In this document: piece by piece, positions 1 through 52,577 of the stretch
Position numbering within the stretch: the stretch's first letter is position 1
Layout: every line of letters starts with the position of its first letter
Virus record (IMG/VR): IMGVR_UViG_3300050139_000048
Location: 1-52,577 of that record
DNA: 52,577 nucleotides
Source: a virus
Strand: one strand, 5' to 3'
The notes under the pieces: model-generated
The model's database searches: none
What the model saw: the letters and a program-made list of their open reading frames with translations, nothing else
Told to the model about the DNA's origin: nothing
Program-made: the position numbers and the translations under genes

Positions 1-127
1 GGCGTCCCTGTGCTTCAACCCTGCACCCATCAATATTCAACCCGCCCGTGCCGTACTGCTGCACGTTCGCCGCAACAGTCAATCCTTTGGCAAGTGGCTT
101 GCGGGCTAGGATGATCGGCTCCCATGC
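1..127. repeat. Terminal direct repeat, left copy
   Basis: Positions 1-127 are identical to 52451-52577. A terminal overlap of exactly 127 bases is what a de Bruijn assembler with k=127 leaves on a circular or circularly permuted molecule. The genome therefore closes at 52,450 bp. It is more likely an assembly overlap than a biological terminal repeat, because it lies inside the coding region of a DNA methyltransferase. Confidence 0.95.
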
Positions 128-550
128 GGGCTTGAGCGCGGTTCCGCCCCAAGGCCCGTTGTGCGACTTCGGGAACCCGCTGCCATACACCCACATCACC
201 GTGTCCCGGATCTCCCAGCCTGCATCTTCGATTGCCACGGCCAGCCGGTGAAAGGTGCGCGTGCCACCGAACGCCAGCAGGTAGGCTCCGGGCTTGGCAA
301 CGCGCAGGGCCGCAATCCAGACCGCAGGATCGTGGGCTATATCCCCGCCGTCCCACGCCTTACCCATGAAGCCTGTCGTGATCCTCGCGCGTCCATAGGG
401 CGATTCGAGGTTAACCGACGCCTCCCCGGTGCCGCCTTTCTTGCCAGTCGTCAGGTGGTAGGGCGGGTCGGTCACGATGGCGTCAACGCTGCAGGCGTCC
501 ATCGCGGCCATGCCTTCCCGGCAATCCAGATTGATGATGCGGCTACTCAT
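1..550 (-). CDS. DNA methyltransferase, N-terminal part (gene continues across the circle join)
   Basis: This is the first part of a site-specific DNA methyltransferase whose remainder lies at 51780-52450. The ATG is at 550-548 and overlaps the stop of the upstream gene. Near the N-terminus the protein reads MSSRIINLD followed by the catalytic motif DPPYH at about residues 28-32, which is motif IV of the N6-adenine/N4-cytosine class. The SAM-binding FMGSGST motif is in the C-terminal part, so the order is the beta type (DPPY first). Joined length is 406 residues. It sits in the leftward DNA-metabolism operon just before NinB. Likely roles are protection from host restriction or epigenetic marking of phage DNA; the target site cannot be read from the sequence. 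Confidence 0.9.
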   Translation of the reverse strand, partial: MSSRIINLDCREGMAAMDACSVDAIVTDPPYHLTTGKKGGTGEASVNLESPYGRARITTGFMGKAWDGGDIAHDPAVWIAALRVAKPGAYLLAFGGTRTFHRLAVAIEDAGWEIRDTVMWVYGSGFPKSHNGPWGGTALKPAWEPIILARKPLAKGLTVAANVQQYGTGGLNIDGCRVEAQGR

Positions 551-860
551 AAGCCGCTGATTCCGCTGTGGGAGTCAAGTATATAATTCCCGAAAATTTC
601 AGTGTAGTTATGTCGTATCCGCGCTCGGTCAATTCATCCATAAAGCTTTTATCGAACACATGGCCGTAATATGCTGTTCTCTTCTCATCGCCAACGGCCA
701 GCCGCATCTGCTTTCCGCAGAGCACGCCATAAAGCAAATGTCCGTCGCATTTCGGTACGCCTACGCCGCGACTGAAAACCATATCCGGTATATCGCGCGG
801 CAGCTTCCCCCATTGGGCCTTTAATTCGCCATCCTTGGCTTTAGAGACACGCAAACCCAT
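543..860 (-). CDS. Hypothetical protein, 105 aa
   Basis: I do not recognise this family. The start ATG at 860 overlaps the stop of the DUF1064-like gene (TAATG), and its stop overlaps the methyltransferase ATG, so it is locked in the leftward operon by translational coupling. The protein is soluble, with mixed charge and no membrane segment or zinc motif. An open frame extends further upstream to 923, but the overlap pattern favours the internal start MGLRVSKAK. Confidence 0.7.
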   Translation of the reverse strand: MGLRVSKAKDGELKAQWGKLPRDIPDMVFSRGVGVPKCDGHLLYGVLCGKQMRLAVGDEKRTAYYGHVFDKSFMDELTERGYDITTLKFSGIIYLTPTAESAAYE

Positions 861-1288
861 TACGGCAACTCCCGCACCGCTATTCCATGGCACGCCATGA
901 GCAACTTCTTGGTACGCGCCCACTCTGGCAACGTCTTGGTATGCTCGGATTTCGTGTCAGCAACAACGCGAATCCAATCCTCGCCGCGGCGTTCCTCAAA
1001 AACAAAATCTGCCCTGTAGATACCGATATGCTCGCCTCCGAACCCAAACAGTGAAAACCGAACTTGCCGGCGCAGATTCCTTATCTGGCCCATCTTCTCG
1101 GACAATCGCAGGCCGCCCCAACAAAGCGCCTCTAGCTTACTGTCGAAAACAATGCCTTCGACCTCAGTCTTGACGCTGCGATACTTCGCTGGCTTTGGCT
1201 CTTTAGGCTTGTCCAGCAAACGCACCGTGCGCCCCTTCACGCCTATGCGGTCGGTGATCGCCTTCAGATCGGCGGCGGTCCAGTTCAT
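860..1288 (-). CDS. DUF1064-like PD-(D/E)XK-type nuclease
   Basis: A 142-residue protein with the arrangement typical of DUF1064 phage proteins: KYRSVKTEV...FDSKLEA, then a central YRADFVFEE, then VADTKSEHT and a C-terminal lysine-rich helix. The E (in SKLEA), the D of YRADF and the D-x-K of VADTKSE match the PD-(D/E)XK nuclease core. DUF1064 proteins are thought to process branched DNA, like RusA or T7 endonuclease I; that activity is inferred from the family. I chose the ATG at 1288, not 1321, because it overlaps the upstream stop (ATGA) and has GAAGGTGG ahead of it. Confidence 0.75.
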   Translation of the reverse strand: MNWTAADLKAITDRIGVKGRTVRLLDKPKEPKPAKYRSVKTEVEGIVFDSKLEALCWGGLRLSEKMGQIRNLRRQVRFSLFGFGGEHIGIYRADFVFEERRGEDWIRVVADTKSEHTKTLPEWARTKKLLMACHGIAVRELP

Positions 1289-1548
1289 GCGGCCACCTTC
1301 GAATCTTTGCGTCTCTGCCATTCTGCTTTCACTTCTTTCCTTAATCTGTCCGCTGCGATCCGGCCGCGCTGTTTTTCAACGCCGTCCAAGTACGCCCTTC
1401 TCGATTCAGTTGTCGGTTTAGTCAACACGTAACGCGCCTCCGTTTCCGCTCTCCAATCCTCGCAACTACTGCAAACCACTCGACCATCGCGCAACGTCAC
1501 TGGCTTTTCTGCTATAAGTTCACAGCCAAGACATCCGTTTTCTGCCAT
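1285..1548 (-). CDS. Small zinc-binding protein, 87 aa
   Basis: An N-terminal C-x2-C (CLGC) and a second C-x2-C (CSSC) within the first 30 residues form a likely zinc ribbon. They are followed by a highly charged helical half rich in Arg, Lys and Glu. A GAGCGGAA ribosome site precedes the ATG. It overlaps the DUF1064 gene by 4 bases (ATGA). Function is unknown; position in the replication operon suggests a nucleic-acid accessory role. Confidence 0.7.
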   Translation of the reverse strand: MAENGCLGCELIAEKPVTLRDGRVVCSSCEDWRAETEARYVLTKPTTESRRAYLDGVEKQRGRIAADRLRKEVKAEWQRRKDSKVAA

Positions 1549-1714
1549 TTCCGCTCACGTCCCTGCTCTACTATTAATCACTGGGGTGCCTTGTTTGGTT
1601 CTATGTCGGGCCTTTGAACTTCGGTTACGGTTACGGTAATGGTTAAGGTGAAGGTGCATGTTTGGGCTATCCGTGGCGCAATGCGTTTTGCATTGCCCTA
1701 TAGTCATGCGTTCG

Positions 1715-2113
1715 CTATGCGCTGCGTATGCGTTTTGCATTGCGCTGCGTATGCTCTTCGTTATCCGCGCCGCTATGCCAGCGTGCATCAGCCGCCTTTT
1801 TGCCCGCCTTGCTGCTGTGCTCTTGTTGCGTTTTTGCTTTCGCTAATTCCTTTGAAAGACGGTTCTGGACGTAGCCTCTTTCGTTAGCTGTCCAAAATTC
1901 CATGATGGTTTCGCGCGAGTATTCCCATTCTTCCGGTGCCATACGCGCAAGCCTACAAAGCCTGCTGTCATCAAGCGGAAGGATGCCGTTATTCATCCAC
2001 GCATGCGCGAGCATCAGCATATAAGACCCGTGTTCTGCGTTGCTTAAGTGTGCCGTATCTGCCATGTAGTCGCCTATGTACCAGGGCATCCAGATATCAG
2101 GTTTTTTTGCCAT
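1715..2113 (-). CDS. DUF1376 replication-initiator-like protein
   Basis: The N-terminal 80 residues carry the DUF1376 signature: WMPWYIGDY, then LSNAEHGSY, then LAHAWMNNG. DUF1376 proteins lie in phage replication modules and resemble winged-helix replication initiators. The ATG at 2113 starts MAKKPDIW. The C-terminal tail is short; the DNA here is built of imperfect GCAT/ACGCA repeats. In another frame an overlapping reading frame (1788 down to 1555) continues with the same His/Asn-rich character, so the tail may have been cut by a frameshift. A consensus-like promoter lies upstream at 2248-2276. Confidence 0.8.
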   Translation of the reverse strand: MAKKPDIWMPWYIGDYMADTAHLSNAEHGSYMLMLAHAWMNNGILPLDDSRLCRLARMAPEEWEYSRETIMEFWTANERGYVQNRLSKELAKAKTQQEHSSKAGKKAADARWHSGADNEEHTQRNAKRIRSA

Positions 2114-2247
2114 GTTAAGCCATCTCAGCGCCGCCCACACTCACACAAGGGTAACGGACCAGGAAGCGCGGATGCGCTAGAAGGAACTTGTGGCAGGGCG
2201 GCGGTGACAAAGCTCAATTTAAATCCTAGTCCGTTACGACTTCTTGC

Positions 2248-2276
2248 ACTGTATTCTCGATAATCTGAAATGTCAA
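2248..2276 (-). promoter_or_regulatory. Predicted sigma-70 promoter, leftward
   Basis: On the minus strand a perfect -35 TTGACA (2271-2276) is followed after 17 bases by TACAGT (2248-2253, 4 of 6 matches to TATAAT). It lies in the gap between the primase stop at 2300 and the DUF1376 start at 2113, so it could give the distal replication genes their own transcript. Confidence 0.5.
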
Positions 2277-2299
2277 ATCAGCAATTTGCTTACGCCCGC

Positions 2300-3247
2300 T
2301 TACGCGATGCTTACTTTGCTTCCACGCAAGAATGTCGCATTGCGCATGATCGCCGCCGCAATCTCCGCATCGACGCGCCGCCGAATATCGCCCTCGCGCG
2401 TCTTTGGGTTGTCTGCCAATAGGAACGCGACGCGCTCCATGCGGTAGTCGCACCAGTCCGTCCCGGCTATCCCGTCCGGCACGGCGACGCCGCAGCCTAT
2501 CGCCGTCGCCGCTTCCGTCGCCGCCTCAATACCTGGGTTGTGCCCGATCTTCTCCGCCGTGCCGTGGTCATTATCCCCGGCGATAACCACCATTCCGCGG
2601 CGGGCAATCTGAACCCGGCCTAGATTGCCGCTGTCAAAAGCCACTAGGACGCGCACCAGTGGCGTTGCGGCGAATATGGCTAGCCCTGTAGCCAAGCCCT
2701 CGCACAATACGGTAACAGACGCCATTCTGCGCTCCACAGCATAGCTCCCGGCCTTGACTGAGGCACCGTGCCAGAATCGTTTATCCCCGTCCGGGCTGAT
2801 CCGCTGCACGCTCATCAGGTTACCATCGAGCAACACCGGCACCACAAGCCATCCGTCAGAATCGATCTTGAGCCCGAAACAGCCGGCCATAGTCAGTCCG
2901 TGACTATCAAGGTACGGATGCCCGTCTCGCAACGGCTTGCAGCCGATATAGAAAGCACGCGCCGCCTGCGTTGCCCGGATTAAATCTCTGCGGGCCTGGG
3001 CCTGCCTGCGCGCGATTGCCGCATGGTCAATCTTTGCCGGGACGTCAGCGCGGTCCGGTCGCCACGTCAGCAGATCGCCACTCTCGAAATTCTGCGCCCA
3101 TCCAACAAGCCCATCAGGCGCGAGCTTATAGCTCCCATTTTTTTTGCGCTCGTGCGTAACCGTCGCGCACCGTCTCCACTTCCCATCCGCAAAAATGTCA
3201 CCGGGTATCAGTCCAGCGTTGCGCACGAAATCAGCGAAGGCGCTCAT
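2300..3247 (-). CDS. Toprim-domain DNA primase
   Basis: A 315-residue protein with a Toprim fold in its second half: VLCEGLATGLAI supplies the conserved Glu of Toprim, and VVIAGDND supplies the D-x-D metal site. The N-terminal half resembles the region that precedes Toprim in phage primases of the Toprim_3 type, but I see no complete zinc finger. It would make RNA primers for phage replication alongside the SF2 helicase immediately upstream. Start ATG at 3247 overlaps the helicase stop (ATGA), and GAAACGGAA precedes it. The longer open frame to 3286 is less likely. Confidence 0.85.
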   Translation of the reverse strand: MSAFADFVRNAGLIPGDIFADGKWRRCATVTHERKKNGSYKLAPDGLVGWAQNFESGDLLTWRPDRADVPAKIDHAAIARRQAQARRDLIRATQAARAFYIGCKPLRDGHPYLDSHGLTMAGCFGLKIDSDGWLVVPVLLDGNLMSVQRISPDGDKRFWHGASVKAGSYAVERRMASVTVLCEGLATGLAIFAATPLVRVLVAFDSGNLGRVQIARRGMVVIAGDNDHGTAEKIGHNPGIEAATEAATAIGCGVAVPDGIAGTDWCDYRMERVAFLLADNPKTREGDIRRRVDAEIAAAIMRNATFLRGSKVSIA

Positions 3248-4698
3248 TTCCGTTTCGCCCATGCTATCTGCCGCGACTTGATCCAATTCATCATTGCCGG
3301 CGTCGGCGGTAACTCAACATCAACAAGGCCGCGCGGCCAGACGCCGACTCGCTCCTTAAACTTGTGCGCGGCCCATCCTTCTTTGTAATTCCGGTCGCGC
3401 ACGATATAGAGCAACTGGCTCCATATTTCCTGCTTCTGATCTTTCGTCGCCACGGACCCGCCGCTAAGCGCAGTCAATTCCCCTTCCTCGTGTTCGATAA
3501 AGTTTCTGCTCGGATATTGATATCCGCAGTGCGGGCATGTCGGACGCGGTGCGTGAACCTGAAAACACTTTGGGCACTTCATCGGCTCTTTCTCTTTCAG
3601 TTTCTTTTTCTTTTTCTCTTTGTGTTTCCCCGCGTCAAGCTCGCTCGCTCCGTTCTCGAAAAAGTCCTGCATCTCGTTCCAAAATCGAACACAGTTTCCA
3701 GCGTGATCCAAAATAGTGCAGCACTTTTCCGGGTTCTCTGGATCGGACCGTAACCCACGCCCGAGTATCTGAATATGCTCGGCTAAACTCGACTTAAGCG
3801 GGCGCGCCATAATGATGACCTCTACACTCGCAACGTCGAATCCTTTAGACAATGCCGCGACGGATATCAGCCCGCGAATGTATGAATCAGGCTTCCGAAA
3901 CTCGCGCACCATTTCCGCGCGCTCTTCATCGCCGGTGCGATAGGTGTACAGAGCGCACTGAATGCCAGCGGCGAGCATCTGCTTTTGCATTTCCTCGCAG
4001 TGCGCCACATTCACGCCGAAGGCGATGAACTTTTTGTTCTCGCCATGCTTCAGGTATTCCGCGACGATATCACCGATGATCGGCATTGCGCGCTCCGCCG
4101 CAGCATCGTCGGTCCACTCGCCCGCTACGACCTTTGCGCCGCGCATGTCCGGCTCGCTCGCCGCGAAGATGCGAAACGGTGACAGGAACTTTTCCGCAAT
4201 GAGTTTGTTCGTGGTGGTGACCGTGACAACCGCGTCGTAATGCTTGCCCATGCCTTTTGCGAACGGCGTTGCTGTCAGCCCGATTACGATGCAGTCGCGC
4301 TTGTCAATGCGCGCCAGTACCTGTTTTCTTAGAGCGTGACACTCATCGACTATTATCATGTCCGTATCTTCCGGCCATGCTCTGCGCTCAAGCGTCGCCG
4401 CGCTTGCGACTTGGATTTTTTCCCACGGCTTCCAGCGCCAGTGCTGCGCCTGGATTACTCCGTGCGGAATATCGTATTGGTCCAGTACGGCGCTGGTCTG
4501 GTCAATGAGATTGATCCGGTCGGCCACGAAGATTGCTCGACGCCCTTTCTCGTGGCACTGCTTCAACAGATACGCAGCAATGACGGTCTTGCCCGATCCA
4601 GTCGCCGCGCTCAATACCTGATTCTTAATGTTGTCTCGGATGTTATTGCGGAGAAACTCAACAGATTCTGTCTGAAAATCATACAACGTGATATCCAT
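3244..4698 (-). CDS. SF2 DEAD/DEAH-type DNA helicase
   Basis: A 484-residue superfamily 2 helicase. Motif I is AATGSGKT (about residues 31-38), motif II DECH (117-120), motif III TATPF (141-145), and motif VI QILGRGLRS in the second RecA-like domain. A lysine-rich linker is followed by a four-cysteine zinc ribbon (CPKC and CPHC) and a small C-terminal domain. It likely unwinds DNA during replication or recombination. It is followed by the primase with a 4-base overlap and preceded by the ParB-like gene. Confidence 0.92.
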   Translation of the reverse strand: MDITLYDFQTESVEFLRNNIRDNIKNQVLSAATGSGKTVIAAYLLKQCHEKGRRAIFVADRINLIDQTSAVLDQYDIPHGVIQAQHWRWKPWEKIQVASAATLERRAWPEDTDMIIVDECHALRKQVLARIDKRDCIVIGLTATPFAKGMGKHYDAVVTVTTTNKLIAEKFLSPFRIFAASEPDMRGAKVVAGEWTDDAAAERAMPIIGDIVAEYLKHGENKKFIAFGVNVAHCEEMQKQMLAAGIQCALYTYRTGDEERAEMVREFRKPDSYIRGLISVAALSKGFDVASVEVIIMARPLKSSLAEHIQILGRGLRSDPENPEKCCTILDHAGNCVRFWNEMQDFFENGASELDAGKHKEKKKKKLKEKEPMKCPKCFQVHAPRPTCPHCGYQYPSRNFIEHEEGELTALSGGSVATKDQKQEIWSQLLYIVRDRNYKEGWAAHKFKERVGVWPRGLVDVELPPTPAMMNWIKSRQIAWAKRK

Positions 4699-4719
4699 CT
4701 TGACTCCCGGTCAATGCGG

Positions 4720-5607
4720 TTATGAATTGCGAATTGCTTGCAGTATCTCGCCGTCCTTGGTTACTTTCAAAGCTTCGCGTATTTTGCGCAGCAATCCTGT
4801 GCTGTATTTCGCGTGTTTGTCCGCTTCGTTCTTTTGCTTCACGGCCAGCGATAGGCGACCTTCAAGCTGGTCGAATTTTAAGTGCCATTTTGCTACCTCT
4901 TTCGCCAGGTCGTCTTTCTTCAAACTCTCGACAAGGGCTTGCAGTTCGCGCACTTCCTTGTCCGATTCTTCAAGCGCCTTGCCAAGTTCCGCGACAGAAC
5001 AAGAATCGTCGTCAGGTTTCAACGCCGGTTTCTTTTTCTTCGGCTCTGCCTTCGCCTTTTTCGGCTTCGGTTCCTTCGCCTCTTTCAGCGCCTTGGCCTG
5101 CTGCGCCTTCGGTTTCTTGGCGACGGCAGCGGCTTTGTGAACAGGAATATCTCCGTCCCTTACGGCCTCTTTTAATGTATCGGTTCCGTTCGCTTCCACC
5201 ACTTTTGCCTGTTGCACCACTCGCTCGCCCGTGCCGGCTTCCTCGGCCATTTCGGCCACGGTCGCTAAAGGTGCAACCGTTGCACCTTTAGGCTTTCCGT
5301 GCGGCGCATATTCCCTAATTTCAACCACGAGCAACGCTCTTTGCCCTGCCGTCATGTCATGGCGTCGGTGGATATTTTCTGAGATTACGATACTTGCCGG
5401 GTCTTTCCCACGGAATACCGTTGTGCGAGGATTTATACCAGCGATCAAACAGGCTTGATACCTGTTCCACCCATCAAGCACCTTGCCGTCGAATAGCAAG
5501 ATCGAATGCTGTAGCCCATTCGACTTGATATCATCGGCCATTGCGTTTATGGCTTCCGGTGTCATCCGCGAAAACTTTGCTGATAGAGGGTGCTGTTCGT
5601 ATTTCAT
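4720..5607 (-). CDS. ParB/Srx-fold nuclease-domain protein
   Basis: A 295-residue protein. Residues 1-90 have the ParB N-terminal pattern: HPLSAKF, then DGKVLDGWNRYQAC, then SENIHRRHDMTAGQRA, which holds the conserved GW/GR and ENIxRR boxes. A helical region follows that could be a helix-turn-helix (VAEMAEEAGTGERVV), then a long Lys/Ala/Pro linker and a coiled coil. No ParA partner is present, so plasmid partitioning is unlikely. In lytic phages such proteins sit at the head of replication operons and are probably DNA-binding regulators or recombination factors. Confidence 0.8.
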   Translation of the reverse strand: MKYEQHPLSAKFSRMTPEAINAMADDIKSNGLQHSILLFDGKVLDGWNRYQACLIAGINPRTTVFRGKDPASIVISENIHRRHDMTAGQRALLVVEIREYAPHGKPKGATVAPLATVAEMAEEAGTGERVVQQAKVVEANGTDTLKEAVRDGDIPVHKAAAVAKKPKAQQAKALKEAKEPKPKKAKAEPKKKKPALKPDDDSCSVAELGKALEESDKEVRELQALVESLKKDDLAKEVAKWHLKFDQLEGRLSLAVKQKNEADKHAKYSTGLLRKIREALKVTKDGEILQAIRNS

Positions 5608-5717
5608 GCGTAAATCCTCACGGCACCGCCCTGTTCCAAAGGTGAATGTTCCCGAGGTGGGCGCGGCAGGGCCGAGCCTTCAGGGTCTTTGAAAAGGGCG
5701 GTGCTGTCAGAATTCAA
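5604..5717 (-). CDS. Small proline-rich peptide, 37 aa (TTG start)
   Basis: An open frame starting with TTG at 5717, seven bases after GAGG, and ending with a stop that overlaps the ParB-like ATG (ATGA). The peptide (NSDSTALF...VRIYA) is rich in Pro, Glu and Arg and has no recognisable motif. The coupling to the next gene is the main support. Confidence 0.4.
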   Translation of the reverse strand: MNSDSTALFKDPEGSALPRPPREHSPLEQGGAVRIYA

Positions 5718-5753
5718 CGCTGATCCTCATTCGGCCATTCACAGCCAGAAACG

Positions 5754-5954
5754 TTATTCAATACCCTTTTTCGTCGCTTGTAAAGCCCTCCGCTGCTTAT
5801 CCAGCCTAGCGCAAGCGCTGGAGCAGTGATATTTGTACTGCTGCAGCCGGTCGAAAGTGCGTCCGCAAAGCGCTCAAACAGCCCTAGGCGCGTCGAACAG
5901 GCGGCGGCTTAGGTTGTGCAGGTGGTTCGCTGTTGAGCGGCTGTAGAGGATCAT
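5754..5954 (-). pseudogene. Zinc-finger-like small gene interrupted by one in-frame TGA
   Basis: An ATG at 5954 overlaps the upstream stop (ATGA) and reads 26 codons to a TGA at 5874-5876. The same frame then stays open for 39 more codons to a TAA at 5754. The downstream part reads ALCGRTF, then YHCSSAC, a zinc-binding pattern. If the TGA were TGC or TGT, the protein would hold C-x2-C plus C-x3-C. It may be a nonsense mutation, a read-through, or an error; no start codon for the downstream part alone is evident. Confidence 0.4.
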
Positions 5955-6100
5955 GGGGCGACCTTCGCTTTCGGCATGCGCCACTTCTTATAGACCTCGA
6001 TACCGTAGGGGTGCTTGAGCTTAACTCGTGCCCAACCGTTTGCATCTATGATGGCATCCGTAACCTGCCATCTTTTCCCGACTTTGATTTCTACTCGCAT
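5951..6100 (-). CDS. Small basic protein, 49 aa, first gene of the leftward operon
   Basis: The peptide starts MRVEIKVGKRW and ends KVAP; it is basic, with a beta-rich look (WARVKLKHPYGIEVYKKW). I do not recognise it. It is the first leftward gene after the divergent control region, and its stop overlaps the next ATG. Early position suggests host takeover or regulation, but that is inference. Confidence 0.55.
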   Translation of the reverse strand: MRVEIKVGKRWQVTDAIIDANGWARVKLKHPYGIEVYKKWRMPKAKVAP

Positions 6101-6107
6101 AGCCGGA

Positions 6108-6136
6108 TTGAATCACAGATTTACCGTGAACATTAT
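6108..6136 (+). promoter_or_regulatory. Predicted rightward early promoter in the divergent control region
   Basis: TTGAAT (6108-6113), a 17-base spacer and CATTAT (6131-6136) point toward the gene at 6234. On the opposite strand the same bases give GATAAT (6132-6137), a good -10 for the leftward operon but with only a weak -35 (CTTATA). The 133-bp segment 6101-6233 is AT-richer than its surroundings and separates the two divergent operons. A GGAGGG ribosome site at its right end serves the GTG at 6234. Confidence 0.45.
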
Positions 6137-6233
6137 CGAATCGGCTTATGGGCATATAAGAATAATGATAAGCAGAATTTATTGGCTTAAGTATTATTCA
6201 GCCATCGTCCCAACCTTGGGGCAGGAGGGCAAA

Positions 6234-7358
6234 GTGAAAATAGCAACGAAGAAGAACGCGCCAGCAAAGAAAGTTGCGCCGGTAGTCAATCTGCCGATCA
6301 CCGCTTACAAAGCATTCGGCCCAGATTGGAAATGCCGCAATTTCCAGTACGAGATCGGCAAGACCTACGAACACGAAGGCGACGTGAAGATGTGCGATAG
6401 CGGCTTTCACGCCTGCGCTGTTCCCTTCGATTGCTGGTCGTATTACAGCGGCTCGGCAACATTCGCTCGCGTGTCTCTGTCTGGTGCTTCGCCGGAACGC
6501 CGTGGAGATTCCAAGATTTGCGCCGCAAAGATCACCATAGAAGCGAGCATGAATCTCCCGGAATGGATCAAGGCGCAAGTTGAAGCGGTGCTCGCGCTTT
6601 GCAAATCCGCGAAGGGTGCGCTCTCCAGTGATAAAAAAGAATGCGCAGCGGCAACGGGCTACTCCGGTCACGCAGCGGCAACGGGCAACTACGGTCACGC
6701 AGCGGCAACGGGCAACTACGGTCACGCAGCGGCAACGGGCTACTCCGGTCACGCAGCGGCAACGGGCAACTACGGTCACGCAGCGGCAACGGGCAACTAC
6801 GGTCACGCAGCGGCAACGGGCAACTACGGTCACGCAGCGGCAACGGGCTACTCCGGTCACGCAGCGGCAACGGGCAACTCCGGTCACGCAGCGGCAACGG
6901 GCGACTACGGTCACGCAGCGGCAACGGGCTACTCCGGTCACGCAGCGGCAACGGGCTACTCCGGTCACGCAGCGGCAACGGGCTACTCCGGTCACGCAGC
7001 GGCAACGGGCAACTCCGGTCACGCAGCGGCAACGGGCAACTCCGGTCACGCAGCGGCAACGGGCAACTCCGGTCACGCAGCGGCAACGGGCAACTCCGGT
7101 CACGCAGCGGCAACGGGCGACTCCGGTCACGCAGCGGCAACGGGCAACCACGGTCACGCAGCGGCAACGGGCGACTACGGTGCGGCCTTTGCTGGCTTTA
7201 ACGGCAGAGCCAAAGCAAGCGCATCAGGGTCATTCGCTATCGTCTGGTTCGATGAAAAAGCTAAACGCTCGCGCATCGCTGTTGGCGTTCCCGGCGAAGA
7301 TGGGATCGAGGCAGATAAATGGTATGGCTGCAATGCCGGAAAGCTGGTGCCGGAATGA
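6234..7358 (+). CDS. DUF7666-like protein with 20 tandem nonapeptide repeats
   Basis: A 374-residue protein starting at GTG 6234, six bases after GGAGGG. Residues about 20-130 resemble the DUF7666 phage domain (AYKAFGPDWKC, then Y.IGKTYEHEG, then CDSGFHAC). Residues about 138-316 are 20 copies of the nonapeptide AAATGxxGH. A short C-terminal cap (GSFAIVWFDEKAKRSRIAVGV) follows. The repeat is likely a beta-solenoid or other regular beta structure; function is unknown. It opens the rightward operon and overlaps the next gene by 4 bases. The repeat stays open in several frames, which produces long spurious frames on both strands. Confidence 0.8.
   Translation: MKIATKKNAPAKKVAPVVNLPITAYKAFGPDWKCRNFQYEIGKTYEHEGDVKMCDSGFHACAVPFDCWSYYSGSATFARVSLSGASPERRGDSKICAAKITIEASMNLPEWIKAQVEAVLALCKSAKGALSSDKKECAAATGYSGHAAATGNYGHAAATGNYGHAAATGYSGHAAATGNYGHAAATGNYGHAAATGNYGHAAATGYSGHAAATGNSGHAAATGDYGHAAATGYSGHAAATGYSGHAAATGYSGHAAATGNSGHAAATGNSGHAAATGNSGHAAATGNSGHAAATGDSGHAAATGNHGHAAATGDYGAAFAGFNGRAKASASGSFAIVWFDEKAKRSRIAVGVPGEDGIEADKWYGCNAGKLVPE
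6645..7181 (+). repeat. Tandem 27-bp repeat, 20 units, inside the DUF7666-like gene
   Basis: Units start at 6645 and recur every 27 bases; the last ends at 7181. The codons GCA GCG GCA ACG GGC and GGT CAC are identical in every unit. Only codons 6 and 7 vary: codon 6 is AAC, TAC or GAC (Asn, Tyr, Asp) and codon 7 is TAC, TCC or CAC (Tyr, Ser, His). In order the pairs are YS, NY, NY, YS, NY, NY, NY, YS, NS, DY, YS, YS, YS, NS, NS, NS, NS, DS, NH, DY. Confidence 0.97.
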
Positions 7359-7474
7359 ACAATCACGATTGCGCCCCACTCCACGAAGACCCGCTAGCCG
7401 CCCCGCGCGGCATCGTCAATGGTTTGCTGCTGAGTGTGCCGATCTGGCTGCTGATTCTGTGGATCGCGTCATGA
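7355..7474 (+). CDS. Small single-pass membrane peptide, 39 aa
   Basis: ATG at 7355 overlaps the previous stop (ATGA). The N-terminal half is polar with LAAPRGI, then one hydrophobic segment of about 18 residues (LLLSVPIWLLILWIAS) runs to the end. Similar short peptides with an 'LAAPRGI' box occur in early operons of proteobacterial phages. Function is unknown, probably at the inner membrane. Confidence 0.65.
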   Translation: MNNHDCAPLHEDPLAAPRGIVNGLLLSVPIWLLILWIAS

Positions 7475-7839
7475 GCAAGCATACGCCGGGTCCGTGGAAA
7501 TATGTCCCGCATGACGGGCGGCAAAATCAAAGGATTGTCGCGCTAGAGGAAATAGTCGGTCCGCGCCAGATAAAACTTGCGACAGTTTTAATTACGGCAT
7601 GGAAGCAGGATCACAGTTCTGCCGTTCCAAACGCCCGCCTGATAGCCGCCGCGCCTGATGGACTTGAAGCCGCCGAGGCTGCTTATCTCGCGCTGCTAGG
7701 CAGGCAAGATATTTGGCGCGTCCACAATCAGCGCGTCTATTGCATGTTGCGTGATTTCATCGCCAACGCAACAGGACGGGAAGCAGAGGATGTGCAGGAC
7801 GATTTCGAGCAACGCGCATTCAAGGCCACACAATCATGA
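7471..7839 (+). CDS. HTPGPW-type phage protein, 122 aa
   Basis: The protein begins MSKHTPGPW, the hallmark of a widespread phage family of unknown function, and has the second family box ARLIAAAPDGLEA (usually NARLIAAAPELL) at about residues 55-68. It overlaps both neighbours by 4 bases. No enzymatic function is established for this family. Confidence 0.85.
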   Translation: MSKHTPGPWKYVPHDGRQNQRIVALEEIVGPRQIKLATVLITAWKQDHSSAVPNARLIAAAPDGLEAAEAAYLALLGRQDIWRVHNQRVYCMLRDFIANATGREAEDVQDDFEQRAFKATQS

Positions 7840-7949
7840 TTCGCTGCTACTGCCGCCTCCTCCTGCGCCGCGTCCTCGAAGCGCATCCGATTGACCTTGC
7901 CGGGTTCGCGCTGTTCGCGGTGTGGATTTCGCTGCTGGTGAGCAAATGA
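7836..7949 (+). CDS. Small membrane peptide, 37 aa
   Basis: Starts MIRCYCRLLLRR, a positively charged N-terminus, followed by one hydrophobic span (LAGFALFAVWISLLV). Start and stop each overlap neighbours by 4 bases. Charge distribution suggests the N-terminus stays in the cytoplasm. Function is unknown. Confidence 0.6.
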   Translation: MIRCYCRLLLRRVLEAHPIDLAGFALFAVWISLLVSK

Positions 7950-8089
7950 ACGCCCGATATTTCAGCCGCGACCTCAAGAACCTTCCCCCGCCCGGCGATG
8001 AGATTTTTCTGACCGCGCTGGCGAGCTTCGTTGTCGGCGCGGGATTTGCGGTGTTCATGATGATGTACTTGGTGATGGGGGTGGTATGA
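7946..8089 (+). CDS. Small membrane peptide, 47 aa
   Basis: The polar N-terminus (MNARYFSRDLKNLPPPGDE) is followed by a hydrophobic span rich in Ala, Val, Phe and Met up to the C-terminus. ATGA overlaps on both sides. This is the third tiny membrane peptide in the rightward operon. Function is unknown. Confidence 0.6.
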   Translation: MNARYFSRDLKNLPPPGDEIFLTALASFVVGAGFAVFMMMYLVMGVV

Positions 8090-8637
8090 GTACATTTGTT
8101 GATAACGAGCGGTTCTTCGTCGAGCATTGCTGCAATTGTGGAATGGCGTTCGCAATGACGGATGCGTTTCATGAGAGGAAACTTAAAGACCAAACTTATT
8201 TTTCTTGCCCATCCGGCCATCAGCAACATTACACAGGGCTGACCGAGGAACAAAAACTTCGCAAAGAGGTCGAGCGCAAGCAACAGATGTTAGATGCCGC
8301 CAATGCGCGCGCCGACACTTCCGAGCGCGAGCGCGAACAAATCGCCAAGGCTCACAAGAAGATGCGCGAGCGCGTGATGAATGGCGTTTGCCCATGCTGC
8401 AATCGGACCTTTCAAAATCTGATGATGCACATGCGATCAGAGCATCCAGAATTTCGAGAATTCAAAACACTTTCGACGCTACGGGCCGCATTCGGAATGC
8501 CGCAAGCCGCTGTCGCAAATGAGGCCGGCGTTATCACCGCATACGTTTCTTTGTACGAACGCGAAAAGCCGGTTCCGTCATATGCAAAGAGTCGGCTGGA
8601 TGGATGGGTTGCAAAACACAATAAGGTGACGCCATGA
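8086..8637 (+). CDS. Zinc-finger protein with coiled coil, 183 aa
   Basis: An N-terminal zinc module has C-x2-C (CCNCG) and a CPSGH box. A charged coiled coil follows at about residues 55-95 (EEQKLRKEVERKQQ...). Then comes a C2H2-like finger, CPCC with MHMRSEH, at about 100-120. The C-terminal part resembles a helix-turn-helix (MPQAAVANEAGVITAYVSLYE). It is probably a DNA-binding regulator of early transcription; this is inferred from architecture only. Confidence 0.7.
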   Translation: MSTFVDNERFFVEHCCNCGMAFAMTDAFHERKLKDQTYFSCPSGHQQHYTGLTEEQKLRKEVERKQQMLDAANARADTSEREREQIAKAHKKMRERVMNGVCPCCNRTFQNLMMHMRSEHPEFREFKTLSTLRAAFGMPQAAVANEAGVITAYVSLYEREKPVPSYAKSRLDGWVAKHNKVTP

Positions 8638-8825
8638 CCGCCACTTGGCAATCTCGTCACCCGAACGACAACGCGCCAGATCCGGACATTGAACTGGATA
8701 GGCCGCTGATCAACCTGCACTCATGGCATGACTTCCGGGATGTTGCCGGAGACCTCAAACGCGATCCTGGCCGGGAATGGGAGCGCAATCAGCAGCCGGA
8801 AAAGATACCGGGGGTGAAACTATGA
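8634..8825 (+). CDS. Hypothetical protein, 63 aa
   Basis: Polar, rich in Asp, Arg, Pro and His, with no motif I recognise. It overlaps both neighbours by 4 bases, which supports translation. Confidence 0.6.
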   Translation: MTATWQSRHPNDNAPDPDIELDRPLINLHSWHDFRDVAGDLKRDPGREWERNQQPEKIPGVKL

Positions 8826-9097
8826 CCTGCCGCACCTGCAAATGGTTTGACGTTAAACCGCGCAAGGATGGAAAGATCGTCCCGCGCAAGGGTGATCATT
8901 GCCGCTGCACGGTTCCGCTTCCGCCGCCGCCTGTGATGCCGAAAAGCGTGCAAATTAATCCGCGATCAAGTTTTGGTTTAGGCGTCCTCCAATGGCCTGC
9001 TTTCGGCGGCTACATGGATGTAGATGCGGGAGAAGGCTGCACCTTTCACGAACAGCGCGAACCGAATACAGACGGCTATCAGCCGGGGAGGAAGTGA
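8822..9097 (+). CDS. Cys-rich hypothetical protein, 91 aa
   Basis: It begins MTCRTCKWFD, a C-x2-C box, with further Cys/His residues (DHCRCTVP, EGCTFHEQ) that could complete a zinc site. Such 'CRTCKWF' proteins are common in phage early operons. Function is unknown. ATG at 8822 overlaps the upstream stop; its own stop overlaps the next ATG (TGATG). Confidence 0.7.
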   Translation: MTCRTCKWFDVKPRKDGKIVPRKGDHCRCTVPLPPPPVMPKSVQINPRSSFGLGVLQWPAFGGYMDVDAGEGCTFHEQREPNTDGYQPGRK

Positions 9098-9279
9098 TGA
9101 TCTCAATTCTCAACAAGGGATTCCGCTACACGCCCGCCGCATCAACCGATATTCGCAAGACTATACGGCGCGAGCAGAAACGGCTGGCCGAGGAAGCGGC
9201 GAAGCAGAAAGCCGAGAACGAGGCTATCAGCGTTGAGCAATTTGTGAAGGTACACGTTTTGAAGGGGACGACGAAATGA
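9097..9279 (+). CDS. Hypothetical protein, 60 aa
   Basis: ATG at 9097 overlaps the previous stop, with AGGAAG upstream. The middle is a charged helix (RREQKRLAEEAAKQKAE). The protein precedes the ERF gene with a 4-base overlap. The family is not recognised. Confidence 0.6.
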   Translation: MISILNKGFRYTPAASTDIRKTIRREQKRLAEEAAKQKAENEAISVEQFVKVHVLKGTTK

Positions 9280-10082
9280 ACACAGCCACAAAAGAGGAAG
9301 GCCGCGTGATCGAGGTAGCGGCAGGGAGTTTCAGCAGGGCCGAGGATCGGGCTCTGCCGGCGCTTGTCGAGGCGGGGCAGGCCACGCCTATGTCCATGCT
9401 GGCGATGGCCGTCAAGCAGGGCATGAGCCTCGATACGATCAAGGAACTGCGGGCGCTGCAAAAGGAATACGAAGCCGACGAAGCGCGCAAGGCGTACAAC
9501 ACGGCCTTTGCTGCGTTCAAGGCCCAGGCGGTCAAGATCATCAAGAGCAAGACCGTGGACGCGGGGCCATTGGCAGGCAAGAAATACGCTGAATTGTTCG
9601 CCGTGGTCAACGCGCTGACTCCGGCCTTGTCCGCGAATGGCCTTAGCGCAGCGTGGTCAATCACCAAGGACGAAAAGGACTGGATCGAAGTCACCTGTAC
9701 GCTCAAGCACACGCTCGGGCATTCGGATTCCGTTTCGATGGGCGGACCCCCGGACGCTGGCGGCGCGAAGTCACCGATTCAGGCGAGGGCTTCCACGGTT
9801 AGCTATCTGGAACGCTACACGCTCAAGGCTATCTGCGGCGTGTCCGAGCAGGGCGACGACAAGGACGGCGGCGGCGGCGAAAAGAAAGGCATGCCCGAGG
9901 AACAGTACGCCGAATTCGTCAAGCGCATCGAAGCGCAGACCACGAAGGAAAAAGCGAAGGCCGTCTATAACGAGGCGGTGAAAGCCTGCAACGACCTGAA
10001 GGATGTCGAGTCGCACCAGAAACTCAAGGCCGTTCTACTGGCGCACGGCAACTTTATCGACGAATCGGCGAAGGCGAAATGA
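9276..10082 (+). CDS. erf: ERF-family single-strand annealing protein
   Basis: A 268-residue protein with the ERF core: KAYNTAFAAFKAQAVKI, then KKYAELFAVVNALTPALSANGLSAAW, and the diagnostic SYLERYTLKAICGVSEQGDD box near residues 170-190. ERF proteins bind single-stranded DNA and anneal complementary strands, acting with an exonuclease. Here the YqaJ-type exonuclease follows directly with a 4-base overlap, so the pair forms a phage recombination system. The C-terminal region after a Gly/Asp linker may mediate partner contact. Confidence 0.92.
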   Translation: MNTATKEEGRVIEVAAGSFSRAEDRALPALVEAGQATPMSMLAMAVKQGMSLDTIKELRALQKEYEADEARKAYNTAFAAFKAQAVKIIKSKTVDAGPLAGKKYAELFAVVNALTPALSANGLSAAWSITKDEKDWIEVTCTLKHTLGHSDSVSMGGPPDAGGAKSPIQARASTVSYLERYTLKAICGVSEQGDDKDGGGGEKKGMPEEQYAEFVKRIEAQTTKEKAKAVYNEAVKACNDLKDVESHQKLKAVLLAHGNFIDESAKAK

Positions 10083-10693
10083 GCATTCAAGGTTCACCGG
10101 AATGGCTGCAGGAACGCTGCGGCCACGCGACCTCCTCCGAGTTTTCCGCCATCCTCGCCAAGGGCCAGGGCATCACGCGCACGAAGTACCTACGGCGGAT
10201 TGTCTGCGAGCGCCTCACCGGGAAGCCGGGCGAGAATTCGAGTTACGGAGGCTGGCAGAAGAACCTTGAGCGCGGGCAGGAGCAGGAGCCGTTCGCGCGC
10301 ATGGCATACGAAGCGGCGACCGGCAATTTGGTCGAGGAGGTCGGCTTTATCAAGCACGAGATGCTGCTATCCGGCTGCTCACCGGATGGCCTGGTCGGCG
10401 CCGACGGCGGCTGCGAGATCAAGAGCGTTATCCCGACCGTTCAACTCGATACGATTCTGACCGGCGGATACCCGGGCGAGCACCGGGCGCAGATCCAGGG
10501 GAATCTATGGATCACCGGGCGGGCCTTTTGGGATTTTTGCTCTTTCTCGCCCGACATGCCTGAGCATCTTCGGTGCTACGTGTTCCGGGTGGCGCGCGAC
10601 GACGACTATATCCGCACCCTTGAAGCTGAGGTCAGGGTGTTCTTGCAATCGGTAGATGAAATGGTAGCCAAACTCAACGAAAGGAAATCATGA
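10079..10693 (+). CDS. YqaJ-like viral recombinase exonuclease
   Basis: A 204-residue lambda-exonuclease-fold nuclease. The start QGSPEWLQERCGHATSSEF matches the YqaJ family opening. The catalytic core is visible as SPDGL (Asp about 103), EIKS (Glu113 and Lys115) and the helix HRAQIQGNLWIT (Gln138/Gln140). It would degrade the 5' strand at double-strand ends to make 3' tails for the ERF protein encoded just upstream. Confidence 0.92.
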   Translation: MSIQGSPEWLQERCGHATSSEFSAILAKGQGITRTKYLRRIVCERLTGKPGENSSYGGWQKNLERGQEQEPFARMAYEAATGNLVEEVGFIKHEMLLSGCSPDGLVGADGGCEIKSVIPTVQLDTILTGGYPGEHRAQIQGNLWITGRAFWDFCSFSPDMPEHLRCYVFRVARDDDYIRTLEAEVRVFLQSVDEMVAKLNERKS

Positions 10694-11592
10694 ACCAAGA
10701 AATCGTCGTATTCAAGCCGGTCGAGGCCGCGCTGGCTGATTTGACCGCGCGTTACCGTGGCGTCGTTTTCGATGTGACGACAGTAGACGGAATGGCGGAC
10801 GCAAAGCAAAGCTACAAGGTCATCAACACGCACAGCATTACGCTCGAAGATGTGCGCAAGCGTGAAAAGGCCGAGAGCCTGAACTATGGCCGATTGGTGG
10901 ACTCCGAGGCTAAGCGCATATCAGACCAGCTTGACGCCCTGCGCCTGCCCATCAAGGCCCAGATCGAGACCGAGACCAAGCGCGAGGAACGCGAGCGGGC
11001 GGAAAAGGTGCGGATTGAGGTCGATCGGATCGCGGCCGAGGAAAAGGCCCGCAAGGATGCCGAGGAAGTGAAGATGGCAGCGGACCGGGCCGAGATCGCG
11101 CGCCAGCAGGCCGAACTCGCCAAGGCGCAGCAAGAGCGGCTTGCGGAAGAAGCCGCGGCGCGGCGCAAGATCGAGGAAGAAGGCCGGGCGGCGAGGGTGA
11201 AAATCGAGGAACAGGAGCGCGAAGCAAGGCTTGCGCGCGAGGCAGCAGACCGTGTTGCGCTACAGCAGCGCCAGGCAGCGGAAGCGGAAGCCAAGGCAAT
11301 CCGCGATGCCGAGGAATCGCGACTTAAGGCTGAACGCGACGAGATCGACCGCAAGGCGCGCTTGCTTGCCGAGGCCCAACGCCGTGAGCAGGAAGCGATC
11401 GAAGCGAAAGCGAAGGCCGAGCGGGACGCAGCCGAAGCCGTTGAACGCGAGCGCCGCCGCGTCGAGTCCGAATGGATGGAAGCCCACGCAATGCTGCGCA
11501 CGTTCAAGGATCGCTTCGGCGCCCTGCCTGAGTTCGCCGGAATCTTGAAAGCGATTGACACTTACCTGGGCCAGAAACGGAAGGCCGCGTGA
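10690..11592 (+). CDS. Coiled-coil protein next to recombination genes, 300 aa
   Basis: Residues about 85-270 form one long, highly charged coiled coil (Glu, Arg, Ala and Lys rich). The N-terminal 80 residues are globular (VVFKPVEAALADLTARYRGVVFD), and a short C-terminal domain follows (MLRTFKDRFGALPEFAGILKAI). It resembles phage proteins often encoded beside ERF or Bet-type recombinases. A role as recombination partner is inferred from location; no catalytic motif is seen. Confidence 0.65.
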   Translation: MNQEIVVFKPVEAALADLTARYRGVVFDVTTVDGMADAKQSYKVINTHSITLEDVRKREKAESLNYGRLVDSEAKRISDQLDALRLPIKAQIETETKREERERAEKVRIEVDRIAAEEKARKDAEEVKMAADRAEIARQQAELAKAQQERLAEEAAARRKIEEEGRAARVKIEEQEREARLAREAADRVALQQRQAAEAEAKAIRDAEESRLKAERDEIDRKARLLAEAQRREQEAIEAKAKAERDAAEAVERERRRVESEWMEAHAMLRTFKDRFGALPEFAGILKAIDTYLGQKRKAA

Positions 11593-11795
11593 AATACTTA
11601 ATCGGCAAGGTCGTGTGTTTCATGTTGAGAACGCACAAGTGGCGCCGATTGCGCAAGGGAGAATCGTCCCACATCCCCGCCGAGCAGTTTGCACTTAATC
11701 CGATCGCTTACAGGGTATGCGGTAGGTGCTTAATTGTTCGATCGGTCAAGGCGCGCAAGGCGAAAGTGCCACCATCAACGGGTTCGACACTTTAG
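11589..11795 (+). CDS. Hypothetical protein, 68 aa
   Basis: Basic protein (many Arg and Lys) with two Cys near the C-terminus (CGRC), perhaps part of a metal site. ATG at 11589 overlaps the upstream stop by 4 bases. The family is not recognised. Confidence 0.55.
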   Translation: MKYLIGKVVCFMLRTHKWRRLRKGESSHIPAEQFALNPIAYRVCGRCLIVRSVKARKAKVPPSTGSTL

Positions 11796-11804
11796 GGGTA
11801 TGTG

Positions 11805-12014
11805 ATGAGCAAAGAATTGACGCCGTGGTATCCGCCTGAGATTAAGCCGGTGCGGATTGGACCGTACGAAACCGCACCTTACAATGCTGCGGACGATCCT
11901 TATTCCTATTGCGACTATTACTGGAGCGGCTACTGTTGGAGATACAGCAGAACAGGAGATATTTGCATGTTCCAAGACAAATCGTGGCGCGGCCTAGCGA
12001 GGAAACCGAAATGA
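11805..12014 (+). CDS. Hypothetical Trp/Tyr-rich phage protein, 69 aa
   Basis: Starts MSKELTPWYPPEIKPVRIGPYE and ends DKSWRGLARKPK, a pattern seen in many small phage proteins of unknown function ('WYP..KPVR.G.YE' with a late 'WRGLA'). AGGGG lies seven bases before the ATG at 11805. The stop overlaps the next ATG (ATGA). Confidence 0.7.
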   Translation: MSKELTPWYPPEIKPVRIGPYETAPYNAADDPYSYCDYYWSGYCWRYSRTGDICMFQDKSWRGLARKPK

Positions 12015-12610
12015 GCGAACTTGAACAACGCGCGTTGCGGATGGTCGGACAACGATTTGGGCGTTTAGTAGTTATATCCGTTTCAGACCGCACAGATAAA
12101 GCGAGAAGGCTGTATTGGTCCTGCCAATGTGATTGCGGCAATTTACACATTGTTGGCGGAAGATATCTCCGATCAGGAAAGAGTAAATCATGCGGTTGTA
12201 TAGCGAGGCCGCACGGTATGAGTTACACGAAGGAATTTGCGTGCTGGAAACACATTCTTGAAAGGTGCTACAACTCGAATTGCGCTGGCTATGCAGACTA
12301 CGGCGGCAGGGGGATAGGAATCTGCGAAAGATGGCGAGCGTCATTTATCGCATTTTTTGAGGACATGGGAAACATCCCAAACGGGAAAAGCATCGAGAGA
12401 ATAGACAATGCTGGCGACTATTCTAAGGACAATTGCCGTTGGGCATCGCCGCTTGAACAACAACAGAATACGCGCCAAACCAAACCATGCAGAGTGTTCG
12501 GGACCGCCTATACATCTATCGGTTCTGCTTCTCGCTCTATGGGTATCAGCAGATCAACATTACGCTGGCGTATCGACAACCACTTTGACGGATACGAGGT
12601 GATGAGATGA
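12011..12610 (+). CDS. HNH-like homing-endonuclease-type protein with zinc module
   Basis: A 199-residue protein. Residues about 12-65 form a zinc module (GQRFGRLVVI, CQCDCGN, SCGC). Then comes a family box YGGRGIGICERW and a SIERIDNAGDYSKDNCRWA box that stands in for HNH motifs in this mobile family, followed by a helix-turn-helix-like end (SIGSASRSMGISRSTLRWRI). Such genes behave as free-standing mobile endonucleases. It is in frame with, and overlaps, both neighbours by 4 bases, so it has been neatly accommodated in the operon. Confidence 0.65.
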   Translation: MSELEQRALRMVGQRFGRLVVISVSDRTDKARRLYWSCQCDCGNLHIVGGRYLRSGKSKSCGCIARPHGMSYTKEFACWKHILERCYNSNCAGYADYGGRGIGICERWRASFIAFFEDMGNIPNGKSIERIDNAGDYSKDNCRWASPLEQQQNTRQTKPCRVFGTAYTSIGSASRSMGISRSTLRWRIDNHFDGYEVMR

Positions 12611-12894
12611 GCGACAAAGGCAAAATGGCCGAGCAAGGGGAGCCGGGTATTCCCGGCATGAAACGAAAAATGAGCGCTGGCACATACATTTGCGAGAATC
12701 CAAACTGTAAGAAAGAGTTCACGGCAAAGAAAGCAGATCGGAAACGCGGATGGGCTAGGTGCTGCGGTAAGTCATGCGCAGCGTGGACGCGAGAAAAGAA
12801 ACTGGACCGGAATGATTATTACAGTAGGCGCGGTAAAGAGGCAATAGCCAACGGCGGATTCAGCAACGAAGAACATGACTGCAATAAGGAATAA
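12607..12894 (+). CDS. Zinc-ribbon hypothetical protein, 95 aa
   Basis: Contains CENPNCKKEF and, about 18 residues later, CCGKSCAAW, giving C-x4-C and C-x3-C metal ligands. The rest is basic and polar. It is probably a nucleic-acid-binding accessory protein; the exact role is unknown. Confidence 0.65.
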   Translation: MSDKGKMAEQGEPGIPGMKRKMSAGTYICENPNCKKEFTAKKADRKRGWARCCGKSCAAWTREKKLDRNDYYSRRGKEAIANGGFSNEEHDCNKE

Positions 12895-12896
12895 CC

Positions 12897-13820
12897 ATGA
12901 ACGCTGACACGAAGGCTGATGAGCTGCTGAAGGAATTGGATTCTCACAGCAACCGGCCGGAGGTTCATGACGCAGCCGCCACTATCCGCCAACTCCAATC
13001 CGACCTGAACGCCCGCGCAGTCGTAAGCGTTGCGCAGGAGAATACGATTGATGGGCTGCGGCGGGAGTTGGGTGAGGCTAATTCAGAGTGTGCCGTTCGA
13101 AACGATGAAGTAACAGGACTAATGGGTCAGCTTGAGGCTGCAACTAATCCCCTCGGCTGTATCCACTCTACATTCACGCCAAACTGTTTAGGCTGTGCTA
13201 ATCGCGACTTGGCGAGAGCGCGAGAATTGCTTGAGGCCGCAAATAAAGGAATACTAAACCTCGCTGTCGCCTACCTCGAAGCACGCCAAGCCCTGCTGTT
13301 CTGCTACGAGAAATTGCAGCCATTTCAACCGTTCGAGGATTGGGTCAACATGCTAGGCAAAGAGCGCGATACGTTGCAGGAAGCAATGGAACGTGAGCGC
13401 AAGGCGCGGGAGTCTGCTGAACGCGACATTATTTTACAACGAAATGGATATACAGGGGTGGTGGATGCTGCCGAATCCCGCCTCGCCAAGTGCTTCGAGG
13501 AAACGCGGGAGAGGTGCGAGCAACTTTGCTACGAGGAACGCGACAAGGCCGATGCCAAACTACCAGACACGCACGGAGGTACAGAAAACATAGAGCATCT
13601 TATGGGCCAAGGTTGGATGGCAAATTTACTTGGCAAGAAAATACGCGCTCTCGAATCCGCAGCACCCTGTGAATGGCCCTCCGGCAAGGGTGACTGGAAT
13701 AAACCGGTTGCTGCTGCGGACCTCATCCCCGGACTGGAACGGGCGGCGGAGATTTGTGATGAATACTTTGGTGGAATGAGTTTGCTTATCCGAGACGAAA
13801 TCGAGAGGATTAAATCGTGA
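12897..13820 (+). CDS. Coiled-coil hypothetical protein, 307 aa
   Basis: Predominantly helical with several heptad-like stretches and scattered Cys residues (CIHSTFTPNCLGCANRD). Residues about 125-150 (YLEARQALLFCYEKLQP) are repeated almost exactly in the small protein at 14068-14256, at DNA level 74 of 77 bases. It has the mosaic look of phage ead/Ea22-like early proteins. It follows the previous gene after 2 bases. Function is unknown. Confidence 0.6.
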   Translation: MNADTKADELLKELDSHSNRPEVHDAAATIRQLQSDLNARAVVSVAQENTIDGLRRELGEANSECAVRNDEVTGLMGQLEAATNPLGCIHSTFTPNCLGCANRDLARARELLEAANKGILNLAVAYLEARQALLFCYEKLQPFQPFEDWVNMLGKERDTLQEAMERERKARESAERDIILQRNGYTGVVDAAESRLAKCFEETRERCEQLCYEERDKADAKLPDTHGGTENIEHLMGQGWMANLLGKKIRALESAAPCEWPSGKGDWNKPVAAADLIPGLERAAEICDEYFGGMSLLIRDEIERIKS

Positions 13821-14071
13821 GCGATAAACAGTCAATGAGTAAATTTGCAACTAAGGCAGATTATCAAAAGGCAATGGCTGCCTACCACGCAACAACCTGT
13901 ATTTGCGCCACGTGCGAGGACAGAAAAACTCGCATCACCGAACTAGAGGCCGAAATCCAGCTCCTCAAGGAGTTGGCGAATGCGTTTCTGAATATGTACG
14001 GAAGTGTGCCAGAAGAATTGCAGCTTCCAACGGAGAAAGCCCTACGCGAAGCACTAAAGGAGCATTCATGA
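13817..14071 (+). CDS. Hypothetical Ea22-like coiled-coil protein, 84 aa
   Basis: Contains CICATCEDRKTRITELEAEIQLLKE, a C-x2-C followed by a leucine-heptad coil. The start is taken as the GTG at 13817 that overlaps the upstream stop (GTGA); the ATG at 13835 is an alternative. Its stop overlaps the next ATG. Confidence 0.6.
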   Translation: MSDKQSMSKFATKADYQKAMAAYHATTCICATCEDRKTRITELEAEIQLLKELANAFLNMYGSVPEELQLPTEKALREALKEHS

Positions 14072-14256
14072 GCGCAGATCATAGAGCCGCGACGGAATGG
14101 GCAGAGAAAATGGTGGCATGGCCTAATGGTTATAACAGAGACAACATCGGTCTCGCCGCCGCCTACCTCGAAGCACGCCAAGCCCTGCTGTTCTGCTACG
14201 AGAAACTTCAGCCACTTCAACCGTTCGAGGATTGGGTAAAGGAGATTGGGAAATGA
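14068..14256 (+). CDS. Hypothetical protein, 62 aa, sharing a duplicated segment
   Basis: The second half (AAYLEARQALLFCYEKLQP...FEDWV) is nearly identical to an internal segment of the 307-aa protein at 12897, which marks a recent partial duplication. ATG at 14068 overlaps the previous stop. Confidence 0.6.
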   Translation: MSADHRAATEWAEKMVAWPNGYNRDNIGLAAAYLEARQALLFCYEKLQPLQPFEDWVKEIGK

Positions 14257-14462
14257 GCGAAATTGAGCAACTAAAAAAGAGAATAGACGATTCTGGTTTA
14301 AACGGAGTCGAAACGGCACACATTCGAGACGACTACGAGCCTACTGGGGCCATGATGATCCAAGATATATGCGCCACTGGTGACTACGTGCAGCGCAAAG
14401 TTCCACTAGGAGGATACGACCAAAAATGGAAGGTATTCAAGAAAGGCATGGAGCCGTATTAG
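14253..14462 (+). CDS. Hypothetical protein, 69 aa, last gene of the rightward operon
   Basis: Starts MSEIEQLKKRIDDSG and ends KKGMEPY. Acidic N-terminal helix, no recognised domain. The 64 bases between its stop and the convergent spanin gene hold no obvious rho-independent terminator. Confidence 0.55.
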   Translation: MSEIEQLKKRIDDSGLNGVETAHIRDDYEPTGAMMIQDICATGDYVQRKVPLGGYDQKWKVFKKGMEPY

Positions 14463-14526
14463 CCATGACTGCCCTCCTCCCCTTCATCGGCCCCGCATCC
14501 GAGGTCACGCCATCCGCCAGGGTGTC

Positions 14527-15069
14527 TCAATATTCCAAAGCCTTCCCGTTCGTCGCCTTGAACTGCTCGCGTACCCAATCTTGGCAGAACGCTAACCGGT
14601 CCGCGTTACGGCGTGCGCGGGCGTAGTTGGCGGTGACGCCGGGGAGCGCGGCAACGGCTGTAACGCCTCCGGGGCCTGCATCATCTCCTGCGGCGGGCGG
14701 GGGAACGGCACCTGTGGCCGCGGCGTCGTGAAGGCGCAGCCAGCGGTTATCAAGCACACAAGCAAGAGCCAGCGGTTTCGATTCGACATATTTGATCACC
14801 TCCTTTTCGATTGTTTCGGTCACTACCTTCGTTTGGCCGGCCACCTTGACGTATTTCGTCACCGTGACGGCCGTCGCATCGCCCTGCTTGACGATCACCT
14901 TGGCGCTTTCCATGACCTGCTCACCTTGGTACTTGATCAGCTTCTCGGTGCCATGCTGATTGCCCTTGACCCAGCCGAAGGCGCCGATCGCGGCGGCGAG
15001 GATACCGATGACCGCCCAACGCGCCAGGATCGCGTATGGACCGCTGAAGATTGCTAGAGCTGCACCCAT
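14527..15069 (-). CDS. Rz-like inner-membrane spanin
   Basis: A 180-residue protein with one N-terminal membrane segment (residues about 10-32, ending AFGWVKG) and a long periplasmic helical region (GTEKLIKYQGEQVMESAKVIV and onward). This is the i-spanin architecture. A second gene with a lipobox lies inside it in another frame, which is the classic Rz/Rz1 arrangement. Together they fuse inner and outer membranes at the last step of lysis. The start ATG at 15069 overlaps the stop of the transglycosylase gene (TGATG). Confidence 0.85.
   Translation of the reverse strand: MGAALAIFSGPYAILARWAVIGILAAAIGAFGWVKGNQHGTEKLIKYQGEQVMESAKVIVKQGDATAVTVTKYVKVAGQTKVVTETIEKEVIKYVESKPLALACVLDNRWLRLHDAAATGAVPPPAAGDDAGPGGVTAVAALPGVTANYARARRNADRLAFCQDWVREQFKATNGKALEY
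14592..14789 (-). CDS. Rz1-like outer-membrane spanin lipoprotein (nested)
   Basis: A 65-residue frame wholly inside the Rz-like gene. It has a basic start (MSNRNRW), a hydrophobic core (LLLVCLI), and the lipobox ITAGC with the modified Cys at residue 18. The mature peptide is very rich in Pro (PRPQVPFPRPP), typical of Rz1. After lipidation it would sit in the outer membrane and bind the inner-membrane spanin across the periplasm. Confidence 0.85.
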   Translation of the reverse strand: MSNRNRWLLLVCLITAGCAFTTPRPQVPFPRPPQEMMQAPEALQPLPRSPASPPTTPAHAVTRTG

Positions 15070-15668
15070 CACGCCCTCCCATCACAGTTGACGCCGCGAC
15101 CCCATGCTGCGTACTTGGGCGCGTGCTTGTAGATGATCCACCGCGGATAGAGGCGGCTGTATTCGAAGTTCTTGGAATTCTGCCCGGCGTTGATCTGCTC
15201 GGCGGCGCGCTGGCCAAACCAGAGGCCTGGCACTTCGGATCTCTTCTGCGCGCGCAGAACATACCCGAGCCCGGCGTTGTATCCCTTGAGCGCCGCGCCC
15301 CAGCGGTCGCAATCGGTGACCGCTGCCACTCGGCCGGCGTTGTACGAGTCGAGGCGCACCATCGCGCGAATCGCCCAGAGCGGGTTGTAAGGCTGCGGCG
15401 TGCCGAGATCCTGGTAGCGCTCCGCCACCCACTTGGCGGTAGGGTCCATGAATTGCGCGAGGCCGCGGCCGTTGTCCCAGGCGGTGATGCCAGGGCGCCA
15501 CCCGGATTCCTGCTGAATCTGCCCGGCCAGCAGATCGATCGGCGCGGAGAGCCCGAGAACGAAGTGCGCCTCGCGCGTCAGGTCAGCCCGGTACTTCAGC
15601 GCTGCCGGTGGGACTTGAGCAGCGCAGAACGCCGGCAACATCACCAGTAACAGGGCGATGAATCTCAT
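15069..15668 (-). CDS. Lytic transglycosylase (SLT-type endolysin) with signal peptide
   Basis: A 199-residue enzyme. Residues 1-17 form a secretion signal (MRFIALLLVMLPAFCAA). The SLT fold shows QIQQESGWRPG with catalytic Glu about residue 54, then GRGLAQFM (the G-L-x-Q motif) and later YNAGLGYV (Y-N-A-G). It would cleave peptidoglycan glycan strands from the periplasm. I chose the ATG at 15668 because it overlaps the holin stop (ATGA) and begins the signal peptide; the longer frame to 15905 overlaps the holin gene. Confidence 0.9.
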   Translation of the reverse strand: MRFIALLLVMLPAFCAAQVPPAALKYRADLTREAHFVLGLSAPIDLLAGQIQQESGWRPGITAWDNGRGLAQFMDPTAKWVAERYQDLGTPQPYNPLWAIRAMVRLDSYNAGRVAAVTDCDRWGAALKGYNAGLGYVLRAQKRSEVPGLWFGQRAAEQINAGQNSKNFEYSRLYPRWIIYKHAPKYAAWGRGVNCDGRA

Positions 15669-15931
15669 AGGCCCATCGCAACAGCGAGCATCGCGGCCGC
15701 CATGATGATCGCGCGCCGGACTTGTAGGAGCGCGGGCGAGTGTGGATCGAGCCGCGCATCCATGAAGGCGCGTCGGTCTATCCAATATCCGATGAAACTG
15801 GCCACGGTGAGGTTTCCGATTTTCCAGCAGAGTGTTTGCAACTGCGGCTGCGAACCGAACGTGGTGAGCGCCAGGCCATAGAACACCGCCGCGAGCGCAA
15901 GCCATTGCATCATCCGAAATTTATCTTTCAT
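15665..15931 (-). CDS. Putative holin
   Basis: An 88-residue membrane protein with hydrophobic segments at about 10-27 and 68-86 and a central GYWIDRRAFMDAR. That box and the size match the putative holin family of Burkholderia-type phages (PF16085-like). It lies directly before the transglycosylase with a 4-base overlap, as expected for a lysis cassette. Assigned by family resemblance and context. Confidence 0.75.
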   Translation of the reverse strand: MKDKFRMMQWLALAAVFYGLALTTFGSQPQLQTLCWKIGNLTVASFIGYWIDRRAFMDARLDPHSPALLQVRRAIIMAAAMLAVAMGL

Positions 15932-15982
15932 TTTGCCGTGCTCCTGTTTTTGACTTCCTTCAACGCCTGATTAGTTCGTCGA

Positions 15983-16345
15983 TCATTTCTGCTTCTTTGA
16001 GCCAGCGGCCAAAGCGGCGGCGGTCGATACAGCGGCCGCAGCCACAGCAGCGGCAGTCGTGGCCGCTGTAGTCGCCGCAGTCGCCGCAGCAGTATCACTC
16101 ACTGCCTGATTTTTTACAGCTTCGAGCCCAACCTTAAGGTCGCTGATGTCCTTGACGGTCTGCGCTGTTGTAATGGCCGTGGTAGCCTGCTGCGTCGCAA
16201 GGTCTTTGCTCACGGTGATAAGTCCCTCCCTTACCGACAGCAGAGAGCTACCGCCCCACGCAAGCACGGCGCAGATCACCACTTGGATTATGGTTTGCGC
16301 GCGCTGCTCGAAATTGTTGCGCCTGTTATCTCCATCCATGGTCAT
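15983..16345 (-). CDS. Membrane-anchored Ala/Thr-rich protein in the lysis module
   Basis: 120 residues: a polar N-terminus (MTMDGDNRRNNFEQR), one membrane segment (about 19-37, IIQVVICAVLAWGGSSLL), then a long helical region ending in a run of Ala and Thr and a basic tail (GSKKQK). The topology fits an antiholin or holin partner, but there is no diagnostic motif. The low-complexity end is encoded by GCC/GCA/GCG-rich DNA. Confidence 0.6.
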   Translation of the reverse strand: MTMDGDNRRNNFEQRAQTIIQVVICAVLAWGGSSLLSVREGLITVSKDLATQQATTAITTAQTVKDISDLKVGLEAVKNQAVSDTAAATAATTAATTAAAVAAAAVSTAAALAAGSKKQK

Positions 16346-16357
16346 CGCGCACCCCTA

Positions 16358-16633
16358 TTATTTGATCGATCTGAAATTGAACAGCACTGCGCACGCGTAG
16401 AACAGGACAAGCGCACCAAGAATCCGTGGGTAAGGCAGACAAAAATACCAAGCCAGCGCGACCACGACCGCGCCCTTGGCGACGAGCGCCGGTATAACAC
16501 CGGCCTGTGCGATCGCATAGCGCATCGCGGGGTTCAACTCACGGCCACCGGCGCTGAGGATTCGCCAGGTGGTATACGCGTAGAGCGCCTGCAGCAGAGC
16601 GAGCGCTATTAGAAGCAAGGCGGTTAGCGTCAT
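16358..16633 (-). CDS. DUF5658-like membrane protein, 91 aa
   Basis: Three hydrophobic segments and the DUF5658 pattern YTTWRILSAGGRELNPAMR between segments one and two. The ATG at 16633 overlaps the upstream stop (TGATG), which decides this start over the longer frame to 16792. DUF5658 proteins have unknown function; they recur in phage lysis and moron regions. Confidence 0.75.
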   Translation of the reverse strand: MTLTALLLIALALLQALYAYTTWRILSAGGRELNPAMRYAIAQAGVIPALVAKGAVVVALAWYFCLPYPRILGALVLFYACAVLFNFRSIK

Positions 16634-16836
16634 CACAGCCCCCACTTTGCTTTCTCGCTCCGCCCCCCACGCCCGGCATTCCTCGGCATAGGCATTGTAG
16701 GCGACCATCTCTGGGCTCGGCGCGCAGCGCCGGTTCGCACTTTTGCCGCGAACGACGTAGCCCCACCAAGACAGGCGAGCGCGAACACCCATGCATATGT
16801 GAGAAGCGTGTAGCTTGTCGGGTCTTTTTCGGGCAA
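16633..16836 (-). CDS. LydA-like holin fragment, 67 aa (TTG start)
   Basis: The TTG at 16836 follows GGAGAA. The first 35 residues (MPEKDPTSYTLLTYAWVFALACLGGATSFAAKVR) resemble the first membrane segment of LydA/phage_holin_2 proteins. After 'KVR' the similarity is lost and the tail becomes basic and low in structure. The family is normally about 100 residues with further membrane segments, so this is probably a truncated or frameshifted holin. An overlapping open frame (16634-16792) continues in the neighbouring frame. Confidence 0.5.
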   Translation of the reverse strand: MPEKDPTSYTLLTYAWVFALACLGGATSFAAKVRTGAARRAQRWSPTMPMPRNAGRGGRSEKAKWGL

Positions 16837-16849
16837 GGCGTTCTCCAAT

Positions 16850-16872
16850 AAAAAAGCCCGCATCAGCGGGCC
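16850..16872 (-). terminator. Rho-independent terminator (leftward)
   Basis: On the minus strand GCCCGC, loop TGAT, GCGGGC is followed by six T residues. It lies between the 62-aa gene at 16890 and the LydA-like gene. Its U-tract continues into AATAAAAAAGCCCGC (plus strand), the same string found at 24075-24087. Confidence 0.8.
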
Positions 16873-16889
16873 TTGGTGAGTGAGTCCGG

Positions 16890-17078
16890 TTATTCTTTTG
16901 CGGCCTTCAGCGCTTCCACTTCCTTTTTCAGCGCCTCAAATTTCTCCGCGTATTCGGCCAGCTGCGCTTGCAGAGCGGCCTTGTCAGCCGCCAGTTGAAT
17001 GCATCGGTTTGCCAGCGCATCGACGGCGACTGTGCGGACGATATTTGATTCATTAAAAATTGCCTGACCTTGGTCCAT
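16890..17078 (-). CDS. Hypothetical helical protein, 62 aa
   Basis: Starts MDQGQAIFNESNIV and ends in a coiled coil (AALQAQLAEYAEKFEALKKEVEALK). ATG at 17078 overlaps the upstream stop (TGATG). The family is not recognised; it is the last gene before the terminator at 16850. Confidence 0.6.
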   Translation of the reverse strand: MDQGQAIFNESNIVRTVAVDALANRCIQLAADKAALQAQLAEYAEKFEALKKEVEALKAAKE

Positions 17079-17362
17079 CACTTCTCCTTGTGTTTCTGCA
17101 ATTGAAACCAGTTCCACCCAATCACCCCCGCATAGCCGACTTCCAGCCACGCCAGCACGGTAGGACTTCCGCCATGCAGCATCGCATACCAAGTCCAGCC
17201 GACAATGCCGATCTTCATCAGCAGCAAGCCCCAATAGACGCCGAACCACTTGAACAGGAACTTGGGAAAGCCTACTTCTTTTCCTCCAAATCTCAGGATG
17301 GAATATGTTTCCCACCCATCAATTGCACTCTCGATACCAAATATAATCAGTAAAGCAAGCAT
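17078..17362 (-). CDS. Membrane protein, 94 aa, similar in layout to DUF5658
   Basis: Three hydrophobic stretches with a conserved-looking loop YSILRFGGKEVGFPKFLFKWFG after the first. That loop resembles the YTTWRILSAGGRELNP loop of the DUF5658-like protein at 16358, so the two may be distant paralogs. Function is unknown. Confidence 0.6.
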   Translation of the reverse strand: MLALLIIFGIESAIDGWETYSILRFGGKEVGFPKFLFKWFGVYWGLLLMKIGIVGWTWYAMLHGGSPTVLAWLEVGYAGVIGWNWFQLQKHKEK

Positions 17363-17496
17363 TGATTACCTCCCTTTTGCCACTCCATGTTTGGCCACAA
17401 TCTATTGCTCTTGGCGATGTTCTCGACCTTTGGTAGCCTCGCCGCATTGGCCTTGTAAAACGCTCTGCGCTGTTCGAGTTCTGATTCTTTAGACAT
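17347..17496 (-). CDS. Hypothetical protein, 49 aa
   Basis: ATG at 17496 (MSKESELEQRRAFYKAN). Polar, ends CLLY, and overlaps the downstream membrane gene by 16 bases. The ribosome site is poor, so translation may be coupled to the short frame ending at 17489. Confidence 0.45.
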   Translation of the reverse strand: MSKESELEQRRAFYKANAARLPKVENIAKSNRLWPNMEWQKGGNQCLLY

Positions 17497-17545
17497 GGTG
17501 TTTAGCGGCGGACTCCAGAGCGAAGATAGCAAGCAGCAGATTCAT
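17489..17545 (-). CDS. Possible 18-aa leader peptide
   Basis: The ATG at 17545 overlaps the upstream stop (ATGA), and its own end contains the ATG of the next gene. The peptide MNLLLAIFALESAAKHHV is hydrophobic then polar. It could exist only to couple translation; evidence is positional. Confidence 0.2.
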   Translation of the reverse strand: MNLLLAIFALESAAKHHV

Positions 17546-17718
17546 TTCGGCTTTAACTCCTCAAGTTCTTTCGCTTGCTTCTCTACCTGCTCTGTCAATG
17601 CTCGAATCCGCTGGTTTGCTACAGCCAACTCCCCCGCAAGTGTTACGGCTCTTGTACTAATCAGCATTACCTGCTGCTGTAGTTCAGCAAGCATTGCGTT
17701 GATCTTAGTTTCGTCCAT
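17542..17718 (-). CDS. Hypothetical coiled-coil peptide, 58 aa
   Basis: MDETKINAMLAELQQQ at the start and a heptad-like end (RALTEQVEKQAKELEELKPK). AAGGA precedes the ATG at 17718 by a usual distance. Such short coiled-coil peptides are common between tail-fibre and lysis genes. Function is unknown. Confidence 0.55.
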   Translation of the reverse strand: MDETKINAMLAELQQQVMLISTRAVTLAGELAVANQRIRALTEQVEKQAKELEELKPK

Positions 17719-17731
17719 TGGGTGTCCTTAA

Positions 17732-17830
17732 TTAGTCAGCGCACGTTGCCAGCGTCTTGGGATTCTCAGCCACCTGAACGGCAGCGCAGCCGGAAAGCAG
17801 GAGGGCGAGGATTAAAATTAGTGCACGCAT
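17732..17830 (-). CDS. Small lipoprotein, 32 aa
   Basis: MRALILILALLLSGC is a complete lipoprotein signal with lipobox LLSGC (Cys at residue 15). Only 17 residues follow (AAVQVAENPKTLATCAD). Very small phage lipoproteins of this type may act in superinfection exclusion or lysis; here the role is unknown. The ribosome site is weak. Confidence 0.6.
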   Translation of the reverse strand: MRALILILALLLSGCAAVQVAENPKTLATCAD

Positions 17831-17846
17831 TTGAGTTCGAGGGCGG

Positions 17847-18320
17847 CTAGTTGATTTTGATAAATCCGCCGGACGAGTAGATAGTTCCAGCGGCCCCACC
17901 AGCAGCGGTAGGGATTCCGGTCAATGATATGTGCGTGCCATTTATAACAAGTGAACCCCCGGTTCCTCTTATATACGCCGTGGTTGCTCCTGACGTTCCA
18001 GCGTCGTACCACAGTAGATAGTTTTGATTTGCAAACGTAGCCGAACCCGAGACAAGTCCTGCGCCGTTCACTCCCAATGCCCCACTAAACGCCCCCGTCG
18101 TCCCGCTGATCGCGCCTGCGGTGAGGGAGCCTGAGCCGATATTAATTGATGGATTTCCGGTGCTCGTTATATTCCCGGTCAGAATGCCGCCAGCAAGAGT
18201 CAACGCGCCGCCGTTGATTTCGCTCACCATGTTCGCCAATGCAATAACAAGCGCGTCTGCGCGCGTGGCGAAATTGGCGGGGTCGGACGTGCTCGGCGGG
18301 GTCGGAAGTGGGGTCAGCAT
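17847..18320 (-). CDS. Tail fibre or tip protein, 157 aa
   Basis: After a helical N-terminus (PANFATRADALVIALANMVSEINGG) the protein is a Gly/Ser/Thr/Asn-rich beta repeat (GNITSTGNPSINIGSG, GAISGTTGAFSGALGV). This is typical of short tail fibres or fibre stalks. It follows the 360-aa tip protein and is the last structural gene before the lysis region. Confidence 0.65.
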   Translation of the reverse strand: MLTPLPTPPSTSDPANFATRADALVIALANMVSEINGGALTLAGGILTGNITSTGNPSINIGSGSLTAGAISGTTGAFSGALGVNGAGLVSGSATFANQNYLLWYDAGTSGATTAYIRGTGGSLVINGTHISLTGIPTAAGGAAGTIYSSGGFIKIN

Positions 18321-18331
18321 GGTTATATCCT

Positions 18332-19414
18332 CTAAATTTCCTCGACCTCGATGTCGATACGCGCAAAAACCGGATCTTCTGCGTTAATGGTGAACTTGCG
18401 GTAAATCCCCAGAATCAGGAACGGCTCGAACCATCCGTCCGTCGAATCATCAAGGCTTGTGTACACGGCTGGGACTGCGTTTAACGCAGTGCGCAGATTG
18501 TAGATGTCTCGCGCCGACGCCTTATCCGCGATCACGGTTTGATTCACCTTCGGCACTGAACGGCGAGGTATTAACGTCGCGTTGCCGAACGCATCACGGT
18601 CGATCACGCTGAAATTAGTCGCGTCCGATTCGGCGCCGTGTTCGGTCTCGCCTAAATATTGATCGGTGCCAATCACCAGCGCACCGACAGCGGCTGGGCC
18701 GCCGGTATTCGTAATTGTCACCGTGAGAACGTCGCCAGCGTATCGCGGCAGATCGAACAGAACGAAGGCGGCGCGCAGGCCGAAATCGGAGAAAAAATAT
18801 TCGTACCAGTCCGCCACTGGAATCATGCGTGTCTGAAGGTTTTTCGTGCGTAGGTAGTGATTGACGGACGGCGAACCTACTGCATCGTCCATCGAAACGG
18901 TGACTTCGTTCGCCTCAAGCCCGAGCATGGCGAGCGCTTTTATCCGTACGCCAGGGGTCAACCTGACAACGATCGGAGAGGCGAAAACCGTCTGCGTATT
19001 GCGAAACAGATCGAACATTGACCACTTATTTGTCGGGCCGATATCCAGCCATTTCAGCGTCGCCGTCCCCGGATAAACCGGAAGCGGATTGCCGAGGTTT
19101 CCGGTTGCGAGCGATTCGTAAACGCGATGCGTTGTCGCCGACGAAACCGTGTCGCCCAAGCCGTACGTCGTGCCGCTGTTGTAGGCCGTTTCCGTCGGTC
19201 CAAGCGATGTCCACCACAGAGGCGAGACGTTCGGCGTGTTCCCGGTATTGTTCGACGCCAGCGATTTATAAATCTTGAAATCCGCCGCGACGGAAACGAT
19301 CGCCCCGACCGCGTAGGTCGTCCCGCCAGCATAGGCAGACGGCGCCCATGGCTCCGTCGCATCGGAACTGGTAAGCGTGGCGTCCAAAATCGCCAGCGGC
19401 GGTATGACGCGCAT
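18332..19414 (-). CDS. Tail tip protein with carbohydrate-binding-like repeats, 360 aa
   Basis: The first 130 residues contain two copies of a chitin-binding-type module: AYAGGTTYAVGAIVSV...WWTSLGPT and AYNSGTTYGLGDTVSS...KWLDIGPT. These resemble CBM5/12 folds used by phage tips to hold sugars. The remainder looks beta-rich and has no motif I recognise. It is likely at the distal tail and may contact the receptor. Confidence 0.65.
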   Translation of the reverse strand: MRVIPPLAILDATLTSSDATEPWAPSAYAGGTTYAVGAIVSVAADFKIYKSLASNNTGNTPNVSPLWWTSLGPTETAYNSGTTYGLGDTVSSATTHRVYESLATGNLGNPLPVYPGTATLKWLDIGPTNKWSMFDLFRNTQTVFASPIVVRLTPGVRIKALAMLGLEANEVTVSMDDAVGSPSVNHYLRTKNLQTRMIPVADWYEYFFSDFGLRAAFVLFDLPRYAGDVLTVTITNTGGPAAVGALVIGTDQYLGETEHGAESDATNFSVIDRDAFGNATLIPRRSVPKVNQTVIADKASARDIYNLRTALNAVPAVYTSLDDSTDGWFEPFLILGIYRKFTINAEDPVFARIDIEVEEI

Positions 19415-19417
19415 GGA

Positions 19418-19696
19418 CTAGCCGCCCTGGTCCAAATCCGCTATTGAGGCAGCGGTAACGGTTGCCGAGTTGGCTTTCATTGCCGCCAGAGCAGCGTAGA
19501 ACGTCGAACCCTGCGAAGCCGCCACGCCAAACTCTGCGCACCCTTCCAGGTTCGCCGCCTGTGCGCCGCCCGCGCTGATCGAATCCGCCAGCGACTTTGC
19601 GCGGGCGAGCAATTGCTGGGCATTGGCGATGTGGTCAACGGCTTCGGCCACCATTACGCTGCCGATTTTCAACGGGTCATACGTGATTCGCGCCAT
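19418..19696 (-). CDS. Hypothetical tail-module protein, 92 aa
   Basis: An Ala-rich helical protein starting MARITYDPLKIGSVM. Proteins of this size and type sit between tape measure and tip genes in several proteobacterial phages. It starts 1 base after the stop of the previous gene. Function is unknown. Confidence 0.55.
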   Translation of the reverse strand: MARITYDPLKIGSVMVAEAVDHIANAQQLLARAKSLADSISAGGAQAANLEGCAEFGVAASQGSTFYAALAAMKANSATVTAASIADLDQGG

Positions 19697-19697
19697 G

Positions 19698-19946
19698 TCA
19701 TTCTCCGATGGTTTTCAACAACAATATCGCGTCGAACTGACGCCCTTTGGCTACAAGCGTTTTCGCCCGGCGCCGAATCATGGACACATACATTTTGTCC
19801 GCGCTCGTCTTCGCGTTCGCCACAGCAATAACTGCCTTTAGTTCATCGTTTTCAGATGTGGTAATCGTCGCCCGTAACTGCGCGTTTTCCAATTCCAACG
19901 CGCTCGCGCTCGCATGCGCTACGAGCAGTTTTTCCCGTTCGTTCAT
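19698..19946 (-). CDS. Hypothetical coiled-coil tail-module protein, 82 aa
   Basis: Helical with an N-terminal coil (ASALELENAQLRATI). Its ATG overlaps the tape measure stop by 4 bases, tying its synthesis to the tail operon. No recognised domain. Confidence 0.55.
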   Translation of the reverse strand: MNEREKLLVAHASASALELENAQLRATITTSENDELKAVIAVANAKTSADKMYVSMIRRRAKTLVAKGRQFDAILLLKTIGE

Positions 19947-22900
19947 GCCGCATTCGTCGAAAGAGACCGCTGGCCGTAGGAAACCGCGTCAAGGGTATCT
20001 GCGGTCCGCTTTGTATCCTTGCGCAAGGAAATCACCTCGGCGCGTAGGGCGCGAATCTCGGCAACGAGTTCATCATTCGCCGCGCCGCCCATCATTCCGC
20101 GCGTCTGGCTCGCGTTATAGACCCGGGCCTGTGAGCCGACATTGATCAGTTCACGGCCCGCCTCTCCTGCCATGATCCAGCCGCTAGCGACGCCACCCGA
20201 TGCGAAGCCAGGAGGCGGATGCCCCGCTTTCCAGGCGGCAAACTGTGCGTCGAAGTCCGACAGACCGCCTCCAGCCGCTTGGACACTGGCCCAGATAGAT
20301 ACCGCCGCGGCCTGGAATGCGTCGTTGTAAGTGGTCTGCGCCGCCTGCGCCTGCAGCCCCATCATCTGCTGCAACAGCGAGGCGATGGTGGCGTTTCCGA
20401 TCACCATGGCAGAAAGCGAATTGGACTGCACGCCGCCACTCGCGACCAACGCGGCCAGCATGGATTCAGAGTACGTCGTATTCAGGGCGGTAATGTTCTT
20501 GATCACATCCTGCGTCGCGTTGCCACTGATGATCTGGCCGGTCTGCGTTCCGACGAGGCTGTTGCCGAGCGCGATATTTCCAGTCTGGTCCACCACCAGC
20601 GCATTGCCGATCGACAATTGCTGCGCCTGGTTTCCAAGCCAGGAATTACCGAGGATCACCTGCCCGGTCTGATCCACAGTCAAGCCGTTGGCGAGAACGA
20701 TCTGCCCGGTCTGGTCCTGCATCATCACGGCCTGTAGGCCATTGCCAGAGACGATCTGCGTGGTCTGGTCTTGCAGGAGCCCAGCAATGGTGCCCAGCAT
20801 GCCCATCTGCTGCGTCAGGATCGTCGCGTCCGGACTCGGCAGGGATAACTGATCCTTGATCGCCTGCAGCACGCCGGTCTGCGTCTCGAGTAGCGTCGCT
20901 TGGTATTCGTTCCAGTTCACCATCGCCGTGCTGGCGATCTGCGCCTGACTCAACATGCCGACGACCTTGGCCTGGTCGCGGGCGTACTCGAGCGATGTCC
21001 GGCTGGTAGCTAGGCTGGCAGCAAGGAAATCCTGCCCAGCCTGCGGGAGCGCGGACAATGCCGACGCGTTGCCAGTCATGGCGGTGCCGAACAGGGCTTG
21101 CAGCCTATCCGAAGCGCCGGCGGTGCCGCCGCCGCTGATCTTGTTCACGGCGTCCACAAGAGCCTGCGTGATTTGCCGGTAGGAGTCCGCGGCCTGGTGC
21201 GCAGCCTGAGCCGCCGAGCTCGACGCGCTGATCTGACTATCAACCGCAGATGACGCCGCTTTCTGGGCATCGCTGACCTGTTGTGCTAACGTCTGCATTG
21301 CCCCGGTCGCGTCGTTGGCGGCCGTCGCCAAATCCTGCGCGGCGTAGATTTGCTTCTGCAGCGCCTGCAGGGTCGGATCGAGGGCCGCGAGCTCGTCTGC
21401 GCGTTGAGCGGCCAGCGCGCCGGCGGCATCGCCCTGGGCCTGCATCAATTGGATTTCAAGCTGACGCTTTGCCGTAGCCAGCGTGCCCGCGGCGGTGAGG
21501 TCAGCGAGAAACTTTGCCGCATCCGCAGTCGACTTCGCCGCGGCATCGGCGGCCGGTGATAGTTGCTGTGTCAGGGCATCGATAAGCGCCTGTGAGCCCG
21601 TCCCGGCCGGCCCGGAGACCGATGTGCCGACCAACTTGTCGAGCGTCGCCTTGTCGTATTTCGTCGGATCGTTCAGCGAGGCGTTGAGCGCTTGGGCCAG
21701 CGAGGTCATCACTGCCGGGTCCGGGACTTCGCTTGAGCCGATGCTGTACATGCCGTTGGTCTTTTGTAGGGTCGCCCAGTTGTCATAGCGCTGACCGGGA
21801 GGCGGCTGATCGTTTCCTCCGCTAAACAATCCATAGACCGCGGCCGCGCCAAGAGCCGCCCAACCCCATACCGGGATTGCCGCAGCAACGGCACTAAGCC
21901 CGGCGCCGCTCGCCAAACTGGCCGTCTCCCCGGCGGCGACCATGGAGCCAGCCTCATACACCGGAGCCGCAGTCATTACGCCAGACGCTCCGATGCTGCC
22001 AACTCCAGAACCCATCGATGCAAGGCCCATCTTGCCGACCAAATTGCCTGCCGCGCTGCCCAACATGCTTGACCCGGCAGATCCTGCCGCGCCACTGGCC
22101 GCGCCACCAGATACCGAACCGACGACATTAACGACGAACGTCTGCGCCGCAAGCTTGGCAAGCGCTTGCTCGATCACCGTGACGAAATCCTTGACGCCGA
22201 GCTTGCCGTGCATGAAGAAATTCGTGAGCATGTCCTCCATGCCCTTGAACGACGATCCCCAGAAATCTTTCGCGTGCTGTGCGGCGTTGGTCGCGTTATC
22301 TAGGTAGTCGTTGAATGCCTGCTGCGTTCCGGTAGCCCAGGAGCGTTCTGCGGTCTGGCGAGCGGAAATTAGGCCGAGGATGCTGGCCTTCGCGGTCTCA
22401 TACGTCTTTAGTATCCGCTCTGCATCCGCCTGGGCACTGTATGCGATGCCGCCGTATTCGTTCATCGGCAACGCTTCAAGCTGCTTTTGCAAGTCCAGAT
22501 CGATCTTGCGCGCAGCGGTAAGCAGTTCCTGCTCGTGCGTGGTCTTTCCGATTAACGTGATCGCAAAGTTCATCTCGTCAATATTTAGACGCTGCGCTAT
22601 GGCGTAATCCTTCTCTATCACGCTGGACTTCTCTTGCGCTCCGTATAGGGCTTCGACCTGTTTTACGGCCTCCTCCTGAATGGTGACCATGTCCTTGTAG
22701 GCTTGGATCTTCGCGGCCATAACCATGAGAGAGGCCTTTTCCTCAGGCGTCAGTTTCTTGAGTGTTCCGGTTGTAGTCTCATACATGATGAGAGCGACTT
22801 CGCCGGCATGCGTCAGATTGAAATACTGCTTTTCAAGCGACTGCATTGCGCCTTCGTAGAGTTTCAGTTGCGCTGCAGCCTTGGCCGCGTCACCTAGGGC

Positions 22901-24061
22901 GAAGTTGAGTTGCTTCTGCGGCAAAGGCTGACCGTATTGATCAACCGGTCCGGACCATGGGCCGGTAGCGTTCCCGCGCGCATTTATTCCAGCCTTCACG
23001 GCGTCGAATGTTCCGGTGTAGGTGGGGGTGGTCAGAAGTGATCCGCTTGCCTCTCTTCTCTTTCGTGCCGCCTCCTCCAGTGCCGCTTGCTCGCGCAGCA
23101 TTGTCAAGGCGTTATTCTTGATCGCATCCGAAGCACCCGACGCAGCGATTGTGATTGCTGCGTAGCCGTTGCTGATCGCATTAAAGTATTTTTGGAACGG
23201 CGCTTCGATCTCCGAAACTTTGTTGCCAAGGGTGATCATCACGTCCATCAGGGCCGCGACGCCCAACAACGCATTGTCTGCCCACGTTGTAATTGATCCG
23301 TCCGCAGCGAGCCCTTTTACAGAACCCGCGAGCGAGTCGGTATTTTTTGACGCATCCAACAGCACGCCGACAAAGGTCTGCATGGATGGCAGCAACGCGC
23401 TTACCAGCGTATTCCACAGTATTTCTTTCTGCTGATTCAGGCGCGCGAGTTCGATCTGATATTCTTCAGCCGCCCGCGCCTGCTCGGTCGTAACGCTTGC
23501 TTCAATTCCAGCCAGTTCCACCATTTTCTTGAGCGTCGGGATCAGTTCAGCGCCAGCCTTACCGAATAGAGTGGTCATGATGGCGGACTTGCCGGCGCCG
23601 TCCTGGTAGACGTATAGCTTTTTTGCAATCTCCTCCATCAGCGCAGACGGGTCTTTTAGATTGCCCGCCGCGTCCTTTGCCGACAAGCCGAGAAATTTCA
23701 GCGCCTGGCTGGACGCGAGCGTATCGACGCCGGCGCCGGCCATGCCCTTGCTCAATTTCGCCAGTCCCTGCGTTACGGCATCAATGCTCGAGCCTGACAC
23801 GCCAGCGAAGAATTGCAGCTTTGACAGATTCTCAACGCTCGCGCCGGTTTTCTCGGATGCGTTCTTGAGCTTGTCCATGCCCTCGACGACCGAGTTGATC
23901 TTATCGAGCAGCATGGTCGCGGAGAAACCGATGCCAAGCGTACCCAGGATCTTTTCCATGTCGCGCACGGCGTTGCCGACGATGGAATTGGCCTTTGACA
24001 TGTCGTCGGTAATGCGCGCGAGGTTCGCGAGCATCTGTACCTCAAGCGTCCCAGCGATCAT
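19943..24061 (-). CDS. Tail tape measure protein, 1372 aa
   Basis: The largest gene of the genome. Its N-terminus resembles the tape measure/minor tail pattern (LANLARITDDMSKANSIVGNAVRDMEKIL). Helical stretches, a Gly/Ala-rich hydrophobic zone at about residues 640-750 (including AAIPVWGWAALGAAAVYGLF), and long coiled coils follow. Near residues 1095-1190 short repeats of the form QTGQIxxGN recur about six times. The protein sets tail length and probably helps DNA pass into the cell. It follows the two chaperone genes and a 63-aa membrane protein. Confidence 0.92.
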   Translation of the reverse strand: MIAGTLEVQMLANLARITDDMSKANSIVGNAVRDMEKILGTLGIGFSATMLLDKINSVVEGMDKLKNASEKTGASVENLSKLQFFAGVSGSSIDAVTQGLAKLSKGMAGAGVDTLASSQALKFLGLSAKDAAGNLKDPSALMEEIAKKLYVYQDGAGKSAIMTTLFGKAGAELIPTLKKMVELAGIEASVTTEQARAAEEYQIELARLNQQKEILWNTLVSALLPSMQTFVGVLLDASKNTDSLAGSVKGLAADGSITTWADNALLGVAALMDVMITLGNKVSEIEAPFQKYFNAISNGYAAITIAASGASDAIKNNALTMLREQAALEEAARKRREASGSLLTTPTYTGTFDAVKAGINARGNATGPWSGPVDQYGQPLPQKQLNFALGDAAKAAAQLKLYEGAMQSLEKQYFNLTHAGEVALIMYETTTGTLKKLTPEEKASLMVMAAKIQAYKDMVTIQEEAVKQVEALYGAQEKSSVIEKDYAIAQRLNIDEMNFAITLIGKTTHEQELLTAARKIDLDLQKQLEALPMNEYGGIAYSAQADAERILKTYETAKASILGLISARQTAERSWATGTQQAFNDYLDNATNAAQHAKDFWGSSFKGMEDMLTNFFMHGKLGVKDFVTVIEQALAKLAAQTFVVNVVGSVSGGAASGAAGSAGSSMLGSAAGNLVGKMGLASMGSGVGSIGASGVMTAAPVYEAGSMVAAGETASLASGAGLSAVAAAIPVWGWAALGAAAVYGLFSGGNDQPPPGQRYDNWATLQKTNGMYSIGSSEVPDPAVMTSLAQALNASLNDPTKYDKATLDKLVGTSVSGPAGTGSQALIDALTQQLSPAADAAAKSTADAAKFLADLTAAGTLATAKRQLEIQLMQAQGDAAGALAAQRADELAALDPTLQALQKQIYAAQDLATAANDATGAMQTLAQQVSDAQKAASSAVDSQISASSSAAQAAHQAADSYRQITQALVDAVNKISGGGTAGASDRLQALFGTAMTGNASALSALPQAGQDFLAASLATSRTSLEYARDQAKVVGMLSQAQIASTAMVNWNEYQATLLETQTGVLQAIKDQLSLPSPDATILTQQMGMLGTIAGLLQDQTTQIVSGNGLQAVMMQDQTGQIVLANGLTVDQTGQVILGNSWLGNQAQQLSIGNALVVDQTGNIALGNSLVGTQTGQIISGNATQDVIKNITALNTTYSESMLAALVASGGVQSNSLSAMVIGNATIASLLQQMMGLQAQAAQTTYNDAFQAAAVSIWASVQAAGGGLSDFDAQFAAWKAGHPPPGFASGGVASGWIMAGEAGRELINVGSQARVYNASQTRGMMGGAANDELVAEIRALRAEVISLRKDTKRTADTLDAVSYGQRSLSTNAA

Positions 24062-24074
24062 GGATTTTTCCCAA

Positions 24075-24098
24075 TAAAAAAGCCCGCCGAAGCGGGCC
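24075..24098 (-). terminator. Rho-independent terminator just upstream of the tape measure gene
   Basis: On the minus strand GCCCGC, loop TTCG, GCGGGC is followed by TTTTTTATT. It lies only about 14 bases before the tape measure ATG, so the late transcript must read through it, or it lowers expression. The U-tract side (AATAAAAAAGCCCGC on the plus strand) is the same as at 16848-16861. Confidence 0.75.
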
Positions 24099-24119
24099 TG
24101 AGTCCAGAGTATTTAAGAG

Positions 24120-24311
24120 TTACTTATCGCGCAGCCAAGCCGTCAAACGGCATCCGGCTATTACCAGCGCTCCGAGCGTGAGGAAAACGACCATTAGCAT
24201 GGATCGATCTACATCCATTCGATTGCCCATGGAAACATAAATCCACACGCTATAGACGAGCAGCGCAAAGCCGGCAAGCTGGCCCAATTTCAGCCATGTT
24301 TCTATTCTCAC
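24120..24311 (-). CDS. Two-pass membrane protein, 63 aa (GTG start)
   Basis: GTG at 24311 follows GGAGG by 7 bases. Two hydrophobic segments (about 11-28 and 39-54) are separated by a short polar loop with MDVDRS. It sits between the tail chaperone and tape measure genes. It may be a moron; function is unknown. Confidence 0.6.
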   Translation of the reverse strand: MRIETWLKLGQLAGFALLVYSVWIYVSMGNRMDVDRSMLMVVFLTLGALVIAGCRLTAWLRDK

Positions 24312-24350
24312 GATCTCGCCTCCATCGTTCAGAAAATTGAACGATACGCC

Positions 24351-25201
24351 CTATCCGAACACGGCGTCTATCTTCGCGGCAACAAGTGCGCGACGTTCCT
24401 CGAATCCATAAGGCGGCGGGCAGTCGATCTTTTCCGACTTCTGCGCCTGGCTCAGGTACTCGCGCGATAACCCACGCAAGAATCCAGCTTGCCAAGGTTG
24501 CAGTAATATGCCGGTCTCTTCCTGCCACGCAATCAGGTGCTCGCTTCTGAGTGGTACATCTCCCATCCCTGTATTTACGCCAGGCCCTACGTCGAACAAA
24601 TAGCCCACGATGTACTCGGCATCGATCGGCGGCATGTCGGGTTGATAATCTTCGTCTTTCATGTCCGCCTTCATTTTCTCAAGGCGGGATACCGGCTTCG
24701 CAGCACTGATGCTCTTTTCTTTCGACTCCGGCACGGCGGCGAGCCATGCCGACTGTCGAACGTACAGGCTCAGGTCTTCGTAGAGCCCGGCATAAAATTT
24801 GCCGTATTCCTCGCGTTCAGTTCAACCTGCTCCGTGATGTGCGAGAGTTTCGGATTGAAATACACTTCCGCGAACAAATCCTCTCCGGTCTTGCCATTGT
24901 CGCTGTCGATGTTCTCGAATGACTTGGTGATGGCGATAGCGAAATCAGCCTTTTGCTTAAGGGTTTCGTCCACGGTCATCTTGATCTTGCCCTTGCGCTG
25001 CATCCGTTCGATGTTCTTGTTATCGCGCTCGGTCTGCGCTCGCGCGAATTGCTTCGTTCCTGGCCCATAGATGTGGGCACGTTGCGGCTTGCTGATATCC
25101 GGAGATCCGTCCGGCCCGTCCGCGTACATCAGCTCATCCTCGGCGTCGCGAAGATGAAGCGCAAAGACATCTACCAATTCTTGCTTCGTGAGACTTGACA
25201 T
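24351..25201 (-). CDS. Tail assembly chaperone G-T fusion made by -1 frameshift
   Basis: The zero frame (24770-25201) carries the G-like protein. At 24794-24800 the coding strand reads A AAT TTT in frame, a canonical -1 slippery heptamer. After slipping, translation continues YAGLYEDLSLYVRQSAWLA and on to 24351, giving about 283 residues. Lambda-like siphophages make G and GT in this way, and both act as chaperones for tape measure and tail tube assembly. The T part ends ALVAAKIDAVFG. No good start exists for T alone near the slip site; the internal ATG/GTG at 24734 is an alternative. Confidence 0.8.
24770..25201 (-). CDS. Tail assembly chaperone G-like protein, 143 aa
   Basis: A helical protein with RAHIYGPGTKQFARAQTERDNKNIERMQRKGK, then SFENID and a C-terminal NPKLSHITEQVEL. 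This pattern is common to phage tail chaperones placed between the tail tube and tape measure genes. It ends KT-stop seven residues after the slippery site. AAAGGA precedes the ATG. Confidence 0.85.
   Translation of the reverse strand: MSSLTKQELVDVFALHLRDAEDELMYADGPDGSPDISKPQRAHIYGPGTKQFARAQTERDNKNIERMQRKGKIKMTVDETLKQKADFAIAITKSFENIDSDNGKTGEDLFAEVYFNPKLSHITEQVELNARNTANFMPGSTKT
24794..24800 (-). promoter_or_regulatory. Programmed -1 frameshift slippery site A AAT TTT
   Basis: On the coding (minus) strand the heptamer AAATTTT is read as GCA AAT TTT ATG in the zero frame, which fits X XXY YYZ exactly. The -1 frame is then open for 147 codons. It joins the two tail chaperone frames. Confidence 0.8.
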
Positions 25202-25210
25202 GATTTTCCT

Positions 25211-25260
25211 TTAGCTGGGAGTAAATGGATGCCCGTGCCAGGCGCGCGCTCCCCAGCTAA
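25211..25260. other. Inverted repeat upstream of the chaperone gene
   Basis: TTAGCTGGG (25211-25219) and CCCAGCTAA (25252-25260) form a perfect 9-bp inverted repeat with a 32-base GC-rich loop. It lies in the gap between the tail tube gene and the chaperone gene, ending next to the AAAGGA ribosome site. It could moderate chaperone expression relative to the tail tube protein. There is no U-tract. Confidence 0.45.
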
Positions 25261-25299
25261 GAGGAGACATCGCGCCCGGTCGGTGCTGTTGTGGCCGTC

Positions 25300-25752
25300 T
25301 TAGGCCGGGTCTGAAACGGTGTCAGTCTGGCGCAGCAACGTCATCTGGCCCTGCACCACGTTATCGACCGTGCCCATCTTTTCGAGGAACTCGGAGACTT
25401 GTGCGGTGAAGTAGCGGATGTCGCCGCCCTGCTTCGTGAGCTTGAAGGTGAGCACGCTGTCGTCCAGCGCGGCGGTGCGGCACAGATCCTGCCCAGCATC
25501 GTTTTGGTCCCAGGCCATCACGACCACGATGTCTTCCAGGCTGTAGCTGCCTTTTTTGCGCTGGCGCCGCCGGCTCGTGATAGGCGCATGTTCGACCGTG
25601 TTGTATTTGCGGCCGGCGGCGCCAGGCAGATCGGTGATTTCGCCGATGTCGGTGTAGACGATCGCGGTGCTGAACCCGGCCGGGGTGGTGTTCGGGCTCG
25701 GGGGCGTGATGGAACATGCCAGCGTGCTGCCGGCGGTAGTCTCGTAAGACAT
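25300..25752 (-). CDS. Major tail tube protein
   Basis: A 150-residue beta-rich protein (MSYETTAGSTLACSI...) with a central basic stretch (TSRRRQRKKGSYSLEDIVVVM) and the ending FLEKMGTVDNVVQGQMTLLRQTDTV. Size, position between tail terminator and chaperones, and the closing pattern fit HK97-like tail tube proteins. AAGGAAAT precedes the ATG. Tandem terminators lie just upstream. Confidence 0.8.
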   Translation of the reverse strand: MSYETTAGSTLACSITPPSPNTTPAGFSTAIVYTDIGEITDLPGAAGRKYNTVEHAPITSRRRQRKKGSYSLEDIVVVMAWDQNDAGQDLCRTAALDDSVLTFKLTKQGGDIRYFTAQVSEFLEKMGTVDNVVQGQMTLLRQTDTVSDPA

Positions 25753-25801
25753 GGCAATTTCCTTTCAAAAGCCGCAGCAGAATGCTTGGCGGTACAACAT
25801 G

Positions 25802-25827
25802 AAAAAAGCCGCTGATCTAAGCGGCTT
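25802..25827 (-). terminator. Rho-independent terminator 2 upstream of the tail tube gene
   Basis: On the minus strand AAGCCGCT, loop TAGATC, AGCGGCTT followed by a T run. It is the second of two tandem hairpins between the GIY-YIG gene and the tail tube gene. Confidence 0.75.
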
Positions 25828-25849
25828 GGTGGTGGTGCTAGGTCCAAAG

Positions 25850-25875
25850 AAAAAGCCGCCCAACTTCGGCGGCTT
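25850..25875 (-). terminator. Rho-independent terminator 1 downstream of the GIY-YIG gene
   Basis: On the minus strand AGCCGCC, loop GAAGTTG, GGCGGCT followed by TTTTTC. Together with the next hairpin it separates the endonuclease gene from the tail tube gene. The late genes beyond it need a promoter of their own or an antitermination-competent polymerase. Confidence 0.75.
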
Positions 25876-25898
25876 CGGTGGATATGTTGGCGCTACGA

Positions 25899-26789
25899 TT
25901 AGGTAATTAACCTACCGTGCCAATCGCGCTTTCCCAAATATATTTTTCCAGTCTCGGACAATTCCCCTGCCTCCAAACAGCGGCGTCTGATTGCAGCCCA
26001 TCTAGCAAGATGGAATGCTTTTATCTTTTCCCTTGCTTCGGTGGAATGAACCTTACCTTTGTTCGCCTCAGACAGTTTTAATTTCTGTTCTTCGGACATT
26101 TTGCATCCAAGTCTAGTGCTTGGCTTGCCCTTCTTTGCGGCGGATAACTTTGCTTTTTGTTCCTCGGACATTGGCACACCTTTTTTCTTGCTTGGCTTGC
26201 CGATGCGGATCAAAGACATTTGTTTCCTAACCTCCTCGGATCGTTTTTTCCCTCTGTTTCCGTCCGCAATCTTTTTTATTTGCTCCGGTGTGCGACGTTT
26301 GCCCTTGTTGGCCTTCGCAATTTTTGCAATGTGTTCGGGAGATAGCTTCCTTCCCAAGTGATACGCCAATGCTGCCGCCATCGTTTGCGGCGAAAGCGGT
26401 CTGCCTCTCTTTTGAGCCGCTAATCTTGCGACCGTCTGCGGGTCGTGCTTCATTCCAGAAGCGCCCTCGCCGCCATCAGTGTAGTTTGCCAATGAGCAAC
26501 CGCGCCGACGGTATAAATCAATCGCCTCGATTTCAACCAGCATCGCTAATTCTTCGTCAACATCCTTTACTAAAAAAGACTTGTGAAATCCGCCGTCTTT
26601 TTTAACGATGTTTTTCCAATGAAGATTACGACCGTCGCGTTTTCTCGCGCGCTTGCCGTTACCTTTTCCGATATAGAAAGGCTCACCAGTGCTCAGGCGA
26701 CTATGAACGTAAACATAGAATTTTTTATCGGTCGGCAGAAGGCGGCGCACCACCCCATTTTTTCCGCCTGCTACAATCGCGTCAGCCAT
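25899..26789 (-). CDS. GIY-YIG homing endonuclease with NUMOD3 repeats, 296 aa
   Basis: Near the N-terminus FYVYVHSR and, after GEP, FYIGKGNGKRARKR form the GIY-YIG core, with E and N of the nuclease in LVEIEAI and LANYTDGGEG. The rest is about seven NUMOD3-like helical repeats (SPEHIAKIAKANKGK, SEEQKAKLSAAKKGK, and so on) that bind DNA. I chose ATG 26789 (MADAIVAG), preceded by AGAGG. It sits between tail terminator and tail tube genes. Its leader is shared with the unrelated endonuclease at 34978. Confidence 0.9.
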   Translation of the reverse strand: MADAIVAGGKNGVVRRLLPTDKKFYVYVHSRLSTGEPFYIGKGNGKRARKRDGRNLHWKNIVKKDGGFHKSFLVKDVDEELAMLVEIEAIDLYRRRGCSLANYTDGGEGASGMKHDPQTVARLAAQKRGRPLSPQTMAAALAYHLGRKLSPEHIAKIAKANKGKRRTPEQIKKIADGNRGKKRSEEVRKQMSLIRIGKPSKKKGVPMSEEQKAKLSAAKKGKPSTRLGCKMSEEQKLKLSEANKGKVHSTEAREKIKAFHLARWAAIRRRCLEAGELSETGKIYLGKRDWHGRLIT

Positions 26790-26808
26790 GATGCACACCT
26801 CTGGTCAG

Positions 26809-26864
26809 GTTGCGTTGTGGTTAGAACCCGCATCGCGCTGAAACGCTTTGCGGGTTCGCCTATT
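26809..26864 (-). ncRNA. Structured hairpin leader of the GIY-YIG gene (copy 1)
   Basis: In the transcript the outer arms GAACCCGCA and TGCGGGTTC form a 9-bp stem enclosing a small inner stem GCG/CGC with a 6-base loop, followed by TAACCACAAC. The element starts within 10 bases of the upstream stop and ends exactly 19 bases before the ATG. It aligns without gaps over 56 bases to 35537-35592 (41 identities), with one compensatory pair (C-G to G-C) in the outer stem. Confidence 0.65.
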
Positions 26865-26872
26865 CTATCCTG

Positions 26873-27301
26873 CTAGCTGCGCCAGCGGACAAGGAAATCG
26901 CGGCTTCCGCTATACAGGCTTGTCGCGTCGTCGCTCAAATCTGGCCCTTCGTTGTCCGGTCGAATATCCAGGACCGTGATCCCATTCACGCTTCCATGCG
27001 TGTTCGGACAGGCCGCCAGCACGAGCGGAAGCAATGCCTTGACCCCCGGAACCCCAGCGCCCGCCGGCGTGCCCTGCGGCCCCTTAAACAGCACGCTGAC
27101 CTGCACGCGCTCGGTGTGCATGCGATTCGGCTCGGTCATAGCCACGGTCAAACGCGGCTGGCTACTGACTTCCGTCACCGATATTGCTGGCATCGCGCTG
27201 TTCAGCGGCAGATCGCCGGCAACAATGCGCGCCGCGGGCACGACATTCAGCACCGCCTGGGCGTTCGCCAACAGGTAGCGGATCACGGCGACGCCTGACA
27301 T
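26873..27301 (-). CDS. DUF3168-like tail terminator protein
   Basis: A 142-residue protein starting MSGVAVIRYLLANAQAVLNVVPAARIVAGDLPLNSAMP, which matches the opening of DUF3168/tail terminator proteins. The middle has MHTERVQVSVLF. It caps the tail tube and joins it to the head. Two adjacent ATGs (27304 and 27301) are possible; the second has better spacing from GGAGGG and overlaps the upstream stop. Confidence 0.75.
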   Translation of the reverse strand: MSGVAVIRYLLANAQAVLNVVPAARIVAGDLPLNSAMPAISVTEVSSQPRLTVAMTEPNRMHTERVQVSVLFKGPQGTPAGAGVPGVKALLPLVLAACPNTHGSVNGITVLDIRPDNEGPDLSDDATSLYSGSRDFLVRWRS

Positions 27302-27807
27302 CATCCCTCCGCGATCGTGATGTCGGAAGTATCCAAACCGCCCGCCTCAAGCCGCGCCTTCATGTACTCACCGGCAGCGACAACAGCTGCACCGCCGCTG
27401 CGATCCAACGCCGGGCGCAAGAACGGCTTCGCGGCGAACCCAGGATGACGGACAGCCCTGGCGAAGATGCCGAGGAACGAAAGCCAGCCGCCAGCCTTCG
27501 CCACGATGTCATGCGGCTTGACCCCGTACTCGATCCACTTGGCGATATAGGCATGCTTTCCGGTGGACACCACCGAGGCCGTAACCGTACCGCCGCGCGA
27601 GCTGGTTTTCACCTTCAGGCCCGCGATCAGTTCGCCGGTCTGGACGGCTCCGGCGGCCATCAGGTTCGCCTGCGCCTCAGGCAACAACTCCTTGACCGCG
27701 CCCGCGCGCAATCCGCCTCTGACGCAGTTCCGCTCAAACTTTGGCGGGAATTGGTCGAGGAACTTCTGCAAGTCCGAAAGGCCCTTGACGTGGATCGGAT
27801 CACTCAC
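27301..27807 (-). CDS. HK97 gp10-like head-tail joining protein
   Basis: 168 residues. IHVKGLSDLQKFLDQFPPKFERN is the usual start of HK97-gp10 family proteins, and GKHAYIAKWIEYGVKPH with the PFLRPALD box complete the pattern. It is part of the neck or tail completion complex. Overlaps neighbours by ATGA/TGATG. Confidence 0.85.
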   Translation of the reverse strand: MSDPIHVKGLSDLQKFLDQFPPKFERNCVRGGLRAGAVKELLPEAQANLMAAGAVQTGELIAGLKVKTSSRGGTVTASVVSTGKHAYIAKWIEYGVKPHDIVAKAGGWLSFLGIFARAVRHPGFAAKPFLRPALDRSGGAAVVAAGEYMKARLEAGGLDTSDITIAEG

Positions 27808-28028
27808 GAAATCGCTCCCGGCGCCGTGTTCCTCTTCACCGGCTTCGCGCCGCTGATCGGGCGATGCGCGGGTACAACTGGCTCAGGACCGCGCATCAGG
27901 CCGATCTTGCGCATATCGAGCGATCCGTCGACGAGCGCGACAGCCGCGCCGGCGTTGACCATGGCGAGCGCGACCTCGTCGTAGGCTTCCGCGCTGATTT
28001 CCACTTGGGTCACCTTGCGTCCGAACAT
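27804..28028 (-). CDS. Hypothetical connector-region protein, 74 aa
   Basis: ATG at 28028 follows TAGGAGG. Starts MFGRKVTQVEISAEAYDEVALAMVNAG. The first half could be a small alpha/beta domain. It lies between head-closure and gp10-like genes. The family is not recognised. Confidence 0.6.
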   Translation of the reverse strand: MFGRKVTQVEISAEAYDEVALAMVNAGAAVALVDGSLDMRKIGLMRGPEPVVPAHRPISGAKPVKRNTAPGAIS

Positions 28029-28036
28029 TGCGCCTC

Positions 28037-28417
28037 CTAGCTGCTGTACTTTTCGCACATCATTTCGAGGAACTGCTTGCGTCCCTCGATAGCGGCCGGG
28101 CCACCCACGATCTGCATCACGGTGTCGGATGCTTCGCCGTGAACCGTGATCCGCATGCTGCTGTCGACGTCATCGCGCCAGCGCATCCTGATCCGCACCT
28201 GGTTGCGCGCGACGTCCAGCCCCATCTTCACCGACTCCGCACGGCTCGGTAGGGCGTCCTGCACCTGCGCCCAGAAGCGAACCGCGATAATCGGGCTGCC
28301 GAGACCATCGCGCACCAGCGGCACCCAGGTAACGATCTCGGTCCCATACGTGCTGTCCTGGATCACTTGTTTTTTCTCAATCGTGATCTCGCGATCGAGC
28401 GCTCCGGCGCGCGTCAT
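28037..28417 (-). CDS. Head closure / head-tail adaptor protein
   Basis: 126 residues. LDREITIEKKQVIQDSTYGTEIVTW and RFWAQVQDALPSRAESVK followed by RIRMRWRDDVDSSMRI match the phage head-tail joining family (SPP1 gp16/HK97-like). It closes the portal channel before tail attachment. Confidence 0.8.
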   Translation of the reverse strand: MTRAGALDREITIEKKQVIQDSTYGTEIVTWVPLVRDGLGSPIIAVRFWAQVQDALPSRAESVKMGLDVARNQVRIRMRWRDDVDSSMRITVHGEASDTVMQIVGGPAAIEGRKQFLEMMCEKYSS

Positions 28418-28433
28418 TTATAGGTTCCGTCCA

Positions 28434-28670
28434 TCAGGCCGATGCACCATCTGCAGAGCCATCCGCACACGGTATCCGCTCCCTCTCGTTCGCACATATA
28501 GGCGGTGCGCCGGCATTGGATGCAGCGCTCTTCAAGATTGATTGCGCTTCTGTCTCGGTCAGCGTCCGCCCGATCGCTCCGCAGTCCTTGCACCGCATGA
28601 ACCATTCAACCGGCCTCCGAGGATGTTCAAACGAATCCGGGTACATCTCCGCCCCGCATTGACACTTCAT
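28434..28670 (-). CDS. Zinc-finger protein, 78 aa, with a competing frame at its end
   Basis: MKCQCGAEMYPDSFEHPRRPVEWFMRCKDCGAIGRTLTETEAQS carries two C-x-C/C-x2-C zinc half-sites. After residue 45 this frame loses zinc motifs, while another frame, ending at 28414 with the ATGA overlap to the next gene, continues with CIQCRRTAYMCERE and CGWLCRWCIGLMDG. That suggests either a frameshift joining the two parts or two overlapping genes. The ATG overlaps the upstream stop. Confidence 0.6.
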   Translation of the reverse strand: MKCQCGAEMYPDSFEHPRRPVEWFMRCKDCGAIGRTLTETEAQSILKSAASNAGAPPICANERERIPCADGSADGASA

Positions 28671-28849
28671 TTCGGGCGCCCCGCCTGCGCATCGCGGCGC
28701 CGCTGACGGTTCTTTTTCAGCGTGTGCAGGTACTGAAAACCGATTCCATATTTAGCCCCGGTCGCCTTGAGCGTCGCTCCGGCGTCGAGCTCGATCAGCG
28801 CGGCGCGCACGGTCTCAGATGGAATTGTGGCGTTACCGTTCGCCTTCAA
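28667..28849 (-). CDS. Small helix-turn-helix protein, 60 aa
   Basis: VRAALIELDAGATLKATGAKYGIGFQYLHTLKKNR looks like a helix-turn-helix with a basic C-terminus. It overlaps neighbours by 4 bases on both sides. It might regulate the cassette or bind DNA during packaging; only the fold is suggested by the sequence. Confidence 0.6.
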   Translation of the reverse strand: MKANGNATIPSETVRAALIELDAGATLKATGAKYGIGFQYLHTLKKNRQRRRDAQAGRPK

Positions 28850-29394
28850 AGCGCCCCCGATGGATGAACATATTTCACCAGCCGAATCAGCGTGCCTCCG
28901 AAGGTGTCGCCGGCAAGCAGCTCGTGCTCTATTTCGGCCACGATGCGATTGCAGCCGAATCCGTCGCGTTCCGGTTCGTAATAGTCATCAAACACGACCA
29001 CGGCGCCAGGAGCGAGCATCTGCCGCACCCATTCCCAATCGGACTTGATCGTGTCGACCGAGTGGCCGCCATCGATGAAAACGAAGTCGGCATTTATCCA
29101 GCGTGAACAAAATGCCGGGAGCGTGTCCACCGTATTGCCCCGGATCAATTCGAAATCCGACCCTGCGAGCGCCTGCGCCGCCTGTTCCCGCGTCGAGCGG
29201 CCCTTGCCGTTCGATTCGCGCCGGTCGGTTTCGTCGCTTCCCGCTTCCCACAGATCGAAGCCGAAATACCGCTTGCAGTGCGCCTTCAGTAGTCGAGCGC
29301 GCGCGCCGCGGTGCGTGCCGATCTCAATCAGCACGTTCGGCTTTTTCTCGGCGGCCAGCGCAATCAGTTGGTCGTAGCGCATCGGTTCGCCCAT
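28846..29394 (-). CDS. Class I SAM methyltransferase (Methyltransf_24-like), 182 aa
   Basis: Motif I is VLIEIGTHRGARARLL near residue 20. FVFIDGGHSVDTIKSDWEWV supplies the acidic post-II/motif IV region, and APGAVVVFDDYY follows. These features match small-molecule or sugar O-methyltransferases of the Methyltransf_24 group, not DNA methylases. It is the last enzyme of the 7.6 kb modification block. The start is uncertain (29394 or 29382); it overlaps the upstream gene by about 20-30 bases. Confidence 0.75.
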   Translation of the reverse strand: MGEPMRYDQLIALAAEKKPNVLIEIGTHRGARARLLKAHCKRYFGFDLWEAGSDETDRRESNGKGRSTREQAAQALAGSDFELIRGNTVDTLPAFCSRWINADFVFIDGGHSVDTIKSDWEWVRQMLAPGAVVVFDDYYEPERDGFGCNRIVAEIEHELLAGDTFGGTLIRLVKYVHPSGAL

Positions 29395-30071
29395 GAATAG
29401 AAGTGCTTTCGGATCGTCGGCAGATCGCCCGACTCGTGAATCTGAAACTGGTTCGGCAACAGCCACGGATAACCCTCGCCATACGGCACGCCGAGCCCGA
29501 TAGGCGAGACGTTCAGGTCGAACTGCATCACCGGATACGGCGACAGCATGCAGAGCAGCCCAGGCCCGTTCGTCACGAAGAAATTCATTTCCGCGCCCGC
29601 ATACAGGGCCACCATTTCATGCGGGCCGAGCGGCTCATCCTCATAATCCGGTATCACCCGCGCGCCAATCTCGGCCGCGAACGTCCGCCAGGCGTCTTCA
29701 TTCGAGTTGCGCGTCGGCGCGCGCTGCGTATTCCTCAAAGTCACCGTGTAGCGCTCAGTCCCCGCTGGCAGCACCGACTTGATGCGCGGAAACTCGACGC
29801 CCGCGCGCGCGAGCCGGATCAGGTCTTTCTGATGGTAGGGGGCAAGTTGCCTGCCTTCCGTACCGATAGACCGCTTCAGCCCGAGCAACGGCGGGCCTTC
29901 CCACAGCAGCGTTTCAAACCGGCGCATCACCGCGGCAGCCGGCCATTTGCTCGTTGTCGGATTCCGAGTATCAAACACGATTTCCGTGGCGCCGGCCTGC
30001 GCCTGCATCACCAGCCAGGGGAAAAAGTCATACCCGGCGATTTTCTCCGACAGCCGGTAAAGCGCTTTCAC
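29364..30071 (-). CDS. Glycosyltransferase-like protein of unknown family, 235 aa
   Basis: Starts MKALYRLSEKIAGYDFFPWLV. A Rossmann-like second half reads YTVTLRNTQRAP, then MVALYAGAEMNFFVTNGPGLLCML. This 'count and scan for residents in the second domain' layout resembles GT-B enzymes that contact nucleotide sugars with a GPG/NGPG loop. I cannot name the family. It overlaps the radical SAM gene by 4 bases. Confidence 0.5.
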   Translation of the reverse strand: MKALYRLSEKIAGYDFFPWLVMQAQAGATEIVFDTRNPTTSKWPAAAVMRRFETLLWEGPPLLGLKRSIGTEGRQLAPYHQKDLIRLARAGVEFPRIKSVLPAGTERYTVTLRNTQRAPTRNSNEDAWRTFAAEIGARVIPDYEDEPLGPHEMVALYAGAEMNFFVTNGPGLLCMLSPYPVMQFDLNVSPIGLGVPYGEGYPWLLPNQFQIHESGDLPTIRKHFYSWANRCATTN

Positions 30072-31099
30072 ATGAATGCCTCATCCGCGTCGTACCCGGC
30101 CACTTCGTTGATCGCCTTGTTCGTCCCCGAATACCGGCATTGCTGGCAGCCGCGCGCGTTGAACTCGCGAAAGTTCGCAATGGCGAGCTCGCGCCACACG
30201 TCCTTGAACCGCCGCCCCTTGATGCTGGCGATCAGCCCGCGCGGCGAATAGGCCAGGATGCAACAGCGGTACAAATTCTCGTCAGCACCAATCCACGTCT
30301 TGAAAAACTGATAGGCACAGCGGTCATAGTCCTGCGCGCCGTGCAGCATCGAATCAAATTCGGTGTCGAATCGGTAATCCACGTCGAAGCCCTGCTCGGC
30401 AAGGGCGGTCACAGACTTTTCCGCCGCCCGGATGTGCTCGATCATTTCCGCGCTGAATAGCTCGATGCCGCGGTCGTCTTGTGGCCTCACCCGGAAGCTC
30501 TGTGCGCCCAGGCTCTTCGCCAGCACTGCCGCAGCGTGAATCTCGCGCCAGTTCTGCGACGTCACCACGAAGCTGACATTCGTTTTCCAGCGCTTGATCG
30601 TTTCCAGCGACCGCGCGAAATGCTCCGGTTCGACCTGGCGCACCGCGGCGTAGGTCTCCGCTGTCGCCGAGTCCAGGCTCACGCGCACCCAGGAAGCCGT
30701 CGATAAATCCTGCATCCGCACGCCGTTGGTAATCAGCCCCCATTTCAAGCCGCGCGCGTTGATCGCTTCGATTACCTGCGCGAATTGCCGGTGAATCGTC
30801 GGTTCGCCGCCGCCGGTCAGCTCGATCCCCTTCACGCCCATTTCGGCGCAGTCGTCCAGGATATCGATTACCTTGTCAAACGCCAGCATCCGGTTCGGGT
30901 TGTGGTTCTCGCCGTCGGCGAACATGCCGCGCAGCCCAGGGCTTGATTCGTCGCGAAAGCAGCAAAATTTACAGTTCTGATTGCACAGGTCCGACAGGAT
31001 CAGCTGCACATGCACCGGCGGCGCGACTGTGCCATCGCGCAGCGCCTGAACCCTGTCCGGGAATCCGAACGCCTTGAGGCTTGAGTAACGCTCGCTCAC
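30068..31099 (-). CDS. Radical SAM enzyme with C-terminal Cys cluster, 343 aa
   Basis: The cluster-binding motif is CNQNCKFC at about residues 39-46 (C-x3-C-x2-C), followed by ELTGGGEPTIH, the GGE SAM-binding motif. The C-terminal third has more Cys (DRCAYQFF, RCCILAYSPRG, GCQQCRY), suggesting a SPASM- or twitch-like auxiliary Fe-S site. Such enzymes often modify peptides or sugars. The GTG at 31099 overlaps the upstream stop (GTGA). In a phage structural operon this is unusual. Confidence 0.85.
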   Translation of the reverse strand: MSERYSSLKAFGFPDRVQALRDGTVAPPVHVQLILSDLCNQNCKFCCFRDESSPGLRGMFADGENHNPNRMLAFDKVIDILDDCAEMGVKGIELTGGGEPTIHRQFAQVIEAINARGLKWGLITNGVRMQDLSTASWVRVSLDSATAETYAAVRQVEPEHFARSLETIKRWKTNVSFVVTSQNWREIHAAAVLAKSLGAQSFRVRPQDDRGIELFSAEMIEHIRAAEKSVTALAEQGFDVDYRFDTEFDSMLHGAQDYDRCAYQFFKTWIGADENLYRCCILAYSPRGLIASIKGRRFKDVWRELAIANFREFNARGCQQCRYSGTNKAINEVAGYDADEAFM

Positions 31100-31668
31100 G
31101 CCTGATTCCACATGCAGCGGTCATACTTCGGCCCGGCGAAAATGATCTTGCCGCGTGTCGGCTCCGGGCCGCGGCGTAGATCGCAGATCACCAGCCCCTT
31201 GAGGCGGTACGTGCTCAGGGCATAGTGATACCCGAGACTGGCCATGCTGATGATCAGGTCGGCCTCGAGCAAGTCGCGTGTGCCAATATCGTGCCAGCGG
31301 TCCACCGTCACGCCGTTCGCGCCGAGCAACATTTCGGTCAGCACGCGCGAGTTATACACGTCCGGCTTGTCACTGTACCCGGCGCCGCCCTCGCGTGAGA
31401 CCGTGTCGCCATCGAGCAGTTCCAGTCGCGCATCCGGGTACCGGCGCTTCATGAACACTTCCAGCGCCGCCATGCCGCAGCCGATTTCGAGGATGCTATC
31501 GACGCGCTCCGGGAGGTGCGGCTCCATCCCGGCGAAGTCCTCGGCGATGTGGGCGGCATACCGGCGCTTTACCTCTTCCGGGTCGGGCACCTTGCGCTCG
31601 TTGTAGCGGCTGCGCTGCCACCGGATGTACGGGCCGCAGGCGTCTGGGATGATCAGGTCAGGCTGCAT
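31096..31668 (-). CDS. Class I SAM methyltransferase-like protein, 190 aa
   Basis: ILEIGCGMAALEVFMKRRYPDARLELLDGD is a clear SAM-binding motif I plus acidic loop. LLEADLIISMASLGYHY continues the fold. Target unknown; the lack of DPPY/NPPY argues against DNA amino-methylation. The ATG at 31668 overlaps the end of the 51-aa gene by 11 bases. Confidence 0.7.
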   Translation of the reverse strand: MQPDLIIPDACGPYIRWQRSRYNERKVPDPEEVKRRYAAHIAEDFAGMEPHLPERVDSILEIGCGMAALEVFMKRRYPDARLELLDGDTVSREGGAGYSDKPDVYNSRVLTEMLLGANGVTVDRWHDIGTRDLLEADLIISMASLGYHYALSTYRLKGLVICDLRRGPEPTRGKIIFAGPKYDRCMWNQA

Positions 31669-31813
31669 TTTTTCGGTGTAGCGCATGAAGCAAATTCAGT
31701 ACCGACCCAATCGCCTGTAGCGTCACCAGCGCTAGAATCTTTCTATGCCGCTCTGCCTCGTGCTTTTCGTGGACCTCGCGCGCCAGCAGGCGCTTTCGTT
31801 TATTGCCGCTCAT
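31658..31813 (-). CDS. Small basic helical protein, 51 aa
   Basis: MSGNKRKRLLAREVHEKHEAERHRKIL is highly charged; a hydrophobic helix follows (ALVTLQAIGSVLNLLHAL). It starts with ATGA on the stop of the GT9-like gene. It could tether the enzymes to a membrane or to each other. The family is not recognised. Confidence 0.55.
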   Translation of the reverse strand: MSGNKRKRLLAREVHEKHEAERHRKILALVTLQAIGSVLNLLHALHRKNAA

Positions 31814-32574
31814 TTCAAAAGGCTCCTCAATTCGTCAAAAACCATCCCATGCGTAATCCGGGCCATCCATTCGGCGCAGTGCTTGCACGGCAAGCGGTTC
31901 CCGCAGGCTTCGCCCAGGCTGGCGCCCAGGTTCCGGTGCATTGGGTAGCCGGTCAGTTCCACCGGCGTGAACCCGCCCATAATTACCACCGCAGGCACGC
32001 CAAACGCGGCCGCAGCATGGTGCGCGCCGCCCTCGTGGAGTACCGCCCCCCGCGCTCCCGCAATGACGCTACACGCCGTTCTAAACGATCCTGTCGGCAC
32101 GAATTCAGCGCCGTCCAGCACCTTCGTGCCCGGCGCCCCCAACTGCGTTACTGGCATGCCTGCAGCGATGAACAGCTTCGCCAGCCGCTGCCAGAATTCC
32201 CAAGGCCAGCGCTTGTTTGGACTCGCCCCCGGCTTGATGTGCGGCTCAAGGATCAGCCTGCCGGGATATTTCGCCCCGAACGCCTTTTCATCTTTACTAA
32301 AGTACAGCTCGCCCACGTCCGGCCGGAAATCGAGGTTGTACGCCCACCGCTCGGCAGTCTTTCCGGTGTGGTACGGACGATTGTTCGCCATATCGCGCGC
32401 CGGTAAGTCTTGAAAATCCCCGCACGCGAGCGGCTTAGCGATGCGCGGGTTCCCGTCCCAGATCGGCGACCAGCGATTCGCCAGCCCCTTGTACGTCACC
32501 CGGCACTTGCGCGGGTCGGTCTGCTGTGCTTTCCGGGCGGCCCCGGACAGCATAATTTCGTCGCCCAGACCCAC
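31810..32574 (-). CDS. Glycosyltransferase family 9 (heptosyltransferase)-like protein
   Basis: 254 residues starting at GTG 32574. GLGDEIMLSGAAR is the GT9 N-terminal loop. NKRWPWEFWQRLAKLFIAAG resembles the W-x-x-L-A box of LPS heptosyltransferases, and HEGGAHHAAAAFGVPAVVIMG resembles the D-x-G-x-x-H donor loop. GT9 enzymes transfer heptose or related sugars. Here it sits in a phage structural operon, so its acceptor is unknown. The Cys-rich end (CGNRLPCKHC) is unusual for GT9. Confidence 0.75.
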   Translation of the reverse strand: MGLGDEIMLSGAARKAQQTDPRKCRVTYKGLANRWSPIWDGNPRIAKPLACGDFQDLPARDMANNRPYHTGKTAERWAYNLDFRPDVGELYFSKDEKAFGAKYPGRLILEPHIKPGASPNKRWPWEFWQRLAKLFIAAGMPVTQLGAPGTKVLDGAEFVPTGSFRTACSVIAGARGAVLHEGGAHHAAAAFGVPAVVIMGGFTPVELTGYPMHRNLGASLGEACGNRLPCKHCAEWMARITHGMVFDELRSLLK

Positions 32575-33071
32575 TATTTCGTTTCCCTAATGACAAGCCG
32601 CGTGTTCGGCGCGAAGAATGGCGGCAGATATTCCTTCCACCACTCGAACGGCTTGATCGTGACATGCACGTTTTCGCCATCCTCGAAGCGGATATGCTTC
32701 GACGGGCGGCAGCATACGGACAGGAATGCCCACTGTTTTGCGTGGCCTGCAATCTCGCGCACCACGGCGTCGAGTTCGTCTTCGGGCACGTGCTCTAGCA
32801 CGTCCGTGCAAATCACGCCTTGAAATCTCCCGGATGGTTTCACGTGAAATTCCTCAACAGCCGGGTCATAGAGCGTCGGCACTTCCACACCCCACACGAC
32901 ATGCGCGCGCTCGCGGGTGTACTGCCTGCCAAGCCCGCAGCCATAATCGAGCAGGCGCCGCGACTTGAATTCAGTGACCAGTTCCGCGATCGCCGGCACG
33001 AACGCGAGCAGCGACATGCCTGGAAATTTTCCTTGAGCGTGCAGCTTTTTGTAATCCTCAAGGTGCTTCAT
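32574..33071 (-). CDS. Class I SAM methyltransferase, 165 aa
   Basis: LLDYGCGLGRQYT is motif I, and GVICTDVLEHVPEDELDAVVREI is the typical motif IV/V of Methyltransf_11/23-type enzymes. Ends TIKPFEWWKEYLPP. Small for the family, which suggests a small-molecule or sugar acceptor. Its stop overlaps the GT9-like GTG (TAGTG). Confidence 0.8.
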   Translation of the reverse strand: MKHLEDYKKLHAQGKFPGMSLLAFVPAIAELVTEFKSRRLLDYGCGLGRQYTRERAHVVWGVEVPTLYDPAVEEFHVKPSGRFQGVICTDVLEHVPEDELDAVVREIAGHAKQWAFLSVCCRPSKHIRFEDGENVHVTIKPFEWWKEYLPPFFAPNTRLVIRETK

Positions 33072-33876
33072 TTAGCATCCGCCAGCATGTCCCGTCTCGC
33101 ATCTCAGAAAGTCGCCACTGATTTGACGCCAGCACTGCGGTCCAATGCTCGCGATCCACGTCCATGCGTGGCGCTTCGATCTGCGCCAGGTCTGACAAGC
33201 CCATCGCCGAAGCACCGCACGGTTCGGTAGCAAATACCGGCACGCCGCCGAGCAGCGCCTCGACCGCGGCATTGCTGCAATGAGTCACAAGCGCCCAGGC
33301 GCCGGCAAGATCGGTGGATAGCGGCGTCGGCACCGAAGTTTTGACGAAACCTTTCTGACTCAAAATATCGGCGCCCTTAGCATCGTTCCAACTCACCTTT
33401 GCCCGCACGCGCAACTCGCGGTCGGTGTGCTGGCGCAGCGTGGCTAGCGTCTGATCGAGCCAGTCATCGGCCGAAAATCCGAACGTCGCGCCGAACAGCC
33501 GGCCGGGCGGGCAGACCACGATATGCGCGCCGGCGGTTCGCCACGGCTTGATTGTCAGCCCGAGCCGCCCCCACCGATCGGCTCCGCCGGCCGGGACAGG
33601 TTCTGAGCCGTCGACCTGCAGGGCGTTACGCGTGATGCGGAAATAATTTGCCTCAGTCTTACCGGGCGAGAAGTAGCCGTTGTCGCCGTAAAACCAAGTT
33701 CGCCCCTCGCGCTGCGCCTGTCTCAGCGTCGGCAGCAGACCCCGTAATGCGCCATACATGAACACGTCGCCTGGCAGCAGCGGCGCCGGCGGCACAATCG
33801 GACACTTGGCTCCGGCGGCGAAAGCGGTGCAGACCAGCGCCGACCACTTATGCCCGCTCGAATATGCGTTGATCAT
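33058..33876 (-). CDS. Capsule-type glycosyltransferase-like protein A, 272 aa
   Basis: GDNGYFSPG, WGRLGLTIKPWR, HIVVCPPGRLFG and a C-terminal HCSNAAVEALLGGVPVFA are shared in order with the next gene upstream (33873). HCSNAAVEALLxGVPV resembles the donor-binding loop of KpsC/KpsS-like and GT-B capsule enzymes. The acceptor is unknown. It overlaps the methyltransferase by 14 bases. Confidence 0.6.
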   Translation of the reverse strand: MINAYSSGHKWSALVCTAFAAGAKCPIVPPAPLLPGDVFMYGALRGLLPTLRQAQREGRTWFYGDNGYFSPGKTEANYFRITRNALQVDGSEPVPAGGADRWGRLGLTIKPWRTAGAHIVVCPPGRLFGATFGFSADDWLDQTLATLRQHTDRELRVRAKVSWNDAKGADILSQKGFVKTSVPTPLSTDLAGAWALVTHCSNAAVEALLGGVPVFATEPCGASAMGLSDLAQIEAPRMDVDREHWTAVLASNQWRLSEMRDGTCWRMLNEAP

Positions 33877-34667
33877 GCCAGCAGCGCCCGGAAAGCTGTT
33901 CCGTCCTCAATCTCGCCCAGCGACCATTGCGCCCAGGCGAGCCGCTGCAGCGCCGGCAGCCGGTCAATGTCCTGCGCTGGATTCTCGGTTTGGACGAATT
34001 CCAACCCGTCATAAGTTGCAGTCTTGCAAATCCAGGCCGGCGCGCAGCAAATCACCGGGACGCCAGCAATCAGGCTATGCACTCCGGCGCTACTCGACCA
34101 GATCACGGTGCACCACGCCCTGGCCAGATCCTCGGCCAGCGGCTTCACCGGCGGGCTATTGCCAGGGTGCGGCCGGACCACAATCGGACGATTGGTTAAC
34201 TTCGCCAGCCGCTTAGCCGTGTCGGCGGCCCATGTTGGCGGCATCATCGTTTCCGGGCGCCCGAATGGCCTATTCGGTGCAATCACGATATGATCGCCGT
34301 CTGCCCGCCAAGGCTTCAGATCAATGCCCAGGGCGTCCCATCGGGTTCCGGGCCCCTCCGGTGTCCACCCCCTGCCGTTGTGGTCATGGCGGGCCAGCGC
34401 GTACCATTGGCGATCCTTTTGATCGTGCGGAGAGAGCCCGCCCGGCGCGAGGTAGCCGTTTTCGGCGACGACGACAATCCCGCCTGCGGCTTCGAACCGG
34501 GTCGCGAGTTCATGCGTCGCGCCGTAGCGATTCCACGCCAGCAACAGATTGCCCGGTTTTCCCTGCGGCGCGTCTGTCCGCACCTCATACCCGGCCGCTT
34601 TCATGCCGGCCGAAAAGCTACCGTGCCGATAAACCGTGTCGCTGCGTGTCAGATTCCAAGCCATCAT
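33873..34667 (-). CDS. Capsule-type glycosyltransferase-like protein B, 264 aa
   Basis: A paralog of the neighbour: VAENGYLAPGG, WDALGIDLKPWR, HIVIAPNRPFG, then RPIVVRPHPG and SSSAGVHSLIAGVPVIC, ending SLGEIEDGTAFRALL. 'RPHPG' and the S-x-G-V-x-S-L-x-x-G-V-P-V loop are typical of capsular polysaccharide transferases. ATG at 34667 overlaps the upstream stop (ATGA). Confidence 0.65.
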   Translation of the reverse strand: MMAWNLTRSDTVYRHGSFSAGMKAAGYEVRTDAPQGKPGNLLLAWNRYGATHELATRFEAAGGIVVVAENGYLAPGGLSPHDQKDRQWYALARHDHNGRGWTPEGPGTRWDALGIDLKPWRADGDHIVIAPNRPFGRPETMMPPTWAADTAKRLAKLTNRPIVVRPHPGNSPPVKPLAEDLARAWCTVIWSSSAGVHSLIAGVPVICCAPAWICKTATYDGLEFVQTENPAQDIDRLPALQRLAWAQWSLGEIEDGTAFRALLA

Positions 34668-34981
34668 GTGCTTGGCGCCGTCACAATGCAGCCTTCAGCA
34701 ATCAATCGCTCAATAGCCTTTTTTCCGCATTTACTTTCGTGATAGGGCGTAACTCTGTTTTTACCAAAGGCGGCCATCGCACACGCCTTGCATTGCTTGC
34801 TTTGTCCTGATTGAATTTTGCCTGCGCGGACTATCGCCTCATTCCCGCACTCGCATCTGACTTTATAGTATGTTTGATTCGGGTTCGCTTCCGAAGAAGG
34901 CGGAGGAGAATCACCGTCCACCACAGTCCAACGATAAAACTTCGCGCTCACGTCGCCGGGTATAACCCATTTCTTTTTCAT
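34664..34981 (-). CDS. Zinc-module protein, 105 aa, related to mobile endonuclease N-termini
   Basis: KFYRWTVVDGD, VRCECGNEAIV, SGQSKQCKAC reproduce the zinc module of the protein at 12011 (RFGRLVVI, CQCDCGN, SGKSKSCGC), then the sequence diverges into a basic helix. It may be the remnant or a stand-alone form of that mobile module. It overlaps the HNH/AP2 gene and the glycosyltransferase gene by 4 bases. Confidence 0.5.
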   Translation of the reverse strand: MKKKWVIPGDVSAKFYRWTVVDGDSPPPSSEANPNQTYYKVRCECGNEAIVRAGKIQSGQSKQCKACAMAAFGKNRVTPYHESKCGKKAIERLIAEGCIVTAPST

Positions 34982-35517
34982 GGCAGCAGCCCGAGCATTT
35001 TGTTCGTGCGGGCGAACTCGCCGAAAAGCCGAACCGCGGCCGCATCGTAAGCAGCCGCAGCGCTTCTAGGGTCAGCAAAACAACCCAGAAATTGCCGACG
35101 CTTCTGCGGACCTATCCGAGCGACCCAGGTGCTCCACTTTCCATTCTTGTACACGCCCTTGAAGCCGCTCTTGTTTCTAACGTGCTTCGCAATGTTTCCG
35201 TTATTCTGCGTTCCGGTGCAGGGTCTCAGGTTCTCCAACTCGTTGCGCAATCCTCCGCCTTTTTCGTGGTCCATCATTGGGCCAGGCCATTCGCCTTTGA
35301 TATACAGCCACACAAGCCGGTGCGCCCTATAAACGCGGCCATCGATTTTTATCTGCCAGTAGCCTTGCTTCGTTTTGCATCCGGCTACGCATCCCGCTTT
35401 GGCGTGCCTCATGTTGGATATCCAGCGGAAAACCCCAGTCGCCGGATCGTAATGCAAAACCTCGCGCAAGCGTTCTACTGTAATCAGGGCTCGTAATGCT
35501 AGAATTCGGTCAGCCAT
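34978..35517 (-). CDS. HNH homing endonuclease with AP2 DNA-binding domain, 179 aa
   Basis: RAHRLVWLYIKGEWP, then MMDHEKGGGLRNELENLRPCTGTQNNGN, is the HNH fold (H-N-K/N). The C-terminal SGFKGVYKNGKWSTWVARI and RRQFLGCFADPRSAAAAYDAAAVRLFGEFARTN are a classic AP2 domain. This combination marks free-standing homing endonucleases of phages. The ATG follows AAGGAG. Its leader (35537-35592) is shared with the GIY-YIG gene at 25899. Confidence 0.9.
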   Translation of the reverse strand: MADRILALRALITVERLREVLHYDPATGVFRWISNMRHAKAGCVAGCKTKQGYWQIKIDGRVYRAHRLVWLYIKGEWPGPMMDHEKGGGLRNELENLRPCTGTQNNGNIAKHVRNKSGFKGVYKNGKWSTWVARIGPQKRRQFLGCFADPRSAAAAYDAAAVRLFGEFARTNKMLGLLP

Positions 35518-35536
35518 TGCCGCAGACTCCTTGAAA

Positions 35537-35592
35537 GTCGGGTGGTGGTTAGAAGCCGGGCAGCGCGAGAACGCTGTTCGGCTTCGCCCATT
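35537..35592 (-). ncRNA. Structured hairpin leader of the HNH/AP2 gene (copy 2)
   Basis: In the transcript GAAGCCG and CGGCTTC form the outer stem, AGCG/CGCT an inner stem with a 6-base loop, and TAACCACCAC follows. It overlaps the upstream stop and lies 19 bases before the ATG, the same distance as in copy 1 (26809-26864). The outer stem differs from copy 1 by a compensated pair. Confidence 0.65.
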
Positions 35593-36439
35593 ATGCCCCT
35601 ACTTTTAGAGCGTCCGCAAGCGGCATTTTCTCAAATCCAATAGCTGAACCAGGGCTGCAATTCAAAACCATCGTACCCGTCGCTGCAATGGCACGCTCAC
35701 CAGCAGAAAAAGCCCTTCTATAGCATTCGTAAGCTGCATCCGGCTCAGGCACCTTATGCTCTCCGAACCAGTGCGTTTTCCCGTCCAGCGCCTTCTGGCC
35801 ATCGAAGCCGAGCAAGATCACCGTCTTCGCGCCGGCCAAGATCGCCAGATTCAGCGCCTGGTAGCCCGAATTCCTTCCTGTCACCAGCGCGCCGGGATCG
35901 AGCGAGATCCCCTCGCCGTGAAGCGGGAAGTGCTTGTTTCGCAGTAGGTGCACCGCCGGATCGTCGACGCTCATGCCGGTGTTCTGGATCGAGCATTTTT
36001 CGCCAGCGAAGGCGACGAACTCAGGCCGCGCCCTATGCCAGTTATGCCAAATACTGTCGGCAAAATAATTCACATCGGCGAACGGAACAATTCGATAAGC
36101 ATCGTTGATTGCAATCGTATGAACGCGCCCATCCTCGACAGCGCACCGAACCAGTTCCACCTGCGCCAACGTCAACGATGGCCCGCCGCCAAACAAAACA
36201 ACTGCCCCGCCTTCCCAATCGCGCGCCACCCTGCTGAAACGATCAAACGGCCAATCCTTGCTGCGCCGCAGGATGCCGGTATCGACCGGTGCCGAGCCAG
36301 CGTTCAACAGATCGGCCTCGTTCCTGCCGATCAGGAACCGGGCCCGCGTCGGCGAGGCGAAAAACATCGCGCCGGGCTGACCTTCCGCGACGCCGCGCGC
36401 CGTGGCGCGCATGTGCGCGGTCTTTGGCTCCGCGATCAT
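35591..36439 (-). CDS. DUF115 / motility-accessory-factor-like protein, 282 aa
   Basis: LFGGGPSL (about residue 80), TIAINDAYRIVPFADVNYFADSIW, and GRNSGYQALNLAILAGAKTVILLGFD form the Rossmann core seen in DUF115 (MptE/Maf-like) and in some sialyl- or pseudaminyl-transferase relatives. These proteins handle nucleotide-activated sugars or decorate proteins with them. It is the first gene of the modification block and overlaps the connector gene by 4 bases. Confidence 0.7.
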   Translation of the reverse strand: MIAEPKTAHMRATARGVAEGQPGAMFFASPTRARFLIGRNEADLLNAGSAPVDTGILRRSKDWPFDRFSRVARDWEGGAVVLFGGGPSLTLAQVELVRCAVEDGRVHTIAINDAYRIVPFADVNYFADSIWHNWHRARPEFVAFAGEKCSIQNTGMSVDDPAVHLLRNKHFPLHGEGISLDPGALVTGRNSGYQALNLAILAGAKTVILLGFDGQKALDGKTHWFGEHKVPEPDAAYECYRRAFSAGERAIAATGTMVLNCSPGSAIGFEKMPLADALKVGA

Positions 36440-37128
36440 GCCATCGACAGTTCGCTGCGCTCCGGCCTCAGCACATCTTCTGCCACCTTCAGATAGAGCG
36501 GCATGAGGTCCTTGTCCCGATCGTAATGCGCCTCTACCCAAAGTTTGCAAGCCTGTTTGAACCTTACCGGCACCAGCGACAGGTCGGGACTCGGATCCGG
36601 ACTGCCGACTCCGGCGGCGAACCCCGCGCGGAAGGTCACGCGCAAATCCCCGCCTATTGCCCAAATAGCGCTATTCAGCGGAACCAGCCGCGGCCACTTG
36701 GATTTCGGTTCGCGCACTTCGTAAGTCGCCGCGTCGATCTCCGTTTCGACGCCGGCATTGTCCACGGAGGCGAACGACGTGATCGCGATAATCGGGGACT
36801 TGCGCAAAACGATCTCGCGTCGGCGTAGCCAGTGGTTCCATTCCCCCTGGCCGAACCAGCCAAACCCGAGCATCGGCGTGACGGTATTGCCATCCGTTAG
36901 GTAGGGATATCGGCCCCGGAGCGTGAGGCGCCAACTTTGCTCCACGAGAGCGCGCCCGGTAAAGTCCTCGGCCCACTCGCGCGCGCCTTTGATCAGGTCC
37001 AGGATGTCGGCATCGTTGGACGTGACTTCGGCGAATTCGCGCAAATGTCTTTTGGCACTCGCCAAATCTATTGGCTCGACGTCCGGGCCGGAGACGCGCT
37101 CCAGCATGAAGGGTGCGCCGTGCATCAT
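36436..37128 (-). CDS. Head-tail connector protein (HK97 gp6-like)
   Basis: 230 residues. IDLASAKRHLREFAEVTSNDADILDLIKGAREWAEDFTGRALVEQSW is the standard opening of gp6-like connectors, followed by beta structure and a helical end. It forms the ring under the portal. ATG at 37128 overlaps the upstream stop; a second ATG at 37125 is possible. Confidence 0.85.
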   Translation of the reverse strand: MMHGAPFMLERVSGPDVEPIDLASAKRHLREFAEVTSNDADILDLIKGAREWAEDFTGRALVEQSWRLTLRGRYPYLTDGNTVTPMLGFGWFGQGEWNHWLRRREIVLRKSPIIAITSFASVDNAGVETEIDAATYEVREPKSKWPRLVPLNSAIWAIGGDLRVTFRAGFAAGVGSPDPSPDLSLVPVRFKQACKLWVEAHYDRDKDLMPLYLKVAEDVLRPERSELSMA

Positions 37129-38135
37129 TTGAGCCTCACCGGCCCGCGGGCCTCGGCCGCCGGCGCGGCGCCGTCCTTGCCGTCGCGCCCGCGCTTCGTG
37201 CTGAGACGCCACGCATCGGACGTGCCCGGCTTATCGGTTGTTGCGCGCTGAGCAATCCAGCCGCTACCGTCCCAGGAAACGTGATCCCCGGACTTGTACT
37301 CGCCATCACGCCATACGCCGCGGTCAAGCACCATCGGTACGGTGAAAGCCGAGACCGCCTTCGTGCCGCTGGTGAGCATCGCGGCCACCTCAAGCTCGCG
37401 CGGATCCTCGCCCTGCGTCACGACTAGCGCCGAAACGCCTTCGACTATGACCACCCAACCCGCCTTGACCAATCCATCGGTCACAGGATCGGTCGCGCGC
37501 GCCGCCCGAATCAGCCCGCCTGCATGGCTCACCCAGGTGCCGCGCGGGTAGCTGCGCGATTCATCGATGCTCGGCAGAACATCAAGTTCGGCGGCATCGC
37601 GCCCATCTCGCCCGTCAGCCGCCAGCGTCTGCGGAATCGATGCGACCGCCTTGTCGACGGCATCGCGCACCATCAGCGCAACCGTGTCCGGGTGAATGCT
37701 GGCGCCGTCCTTTCCGGGCGCGCCAGGATCGCCCTTGACCGATGCGCCGACCGGGCCTATCTCTCCGACCGGACCGCGGTCGCCGGGATCGCCTTTTTCG
37801 CCCTTGATGGACTCGCCGCGTTCGCCAGCCGGCCCTTGCAGACCACGCTCACCAGCCGGTCCAGGCGCACCGTCTTTCGCTGGCGGAATATCTGCGACTG
37901 CGCGATCTACCTCGGCGCGGATGAATTCAGGATCGGCATCCTTGCCGGGATCGCCCTTATCACCCCTGATCGACTCCCCAGCGTCCCCCTTGTCACCCTT
38001 CGGGCCGGCTGGAATCGCGGTGAGCCGCGCATCCAGTTCGTTCACCCGCTTTGCTACGTCTCCGACCAGGCCGGACACGTAGGCGCGTACTGCGACGAAT
38101 ACCTCGTCGGCCATCTTCTCGATTTCAGGCAGCAT
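37125..38135 (-). CDS. Collagen-like head/connector fibre protein, 336 aa
   Basis: After an N-terminal helix, residues about 45-165 hold Gly-X-Y triplets (GPKGDKGDAGES, GAPGPAGERGLQGP, GDRGPVGEIGP), interrupted by a short helix. The C-terminus has two carbohydrate-binding-like modules (YPRGTWVSHAGGLIRA, YKSGDHVSWDGSGWIAQ), then a last GRDGKDG. It is probably a trimeric triple-helix fibre on the head or neck. ATG 38135 has GGAG seven bases upstream and overlaps the portal stop. Confidence 0.75.
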   Translation of the reverse strand: MLPEIEKMADEVFVAVRAYVSGLVGDVAKRVNELDARLTAIPAGPKGDKGDAGESIRGDKGDPGKDADPEFIRAEVDRAVADIPPAKDGAPGPAGERGLQGPAGERGESIKGEKGDPGDRGPVGEIGPVGASVKGDPGAPGKDGASIHPDTVALMVRDAVDKAVASIPQTLAADGRDGRDAAELDVLPSIDESRSYPRGTWVSHAGGLIRAARATDPVTDGLVKAGWVVIVEGVSALVVTQGEDPRELEVAAMLTSGTKAVSAFTVPMVLDRGVWRDGEYKSGDHVSWDGSGWIAQRATTDKPGTSDAWRLSTKRGRDGKDGAAPAAEARGPVRLK

Positions 38136-39558
38136 TGGCGCGCTCCAGATCATCGATCCTCGCCTGCATGAACTTGAATTTCAGCGAGTCGGAGAAACCC
38201 TTTGCTCCGGCCACGGCCTGAGCGTCGTTTGCGGCTTGATCCGAGCCGCCGGAGGCTGGCGCCGCGGGCGCGAGCTTCGACGACGCGAACGGATCGGGCA
38301 GCGCGTCGCGCTTCGCGAGTGCCGCGAGGCTGTAATTCTGCTGCTGCAGGTAGCACGCGTCTCCACCATCAACCGGCTGCATGTCCTCTCCAGCGCGCGC
38401 TTCATTCGGCTTCATCCAGCCGTCTTTGACGGCGATGCCTTTCGCCGTAAAGCGCGCCGCCGTATCCATGCGCATCAGGTTATCGAGGTCGAATTCGACG
38501 TGATAATTGGACGGAAGCGCAAGGCCGACATCAAGCAGAGCCTCGGCCGACTCAATCAACGCCTGCAGACAGTCCGAGTAATAGGTCTGATTCAGGGATT
38601 CGACGCTGGTGCGCAACGGTTCTTTGTCCCCGAGTTTCCACATCGGGACATGGAAACAGCGCGCGACGTCTTCAACAGTCCATTTCAACTGCTCTATGAG
38701 TTGCATTACATCTGCGGCGAGTCCCATAGACACATACGTAAGTCCGTTCCCAAGAACGGCAGTTCTGCCGATATTCTGGCCGCTATAGTTTGCCTCCCAT
38801 CGGGCCTTCATTTCGGTCGCGTCCGGGTCGCTTATCGATCCGGGTGCCGTCAGTATCCCGGAAGGCCGGCTACCATTAGAGAAAAAGTGCGTGCTATTGG
38901 CCTGGATTCGGTTGCCCATCGTGGCCGAGACACCGCAGGCATAGATCGGCGAAACGCCGACGAGCGGATGCCAAAGGCTGACCATCGTGTCATGGATGAT
39001 CTCCGAAGCTGGGACGGTGACCGTTTCGACCAGCCCAGAGAGGTGATCCGCCATCAGTTCGTAATACACATCGCCGTTCAGGGCGACCAACGGCTTTACG
39101 CGCTGCGCGTCAAGGACGTACATGGCGTTGACTACACCGCGCGCGTCTCGGCCCTTGAGAATATAGGCATTGCCATAGAGCAACTTGGAGACGATCCATT
39201 GCTCGATGAACTTCAGCCAGATTTGAAAGTTGTTAGGCTTTTCAAGCAGAGGCAACCAGGGGGAATTCACTTCAACTTCGGCGCTGATTCCGGCGTCATC
39301 CTCGACCATCAGGTCAATGCCGAGTTTCGCAATGTCGGCCGCGATCAGCGTAACGCATGAAAAGACGGCGGAGAAGGCGAGTATCGAACGCTGCGCGTCG
39401 ACCGTCACATGCTGCTGAAATGCGCCGCTGAACGACTCACGGATCATACCAAACCAGCCGCCACCGGACGGCACGGCCTGAAGGACCTGCGCCTGCGCTC
39501 TAACGCGCGGTGCGAGACCGGCGGCCATGGTGGCAATCAGAGATTTACCCGGCGACAT
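38125..39558 (-). CDS. HK97-family portal protein
   Basis: 477 residues. Family landmarks are SAVFSCVTLIAADIAKLGI, LLYGNAYILKGRD, HDTMVSLWHPLVGVSPIYAC, and ESLNQTYYSDCLQALIE. It forms the dodecameric channel at the capsid vertex for DNA packaging. The C-terminus is a low-complexity helical tail. It overlaps the small membrane gene at its start by 14 bases. Confidence 0.93.
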   Translation of the reverse strand: MSPGKSLIATMAAGLAPRVRAQAQVLQAVPSGGGWFGMIRESFSGAFQQHVTVDAQRSILAFSAVFSCVTLIAADIAKLGIDLMVEDDAGISAEVEVNSPWLPLLEKPNNFQIWLKFIEQWIVSKLLYGNAYILKGRDARGVVNAMYVLDAQRVKPLVALNGDVYYELMADHLSGLVETVTVPASEIIHDTMVSLWHPLVGVSPIYACGVSATMGNRIQANSTHFFSNGSRPSGILTAPGSISDPDATEMKARWEANYSGQNIGRTAVLGNGLTYVSMGLAADVMQLIEQLKWTVEDVARCFHVPMWKLGDKEPLRTSVESLNQTYYSDCLQALIESAEALLDVGLALPSNYHVEFDLDNLMRMDTAARFTAKGIAVKDGWMKPNEARAGEDMQPVDGGDACYLQQQNYSLAALAKRDALPDPFASSKLAPAAPASGGSDQAANDAQAVAGAKGFSDSLKFKFMQARIDDLERANAA

Positions 39559-39802
39559 GCAACAGGCCCCTTATAAGCATTGCGGACAGCAGGAGAAACG
39601 GAACGGCGCCGGCGAGAAGCGCCCAGCCGAGCCCGGCGAGTACGTAGACGCCAGCCACGGCCAGACCGACGCCAGCAAGAAGCGCGAGCGAGGCGACGGC
39701 GTGCGGAGTCGTCGCAAACAGCGCTGTGGCCTTCAGGCGCGCGCCGATGCTGCGCGCAGGACTAATCGGCTCGACGACTACGGCGTCCGCGGCTTCGGTC
39801 AT
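39545..39802 (-). CDS. Two-pass membrane protein, 85 aa
   Basis: A polar N-terminus, then hydrophobic segments at about 36-58 and 60-82 rich in Ala, Leu and Gly. Its 3' end overlaps the portal start. Small membrane proteins between capsid and portal are seen in some phages; function is unknown. Confidence 0.6.
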   Translation of the reverse strand: MTEAADAVVVEPISPARSIGARLKATALFATTPHAVASLALLAGVGLAVAGVYVLAGLGWALLAGAVPFLLLSAMLIRGLLHVAG

Positions 39803-40012
39803 TTAGGTGGCCCGGCGCGTGTATTTGCGCTTCGCGTGCAGCGTGCCCTCGATCGGCGGAGCTTCGTCAGGCGTTGATTCATCCGGCAGTTTCGCGCGGC
39901 CGGTAATTGTCAGCAGATTGACGTGGGCGTCCTCGACCTCGAAGCTGTCTCCGGGCTCAAAGCAACTGCCGGGCGGATATTCAATATTCGATGTCGCAAT
40001 CATTTTTGGCAT
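39803..40012 (-). CDS. Hypothetical head-module protein, 69 aa
   Basis: MPKMIATSNIEYPPGSCFEPGDSFEVEDAHVNLLTITGRAKL is a small beta-rich domain, followed by an acidic/proline linker and basic tail (KRKYTRRAT). The position after the capsid gene fits a decoration or DUF7210-type protein. GGAG lies at a good distance before the ATG. Confidence 0.6.
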   Translation of the reverse strand: MPKMIATSNIEYPPGSCFEPGDSFEVEDAHVNLLTITGRAKLPDESTPDEAPPIEGTLHAKRKYTRRAT

Positions 40013-40083
40013 TTGTAACTCCAAAACGAAACACGCCAGCCCGACTTAGGGCCAGCGTGTGTATTGCTCAACTGCTCGCCGAC

Positions 40084-41487
40084 TTAGGCGTAAGCGACGT
40101 TTTGCAGGAACGCAGCGGCCGCAGTGCGCCGTTTGGTCCAGTTCACGTATCTGACGGCTTTGATCGCCCAGGATTGCGTCTGGAACATTGATACGACCGT
40201 GGTCGGCGCGGTGGCGCCGGTGGACAGTTGCGTCGAGGCGGTGTCGAGCATTTCGATTGACGCTTCGTTCGAAATATCGACACTCACGTCACCCTCATCG
40301 GCAACGAAAATCTCGTCCTCAAGAATCAGAACGATCATCTGCCCGAATTGCGGACTGCCGGCGATGTAGGCGTTCTGAGACACGACCACCGGCAGGCCCA
40401 TCCAAGTGCCGCCGTTCACCGTGATGCCGGGGTATTGCGCGCCGCCGAGACTCGTCAGCATCAACGAGAGCTTCAGCGCCGTGGTGGGCGTCATCACCCA
40501 CACACCGGACATCGGGTTCAAGTTCGCAGCGATTGCCGCAGAAAACACGGCAGCCACGTCCACTGCCGCGGCGGCGGCGTTCACCCCGGTCGGAGTCGTC
40601 GGCGTGACGTTGTAGAGCACCGACGCCGGCTTCTCGTTTGTGATCCCGCCGTTGTTCGGGTCGATGAAGGCGACGTCGACCGTCTGCGCCACGGCTTTCG
40701 CCAAGTCGTTTCGGACCATCAACTCGATGCTCGGCGAGGAGCTTTTCAGGACCTCGTCGTCATACGCCGCCATGCCGGCCGCCTTGGTGATCCCCAGGCT
40801 CGTGCTGCCGGTGGTGCCCTTCGACATCGGGATCGTCTTGCCCTGGCCGACCCAATAGCCAGTCGTCCCGCCAGTCAGCGAACCCATACGGACGTTGAAC
40901 GGAACATTGCGCATCCGCGTCAATCGCCCCATGATCGTCAGCGGACGCAGGTACTCGATGAATTCGGACTGCATGTTCTGCGCATAGACGAGTTCCGACG
41001 CCCAGCCAGAGGTGAGCGTGTCGGCAGCGGGAATCGCCGTCATCAGCACTTTGTGGACTTCCGGCGTTTGATCCATCCAACGCCGATTCGCTTGGACCTG
41101 CGCGGCGGCTTCTGCGCGGTTGCCGTGGGCGCGGGCAAGAGCGAGCGCCATGCGAGCGAACGGGATGCCTTTTTCCAGCCGCGGCCCGACGCTGATGATG
41201 CCGGAATTCGCGCGTACGGCGGAGCCAACAACCGGATCGGCGCCGGCCTCCGGCGTGATCGGCTTGGCCGTTGCGATCATCGTGGCTTCATGGGCTTTCA
41301 GGCGCAACAGGTGCGCATCGACAGCCTTGACTTCGCCGGCGAGCGTGTCGTATTCCTCGGTTTCGGCGACATCCAAAGTTCTTCCGTCATCCGACGCTTT
41401 GGACATTATGTCCGTCATACGAGCAGCGGACGCTTGCCTTTTTGCTTCAAACTGACTGATTTGCTCAGCCAAAGTGTGGGTACTCAT
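40084..41487 (-). CDS. Major capsid protein (HK97 fold) with N-terminal scaffold region
   Basis: 467 residues. The first about 105 residues are charged and helical (TLAEQISQFEAKRQASAARMTD) and resemble the HK97 delta domain, which is removed by the prohead protease. The mature part shows FIEYLRPLTIMGRL, YWVGQGKTIP, FIDPNNGG, and GIPVVVSQ-like GLPVVVSQNAY. The phage protease gene lies upstream of it in the operon, separated by a GIY-YIG gene. Confidence 0.93.
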   Translation of the reverse strand: MSTHTLAEQISQFEAKRQASAARMTDIMSKASDDGRTLDVAETEEYDTLAGEVKAVDAHLLRLKAHEATMIATAKPITPEAGADPVVGSAVRANSGIISVGPRLEKGIPFARMALALARAHGNRAEAAAQVQANRRWMDQTPEVHKVLMTAIPAADTLTSGWASELVYAQNMQSEFIEYLRPLTIMGRLTRMRNVPFNVRMGSLTGGTTGYWVGQGKTIPMSKGTTGSTSLGITKAAGMAAYDDEVLKSSSPSIELMVRNDLAKAVAQTVDVAFIDPNNGGITNEKPASVLYNVTPTTPTGVNAAAAAVDVAAVFSAAIAANLNPMSGVWVMTPTTALKLSLMLTSLGGAQYPGITVNGGTWMGLPVVVSQNAYIAGSPQFGQMIVLILEDEIFVADEGDVSVDISNEASIEMLDTASTQLSTGATAPTTVVSMFQTQSWAIKAVRYVNWTKRRTAAAAFLQNVAYA

Positions 41488-41613
41488 GATTTTTTCCTTT
41501 CAGGAAAGTTTTACTGCTTTCCCGAAGCGCCGGGAGAAATGGGTCAAGTGCACCGCCGTTTCCCAACCAATAGCCTGACGCGGCCAGTTGGATTACGCCG
41601 GATAGCTCGACAA

Positions 41614-41640
41614 TAAAAAAGCCGCCCAGACTGCGGCGGC
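41614..41640 (-). terminator. Rho-independent terminator between the GIY-YIG and capsid genes
   Basis: On the minus strand GCCGCC, loop of 8, GGCGGC followed by TTTTTTATT. It stands about 130 bases before the capsid ATG, so the capsid and later genes again lie behind a terminator. The AATAAAAAAGCC string recurs at 16848 and 24073. Confidence 0.75.
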
Positions 41641-41666
41641 CTCAATGATTCAGTAATGCAGTTACA

Positions 41667-42338
41667 TCAGTTTCGCAAGGACGCCCATCTCGCGCTCTGC
41701 GCGGCAGACATTCTTTTGCGAGTTTCCAAAGACGCTTTGTTGCCTAGAGCGTTTTTATTTCCACGCAATGTGATTGATAGTTTCGCAAGCGACTCTGGGG
41801 AACGCTTCTTTCCTTTATGCGCCAATGCCATATTGGCCCGCGCCTGTAGTGTGTGCTTGTACCCCTTGCCGGCTGCTGACAATTTTGCGCGTGTTTCAGC
41901 AGAAACAACGAACCCGAGTTTGTATCGCTTCCCGCGTTTTAACTCGGATATCTTTTTGCAGGCTTCCGGTGACAACTTATGTCCGGCCCCGTGTTTATTT
42001 CCCATTTGCGACGCCGCGATCTTCGCGCGCGTTTCAATAGACGGTTTATTCCCTAAGCAACTGCCAGCCGTGCGACACACGTTATATTCAGGATTCAGTG
42101 CGTCAATCGCACGCTGCTCGTACATGATCAAATTTTCTTTCGAGCAGATCAGCAACTTACGGAACGTAAATGCGCTCTCGCCATCCTTTGTCCAAGCGCG
42201 TTGAAGGTGCAGCGTATGATGCACGCCGCGCCGCAACTTGCTGATATGCGAACGCCAACGCTTTTCAAATTTCACCGCTGAGCCGATATACCGGCTGCCG
42301 CTGGCAACATGGACGATTTCGTAAATGCCGCTATTCAC
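41667..42338 (-). CDS. GIY-YIG homing endonuclease with NUMOD3 repeats, 223 aa
   Basis: SGIYEIVHVASGSRYIGSAVKFEKRWRSH is the GIY-YIG core, with catalytic Arg in KRWRSH and later Glu in MYEQRAIDALNPEYNVC. Four or five NUMOD3-like repeats follow (SIETRAKIAASQMGN, SPEACKKISELKRGK). GTG at 42338 overlaps the protease stop (GTGA). Its closest relative here is the gene at 43096, on the other side of the protease. Confidence 0.9.
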   Translation of the reverse strand: MNSGIYEIVHVASGSRYIGSAVKFEKRWRSHISKLRRGVHHTLHLQRAWTKDGESAFTFRKLLICSKENLIMYEQRAIDALNPEYNVCRTAGSCLGNKPSIETRAKIAASQMGNKHGAGHKLSPEACKKISELKRGKRYKLGFVVSAETRAKLSAAGKGYKHTLQARANMALAHKGKKRSPESLAKLSITLRGNKNALGNKASLETRKRMSAAQSARWASLRN

Positions 42339-43099
42339 AGGTACACGATGCCTTTTTTTCTTTGATCCATCGGGACGGTGGATTTTATCGGCTTCATGGG
42401 ATCGCGGGCCATTGCGAAAACCACCGGCCTTGCACGAGCAAAAATTGATTGAGTTGCGGCAGCCTTCGCTTTCTTTTCCGCGATGGCCACATCAGCGAAT
42501 CCGTTGGCGACGGCTTCTGGGCCGGTCATCCAGGTTTCTTTTTCCATCATCTTGAGCACATCAGCCACAGGCTGCTTGCTGCGGCTCGCGTAGAGTTCAG
42601 CGACGGCGGTATCAATCTTGTCGAGCATGTCGGCCATGTCGCGCATGTCGTTACGGTTGCCGACAACCATGCCCCAGGCGCTGTGGATCATGAGCATCGC
42701 CGCCGGCGCTACGCGAATAGTCGATCCAGCCATAGCGATTATTGAAGCCGCAGACGCAGCCATTCCAATCACATTCACCGTCACGGCGCCAGGATGATCG
42801 ACCAACAGGTTATAAATTGCGATACCTTCGAAAGCATCTCCGCCTGGGCTGTTGATTGTGACCAGCACTGGCGACTTTCCGAGGGCCTGCAACTTGTCCT
42901 TCACCATTTTGGCGGTGATGAAATTGTCAGTCCAGCCGGATTCTCCGATCTCTCCCAATATCTCGATCTCGCCATCCCCGGCTTTCGCCGCGGCCCGTAT
43001 AGACTTGTCCCACCTGGAAACAGCAGACTCGGGAGCCTTGAATTTCATGCCCTCTGGCTTCGCGTCCATACGAATCGCCAGCATCTTTGATTTACTCAT
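42335..43099 (-). CDS. ClpP-type prohead protease
   Basis: 254 residues. TINSPGGDAFEG forms the oxyanion loop, GMAASAAS holds the nucleophile Ser (about 116), and MIHSAWG the catalytic His (about 139). It would process the capsid scaffold region during maturation. It is sandwiched between two paralogous GIY-YIG genes, each overlapping it by 4 bases. The end (KSTVPMDQRKKGIVYL) may have been set by the insertion. Confidence 0.92.
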   Translation of the reverse strand: MSKSKMLAIRMDAKPEGMKFKAPESAVSRWDKSIRAAAKAGDGEIEILGEIGESGWTDNFITAKMVKDKLQALGKSPVLVTINSPGGDAFEGIAIYNLLVDHPGAVTVNVIGMAASAASIIAMAGSTIRVAPAAMLMIHSAWGMVVGNRNDMRDMADMLDKIDTAVAELYASRSKQPVADVLKMMEKETWMTGPEAVANGFADVAIAEKKAKAAATQSIFARARPVVFAMARDPMKPIKSTVPMDQRKKGIVYL

Positions 43100-43851
43100 A
43101 GCCGAATCTCCTGTCTACGTTTCTCCCACGCGACAACCATTCTGGCGCGCGTCTCAGGGGAGCACTTCTTGCCTTTCTTGTAGGCATTACCAATCTTCGA
43201 TGCCGACATCTTCGCCTTCGTGTCATCAGAAAATGTTCTTCCCTTCAACGCGGCGGTAAATTTAGCGACTACCTCGGGAGGGCGCTTGCGGCCAATTAAC
43301 GCGGCGGATATTTTTGCACGATGCTCCGCCGATATTCGTTTTCCCTTCTGCGCCTCAGAGTTCTTTGCGCATGCCTCGGGAGACATTTTTCTTCCGCGAA
43401 TTATCGCGGCTCTTTTTTCTACCGATTCGGGAGACTGCCGCTTTCCAATTCGAGATGCGGACATTTTCGCGCGCGCTTCCGGTGATGCCTTTCGACCAAT
43501 GTTTCTCTTATGACCCACATGCGCAGCGGACATCTTTGCCCGCGTCTCCGGTGTATGCGTCAGCCCCAACGCACTGCCGGCCACCTTGCAAGTGTTGTAC
43601 TCGGGGCGCAGTCCGTCCATTGCGATCTGCTCATACATGATGAGATTTTCACGCGAGCAAATGAGTAACTTGCGAAAATGAAAGACGCCGAGTCCGTATT
43701 TATCATGTGCGCGCTGCAATGCGCGACTGTGGTGCTTTCCTTTTTTCAAACCTAGACGATGGCCCTTCCATCGTTCCGAAAAATTCACAGCCGATCCGAC
43801 GTACCGCTTTCCGTTCGTCGTATTGACGATCTCGTAAATGCCGGTGTTCAT
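43096..43851 (-). CDS. GIY-YIG homing endonuclease with NUMOD3 repeats, 251 aa
   Basis: TGIYEIVNTTNGKRYVGSAVNFSERWKGH is the GIY-YIG core; MYEQIAMDGLRPEYNTC supplies the acidic part. Seven NUMOD3-like repeats follow (TPETRAKMSAAHVGH, SPEARAKMSASRIGK, and others). Paralog of the gene at 41667. The stop overlaps the protease ATG (ATGA), and the start overlaps the upstream stop. Confidence 0.9.
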   Translation of the reverse strand: MNTGIYEIVNTTNGKRYVGSAVNFSERWKGHRLGLKKGKHHSRALQRAHDKYGLGVFHFRKLLICSRENLIMYEQIAMDGLRPEYNTCKVAGSALGLTHTPETRAKMSAAHVGHKRNIGRKASPEARAKMSASRIGKRQSPESVEKRAAIIRGRKMSPEACAKNSEAQKGKRISAEHRAKISAALIGRKRPPEVVAKFTAALKGRTFSDDTKAKMSASKIGNAYKKGKKCSPETRARMVVAWEKRRQEIRL

Positions 43852-44090
43852 TTCGTGTAAACGACTCCGGGCTTCCTTGACGCCGCAGATGCCGCGCCTT
43901 CGTCACCACCGGTAAGCGATAACCACAGATCGCACAGAGCAGCATCGCCGGCGCAATCCTCGAAGCAATCTTCGGCAAAGTCCTCGAGGTCACTGTCTGG
44001 ATTGACAACAATGAATTGCTTGCACATTGCCATGCAAGATTTGTTCATTGCTGACATTTGGGTGAGGAAATCTTTCTGCGTCATTGCCAT
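43848..44090 (-). CDS. Cys-rich hypothetical protein, 80 aa
   Basis: KSCMAMCKQF and DCFEDCAGDAALCDLW give five Cys in an acidic context, perhaps a metal site. GGAG precedes the ATG. It sits between large terminase and the first endonuclease gene. The family is not recognised. Confidence 0.55.
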   Translation of the reverse strand: MAMTQKDFLTQMSAMNKSCMAMCKQFIVVNPDSDLEDFAEDCFEDCAGDAALCDLWLSLTGGDEGAASAASRKPGVVYTK

Positions 44091-44099
44091 GTTTGGCTC

Positions 44100-45947
44100 C
44101 TATACAAAAAGCAATTGAAAAGCCTTCGGCGGCGGAGGCGGCACTCCCATTTCACCAAACGCCATAGCGAGCGCGCAAAAATCATCAATCTTGTCGGCGC
44201 TGCGTTTTTTGTCTGGCGCCATATTCATGTTGACATCAAGCCGAGGCACGACGTTGCTGGCCATCCAATTTAGGGGCGCGTCGCCGCCATGCCTAAGATT
44301 GCCAGCCAGATAGACGCGCTCAAGCTCGCGCATTGCCGGGTTGTAGGACTGAGGTCCTTGACGAAATTCGTGCATGATCGATGCCGTCTTTCCGTCCGGC
44401 AATTGCCTTTCTGGCAACTTTGCCGATAGCCTGTTGATCAAATCGCGCAGGTTCCAACTATCGTATGCAACCGATTTCGGTTTGAAGCGCAGACAAAGTT
44501 CAACGATATCGCGCTCGATGATTTCGTAATCCAGGATGTGTCCAGGGAGCTGCGTTATTAACCCGGCCTGCACCCACCCGGCATACGGCACCGTCGCGCG
44601 CTCTGTGCGCTGATTCACTGCGTCCACCGGCACCCAACGCCAGCCTTTCGTATACACAATGCCATCGACACGCCACACCAGCCGAAAAGCCATAATGTCG
44701 GTCGTCGCAGCGCCGTCCAAGCCGCCCCAGCAGTCCTTGCCTTCGAGAAATGCGAGGTCGACCGGCCCGTTGCAGCGTTTCCACCGCTCGATATTGAGCC
44801 ACGTATTCGCGCCGGCGCTCTGCCGGTTCAGCCGCTTGATCTTGAATTCCGCGTGCGTGCTCGGCATCTGCTTGGCTTCGGTCGCGAGCTTGCGGATCTC
44901 GCGCACCAGCAGCGGATTCACGTCCATCAGCGGGTTCGCCTTCCGCCATTTTGACTCGTCAAAGTCGCCGTCGGCCTCTCTATATCCTGGCTTCCCGGGC
45001 TCGCCGACCTGCTCGTCCAGCGCGAACACCAGCGCGAAGAAGTGGTCGGTATCCGCCTCATTGAGGATCCCGCTCAATACTTGGTGCGCGAATTTCCGAA
45101 TCTCCGGCCACGGCCCGGTGCCCTCATAGCCCTCGGTCGTCGTGTAGAGCCACAGCGCATTCAGGCGCGCGCCGGCCGCCGACTTGAGCACGTTCAACAG
45201 GTCCGCCGTCTTGTGCGCGTGAATCTCGTCCAGGCACGTATGCGACGGATTGAGCCCGTCCTGCGTTGACGCCTTTGCGTTTATCGGACGGAAGTTCGCC
45301 CCCGCCGGCCAGCAGGCGATTGCGTTGGCGAACGGTTCCAGCCCGAACGCTTCCCGCAGATCCGGCGTTTTCTCCACCATCATCTTCGCGGTCTTGAACA
45401 CGATCCGCGCCTGGCTGCCGGTCGTCGCCGCGCTGATCACCTGTGCGCCGGGCTCATCCTCGCAGCACAGGCAGTAAAGCAGGATCGCCGCGGCGGTGAG
45501 ACTTTTTCCATTTTTCCGAGCAATGCTCAGCAGCGCTGTCGTAAACCGTCGCGTTCCGTCGTGATTTCGAAAGCCGAAAATGTTGACGACGAAGAACACA
45601 ATAGCCGGGTGCAGGACAATCGTGTCCGTTTCCCATCGGCCCTCTACGTGCGGCAGCTTCTCGATGAAGTCGCAGGCGTCATTCGCGTGAATCAGCGAGA
45701 ACTTGAACGGCCCGCCCTTCGCTGCCGCACGCTTGCGGTCCTTCAGGTAACGCGATGCGGCAAGCCTGATCCAGTGGCAATTGCGCGCCTGGTCAACGTC
45801 GGCAATCGCGTCCCGCGCAAAGCGGTCTGCTACCGCAACGAAATCACGCGCGACGGGCGGCGTTGTTCGAGAACCTGTTCGTTTCCTTCTTGCCGCCACC
45901 GGCGAGCGTGATGCGGCTGCGACTTGTTGGGGAAAAACCGAGTTCAC
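44100..45947 (-). CDS. terL: Terminase large subunit
   Basis: 615 residues, GTG start at 45947. Walker A is ARKNGKS (about 143-149); Walker B is TCLDEIHAH (Asp240, Glu241). The nuclease half has GGLDGAATTDI and VAYDSWN. It is the ATPase motor and headful or cos nuclease for DNA packaging. The gene overlaps the small subunit by 104 bases, more than usual; no better internal start is visible just after the small-subunit stop. Confidence 0.93.
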   Translation of the reverse strand: MNSVFPQQVAAASRSPVAARRKRTGSRTTPPVARDFVAVADRFARDAIADVDQARNCHWIRLAASRYLKDRKRAAAKGGPFKFSLIHANDACDFIEKLPHVEGRWETDTIVLHPAIVFFVVNIFGFRNHDGTRRFTTALLSIARKNGKSLTAAAILLYCLCCEDEPGAQVISAATTGSQARIVFKTAKMMVEKTPDLREAFGLEPFANAIACWPAGANFRPINAKASTQDGLNPSHTCLDEIHAHKTADLLNVLKSAAGARLNALWLYTTTEGYEGTGPWPEIRKFAHQVLSGILNEADTDHFFALVFALDEQVGEPGKPGYREADGDFDESKWRKANPLMDVNPLLVREIRKLATEAKQMPSTHAEFKIKRLNRQSAGANTWLNIERWKRCNGPVDLAFLEGKDCWGGLDGAATTDIMAFRLVWRVDGIVYTKGWRWVPVDAVNQRTERATVPYAGWVQAGLITQLPGHILDYEIIERDIVELCLRFKPKSVAYDSWNLRDLINRLSAKLPERQLPDGKTASIMHEFRQGPQSYNPAMRELERVYLAGNLRHGGDAPLNWMASNVVPRLDVNMNMAPDKKRSADKIDDFCALAMAFGEMGVPPPPPKAFQLLFV

Positions 45948-46362
45948 TGGTTGCCTTCATCATCCTTTGAAAAGCCTCGCGCCTGATCTTGACCCAGTTC
46001 GAGAGCACCATCGTTACCGAGCGCACCGTCTTGACCTGCGTCCCGTCCGGGTTGATTGTGATTCTCTGGTCGCCGCCCTTTTTCACTTCGCGCCCGTGTT
46101 CGCGCAGCATCTTTTCGGCAAGGTCTACCTCCGCGGCAGCGAGCACCCAGCCGAGAAACAGTTTCAGATCGAGCAGCCGCAGAAGTCCACGCGGCGCGTG
46201 CTCGATCGCGTAGCACCAGATTTCCCGTTCCTCGGCTGTCAGTTCGGCGGGCGGCGCGAGGAGGTCACCAACAGGCTGCGGCTCGTCGCGGTTAAGCGGA
46301 CGCTTGCCCGCGTTTCCGTCAAGCAGTCTCAGGTGCGTCGGTGTTGGCTTGCGTCCTCTCAC
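45844..46362 (-). CDS. terS: Terminase small subunit, P27 family
   Basis: 172 residues. It starts MRGRKPTPTHLRLLDGNAGKRPLN, the classic P27-family opening, followed by AELTAEEREIWCYAI. It recognises viral DNA and recruits the large subunit. It overlaps the ParB-methyltransferase gene by 44 bases. Confidence 0.92.
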   Translation of the reverse strand: MRGRKPTPTHLRLLDGNAGKRPLNRDEPQPVGDLLAPPAELTAEEREIWCYAIEHAPRGLLRLLDLKLFLGWVLAAAEVDLAEKMLREHGREVKKGGDQRITINPDGTQVKTVRSVTMVLSNWVKIRREAFQRMMKATSELGFSPTSRSRITLAGGGKKETNRFSNNAARRA

Positions 46363-47623
46363 GTTTCACTTCCTCAAAGGTTCGGCCGTCGCCGTCGAGT
46401 GTGGCCTGCTTGCCGGTCAGCGTCGACCACCGGATCACCGACACGTCGACATATTCCGGGGCGAGTTCCAAAGTGAAACTGCGTCGCCCGGTCGTCTCGC
46501 ACGCAATACAGGTCGATCCTGATCCGCCAAAAATGTCGAGCACGATGTCGCCCGGATTGCTGGAATTGCCGATGGCTCGCGCCGCCAGTTCAACCGGCTT
46601 CTGCGTCGGGTGATATTCGTTCTTCGGCGCTCGGGAAACTTCCCAGACCGTGACCTCGTTATTCTCACCAACCCATCGCGCCACCTTGCCGCGTCGGTGC
46701 GCGTAGAACATCGGCTCATGCTTGCCCTTGTAGTGCGCCGACGTGACGAATTGCGCGTTGTTCTTGACCCAGATGATCTGCGCCGTTATGACGTACCCAG
46801 CGGCAGCGGCAGCGGCAGCGGCAGCGGCAGCGTGTGCATCGGCGTACCACAGATACAGCGCGGCATGGTCGGCGGCAGCCGCGCGCAGGTTCGGCAGCGC
46901 GTCGGCATAGATCGTCGTTCCCGCCTCGTCGCCCGCAAGTTTGTCGCGCAGTTTCGCACCGCCTTTGTAGCCGACACCGTAGGGCGGGTCGGTGAACACC
47001 ATGTCCGCCTTCGCCCCGCCCATCAGACGAGCCACGTCCTCGGCCTTGGTCGAGTCGCCCGCGAGCAAGCGGTGCGTGCCCATCACCCACAGGTCGCCGC
47101 CCCGCGACACCGGAACCACCGGCGCGGGCGGCACCTCGTCCGGATCAAACCCGGTATTCGGCGTCCCGATCAGGTCGTTCAACTCGCCCGGGGCGAAGCC
47201 GATCAGGCTCATGTCGAACTTCAGGTCGCGTAACGCGTCGAGTTCGGCCGCCAGCATGTCCTGGTCCCACTCAGCCAAGTCGGCGATCTTGTTCACCGAC
47301 AGCCGGAAGGCTTTGACCTGCGCCTCGGACAGATCATCGGCCAGCAGCACCGGCACCGTCTCAAGGCCAAGCTGGATTGCACTTTTAATCCGAAGATGCC
47401 CGTCTATAACCGTGCCGTCGCTCCTTGCCAGTATCGGGACCCTGAACCCAAATTCCTTGATCGCCGCGGCACATTGCGCCACCGCATGATCGTTGACGCG
47501 AGGATTACCGGCATACTCCACCAGCCGGTCAAGCGGCCAATGTTGCAGTGCGGCGTCTAGCGAAGTGCCAGAAATTACGGTTTGAGACCCCTTCTTATGT
47601 TGCGCTGCCGCAGATTTGCTCAA
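46319..47623 (-). CDS. ParB-domain / DNA methyltransferase fusion, 434 aa
   Basis: Residues 25-150 are ParB-like (PLDRLVEYAGNPRVND, GTVIDGHLRIKSA). Residues 175 onward are a DNA N6-adenine/N4-cytosine methyltransferase: DPPYGVGY (212-219) and later LDIFGGSGSTCIA. The order is again beta type. Such fusions are common beside terminase genes and may mark packaging sites or protect DNA. A run of about 12 Ala near residue 265 is encoded by the GGCAGC microsatellite. Confidence 0.88.
   Translation of the reverse strand: MSKSAAAQHKKGSQTVISGTSLDAALQHWPLDRLVEYAGNPRVNDHAVAQCAAAIKEFGFRVPILARSDGTVIDGHLRIKSAIQLGLETVPVLLADDLSEAQVKAFRLSVNKIADLAEWDQDMLAAELDALRDLKFDMSLIGFAPGELNDLIGTPNTGFDPDEVPPAPVVPVSRGGDLWVMGTHRLLAGDSTKAEDVARLMGGAKADMVFTDPPYGVGYKGGAKLRDKLAGDEAGTTIYADALPNLRAAAADHAALYLWYADAHAAAAAAAAAAAGYVITAQIIWVKNNAQFVTSAHYKGKHEPMFYAHRRGKVARWVGENNEVTVWEVSRAPKNEYHPTQKPVELAARAIGNSSNPGDIVLDIFGGSGSTCIACETTGRRSFTLELAPEYVDVSVIRWSTLTGKQATLDGDGRTFEEVKRERTQANTDAPETA
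46798..46832. repeat. Hexanucleotide microsatellite (CAGCGG)n
   Basis: 5.8 copies of CAGCGG in a row. On the coding strand it gives a poly-Ala run within the methyltransferase domain. Because the unit is 6 bases, copy-number change keeps the frame. Confidence 0.95.
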
Positions 47624-47746
47624 AATCCGGTTTCCTTAATTTCGCGTTTGTGAAAAAAGAGGGGCGAGGCGGTCCCCGCGGATGGCCGACAGTTTTTGTT
47701 TCACGCCCCCCCCGGCCGAAGCGCCCCACGATGGCCAGGAAGGGCG

Positions 47747-48055
47747 TCAGCGGCGCGGGAAACCGTCGAGCCCTATCGAGACCCTTGGCTTGAGCGCGCG
47801 CTGCTGCGCCTCGGCATCCGCGCGCACGTGGCAGGCATGGGACATCGATATGAGGTTGCTGGGGTCGTCCGTGCCGCCTTTGGCCTTCGACTTGATGTGG
47901 TGCACCTCGGTCGCAAGTGTGACCCTATCCTCAGCCTTGCAATATCGACACTGGCAGAGGTGCCCGTCGCGTTCGAGTACTACAGCGCGAACTTTGTCCC
48001 AAGATGCGCCGTAACCGCGCGATTGGCGCGAGGTAGTCGGCCAGTTCGAGCGCAT
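47747..48055 (-). CDS. HNH endonuclease, packaging-associated
   Basis: 102 residues. CQCRYC zinc half-site, then TEVHHIKSKAKGGTDDPSNLISMSHACHVR, which is the H-N-H motif with the second zinc pair. HNH proteins placed before terminase genes stimulate terminase cleavage in HK97-like phages. The 123 bp between it and the ParB-methyltransferase gene may contain the cos or pac site. Confidence 0.88.
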   Translation of the reverse strand: MRSNWPTTSRQSRGYGASWDKVRAVVLERDGHLCQCRYCKAEDRVTLATEVHHIKSKAKGGTDDPSNLISMSHACHVRADAEAQQRALKPRVSIGLDGFPRR

Positions 48056-48229
48056 GCTTGTCCTTATGCCGACTCACGCAGCGTAGAGGAGTTGGCCACC
48101 GCGCGTCGGCTGCCGGGGATACGCGCCTCTGGCCGGCTGGGCATGTAGATGCCGCCCTGCGCGCGATCCCTACGGTACGCGACTGATGGGCGGCCCGGGC
48201 CCAACCCTGGGTCCGGTGTTCGAATAAAG

Positions 48230-48257
48230 AAAGCCCGAGCAGCATGACCTGGTTCGG
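48230..48257 (-). terminator. Second terminator-like hairpin of the late leader
   Basis: On the minus strand GCCCGA and TCGGGC, with a 16-base spacer, are followed by TTTCTTTATT. Weaker than the hairpin at 48381 because of its large loop. Confidence 0.55.
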
Positions 48258-48380
48258 GCGAAGCCACTGCGCCGGGAGGAGTGCCGGCTTGTGTGCAGTG
48301 GAGCCGTGATCTTGGTCTGCCCGCTGCCTTGCGGTTCTACCGCTCTCCCTGCTGCTACATCCGGCGCGGATGTCGAAACG

Positions 48381-48405
48381 AAAAAGCCCGCATTTGGCGG
48401 GCTTC
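48381..48405 (-). terminator. tR'-like terminator downstream of the late promoter
   Basis: On the minus strand AAGCCCGC, loop CAAAT, GCGGGCTT followed by TTTCG. It would stop transcripts from the promoter at 48440 after about 50 bases unless antiterminated. Confidence 0.75.
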
Positions 48406-48439
48406 GGAGGCACTTCTGCAACTTATCGGATTGACAGCC

Positions 48440-48467
48440 ATTATCCGCATGATTTGCGGAATGTCAA
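48440..48467 (-). promoter_or_regulatory. Predicted late promoter (pR'-like)
   Basis: On the minus strand TTGACA (48462-48467), a 16-base spacer, GATAAT (48440-48445). This is the best sigma-70 match I found. It starts directly after the stop of the Q-like gene and faces the packaging genes. Confidence 0.65.
48444..48460. promoter_or_regulatory. Inverted repeat in the late-promoter spacer (candidate operator or Q site)
   Basis: TCCGCA, 5 bases, TGCGGA: perfect 6-bp arms located between the -35 and -10 boxes. In lambdoid phages the Q-binding site lies in the same place, between -10 and -35 of pR'. Confidence 0.5.
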
Positions 48468-48477
48468 GAGTTCGACA

Positions 48478-49074
48478 TCATTCCACGATTCCGGCGGCCT
48501 TAAGCTTCCCCTCGATCGCGTATTGCGCCAGCCGCTCGTGGTCCTTGAGGTAGCCTATTACGCGGCTCGCGTGCGCGCTTGCAGTGTCACGGTCGACGCC
48601 GGCGGCGTTGGCCGCATCCGATAGGCCGACGCGCACACCGAAGTAACGCTTGACCAGGGTATGCCGCAGCAAGTAGTTGACCGAACAGCCGGCCAGGGCA
48701 TCGGCGCGCACCTGGTCGGAAATCGCACTCAGCGCCTGCAACCATTCCCCATTCGCACGCCAGCCAGAGCAGCACGATTTTCCGCACGAGCACGGCAGCG
48801 CGCGCACCGCGAAGCGGGCGACGAGGATATGCCCGCGCAGGCGCGGCTGCAGCGCTTCGACCTCGGCCAGGATCATTCCAGCGGTTCCGGCGCCATCCAA
48901 TCCACCAAGACCACGCGGCGGTGACTTAGGCGGCTCATTGTCTAACCCAGGCGGTGTCCTATACATCATCGCCATGCCAGATGCTTTAACCGCCCCATGC
49001 TTGAAGTTGCAGGCAAAGGCGAGCGCGGCATTGACCGAACGGAACAGGGCGACTTCGGGCGTTTCGATCTGCAT
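48478..49074 (-). CDS. Q-like late transcription regulator / DNA-binding protein, 198 aa
   Basis: ARFAVRALPCSCGKSCCSGWRANGEWLQALSAIS contains a CxC..CC zinc-like cluster characteristic of Burkholderia-type phage late regulators. SLLRH-like NYLLRHTLVKRYFGVRVGLSDAANAAGVDRDTASAHASRVI is a helix-turn-helix region. Location right before the strong promoter and terminator supports a role as Q-type antiterminator. Family assignment is by architecture and context. Confidence 0.7.
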   Translation of the reverse strand: MQIETPEVALFRSVNAALAFACNFKHGAVKASGMAMMYRTPPGLDNEPPKSPPRGLGGLDGAGTAGMILAEVEALQPRLRGHILVARFAVRALPCSCGKSCCSGWRANGEWLQALSAISDQVRADALAGCSVNYLLRHTLVKRYFGVRVGLSDAANAAGVDRDTASAHASRVIGYLKDHERLAQYAIEGKLKAAGIVE

Positions 49075-49075
49075 G

Positions 49076-49282
49076 CTATTTCCCCGGCGTCCAACCGCTG
49101 ATCTTGGCGGTCATCTTCGCGCGCTCGTGCATGGAATTGGCCTCATCGCAGACGGTCGCGGCGATCCGGAACATCGCGGCGAGCTCGAGCAGGGACATCC
49201 CCGTTTGGCTTTGCGCGACGCTCACGAAAACAGATGCCTGCGTAGCCAGGGCGCTGGGCGTGACTTCGTTCTTATTTTCCAT
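49076..49282 (-). CDS. Hypothetical protein, 68 aa
   Basis: Ala/Met-rich helical protein (LLELAAMFRIAATVCDEANSMHERAK). Begins MENKNEVTPS; overlaps the previous gene by 11 bases. No recognised domain. Confidence 0.6.
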   Translation of the reverse strand: MENKNEVTPSALATQASVFVSVAQSQTGMSLLELAAMFRIAATVCDEANSMHERAKMTAKISGWTPGK

Positions 49283-49487
49283 CGGTTGCCTCCAGGTAGT
49301 CGGCGCAGCGCTTTCCGAATAATCTGCGCTTCCCGCAACTGCTCACGAATTCGGATTCAACCGCGTGCGCCGGCGTTATCTCGCGATTGATGATCCAGCC
49401 ACAACCGGCGCAGGTGCGCGCCTCGGCTTCGGCGTAGACCAGCGCCGGGTCCTTCCAGGCTGACTTCGGAAGATCGGCGCTGTTCAT
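49272..49487 (-). CDS. Small zinc-binding protein, 71 aa
   Basis: RTCAGCGWIIN (C-x2-C) and SSCGKRRLFGKRCADYLEA (C-x8-C type) make a zinc ribbon. Similar small proteins precede Q genes in other phages. Start overlaps the upstream stop (ATGA). Confidence 0.65.
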   Translation of the reverse strand: MNSADLPKSAWKDPALVYAEAEARTCAGCGWIINREITPAHAVESEFVSSCGKRRLFGKRCADYLEATDGK

Positions 49488-49633
49488 TTCCGGCCGGCTA
49501 TCCTGTCGGCAACGTCCTGCGCGATCGACGACAAGATCAGCTTCAGGATCTGCCAGGACACCCAGATCAGCACGATGATGCAGACGCCGATCGCCAAGTA
49601 CGCAGCGCCAACGGCCGGATTTCCCATGTTCAT
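49484..49633 (-). CDS. Small single-pass membrane peptide, 49 aa
   Basis: MNMGNPAVGAAYLAIGVCIIVLIWVSWQILKLIL gives one hydrophobic span, then a polar tail (SSIAQDVADRIAGRK). ATGA overlaps on both sides. Confidence 0.6.
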   Translation of the reverse strand: MNMGNPAVGAAYLAIGVCIIVLIWVSWQILKLILSSIAQDVADRIAGRK

Positions 49634-49794
49634 TTCCGCTTCCCCTTTTTCTTGGCCTTTTTCTTCGGCTTCAATGCCTTTGCAGGGGCCGGCAACCTGA
49701 TCGGCTTGGGTGCGCTCTTACCGAAGTCGCACCCTGCCCGCGGCCAGTGAATCTTTTGGCAAAGGCGGCACAGCGGGGCGTCGATCGCGCTCAT
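49630..49794 (-). CDS. Small basic Cys-containing protein, 54 aa
   Basis: MSAIDAPLCRLCQKIHWPRAGCDFGK has a C-x2-C and a further His/Cys that may bind zinc. The C-terminal half is Lys/Pro-rich and ends KKKAKKKGKRK, likely nucleic-acid binding. Confidence 0.6.
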   Translation of the reverse strand: MSAIDAPLCRLCQKIHWPRAGCDFGKSAPKPIRLPAPAKALKPKKKAKKKGKRK

Positions 49795-50024
49795 GCCGCC
49801 CTCCCTTTAAGCCAGTAATGCCAAATGCCACGCGCCCAACCGGCGGCATAGATAAAGGTCAATATGACAATTCCCCACTGCCCAGCCTTGATCGTCGCGT
49901 AGAGCCATGCTGGCTGTGCCGCTATGCCGAATATGCACGCCCATCGACGCAGCGCCGGTCTGGTGTCCTGAGATAGCCAAACAGAGGAAATCCCGCAGAC
50001 GAAGATGATGATCTGCTAGATCAT
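49791..50024 (-). pseudogene. Three-segment membrane protein gene with an amber stop at codon 3
   Basis: The ATG at 50024 overlaps the upstream stop (ATGA) and is followed by ATC and then TAG (50016-50018). The frame then stays open for 74 codons: QIIIFVCGISSVWLSQD, RRWACIFGIAAQPAWLYATI, GQWGIVILTFIYAAGWARGIW, with its stop overlapping the next ATG. These membrane segments look like a genuine phage protein. No ATG, GTG or TTG lies between the TAG and the first membrane segment, so the gene is broken or the amber is suppressed. Confidence 0.6.
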
Positions 50025-50074
50025 GCGGCCGCCAAGGCTTTGTGGGCAGCAATTTCATGGTTATCAAACTCCAT
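50021..50074 (-). CDS. Possible 17-aa peptide
   Basis: MEFDNHEIAAHKALAAA, starting inside the end of the wHTH gene and ending in the ATG of the membrane gene. The overlap pattern fits the operon, but the length gives little support. Confidence 0.3.
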   Translation of the reverse strand: MEFDNHEIAAHKALAAA

Positions 50075-50321
50075 TCCGTCTCCTCGGTTGTTTGACCACA
50101 ATCCTGAGCAGCGCCGCCCTGTTCCTGCGCTGCGGCAATTGCTCGAAAGCGCCGCGCTCCAGCAGAGTGAACACACGCCCGCAGACCGTGTTTATCGGTA
50201 GATCAGCCGCGATGCACAATTCCTGCCGGGTGAAGCTCTGCCGGCCAAAGGCTTCGAAGGCTGCCAACAAAAGGCAGGCTTCCAAGTGCTGGAGGCGGGC
50301 GGTGCGGGGATCGTGCTTCAT
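50064..50321 (-). CDS. Winged-helix DNA-binding protein, 85 aa
   Basis: LEACLLLAAFEAFGRQSFTRQELCIAADLPINTVCGRVFTLLERGAFEQL is a helix-turn-helix plus wing. MKHDP at 50321 overlaps the upstream stop (ATGA); the longer frame to 50375 is less likely. A middle-stage regulator is possible. Confidence 0.65.
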   Translation of the reverse strand: MKHDPRTARLQHLEACLLLAAFEAFGRQSFTRQELCIAADLPINTVCGRVFTLLERGAFEQLPQRRNRAALLRIVVKQPRRRNGV

Positions 50322-50638
50322 GCGGATCGCTCCCGCTTCGTCGCCACGCGCAGCTTGCCGTTTTCCCAGAGCCACAGGACATATCGCTCGAATGCGTTGC
50401 GCCAGACCTCGTAATAACCTTCGCGGCCCAGGTGCGCGCGGGTGAATAGGGCATGGCAGCGCGGACAGCCCGGAACAGCGTATGCGTCGTGCGACTTGTG
50501 CCCAGCCCCTCTACCGTGTGCCAGCATGTCGCTGTGGCATGGCACAGAGGCATCATTGCCGCAACCTTCGGCACCCAGGAGAAGGAAGCAGGGCGCGTCA
50601 TGCGCGCAGTCCAACAGGGCGCGATTGCGGTGGGTCAC
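50318..50638 (-). CDS. YbcO/DUF1364-like HNH nuclease
   Basis: 106 residues, GTG start. HRNRALLDCAHDAPCFLLLGAEGCGNDASVPCHSDML, then GRGAGHKSHDAYAVPGCPRCHALF reproduces the DUF1364 layout with zinc cysteines and catalytic His residues. YbcO-type nucleases act in phage recombination with NinB/NinG. NinB is encoded nearby at 51332. Confidence 0.78.
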   Translation of the reverse strand: MTHRNRALLDCAHDAPCFLLLGAEGCGNDASVPCHSDMLAHGRGAGHKSHDAYAVPGCPRCHALFTRAHLGREGYYEVWRNAFERYVLWLWENGKLRVATKRERSA

Positions 50639-50709
50639 GCGCTCCGCTCCAGTTGATCGAACGCCTCGCGCTCTTCATCAGCCAAAATCCACCTGGCGCC
50701 GCAGATCAT
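50635..50709 (-). CDS. Small peptide, 24 aa, possibly a remnant
   Basis: MICGARWILADEEREAFDQLERSA overlaps both neighbours (ATGA and GTGA). It follows the GIY-YIG gene and could be the end of a gene cut by that insertion or a complete minigene. Confidence 0.35.
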   Translation of the reverse strand: MICGARWILADEEREAFDQLERSA

Positions 50710-51335
50710 GCTGGCACTTCCTTGCGGGGCCATCTTTTTGCTAAAGCTGCTTTCATCCCATCGGGGCTTTTCCTACCAATTTTCGCCAGTGACATTTTCT
50801 TTCGCGTTTCAGCAGATGCCTTTTTCCCGATTCTGATAGCAGTCATTTTTGCGCACGATTCCGGCGAATGCTTTCTCCCAAGCCACGGAGTTTTCCCAAC
50901 CCCGTTTTTATTTCCTAGAGCGTTTTTGTTGCCAAGATTTGATAGCGCTAATGCCGCCCTATGGGAATCCGAAAACACTCTGCCTTTATTGACGGTTGCG
51001 TATTTATTCCCGATCGATGCTTTAGATATTCTCCGCTTCGTTTCTTCTGAGTGCTTTAATCCACTCATCCCCTCCCCGCCATCGGTAATATTGCAAAGTT
51101 CATACCCCTGGCTGCGCAACTGCGCTATTTGTTGCCTTTCATCTGCGACGGCCTGCGCCTCGGACTCGCACTCAAACACGTATATGCCTATATTTTGCCT
51201 TCCGTACTTTTTGACAACCTTGGTGTGCCAGTTATTCCGGCGATTGAAGTGATGGCTTCGATTGCCGTTACCCTTCCCAATGTAAAACGGCGTTCCGTCA
51301 GGCTTGCAATGGATATATGTATAAAAATCGCTCAT
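50706..51335 (-). CDS. GIY-YIG homing endonuclease with NUMOD3 repeats, 209 aa
   Basis: FYTYIHCKPDGTPFYIGKGNGNRSHHF is the GIY-YIG core; ADERQQIAQLRSQGYELCNITDGGEG supplies the catalytic Glu and Asn. NUMOD3 repeats follow (SEETKRRISKASIGN, SPESCAKMTAIRIGK). It is most like the gene at 25899. It lies directly after NinB with an ATGA overlap. Confidence 0.9.
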   Translation of the reverse strand: MSDFYTYIHCKPDGTPFYIGKGNGNRSHHFNRRNNWHTKVVKKYGRQNIGIYVFECESEAQAVADERQQIAQLRSQGYELCNITDGGEGMSGLKHSEETKRRISKASIGNKYATVNKGRVFSDSHRAALALSNLGNKNALGNKNGVGKTPWLGRKHSPESCAKMTAIRIGKKASAETRKKMSLAKIGRKSPDGMKAALAKRWPRKEVPA

Positions 51336-51712
51336 GTGTTCTCATACTCCACTATGTAACGCGCACCAATCACACTCTTGCACCAGCGCACCGGAGGGCT
51401 TTTTAGTCCTTGCGTACTCGGGTCGTCGCCAATCAGGAAGATTTGCGTAAGCGCGTCCGTAGTCTCTGCCTTATTCAAGTCATTGATGCTTCCGCCCAAC
51501 ATGATTAATCCCGGCGCACCCTCTCCGCGATCAATCCCAGGCATCAGACGCCAATGCTTGATAGTTCCGCAGATCATGTGCCGCCAATCGTTCTTGGTAA
51601 GTCGGAATCCGTGCCATTCAATTTGATTAGCCAAGTCACCACAGGCCGCGTGGAGCGTGTTTTTCTGCTCCTGCGTGGAATCTTCCTCGGCCCAATTGCG
51701 GGAATCGGCCAT
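51332..51712 (-). CDS. ninB: NinB-like recombination protein
   Basis: 126 residues. LHAACGDLANQIEWHGFRLTKNDWRHMICGTIKHWRLMPGIDRG and the GLIMLGGSINDL box match the NinB/Orf family, which binds single-stranded DNA and can replace RecFOR functions. The C-terminus (RWCKSVIGARYIVEYENT) is followed at once by the GIY-YIG gene. Confidence 0.8.
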   Translation of the reverse strand: MADSRNWAEEDSTQEQKNTLHAACGDLANQIEWHGFRLTKNDWRHMICGTIKHWRLMPGIDRGEGAPGLIMLGGSINDLNKAETTDALTQIFLIGDDPSTQGLKSPPVRWCKSVIGARYIVEYENT

Positions 51713-51783
51713 TACGCGGCATCCGGGAGAGCGTGTTTTCTTACTGAAAATTTGGGACTTATATACTTAACTCCCACGCTCAC
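51712..51783 (-). CDS. Possible 23-aa peptide bridging methyltransferase and NinB genes
   Basis: GTG at 51783 overlaps the methyltransferase stop (GTGA) and its TAA overlaps the NinB ATG (TAATG). The peptide is basic (VKYISPKFSVRKHALPDAA). Support is the gapless overlap only. Confidence 0.3.
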   Translation of the reverse strand: MSVGVKYISPKFSVRKHALPDAA

Positions 51784-52577
51784 GGTATAGCCTCCGCGAA
51801 CAATGGGGCGTCTGACGCGATGCGACTACGCGCGATCTCGCAATACTCCGGGTCAATCTCAATGCCGATTGCCGAAAAGCCTTCAAGCTCTGCGGCCTTG
51901 AGCGTTGAGCCGCTGCCCATGAAGGGGTCCAGCACCGTCCCGCCTTTTGGCGTCACCAGCTTGCACAGGTAGCGCATCAGGTCCGTGGGCTTCACGGTCG
52001 GATGATGGTTGCGGTTGCTGCGGTTGCTGCGGTTGCGCGGATTGTCGCCGCCTACGCCGTCAGCCTTCGTGCGGTCGGCTGAACGCTTTGGATCGAGCCA
52101 TTCCAACCCTTCTTCGCGGTCGTCTTTGCTCGCTTTGGCGCAGTAGAAGAATCGCGCGGCGCTGCCCACATCGCCACACGGCTGGAAATCTGGGCGCGCA
52201 CCAAAATCGCCATAAGTGTTGATGCTTGGGCGCTCGCCGTGTTGCGGGCCTACCGCGCCCATTTGCCCGCTCGATTCAGGAAAACATGCCAGCACTTCCT
52301 CGCCGCCGTCGTGGATCAGGTTGGCGGGCCAGCGACCTAGATCAGTTTCGCCAACAGCCTTGGACGATTGGAGCGAGCCATCCACGCGGCCAGCGAGAGA
52401 ATTACCTGCGTATTCCACATCATCGCGCATTGCATGTACTTCGCGTAATGGGCGTCCCTGTGCTTCAACCCTGCACCCATCAATATTCAACCCGCCCGTG
52501 CCGTACTGCTGCACGTTCGCCGCAACAGTCAATCCTTTGGCAAGTGGCTTGCGGGCTAGGATGATCGGCTCCCATGC
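51780..52577 (-). CDS. DNA methyltransferase, C-terminal part (continues from 1-550)
   Basis: Contains the C-terminal half of the methyltransferase started at 550. Visible motifs are ARFFYCAKASKDDREEG, HHPTVKPTDLMRYLC and LDPFMGSGSTLKAA, which is the SAM-binding FxGxG. The repeat copy 52451-52577 re-encodes residues already present in 1-127. A (CGGTTG)n-like tract near 52010-52035 encodes RNRSNRSNRN. Confidence 0.9.
   Translation of the reverse strand, partial: AWEPIILARKPLAKGLTVAANVQQYGTGGLNIDGCRVEAQGRPLREVHAMRDDVEYAGNSLAGRVDGSLQSSKAVGETDLGRWPANLIHDGGEEVLACFPESSGQMGAVGPQHGERPSINTYGDFGARPDFQPCGDVGSAARFFYCAKASKDDREEGLEWLDPKRSADRTKADGVGGDNPRNRSNRSNRNHHPTVKPTDLMRYLCKLVTPKGGTVLDPFMGSGSTLKAAELEGFSAIGIEIDPEYCEIARSRIASDAPLFAEAIP
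52451..52577. repeat. Terminal direct repeat, right copy
   Basis: Identical to 1-127. Removing one copy closes the genome and restores a continuous 406-codon methyltransferase frame. Confidence 0.95.

Follow-up and report, generated by a model that had tools for sequence, protein, structure and literature searches.

Why should a phage carry sugar- and methyl-transferring enzymes among the genes for its head and neck? The question is raised by an uncultured virus of bacteria (IMG/VR record IMGVR_UViG_3300050139_000048), of which we analysed a stretch of 52,577 nucleotides, here called the window. A block of glycan, methyl and radical-SAM genes, approximately 7.6 kb in length (28846-36439), lies within the late head-neck operon. 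It comprises 13 genes, all on the minus strand, as are the flanking genes, and is bounded by the head-tail connector and by a Cys-rich ORF that precedes the head-closure gene. On the connector side are a gp6-like head-tail connector/adaptor (36436..37131; phrog_442, 4.7e-17) and a collagen-like structural protein (37125..38153; phrog_1289, 1.8e-50). On the other side are the 78-aa Cys-rich ORF (28434..28670), with weak family matches only, and the head-closure/head completion protein Hc1 (28037..28417; Phage_HCP, 9.4e-15).

An initial annotation, made from the letters alone, had described an overlapping same-strand run of genes between connector and head-closure gene. All of the ORFs that it named are open at their coordinates on the minus strand, and strand and flanks are as it described, but it had missed an HNH/AP2 endonuclease and a Zn-ribbon ORF. 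Overlaps between the block ORFs are mostly short (1 to 29 bp), and GC content at the third codon position exceeds that at the second in nearly all of them. The endonuclease (34978..35517; phrog_99, 9.8e-60; AP2, 1.4e-4; HNH_3, 2.9e-4) is inserted in the cassette, and the 105-aa Zn-ribbon ORF (34664..34981; phrog_374, HNH endonuclease, 6.9e-7) probably belongs to the same inserted unit; the enzyme run is therefore broken between the genes that we call A and D. No HNH/AP2 endonuclease was recognised at this spot in related loci. Two small ORFs complete the block: one of 51 aa, basic and helical (31658..31813), is an ORF call with no convincing family match, and the other, of 60 aa (28667..28849), resembles an HTH protein by eye only, the HTH identity first given to it finding no convincing family match. 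A megablast search with 24 kb against 50,697 phage records returned zero matches, so there is no close relative among those records.

Gene A (35591..36439) encodes a 282-aa DUF115/MptE-like and CstII-like putative nucleotide-sugar transferase. It matches phrog_4603 ('alpha-2,3-sialyltransferase') with E 5.3e-32 over positions 2-174 of 178, and a profile of 16 relatives searched against the PDB gave eight best matches that are all CstII sialyltransferases, at weak E values (0.005-0.016). The sole return from Pfam was MptE-like PF01973 (E 0.011; 15.9 bits against a cut-off of 34.6), with no CST family. GGGPSL and NSG...LLGxD stretches occur in A, and its residues 1-55 correspond to a separate small ORF in one related locus (L005).

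Genes D (33873..34667) and E (33058..33876) are paralogs with 31% identity, whose products had been guessed from sequence to be KpsC-like. The guess is borne out by structure prediction: in Foldseek the ten best matches of the D model (AlphaFold2, pLDDT 86.8) are all KpsC/WbbB, with E from 9.6e-7 to 9e-4 (best to KpsC about 1e-6), and in VIA it scores Z 13.2 to the KpsC/WbbB group, the next unrelated structure reaching 9.4. A D/E profile has KpsC as its top three matches (E 0.0027-0.0058). D is thus predicted to be a GT-B protein with the fold of the retaining beta-Kdo transferases KpsC (GT107), WbbB (GT99) and KrkA (GT140), although identity to these is about 12%. Motifs were taken as defined in PMC12887879 and PMC10148158. 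The (K/R)XHP CMP-binding motif, in its RXHP form common to CMP-sialic acid and Kdo transferases (PMC12887879), is present as RPHPG in D and its near relatives; HP is absent from E of the window, and across loci the motif occurs in 30/40 of the first D/E genes and 6/40 of the second. Unlike the Kdo transferases, neither D nor E has the QXXXD nucleophile motif at the corresponding strand, and the column of KpsC D160, where the alignment is weak, holds F, Y, M or I. Lacking this nucleophile, D and E are not classed as Kdo transferases, and with the catalytic Asp missing from both and HP from E their chemistry is uncertain.

G (31810..32574) is a GT9 heptosyltransferase-like protein that barely passes the PF01075 cut-off (22.4 bits against 22), and its profile matches WaaF/WaaC with E from 5e-6 (WaaF) to 1.3e-4; the MGxGD start and C-terminal Cys residues are conserved in its alignment. 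K (29364..30071) matched no sequence family, nor any phage by tblastn. Its first description as an unassigned transferase-like protein gains substance from its model (AlphaFold2, pLDDT 88.5), a short GT-B protein with the heptosyltransferase fold: VIA gave Z 11.8 to WaaF, 11.4 to WaaC and 10.0 to TibC, the first other match being at 9.5, and Foldseek returned WaaC weakly (E 1.8e-3). Homologs of K (54-56%) directly follow G in L005 and L029. TibC is a bacterial autotransporter heptosyltransferase that glycosylates protein serines directly (PMC4358343); it has an iron finger and forms a dodecamer. K shares its fold and is shorter.

The remaining enzymes are a radical SAM enzyme, J, and three methyltransferases, F, I and L, I being weakly assigned. 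F (32574..33071) is a class I SAM methyltransferase (Methyltransf_23, 4e-9) with homologs in Caulobacter phage cassettes (29.7-31%). I (31096..31686; MTS, E 0.0073) lies directly upstream of the radical SAM gene and overlaps it; in L002 and L048 a different methyltransferase-like gene takes this place. J (30068..31111; PF04055, 4e-15) carries the CX3CX2C motif (CNQNCKFC) and a C-terminal set of Cys residues like that of an auxiliary cluster; C43, C47, C50, C265, C283 and C325 are invariant in an alignment of four sequences, which is few for a full SPASM pattern. Its profile matches SkfB (1e-12), MoaA and BlsE, and its relatives are in L002 (50%) and the L048 cassette (38%). L (28846..29466; Methyltransf_24, PF13578, 1e-15) overlaps K by 103 bp, which suggests that its real start probably lies at a coordinate below 29466. 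Profile and fold searches thus upheld the enzyme classes of the initial annotation (DUF115-like, GT9-like, methyltransferases, radical SAM), and its proposal of a dedicated glycan/methyl pathway is supported. By these sequence and structure comparisons, the cassette encodes glycosyltransferase-type proteins that are CstII/DUF115-like (A), Kdo-transferase-like (D and E) or heptosyltransferase-like (G and K), together with methyltransferases and a radical SAM enzyme.

The same gene order, which the initial annotation had proposed to seek in related phages, was found for the core at the same place in many. A profile search of IMG/VR with G returned 528 relatives. In 86 non-duplicate GT9 loci, D/E occur in 75, A in 52 and an FkbM methyltransferase in 54; these counts come from an HMM search and de-duplication with models built from these very loci, and since A and D/E loci share ancestry they describe co-occurrence and not probabilities. 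The glycosyltransferase genes are phage-encoded and consistently adjoin virion genes, with recognised virion genes in 68/86 loci and 493 recognised neighbours on the same strand against 5 on the opposite one. Immediately ahead of the cassette, the recognised gene is a connector (14), portal (11) or MCP (9), and immediately behind it a head-closure gene (31) or connector (17). The core order is that of the window in L005, L006, L007, L009, L029, L032 and others, and Hc1 of the window is 68% identical to its counterpart in L007 and 61% to that in L005. As this order is repeated in dozens of contigs, the block is far beyond chance. Five long loci had no virion gene recognised by our models; of the four inspected (all but L072), L080 and L093 have terminase and head genes, L068 has DNA polymerase and helicase genes, and L092 has sugar-pathway genes. 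L120, which matches Bradyrhizobium macuxiense, holds a GT9 homolog alone among the families searched and so gives no clean host assignment; the carriers of the core set are apparently viruses mostly of Alphaproteobacteria. One recurrent cluster (c5), considered as a connector, was rejected as such and is a GT8-like glycosyltransferase.

Inheritance of the core was assessed with a Mantel-type test. Within it the genes co-vary across loci (rho 0.57 for A-D, 0.70 for D-E, 0.50 for A-G and 0.48 for D-G; each 0/499 permutations), against 0.03 for each of A-portal, D-portal and G-connector. These sequence comparisons indicate that A-D-E-G is inherited as a unit, largely independently of portal and connector, yet is repeatedly placed between head and neck genes.

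Related arrangements occur in cultured phages. In two giant Caulobacter phages, CcrColossus (gp126-131) and CcrSC (gp516-511), tail protein genes are followed directly, on one strand, by A, D, E, a GT8-like gene, a methyltransferase and GT9. The core is that of the window, but its site there is flanked by tail protein and lysis genes and is not the head-neck gap, and K and J were not recognised. In the phiCbK paper (PMC3556154), a term search brought up neither glycosyltransferases nor glycosylation. In Pseudomonas phage D3, orf7 (phrog_4603) is a homolog of A (29.7% identity) between the major head protein and Ad1, whereas D, E and GT9 were not found in D3; a methyltransferase, orf13, is nearby.

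The explanation that we favour, with moderate confidence, is that the block exemplifies a mobile cassette for glycan assembly, which phages maintain in the late head-neck operon and which glycosylates a virion protein. The particles of its carriers would probably bear an unusual sugar of bacterial type. Late in infection, cytoplasmic cassette enzymes would draw on the host's pool of activated sugars. Against this reading, a scan of window ORFs recognised none for sugar-nucleotide synthesis. The donors may be ADP-heptose for G and K and, for A and D, a CMP-linked acidic sugar, for instance Kdo or a nonulosonate. Hints as to these donors are the RXHP motif of D, for CMP, and ADP-heptose synthesis genes beside relatives: an HldE-like protein is encoded upstream of the GT9 and K genes in L092, and Synechococcus phage SynMITS9220M01 has phosphoheptose isomerase and ADP-heptose epimerase genes near homologs of J and F. 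A short glycan would be built up on a freshly synthesised virion protein, either ahead of assembly or in its course, and methylation and radical SAM chemistry would cap or remodel it. The likely benefit would be an altered particle surface affecting adsorption, stability or concealment from binding molecules.

The glycan probably goes onto a head, neck or tail protein. As its acceptor, the collagen-like protein (37125..38153) had been put forward because of its position; its collagen-like assignment is significant (PF01391, 1.8e-8), while a CBM-like match proposed for it fell below the cut-off (PF02839, E = 0.03). Among the loci examined, collagen-like repeats occur also in L015, L016, L018, L020, L021, L029 and L031 and in no others. 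As a universal acceptor this protein was rejected, since many cassette loci have no GXX repeats in the available DNA; it is a possible acceptor here but unlikely to be a general one. Among the virion proteins of the window, S/T content reaches 40% in MCP residues 410-439, the tail-tube N-terminus and p360, a compositional observation that does not point to a site.

A different target, the host envelope, is proposed by the strongest alternative, which we consider unlikely. In this view the cassette alters LPS core, capsule or a lipid-linked glycan, during lysogeny or at a late stage of infection, and blocks superinfection or the sticking of released particles to debris. WaaC/F- and CstII-like enzymes normally make capsule or LPS, and since the substrates of KpsC and WaaC are membrane lipids, the related cassette enzymes could target host envelope precursors and not protein. 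KpsC-like enzymes, too, normally make capsule or LPS (PMC10148158), and temperate phages carry serotype-modifying glycosyltransferases (PMC12619734). The usual site of the cassette within the head-neck operon argues against a role at the envelope, as does the persistence of the virion-gene association in the Caulobacter jumbo phages, where the cassette adjoins tail genes. Nor did the block show a recognisable flippase, acyltransferase or membrane glucosyltransferase, or any clear transmembrane enzyme, although missing membrane segments are compatible with this explanation because WaaC and KpsC are soluble or peripheral.

It is less probable still that A-D-E-GT9 glycosylates virions while I, J, K and L form a separate accessory pathway, for example for peptide or cofactor modification, that shares the insertion site. 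J is MoaA/SkfB/BlsE-like in sequence and missing from most cassettes, being present in few (L048/L049; L002, without the core in the available DNA; and L084, as a distant radical SAM protein). Against such a division, the J relative of L048 is placed, in the same orientation, between D/E and GT9, K directly follows G in L005 and L029, and reading frames overlap through most of the window block. Phage DNA glycosylation exists (Pyle et al. 2024, as cited in PMC12619734), but hypermodification, with the glycosyltransferases and methyltransferases decorating modified bases of the phage genome, is highly improbable here, as no TET/JBP or thymidylate-synthase-type base hydroxymethylase was found in the window, the enzymes resemble envelope and protein glycosyltransferases, and the cassette sits among structural and not replication genes.

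Virion glycosylation, the reading that we prefer, has precedent. According to PMC12619734 and PMC11256854, glycosylation of tailed-phage particle proteins is regarded as uncommon and has been recorded in a small number of mycobacteriophages, among them Che8, Rita and their relatives (Freeman et al. 2023, cited in both). Those phages likewise encode their glycosyltransferases, and their glycans are on capsid and tail-tube subunits; they are, however, actinobacterial phages, and PMC11256854 places the Maravista glycosyltransferases near the genome 3' end and not in a head-neck gap. In a search that covered mostly literature available without subscription, we found no description of this cassette or enzyme set, and none that brings together phage, DUF115 and glycosyltransferase. 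The initial statement that no system with this combination had been described therefore holds in the searchable literature, but phage virion glycosylation as such was already known.

More tentatively, the cassette may represent an undescribed, widespread phage system in which virion proteins receive an inner-core-like glycan of an acidic 8-/9-carbon sugar and heptose, methylated and edited by radical SAM chemistry. D/E would be a new glycosyltransferase family in which the Kdo-transferase fold and, in D, the CMP pocket persist while the nucleophile has been lost, so that different chemistry would be needed. D and E resemble a natural experiment, in which a retaining Kdo-transferase fold may function without its nucleophile. 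Virion glycosylation would be common, and dependent on host sugar pools, if a dedicated head-neck cassette is carried by hundreds of phages, and this would be directly testable in laboratory systems such as the Caulobacter CB15 phages and phage D3.

The late operon of the window, an IMG/VR virus record of 52,577 bases, lies on the minus strand and carries in order the genes for the terminase (lower coordinate 44100), protease (42335), major head protein (40084), portal (38125), a collagen-like protein (37125) and the connector (36436), which directly precedes the modification block; head closure (28037), a tail-completion/gp10-like protein (27301) and the tape measure (19943) follow it. A megablast search of 24 kb of this late region against 50,697 phage records gave no DNA-level match. 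The block comprises thirteen genes, from A (35591-36439) to a 60-aa ORF (28667). Neighbouring genes overlap by 1 to 103 bp, the one exception being a 73-bp gap that precedes an HNH gene. Two of the thirteen, which lie between A and D (33873), had been missed by the initial annotation: an HNH/AP2 endonuclease and a Zn-ribbon ORF. As neither is recognised there in related loci, we infer that this unit looks like a mobile endonuclease insertion and not part of the pathway. The phage is loaded with other homing endonucleases; homing-endonuclease/NUMOD3-type genes lie at 41667-42338, 43096-43851, 50706-51335 and 25899-26798, amid structural and other genes. A ParB-like protein fused to a DNA methyltransferase is encoded at 46319-47623 (phrog_498, 2e-130); 51780-52532, close to the record end, encodes another DNA methyltransferase.

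Contigs with the same gene order were found by scans with A, G (31810) and J (30068). The G profile found 528 relatives in viral contigs, the best 80 of which were fetched, and cassette families were recognised with HMMs built in this analysis at 86 non-duplicate GT9 loci. D/E-type genes are present at 75 of the 86, an FkbM methyltransferase at 54, A at 52, a GT8-like enzyme at 44 and virion genes at 68. Neighbouring genes that were recognised share the same strand in 493 cases, against 5 on the opposite one. Among recognised flanking genes, those preceding the cassette mostly encode the connector, the portal or the major head protein, and those following it head closure or connector. Of the gene order that the initial annotation proposed seeking in related phages, the core recurs, usually between head and neck genes. 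Pairwise distances for A, D, E and G are inter-correlated (rho 0.41-0.70, 0/499 permutations), but show hardly any correlation (rho -0.01 to 0.19) with the distances for portal or connector. On these sequence comparisons, the core (A, D, E and GT9) is passed on as one unit and travels from one structural lineage to another, but its insertion point tends to be the same. The window agrees with this pattern: its portal is 45% identical to those of contigs L018, L020 and L021, whereas its A, D, G, K (29364), head-closure and gp10 genes have their closest relatives in L005/L007/L032 or L029.

In the Caulobacter phages CcrColossus and CcrSC, genes for A, D, E, a GT8-like enzyme, a methyltransferase and GT9 directly follow tail protein genes; phage D3 has A alone of the core. 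Prophage-like loci with core and virion genes occur in alphaproteobacterial MAGs (L113, L115 and L119; Kiloniellaceae, Rhodospirillaceae and others) and in one gammaproteobacterial MAG (L121). A GT9 homolog in Bradyrhizobium macuxiense BR 10355 (L120), around which no other cassette or virion family was found, is perhaps a prophage remnant.

A belongs to phrog_4603 (5e-32), and the eight best PDB matches to its profile (16 relatives) are CstII-type sialyltransferases (E 0.005-0.016). Its first 55 residues match a small free-standing ORF of L005 (2284-2688), which has a Ser/Pro-rich tail and immediately precedes A; L006 also has a member of this ORF cluster upstream of A. A further CMP-sugar-type enzyme occupies the same head-neck cassette position in L021 (6540-7172); it is GT29-like (a sialyltransferase family), its E of 1.6e-4 falling narrowly short of the cut-off.

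D and E (33058) are paralogs with 31% identity, and KpsC is the first match of their profile. D has the Kdo-transferase fold in its AlphaFold2 model (pLDDT 87): the ten best Foldseek matches are all KpsC and WbbB (E 1e-6 to 9e-4), and VIA places KpsC, WbbB and KrkA at Z 10-13, the next protein at 9.4. Retaining Kdo transferases require the QXXXD aspartate and have (K/R)XHP as CMP motif (PMC12887879, PMC10148158). D has RPHPG and no aspartate at the place aligned to QXXXD; E has neither HP motif nor aspartate. Neither can therefore be classed with the retaining Kdo transferases, and they are possibly a new glycosyltransferase family. Among 40 loci with two D/E-type genes, RXHP occurs in the first gene in 30 and in the second in 6. 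D probably binds a CMP sugar and, since the HP motif is common to Kdo and CMP-sialic acid transferases (PMC12887879), may use an inverting reaction.

G scores just above the Pfam GT9 cut-off, and its profile matched WaaF and WaaC. K, described in the initial annotation only as transferase-like, has no family by sequence searches; its model (pLDDT 88) matches the heptosyltransferase fold of WaaF, WaaC and TibC (VIA Z 11.8, 11.4 and 10.0), Foldseek giving only 1.8e-3. Longer homologs of K, of about 360 aa, are encoded close to terminase-like genes at L030 4942-6051 and L031 7710-8786, the latter followed by a gene that is oxygenase-like by eye. The cassette of L029 is extended (8675-16677 of a 37.8-kb contig): K is followed by what may be a 2OG oxygenase (by eye), then by a cupin, pieces of a TPP enzyme interrupted by an HNH-like gene, a sugar epimerase and a gene resembling UDP-glucose/GDP-mannose dehydrogenases. 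Because the usual substrates of KpsC- and WaaC-type enzymes are lipids, remodelling of the host surface by the cassette is retained as the main rival to modification of virion proteins.

Of three proposed methyltransferases, F (32574) and L (28846) are borne out by Pfam, while the match of I (31096) is weak. J is a radical SAM enzyme by family match, and its C-terminal cysteine set is conserved. J, K, I and L could possibly form a separate pathway, a reading weakened by a 38% J relative between D/E and GT9 in L048 and by K directly following G in L005 and L029. An uncultured podovirus has a parallel cassette around a 28.6% J relative, between head protein and stabilisation protein. DNA modification by the cassette is unlikely.

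Virion glycosylation is already known, in mycobacteriophages (work cited in PMC12619734 and PMC11256854). In the literature searched, neither this enzyme set nor its usual head-neck location was found described, in keeping with the initial annotation, which knew of no described system with this combination; the phiCbK genome paper, searched by terms, has no mention of glycosyltransferases.

If virion proteins are the acceptors, the block enzymes, which have no clear membrane segment and from their sequences look cytoplasmic, would act while those proteins are made, as their genes are placed with the late genes. Since none of the window ORFs scanned was recognised as a sugar-nucleotide gene, activated donors would come from the host. 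Some relatives carry such genes themselves: L029 has an NAD-dependent epimerase and a UDP-glucose dehydrogenase-like gene, L092 has an HldE-like protein together with a sugar epimerase, and a Synechococcus phage has phosphoheptose isomerase and ADP-heptose epimerase near its J and F homologs. Given host donors and these genes, our leading guess is a CMP-linked acid sugar for A and D and heptose for G and K; for the related enzyme TibC, heptosylation of protein serine is established (PMC4358343). F, I and L would add methyl groups, and J would carry out a radical step.
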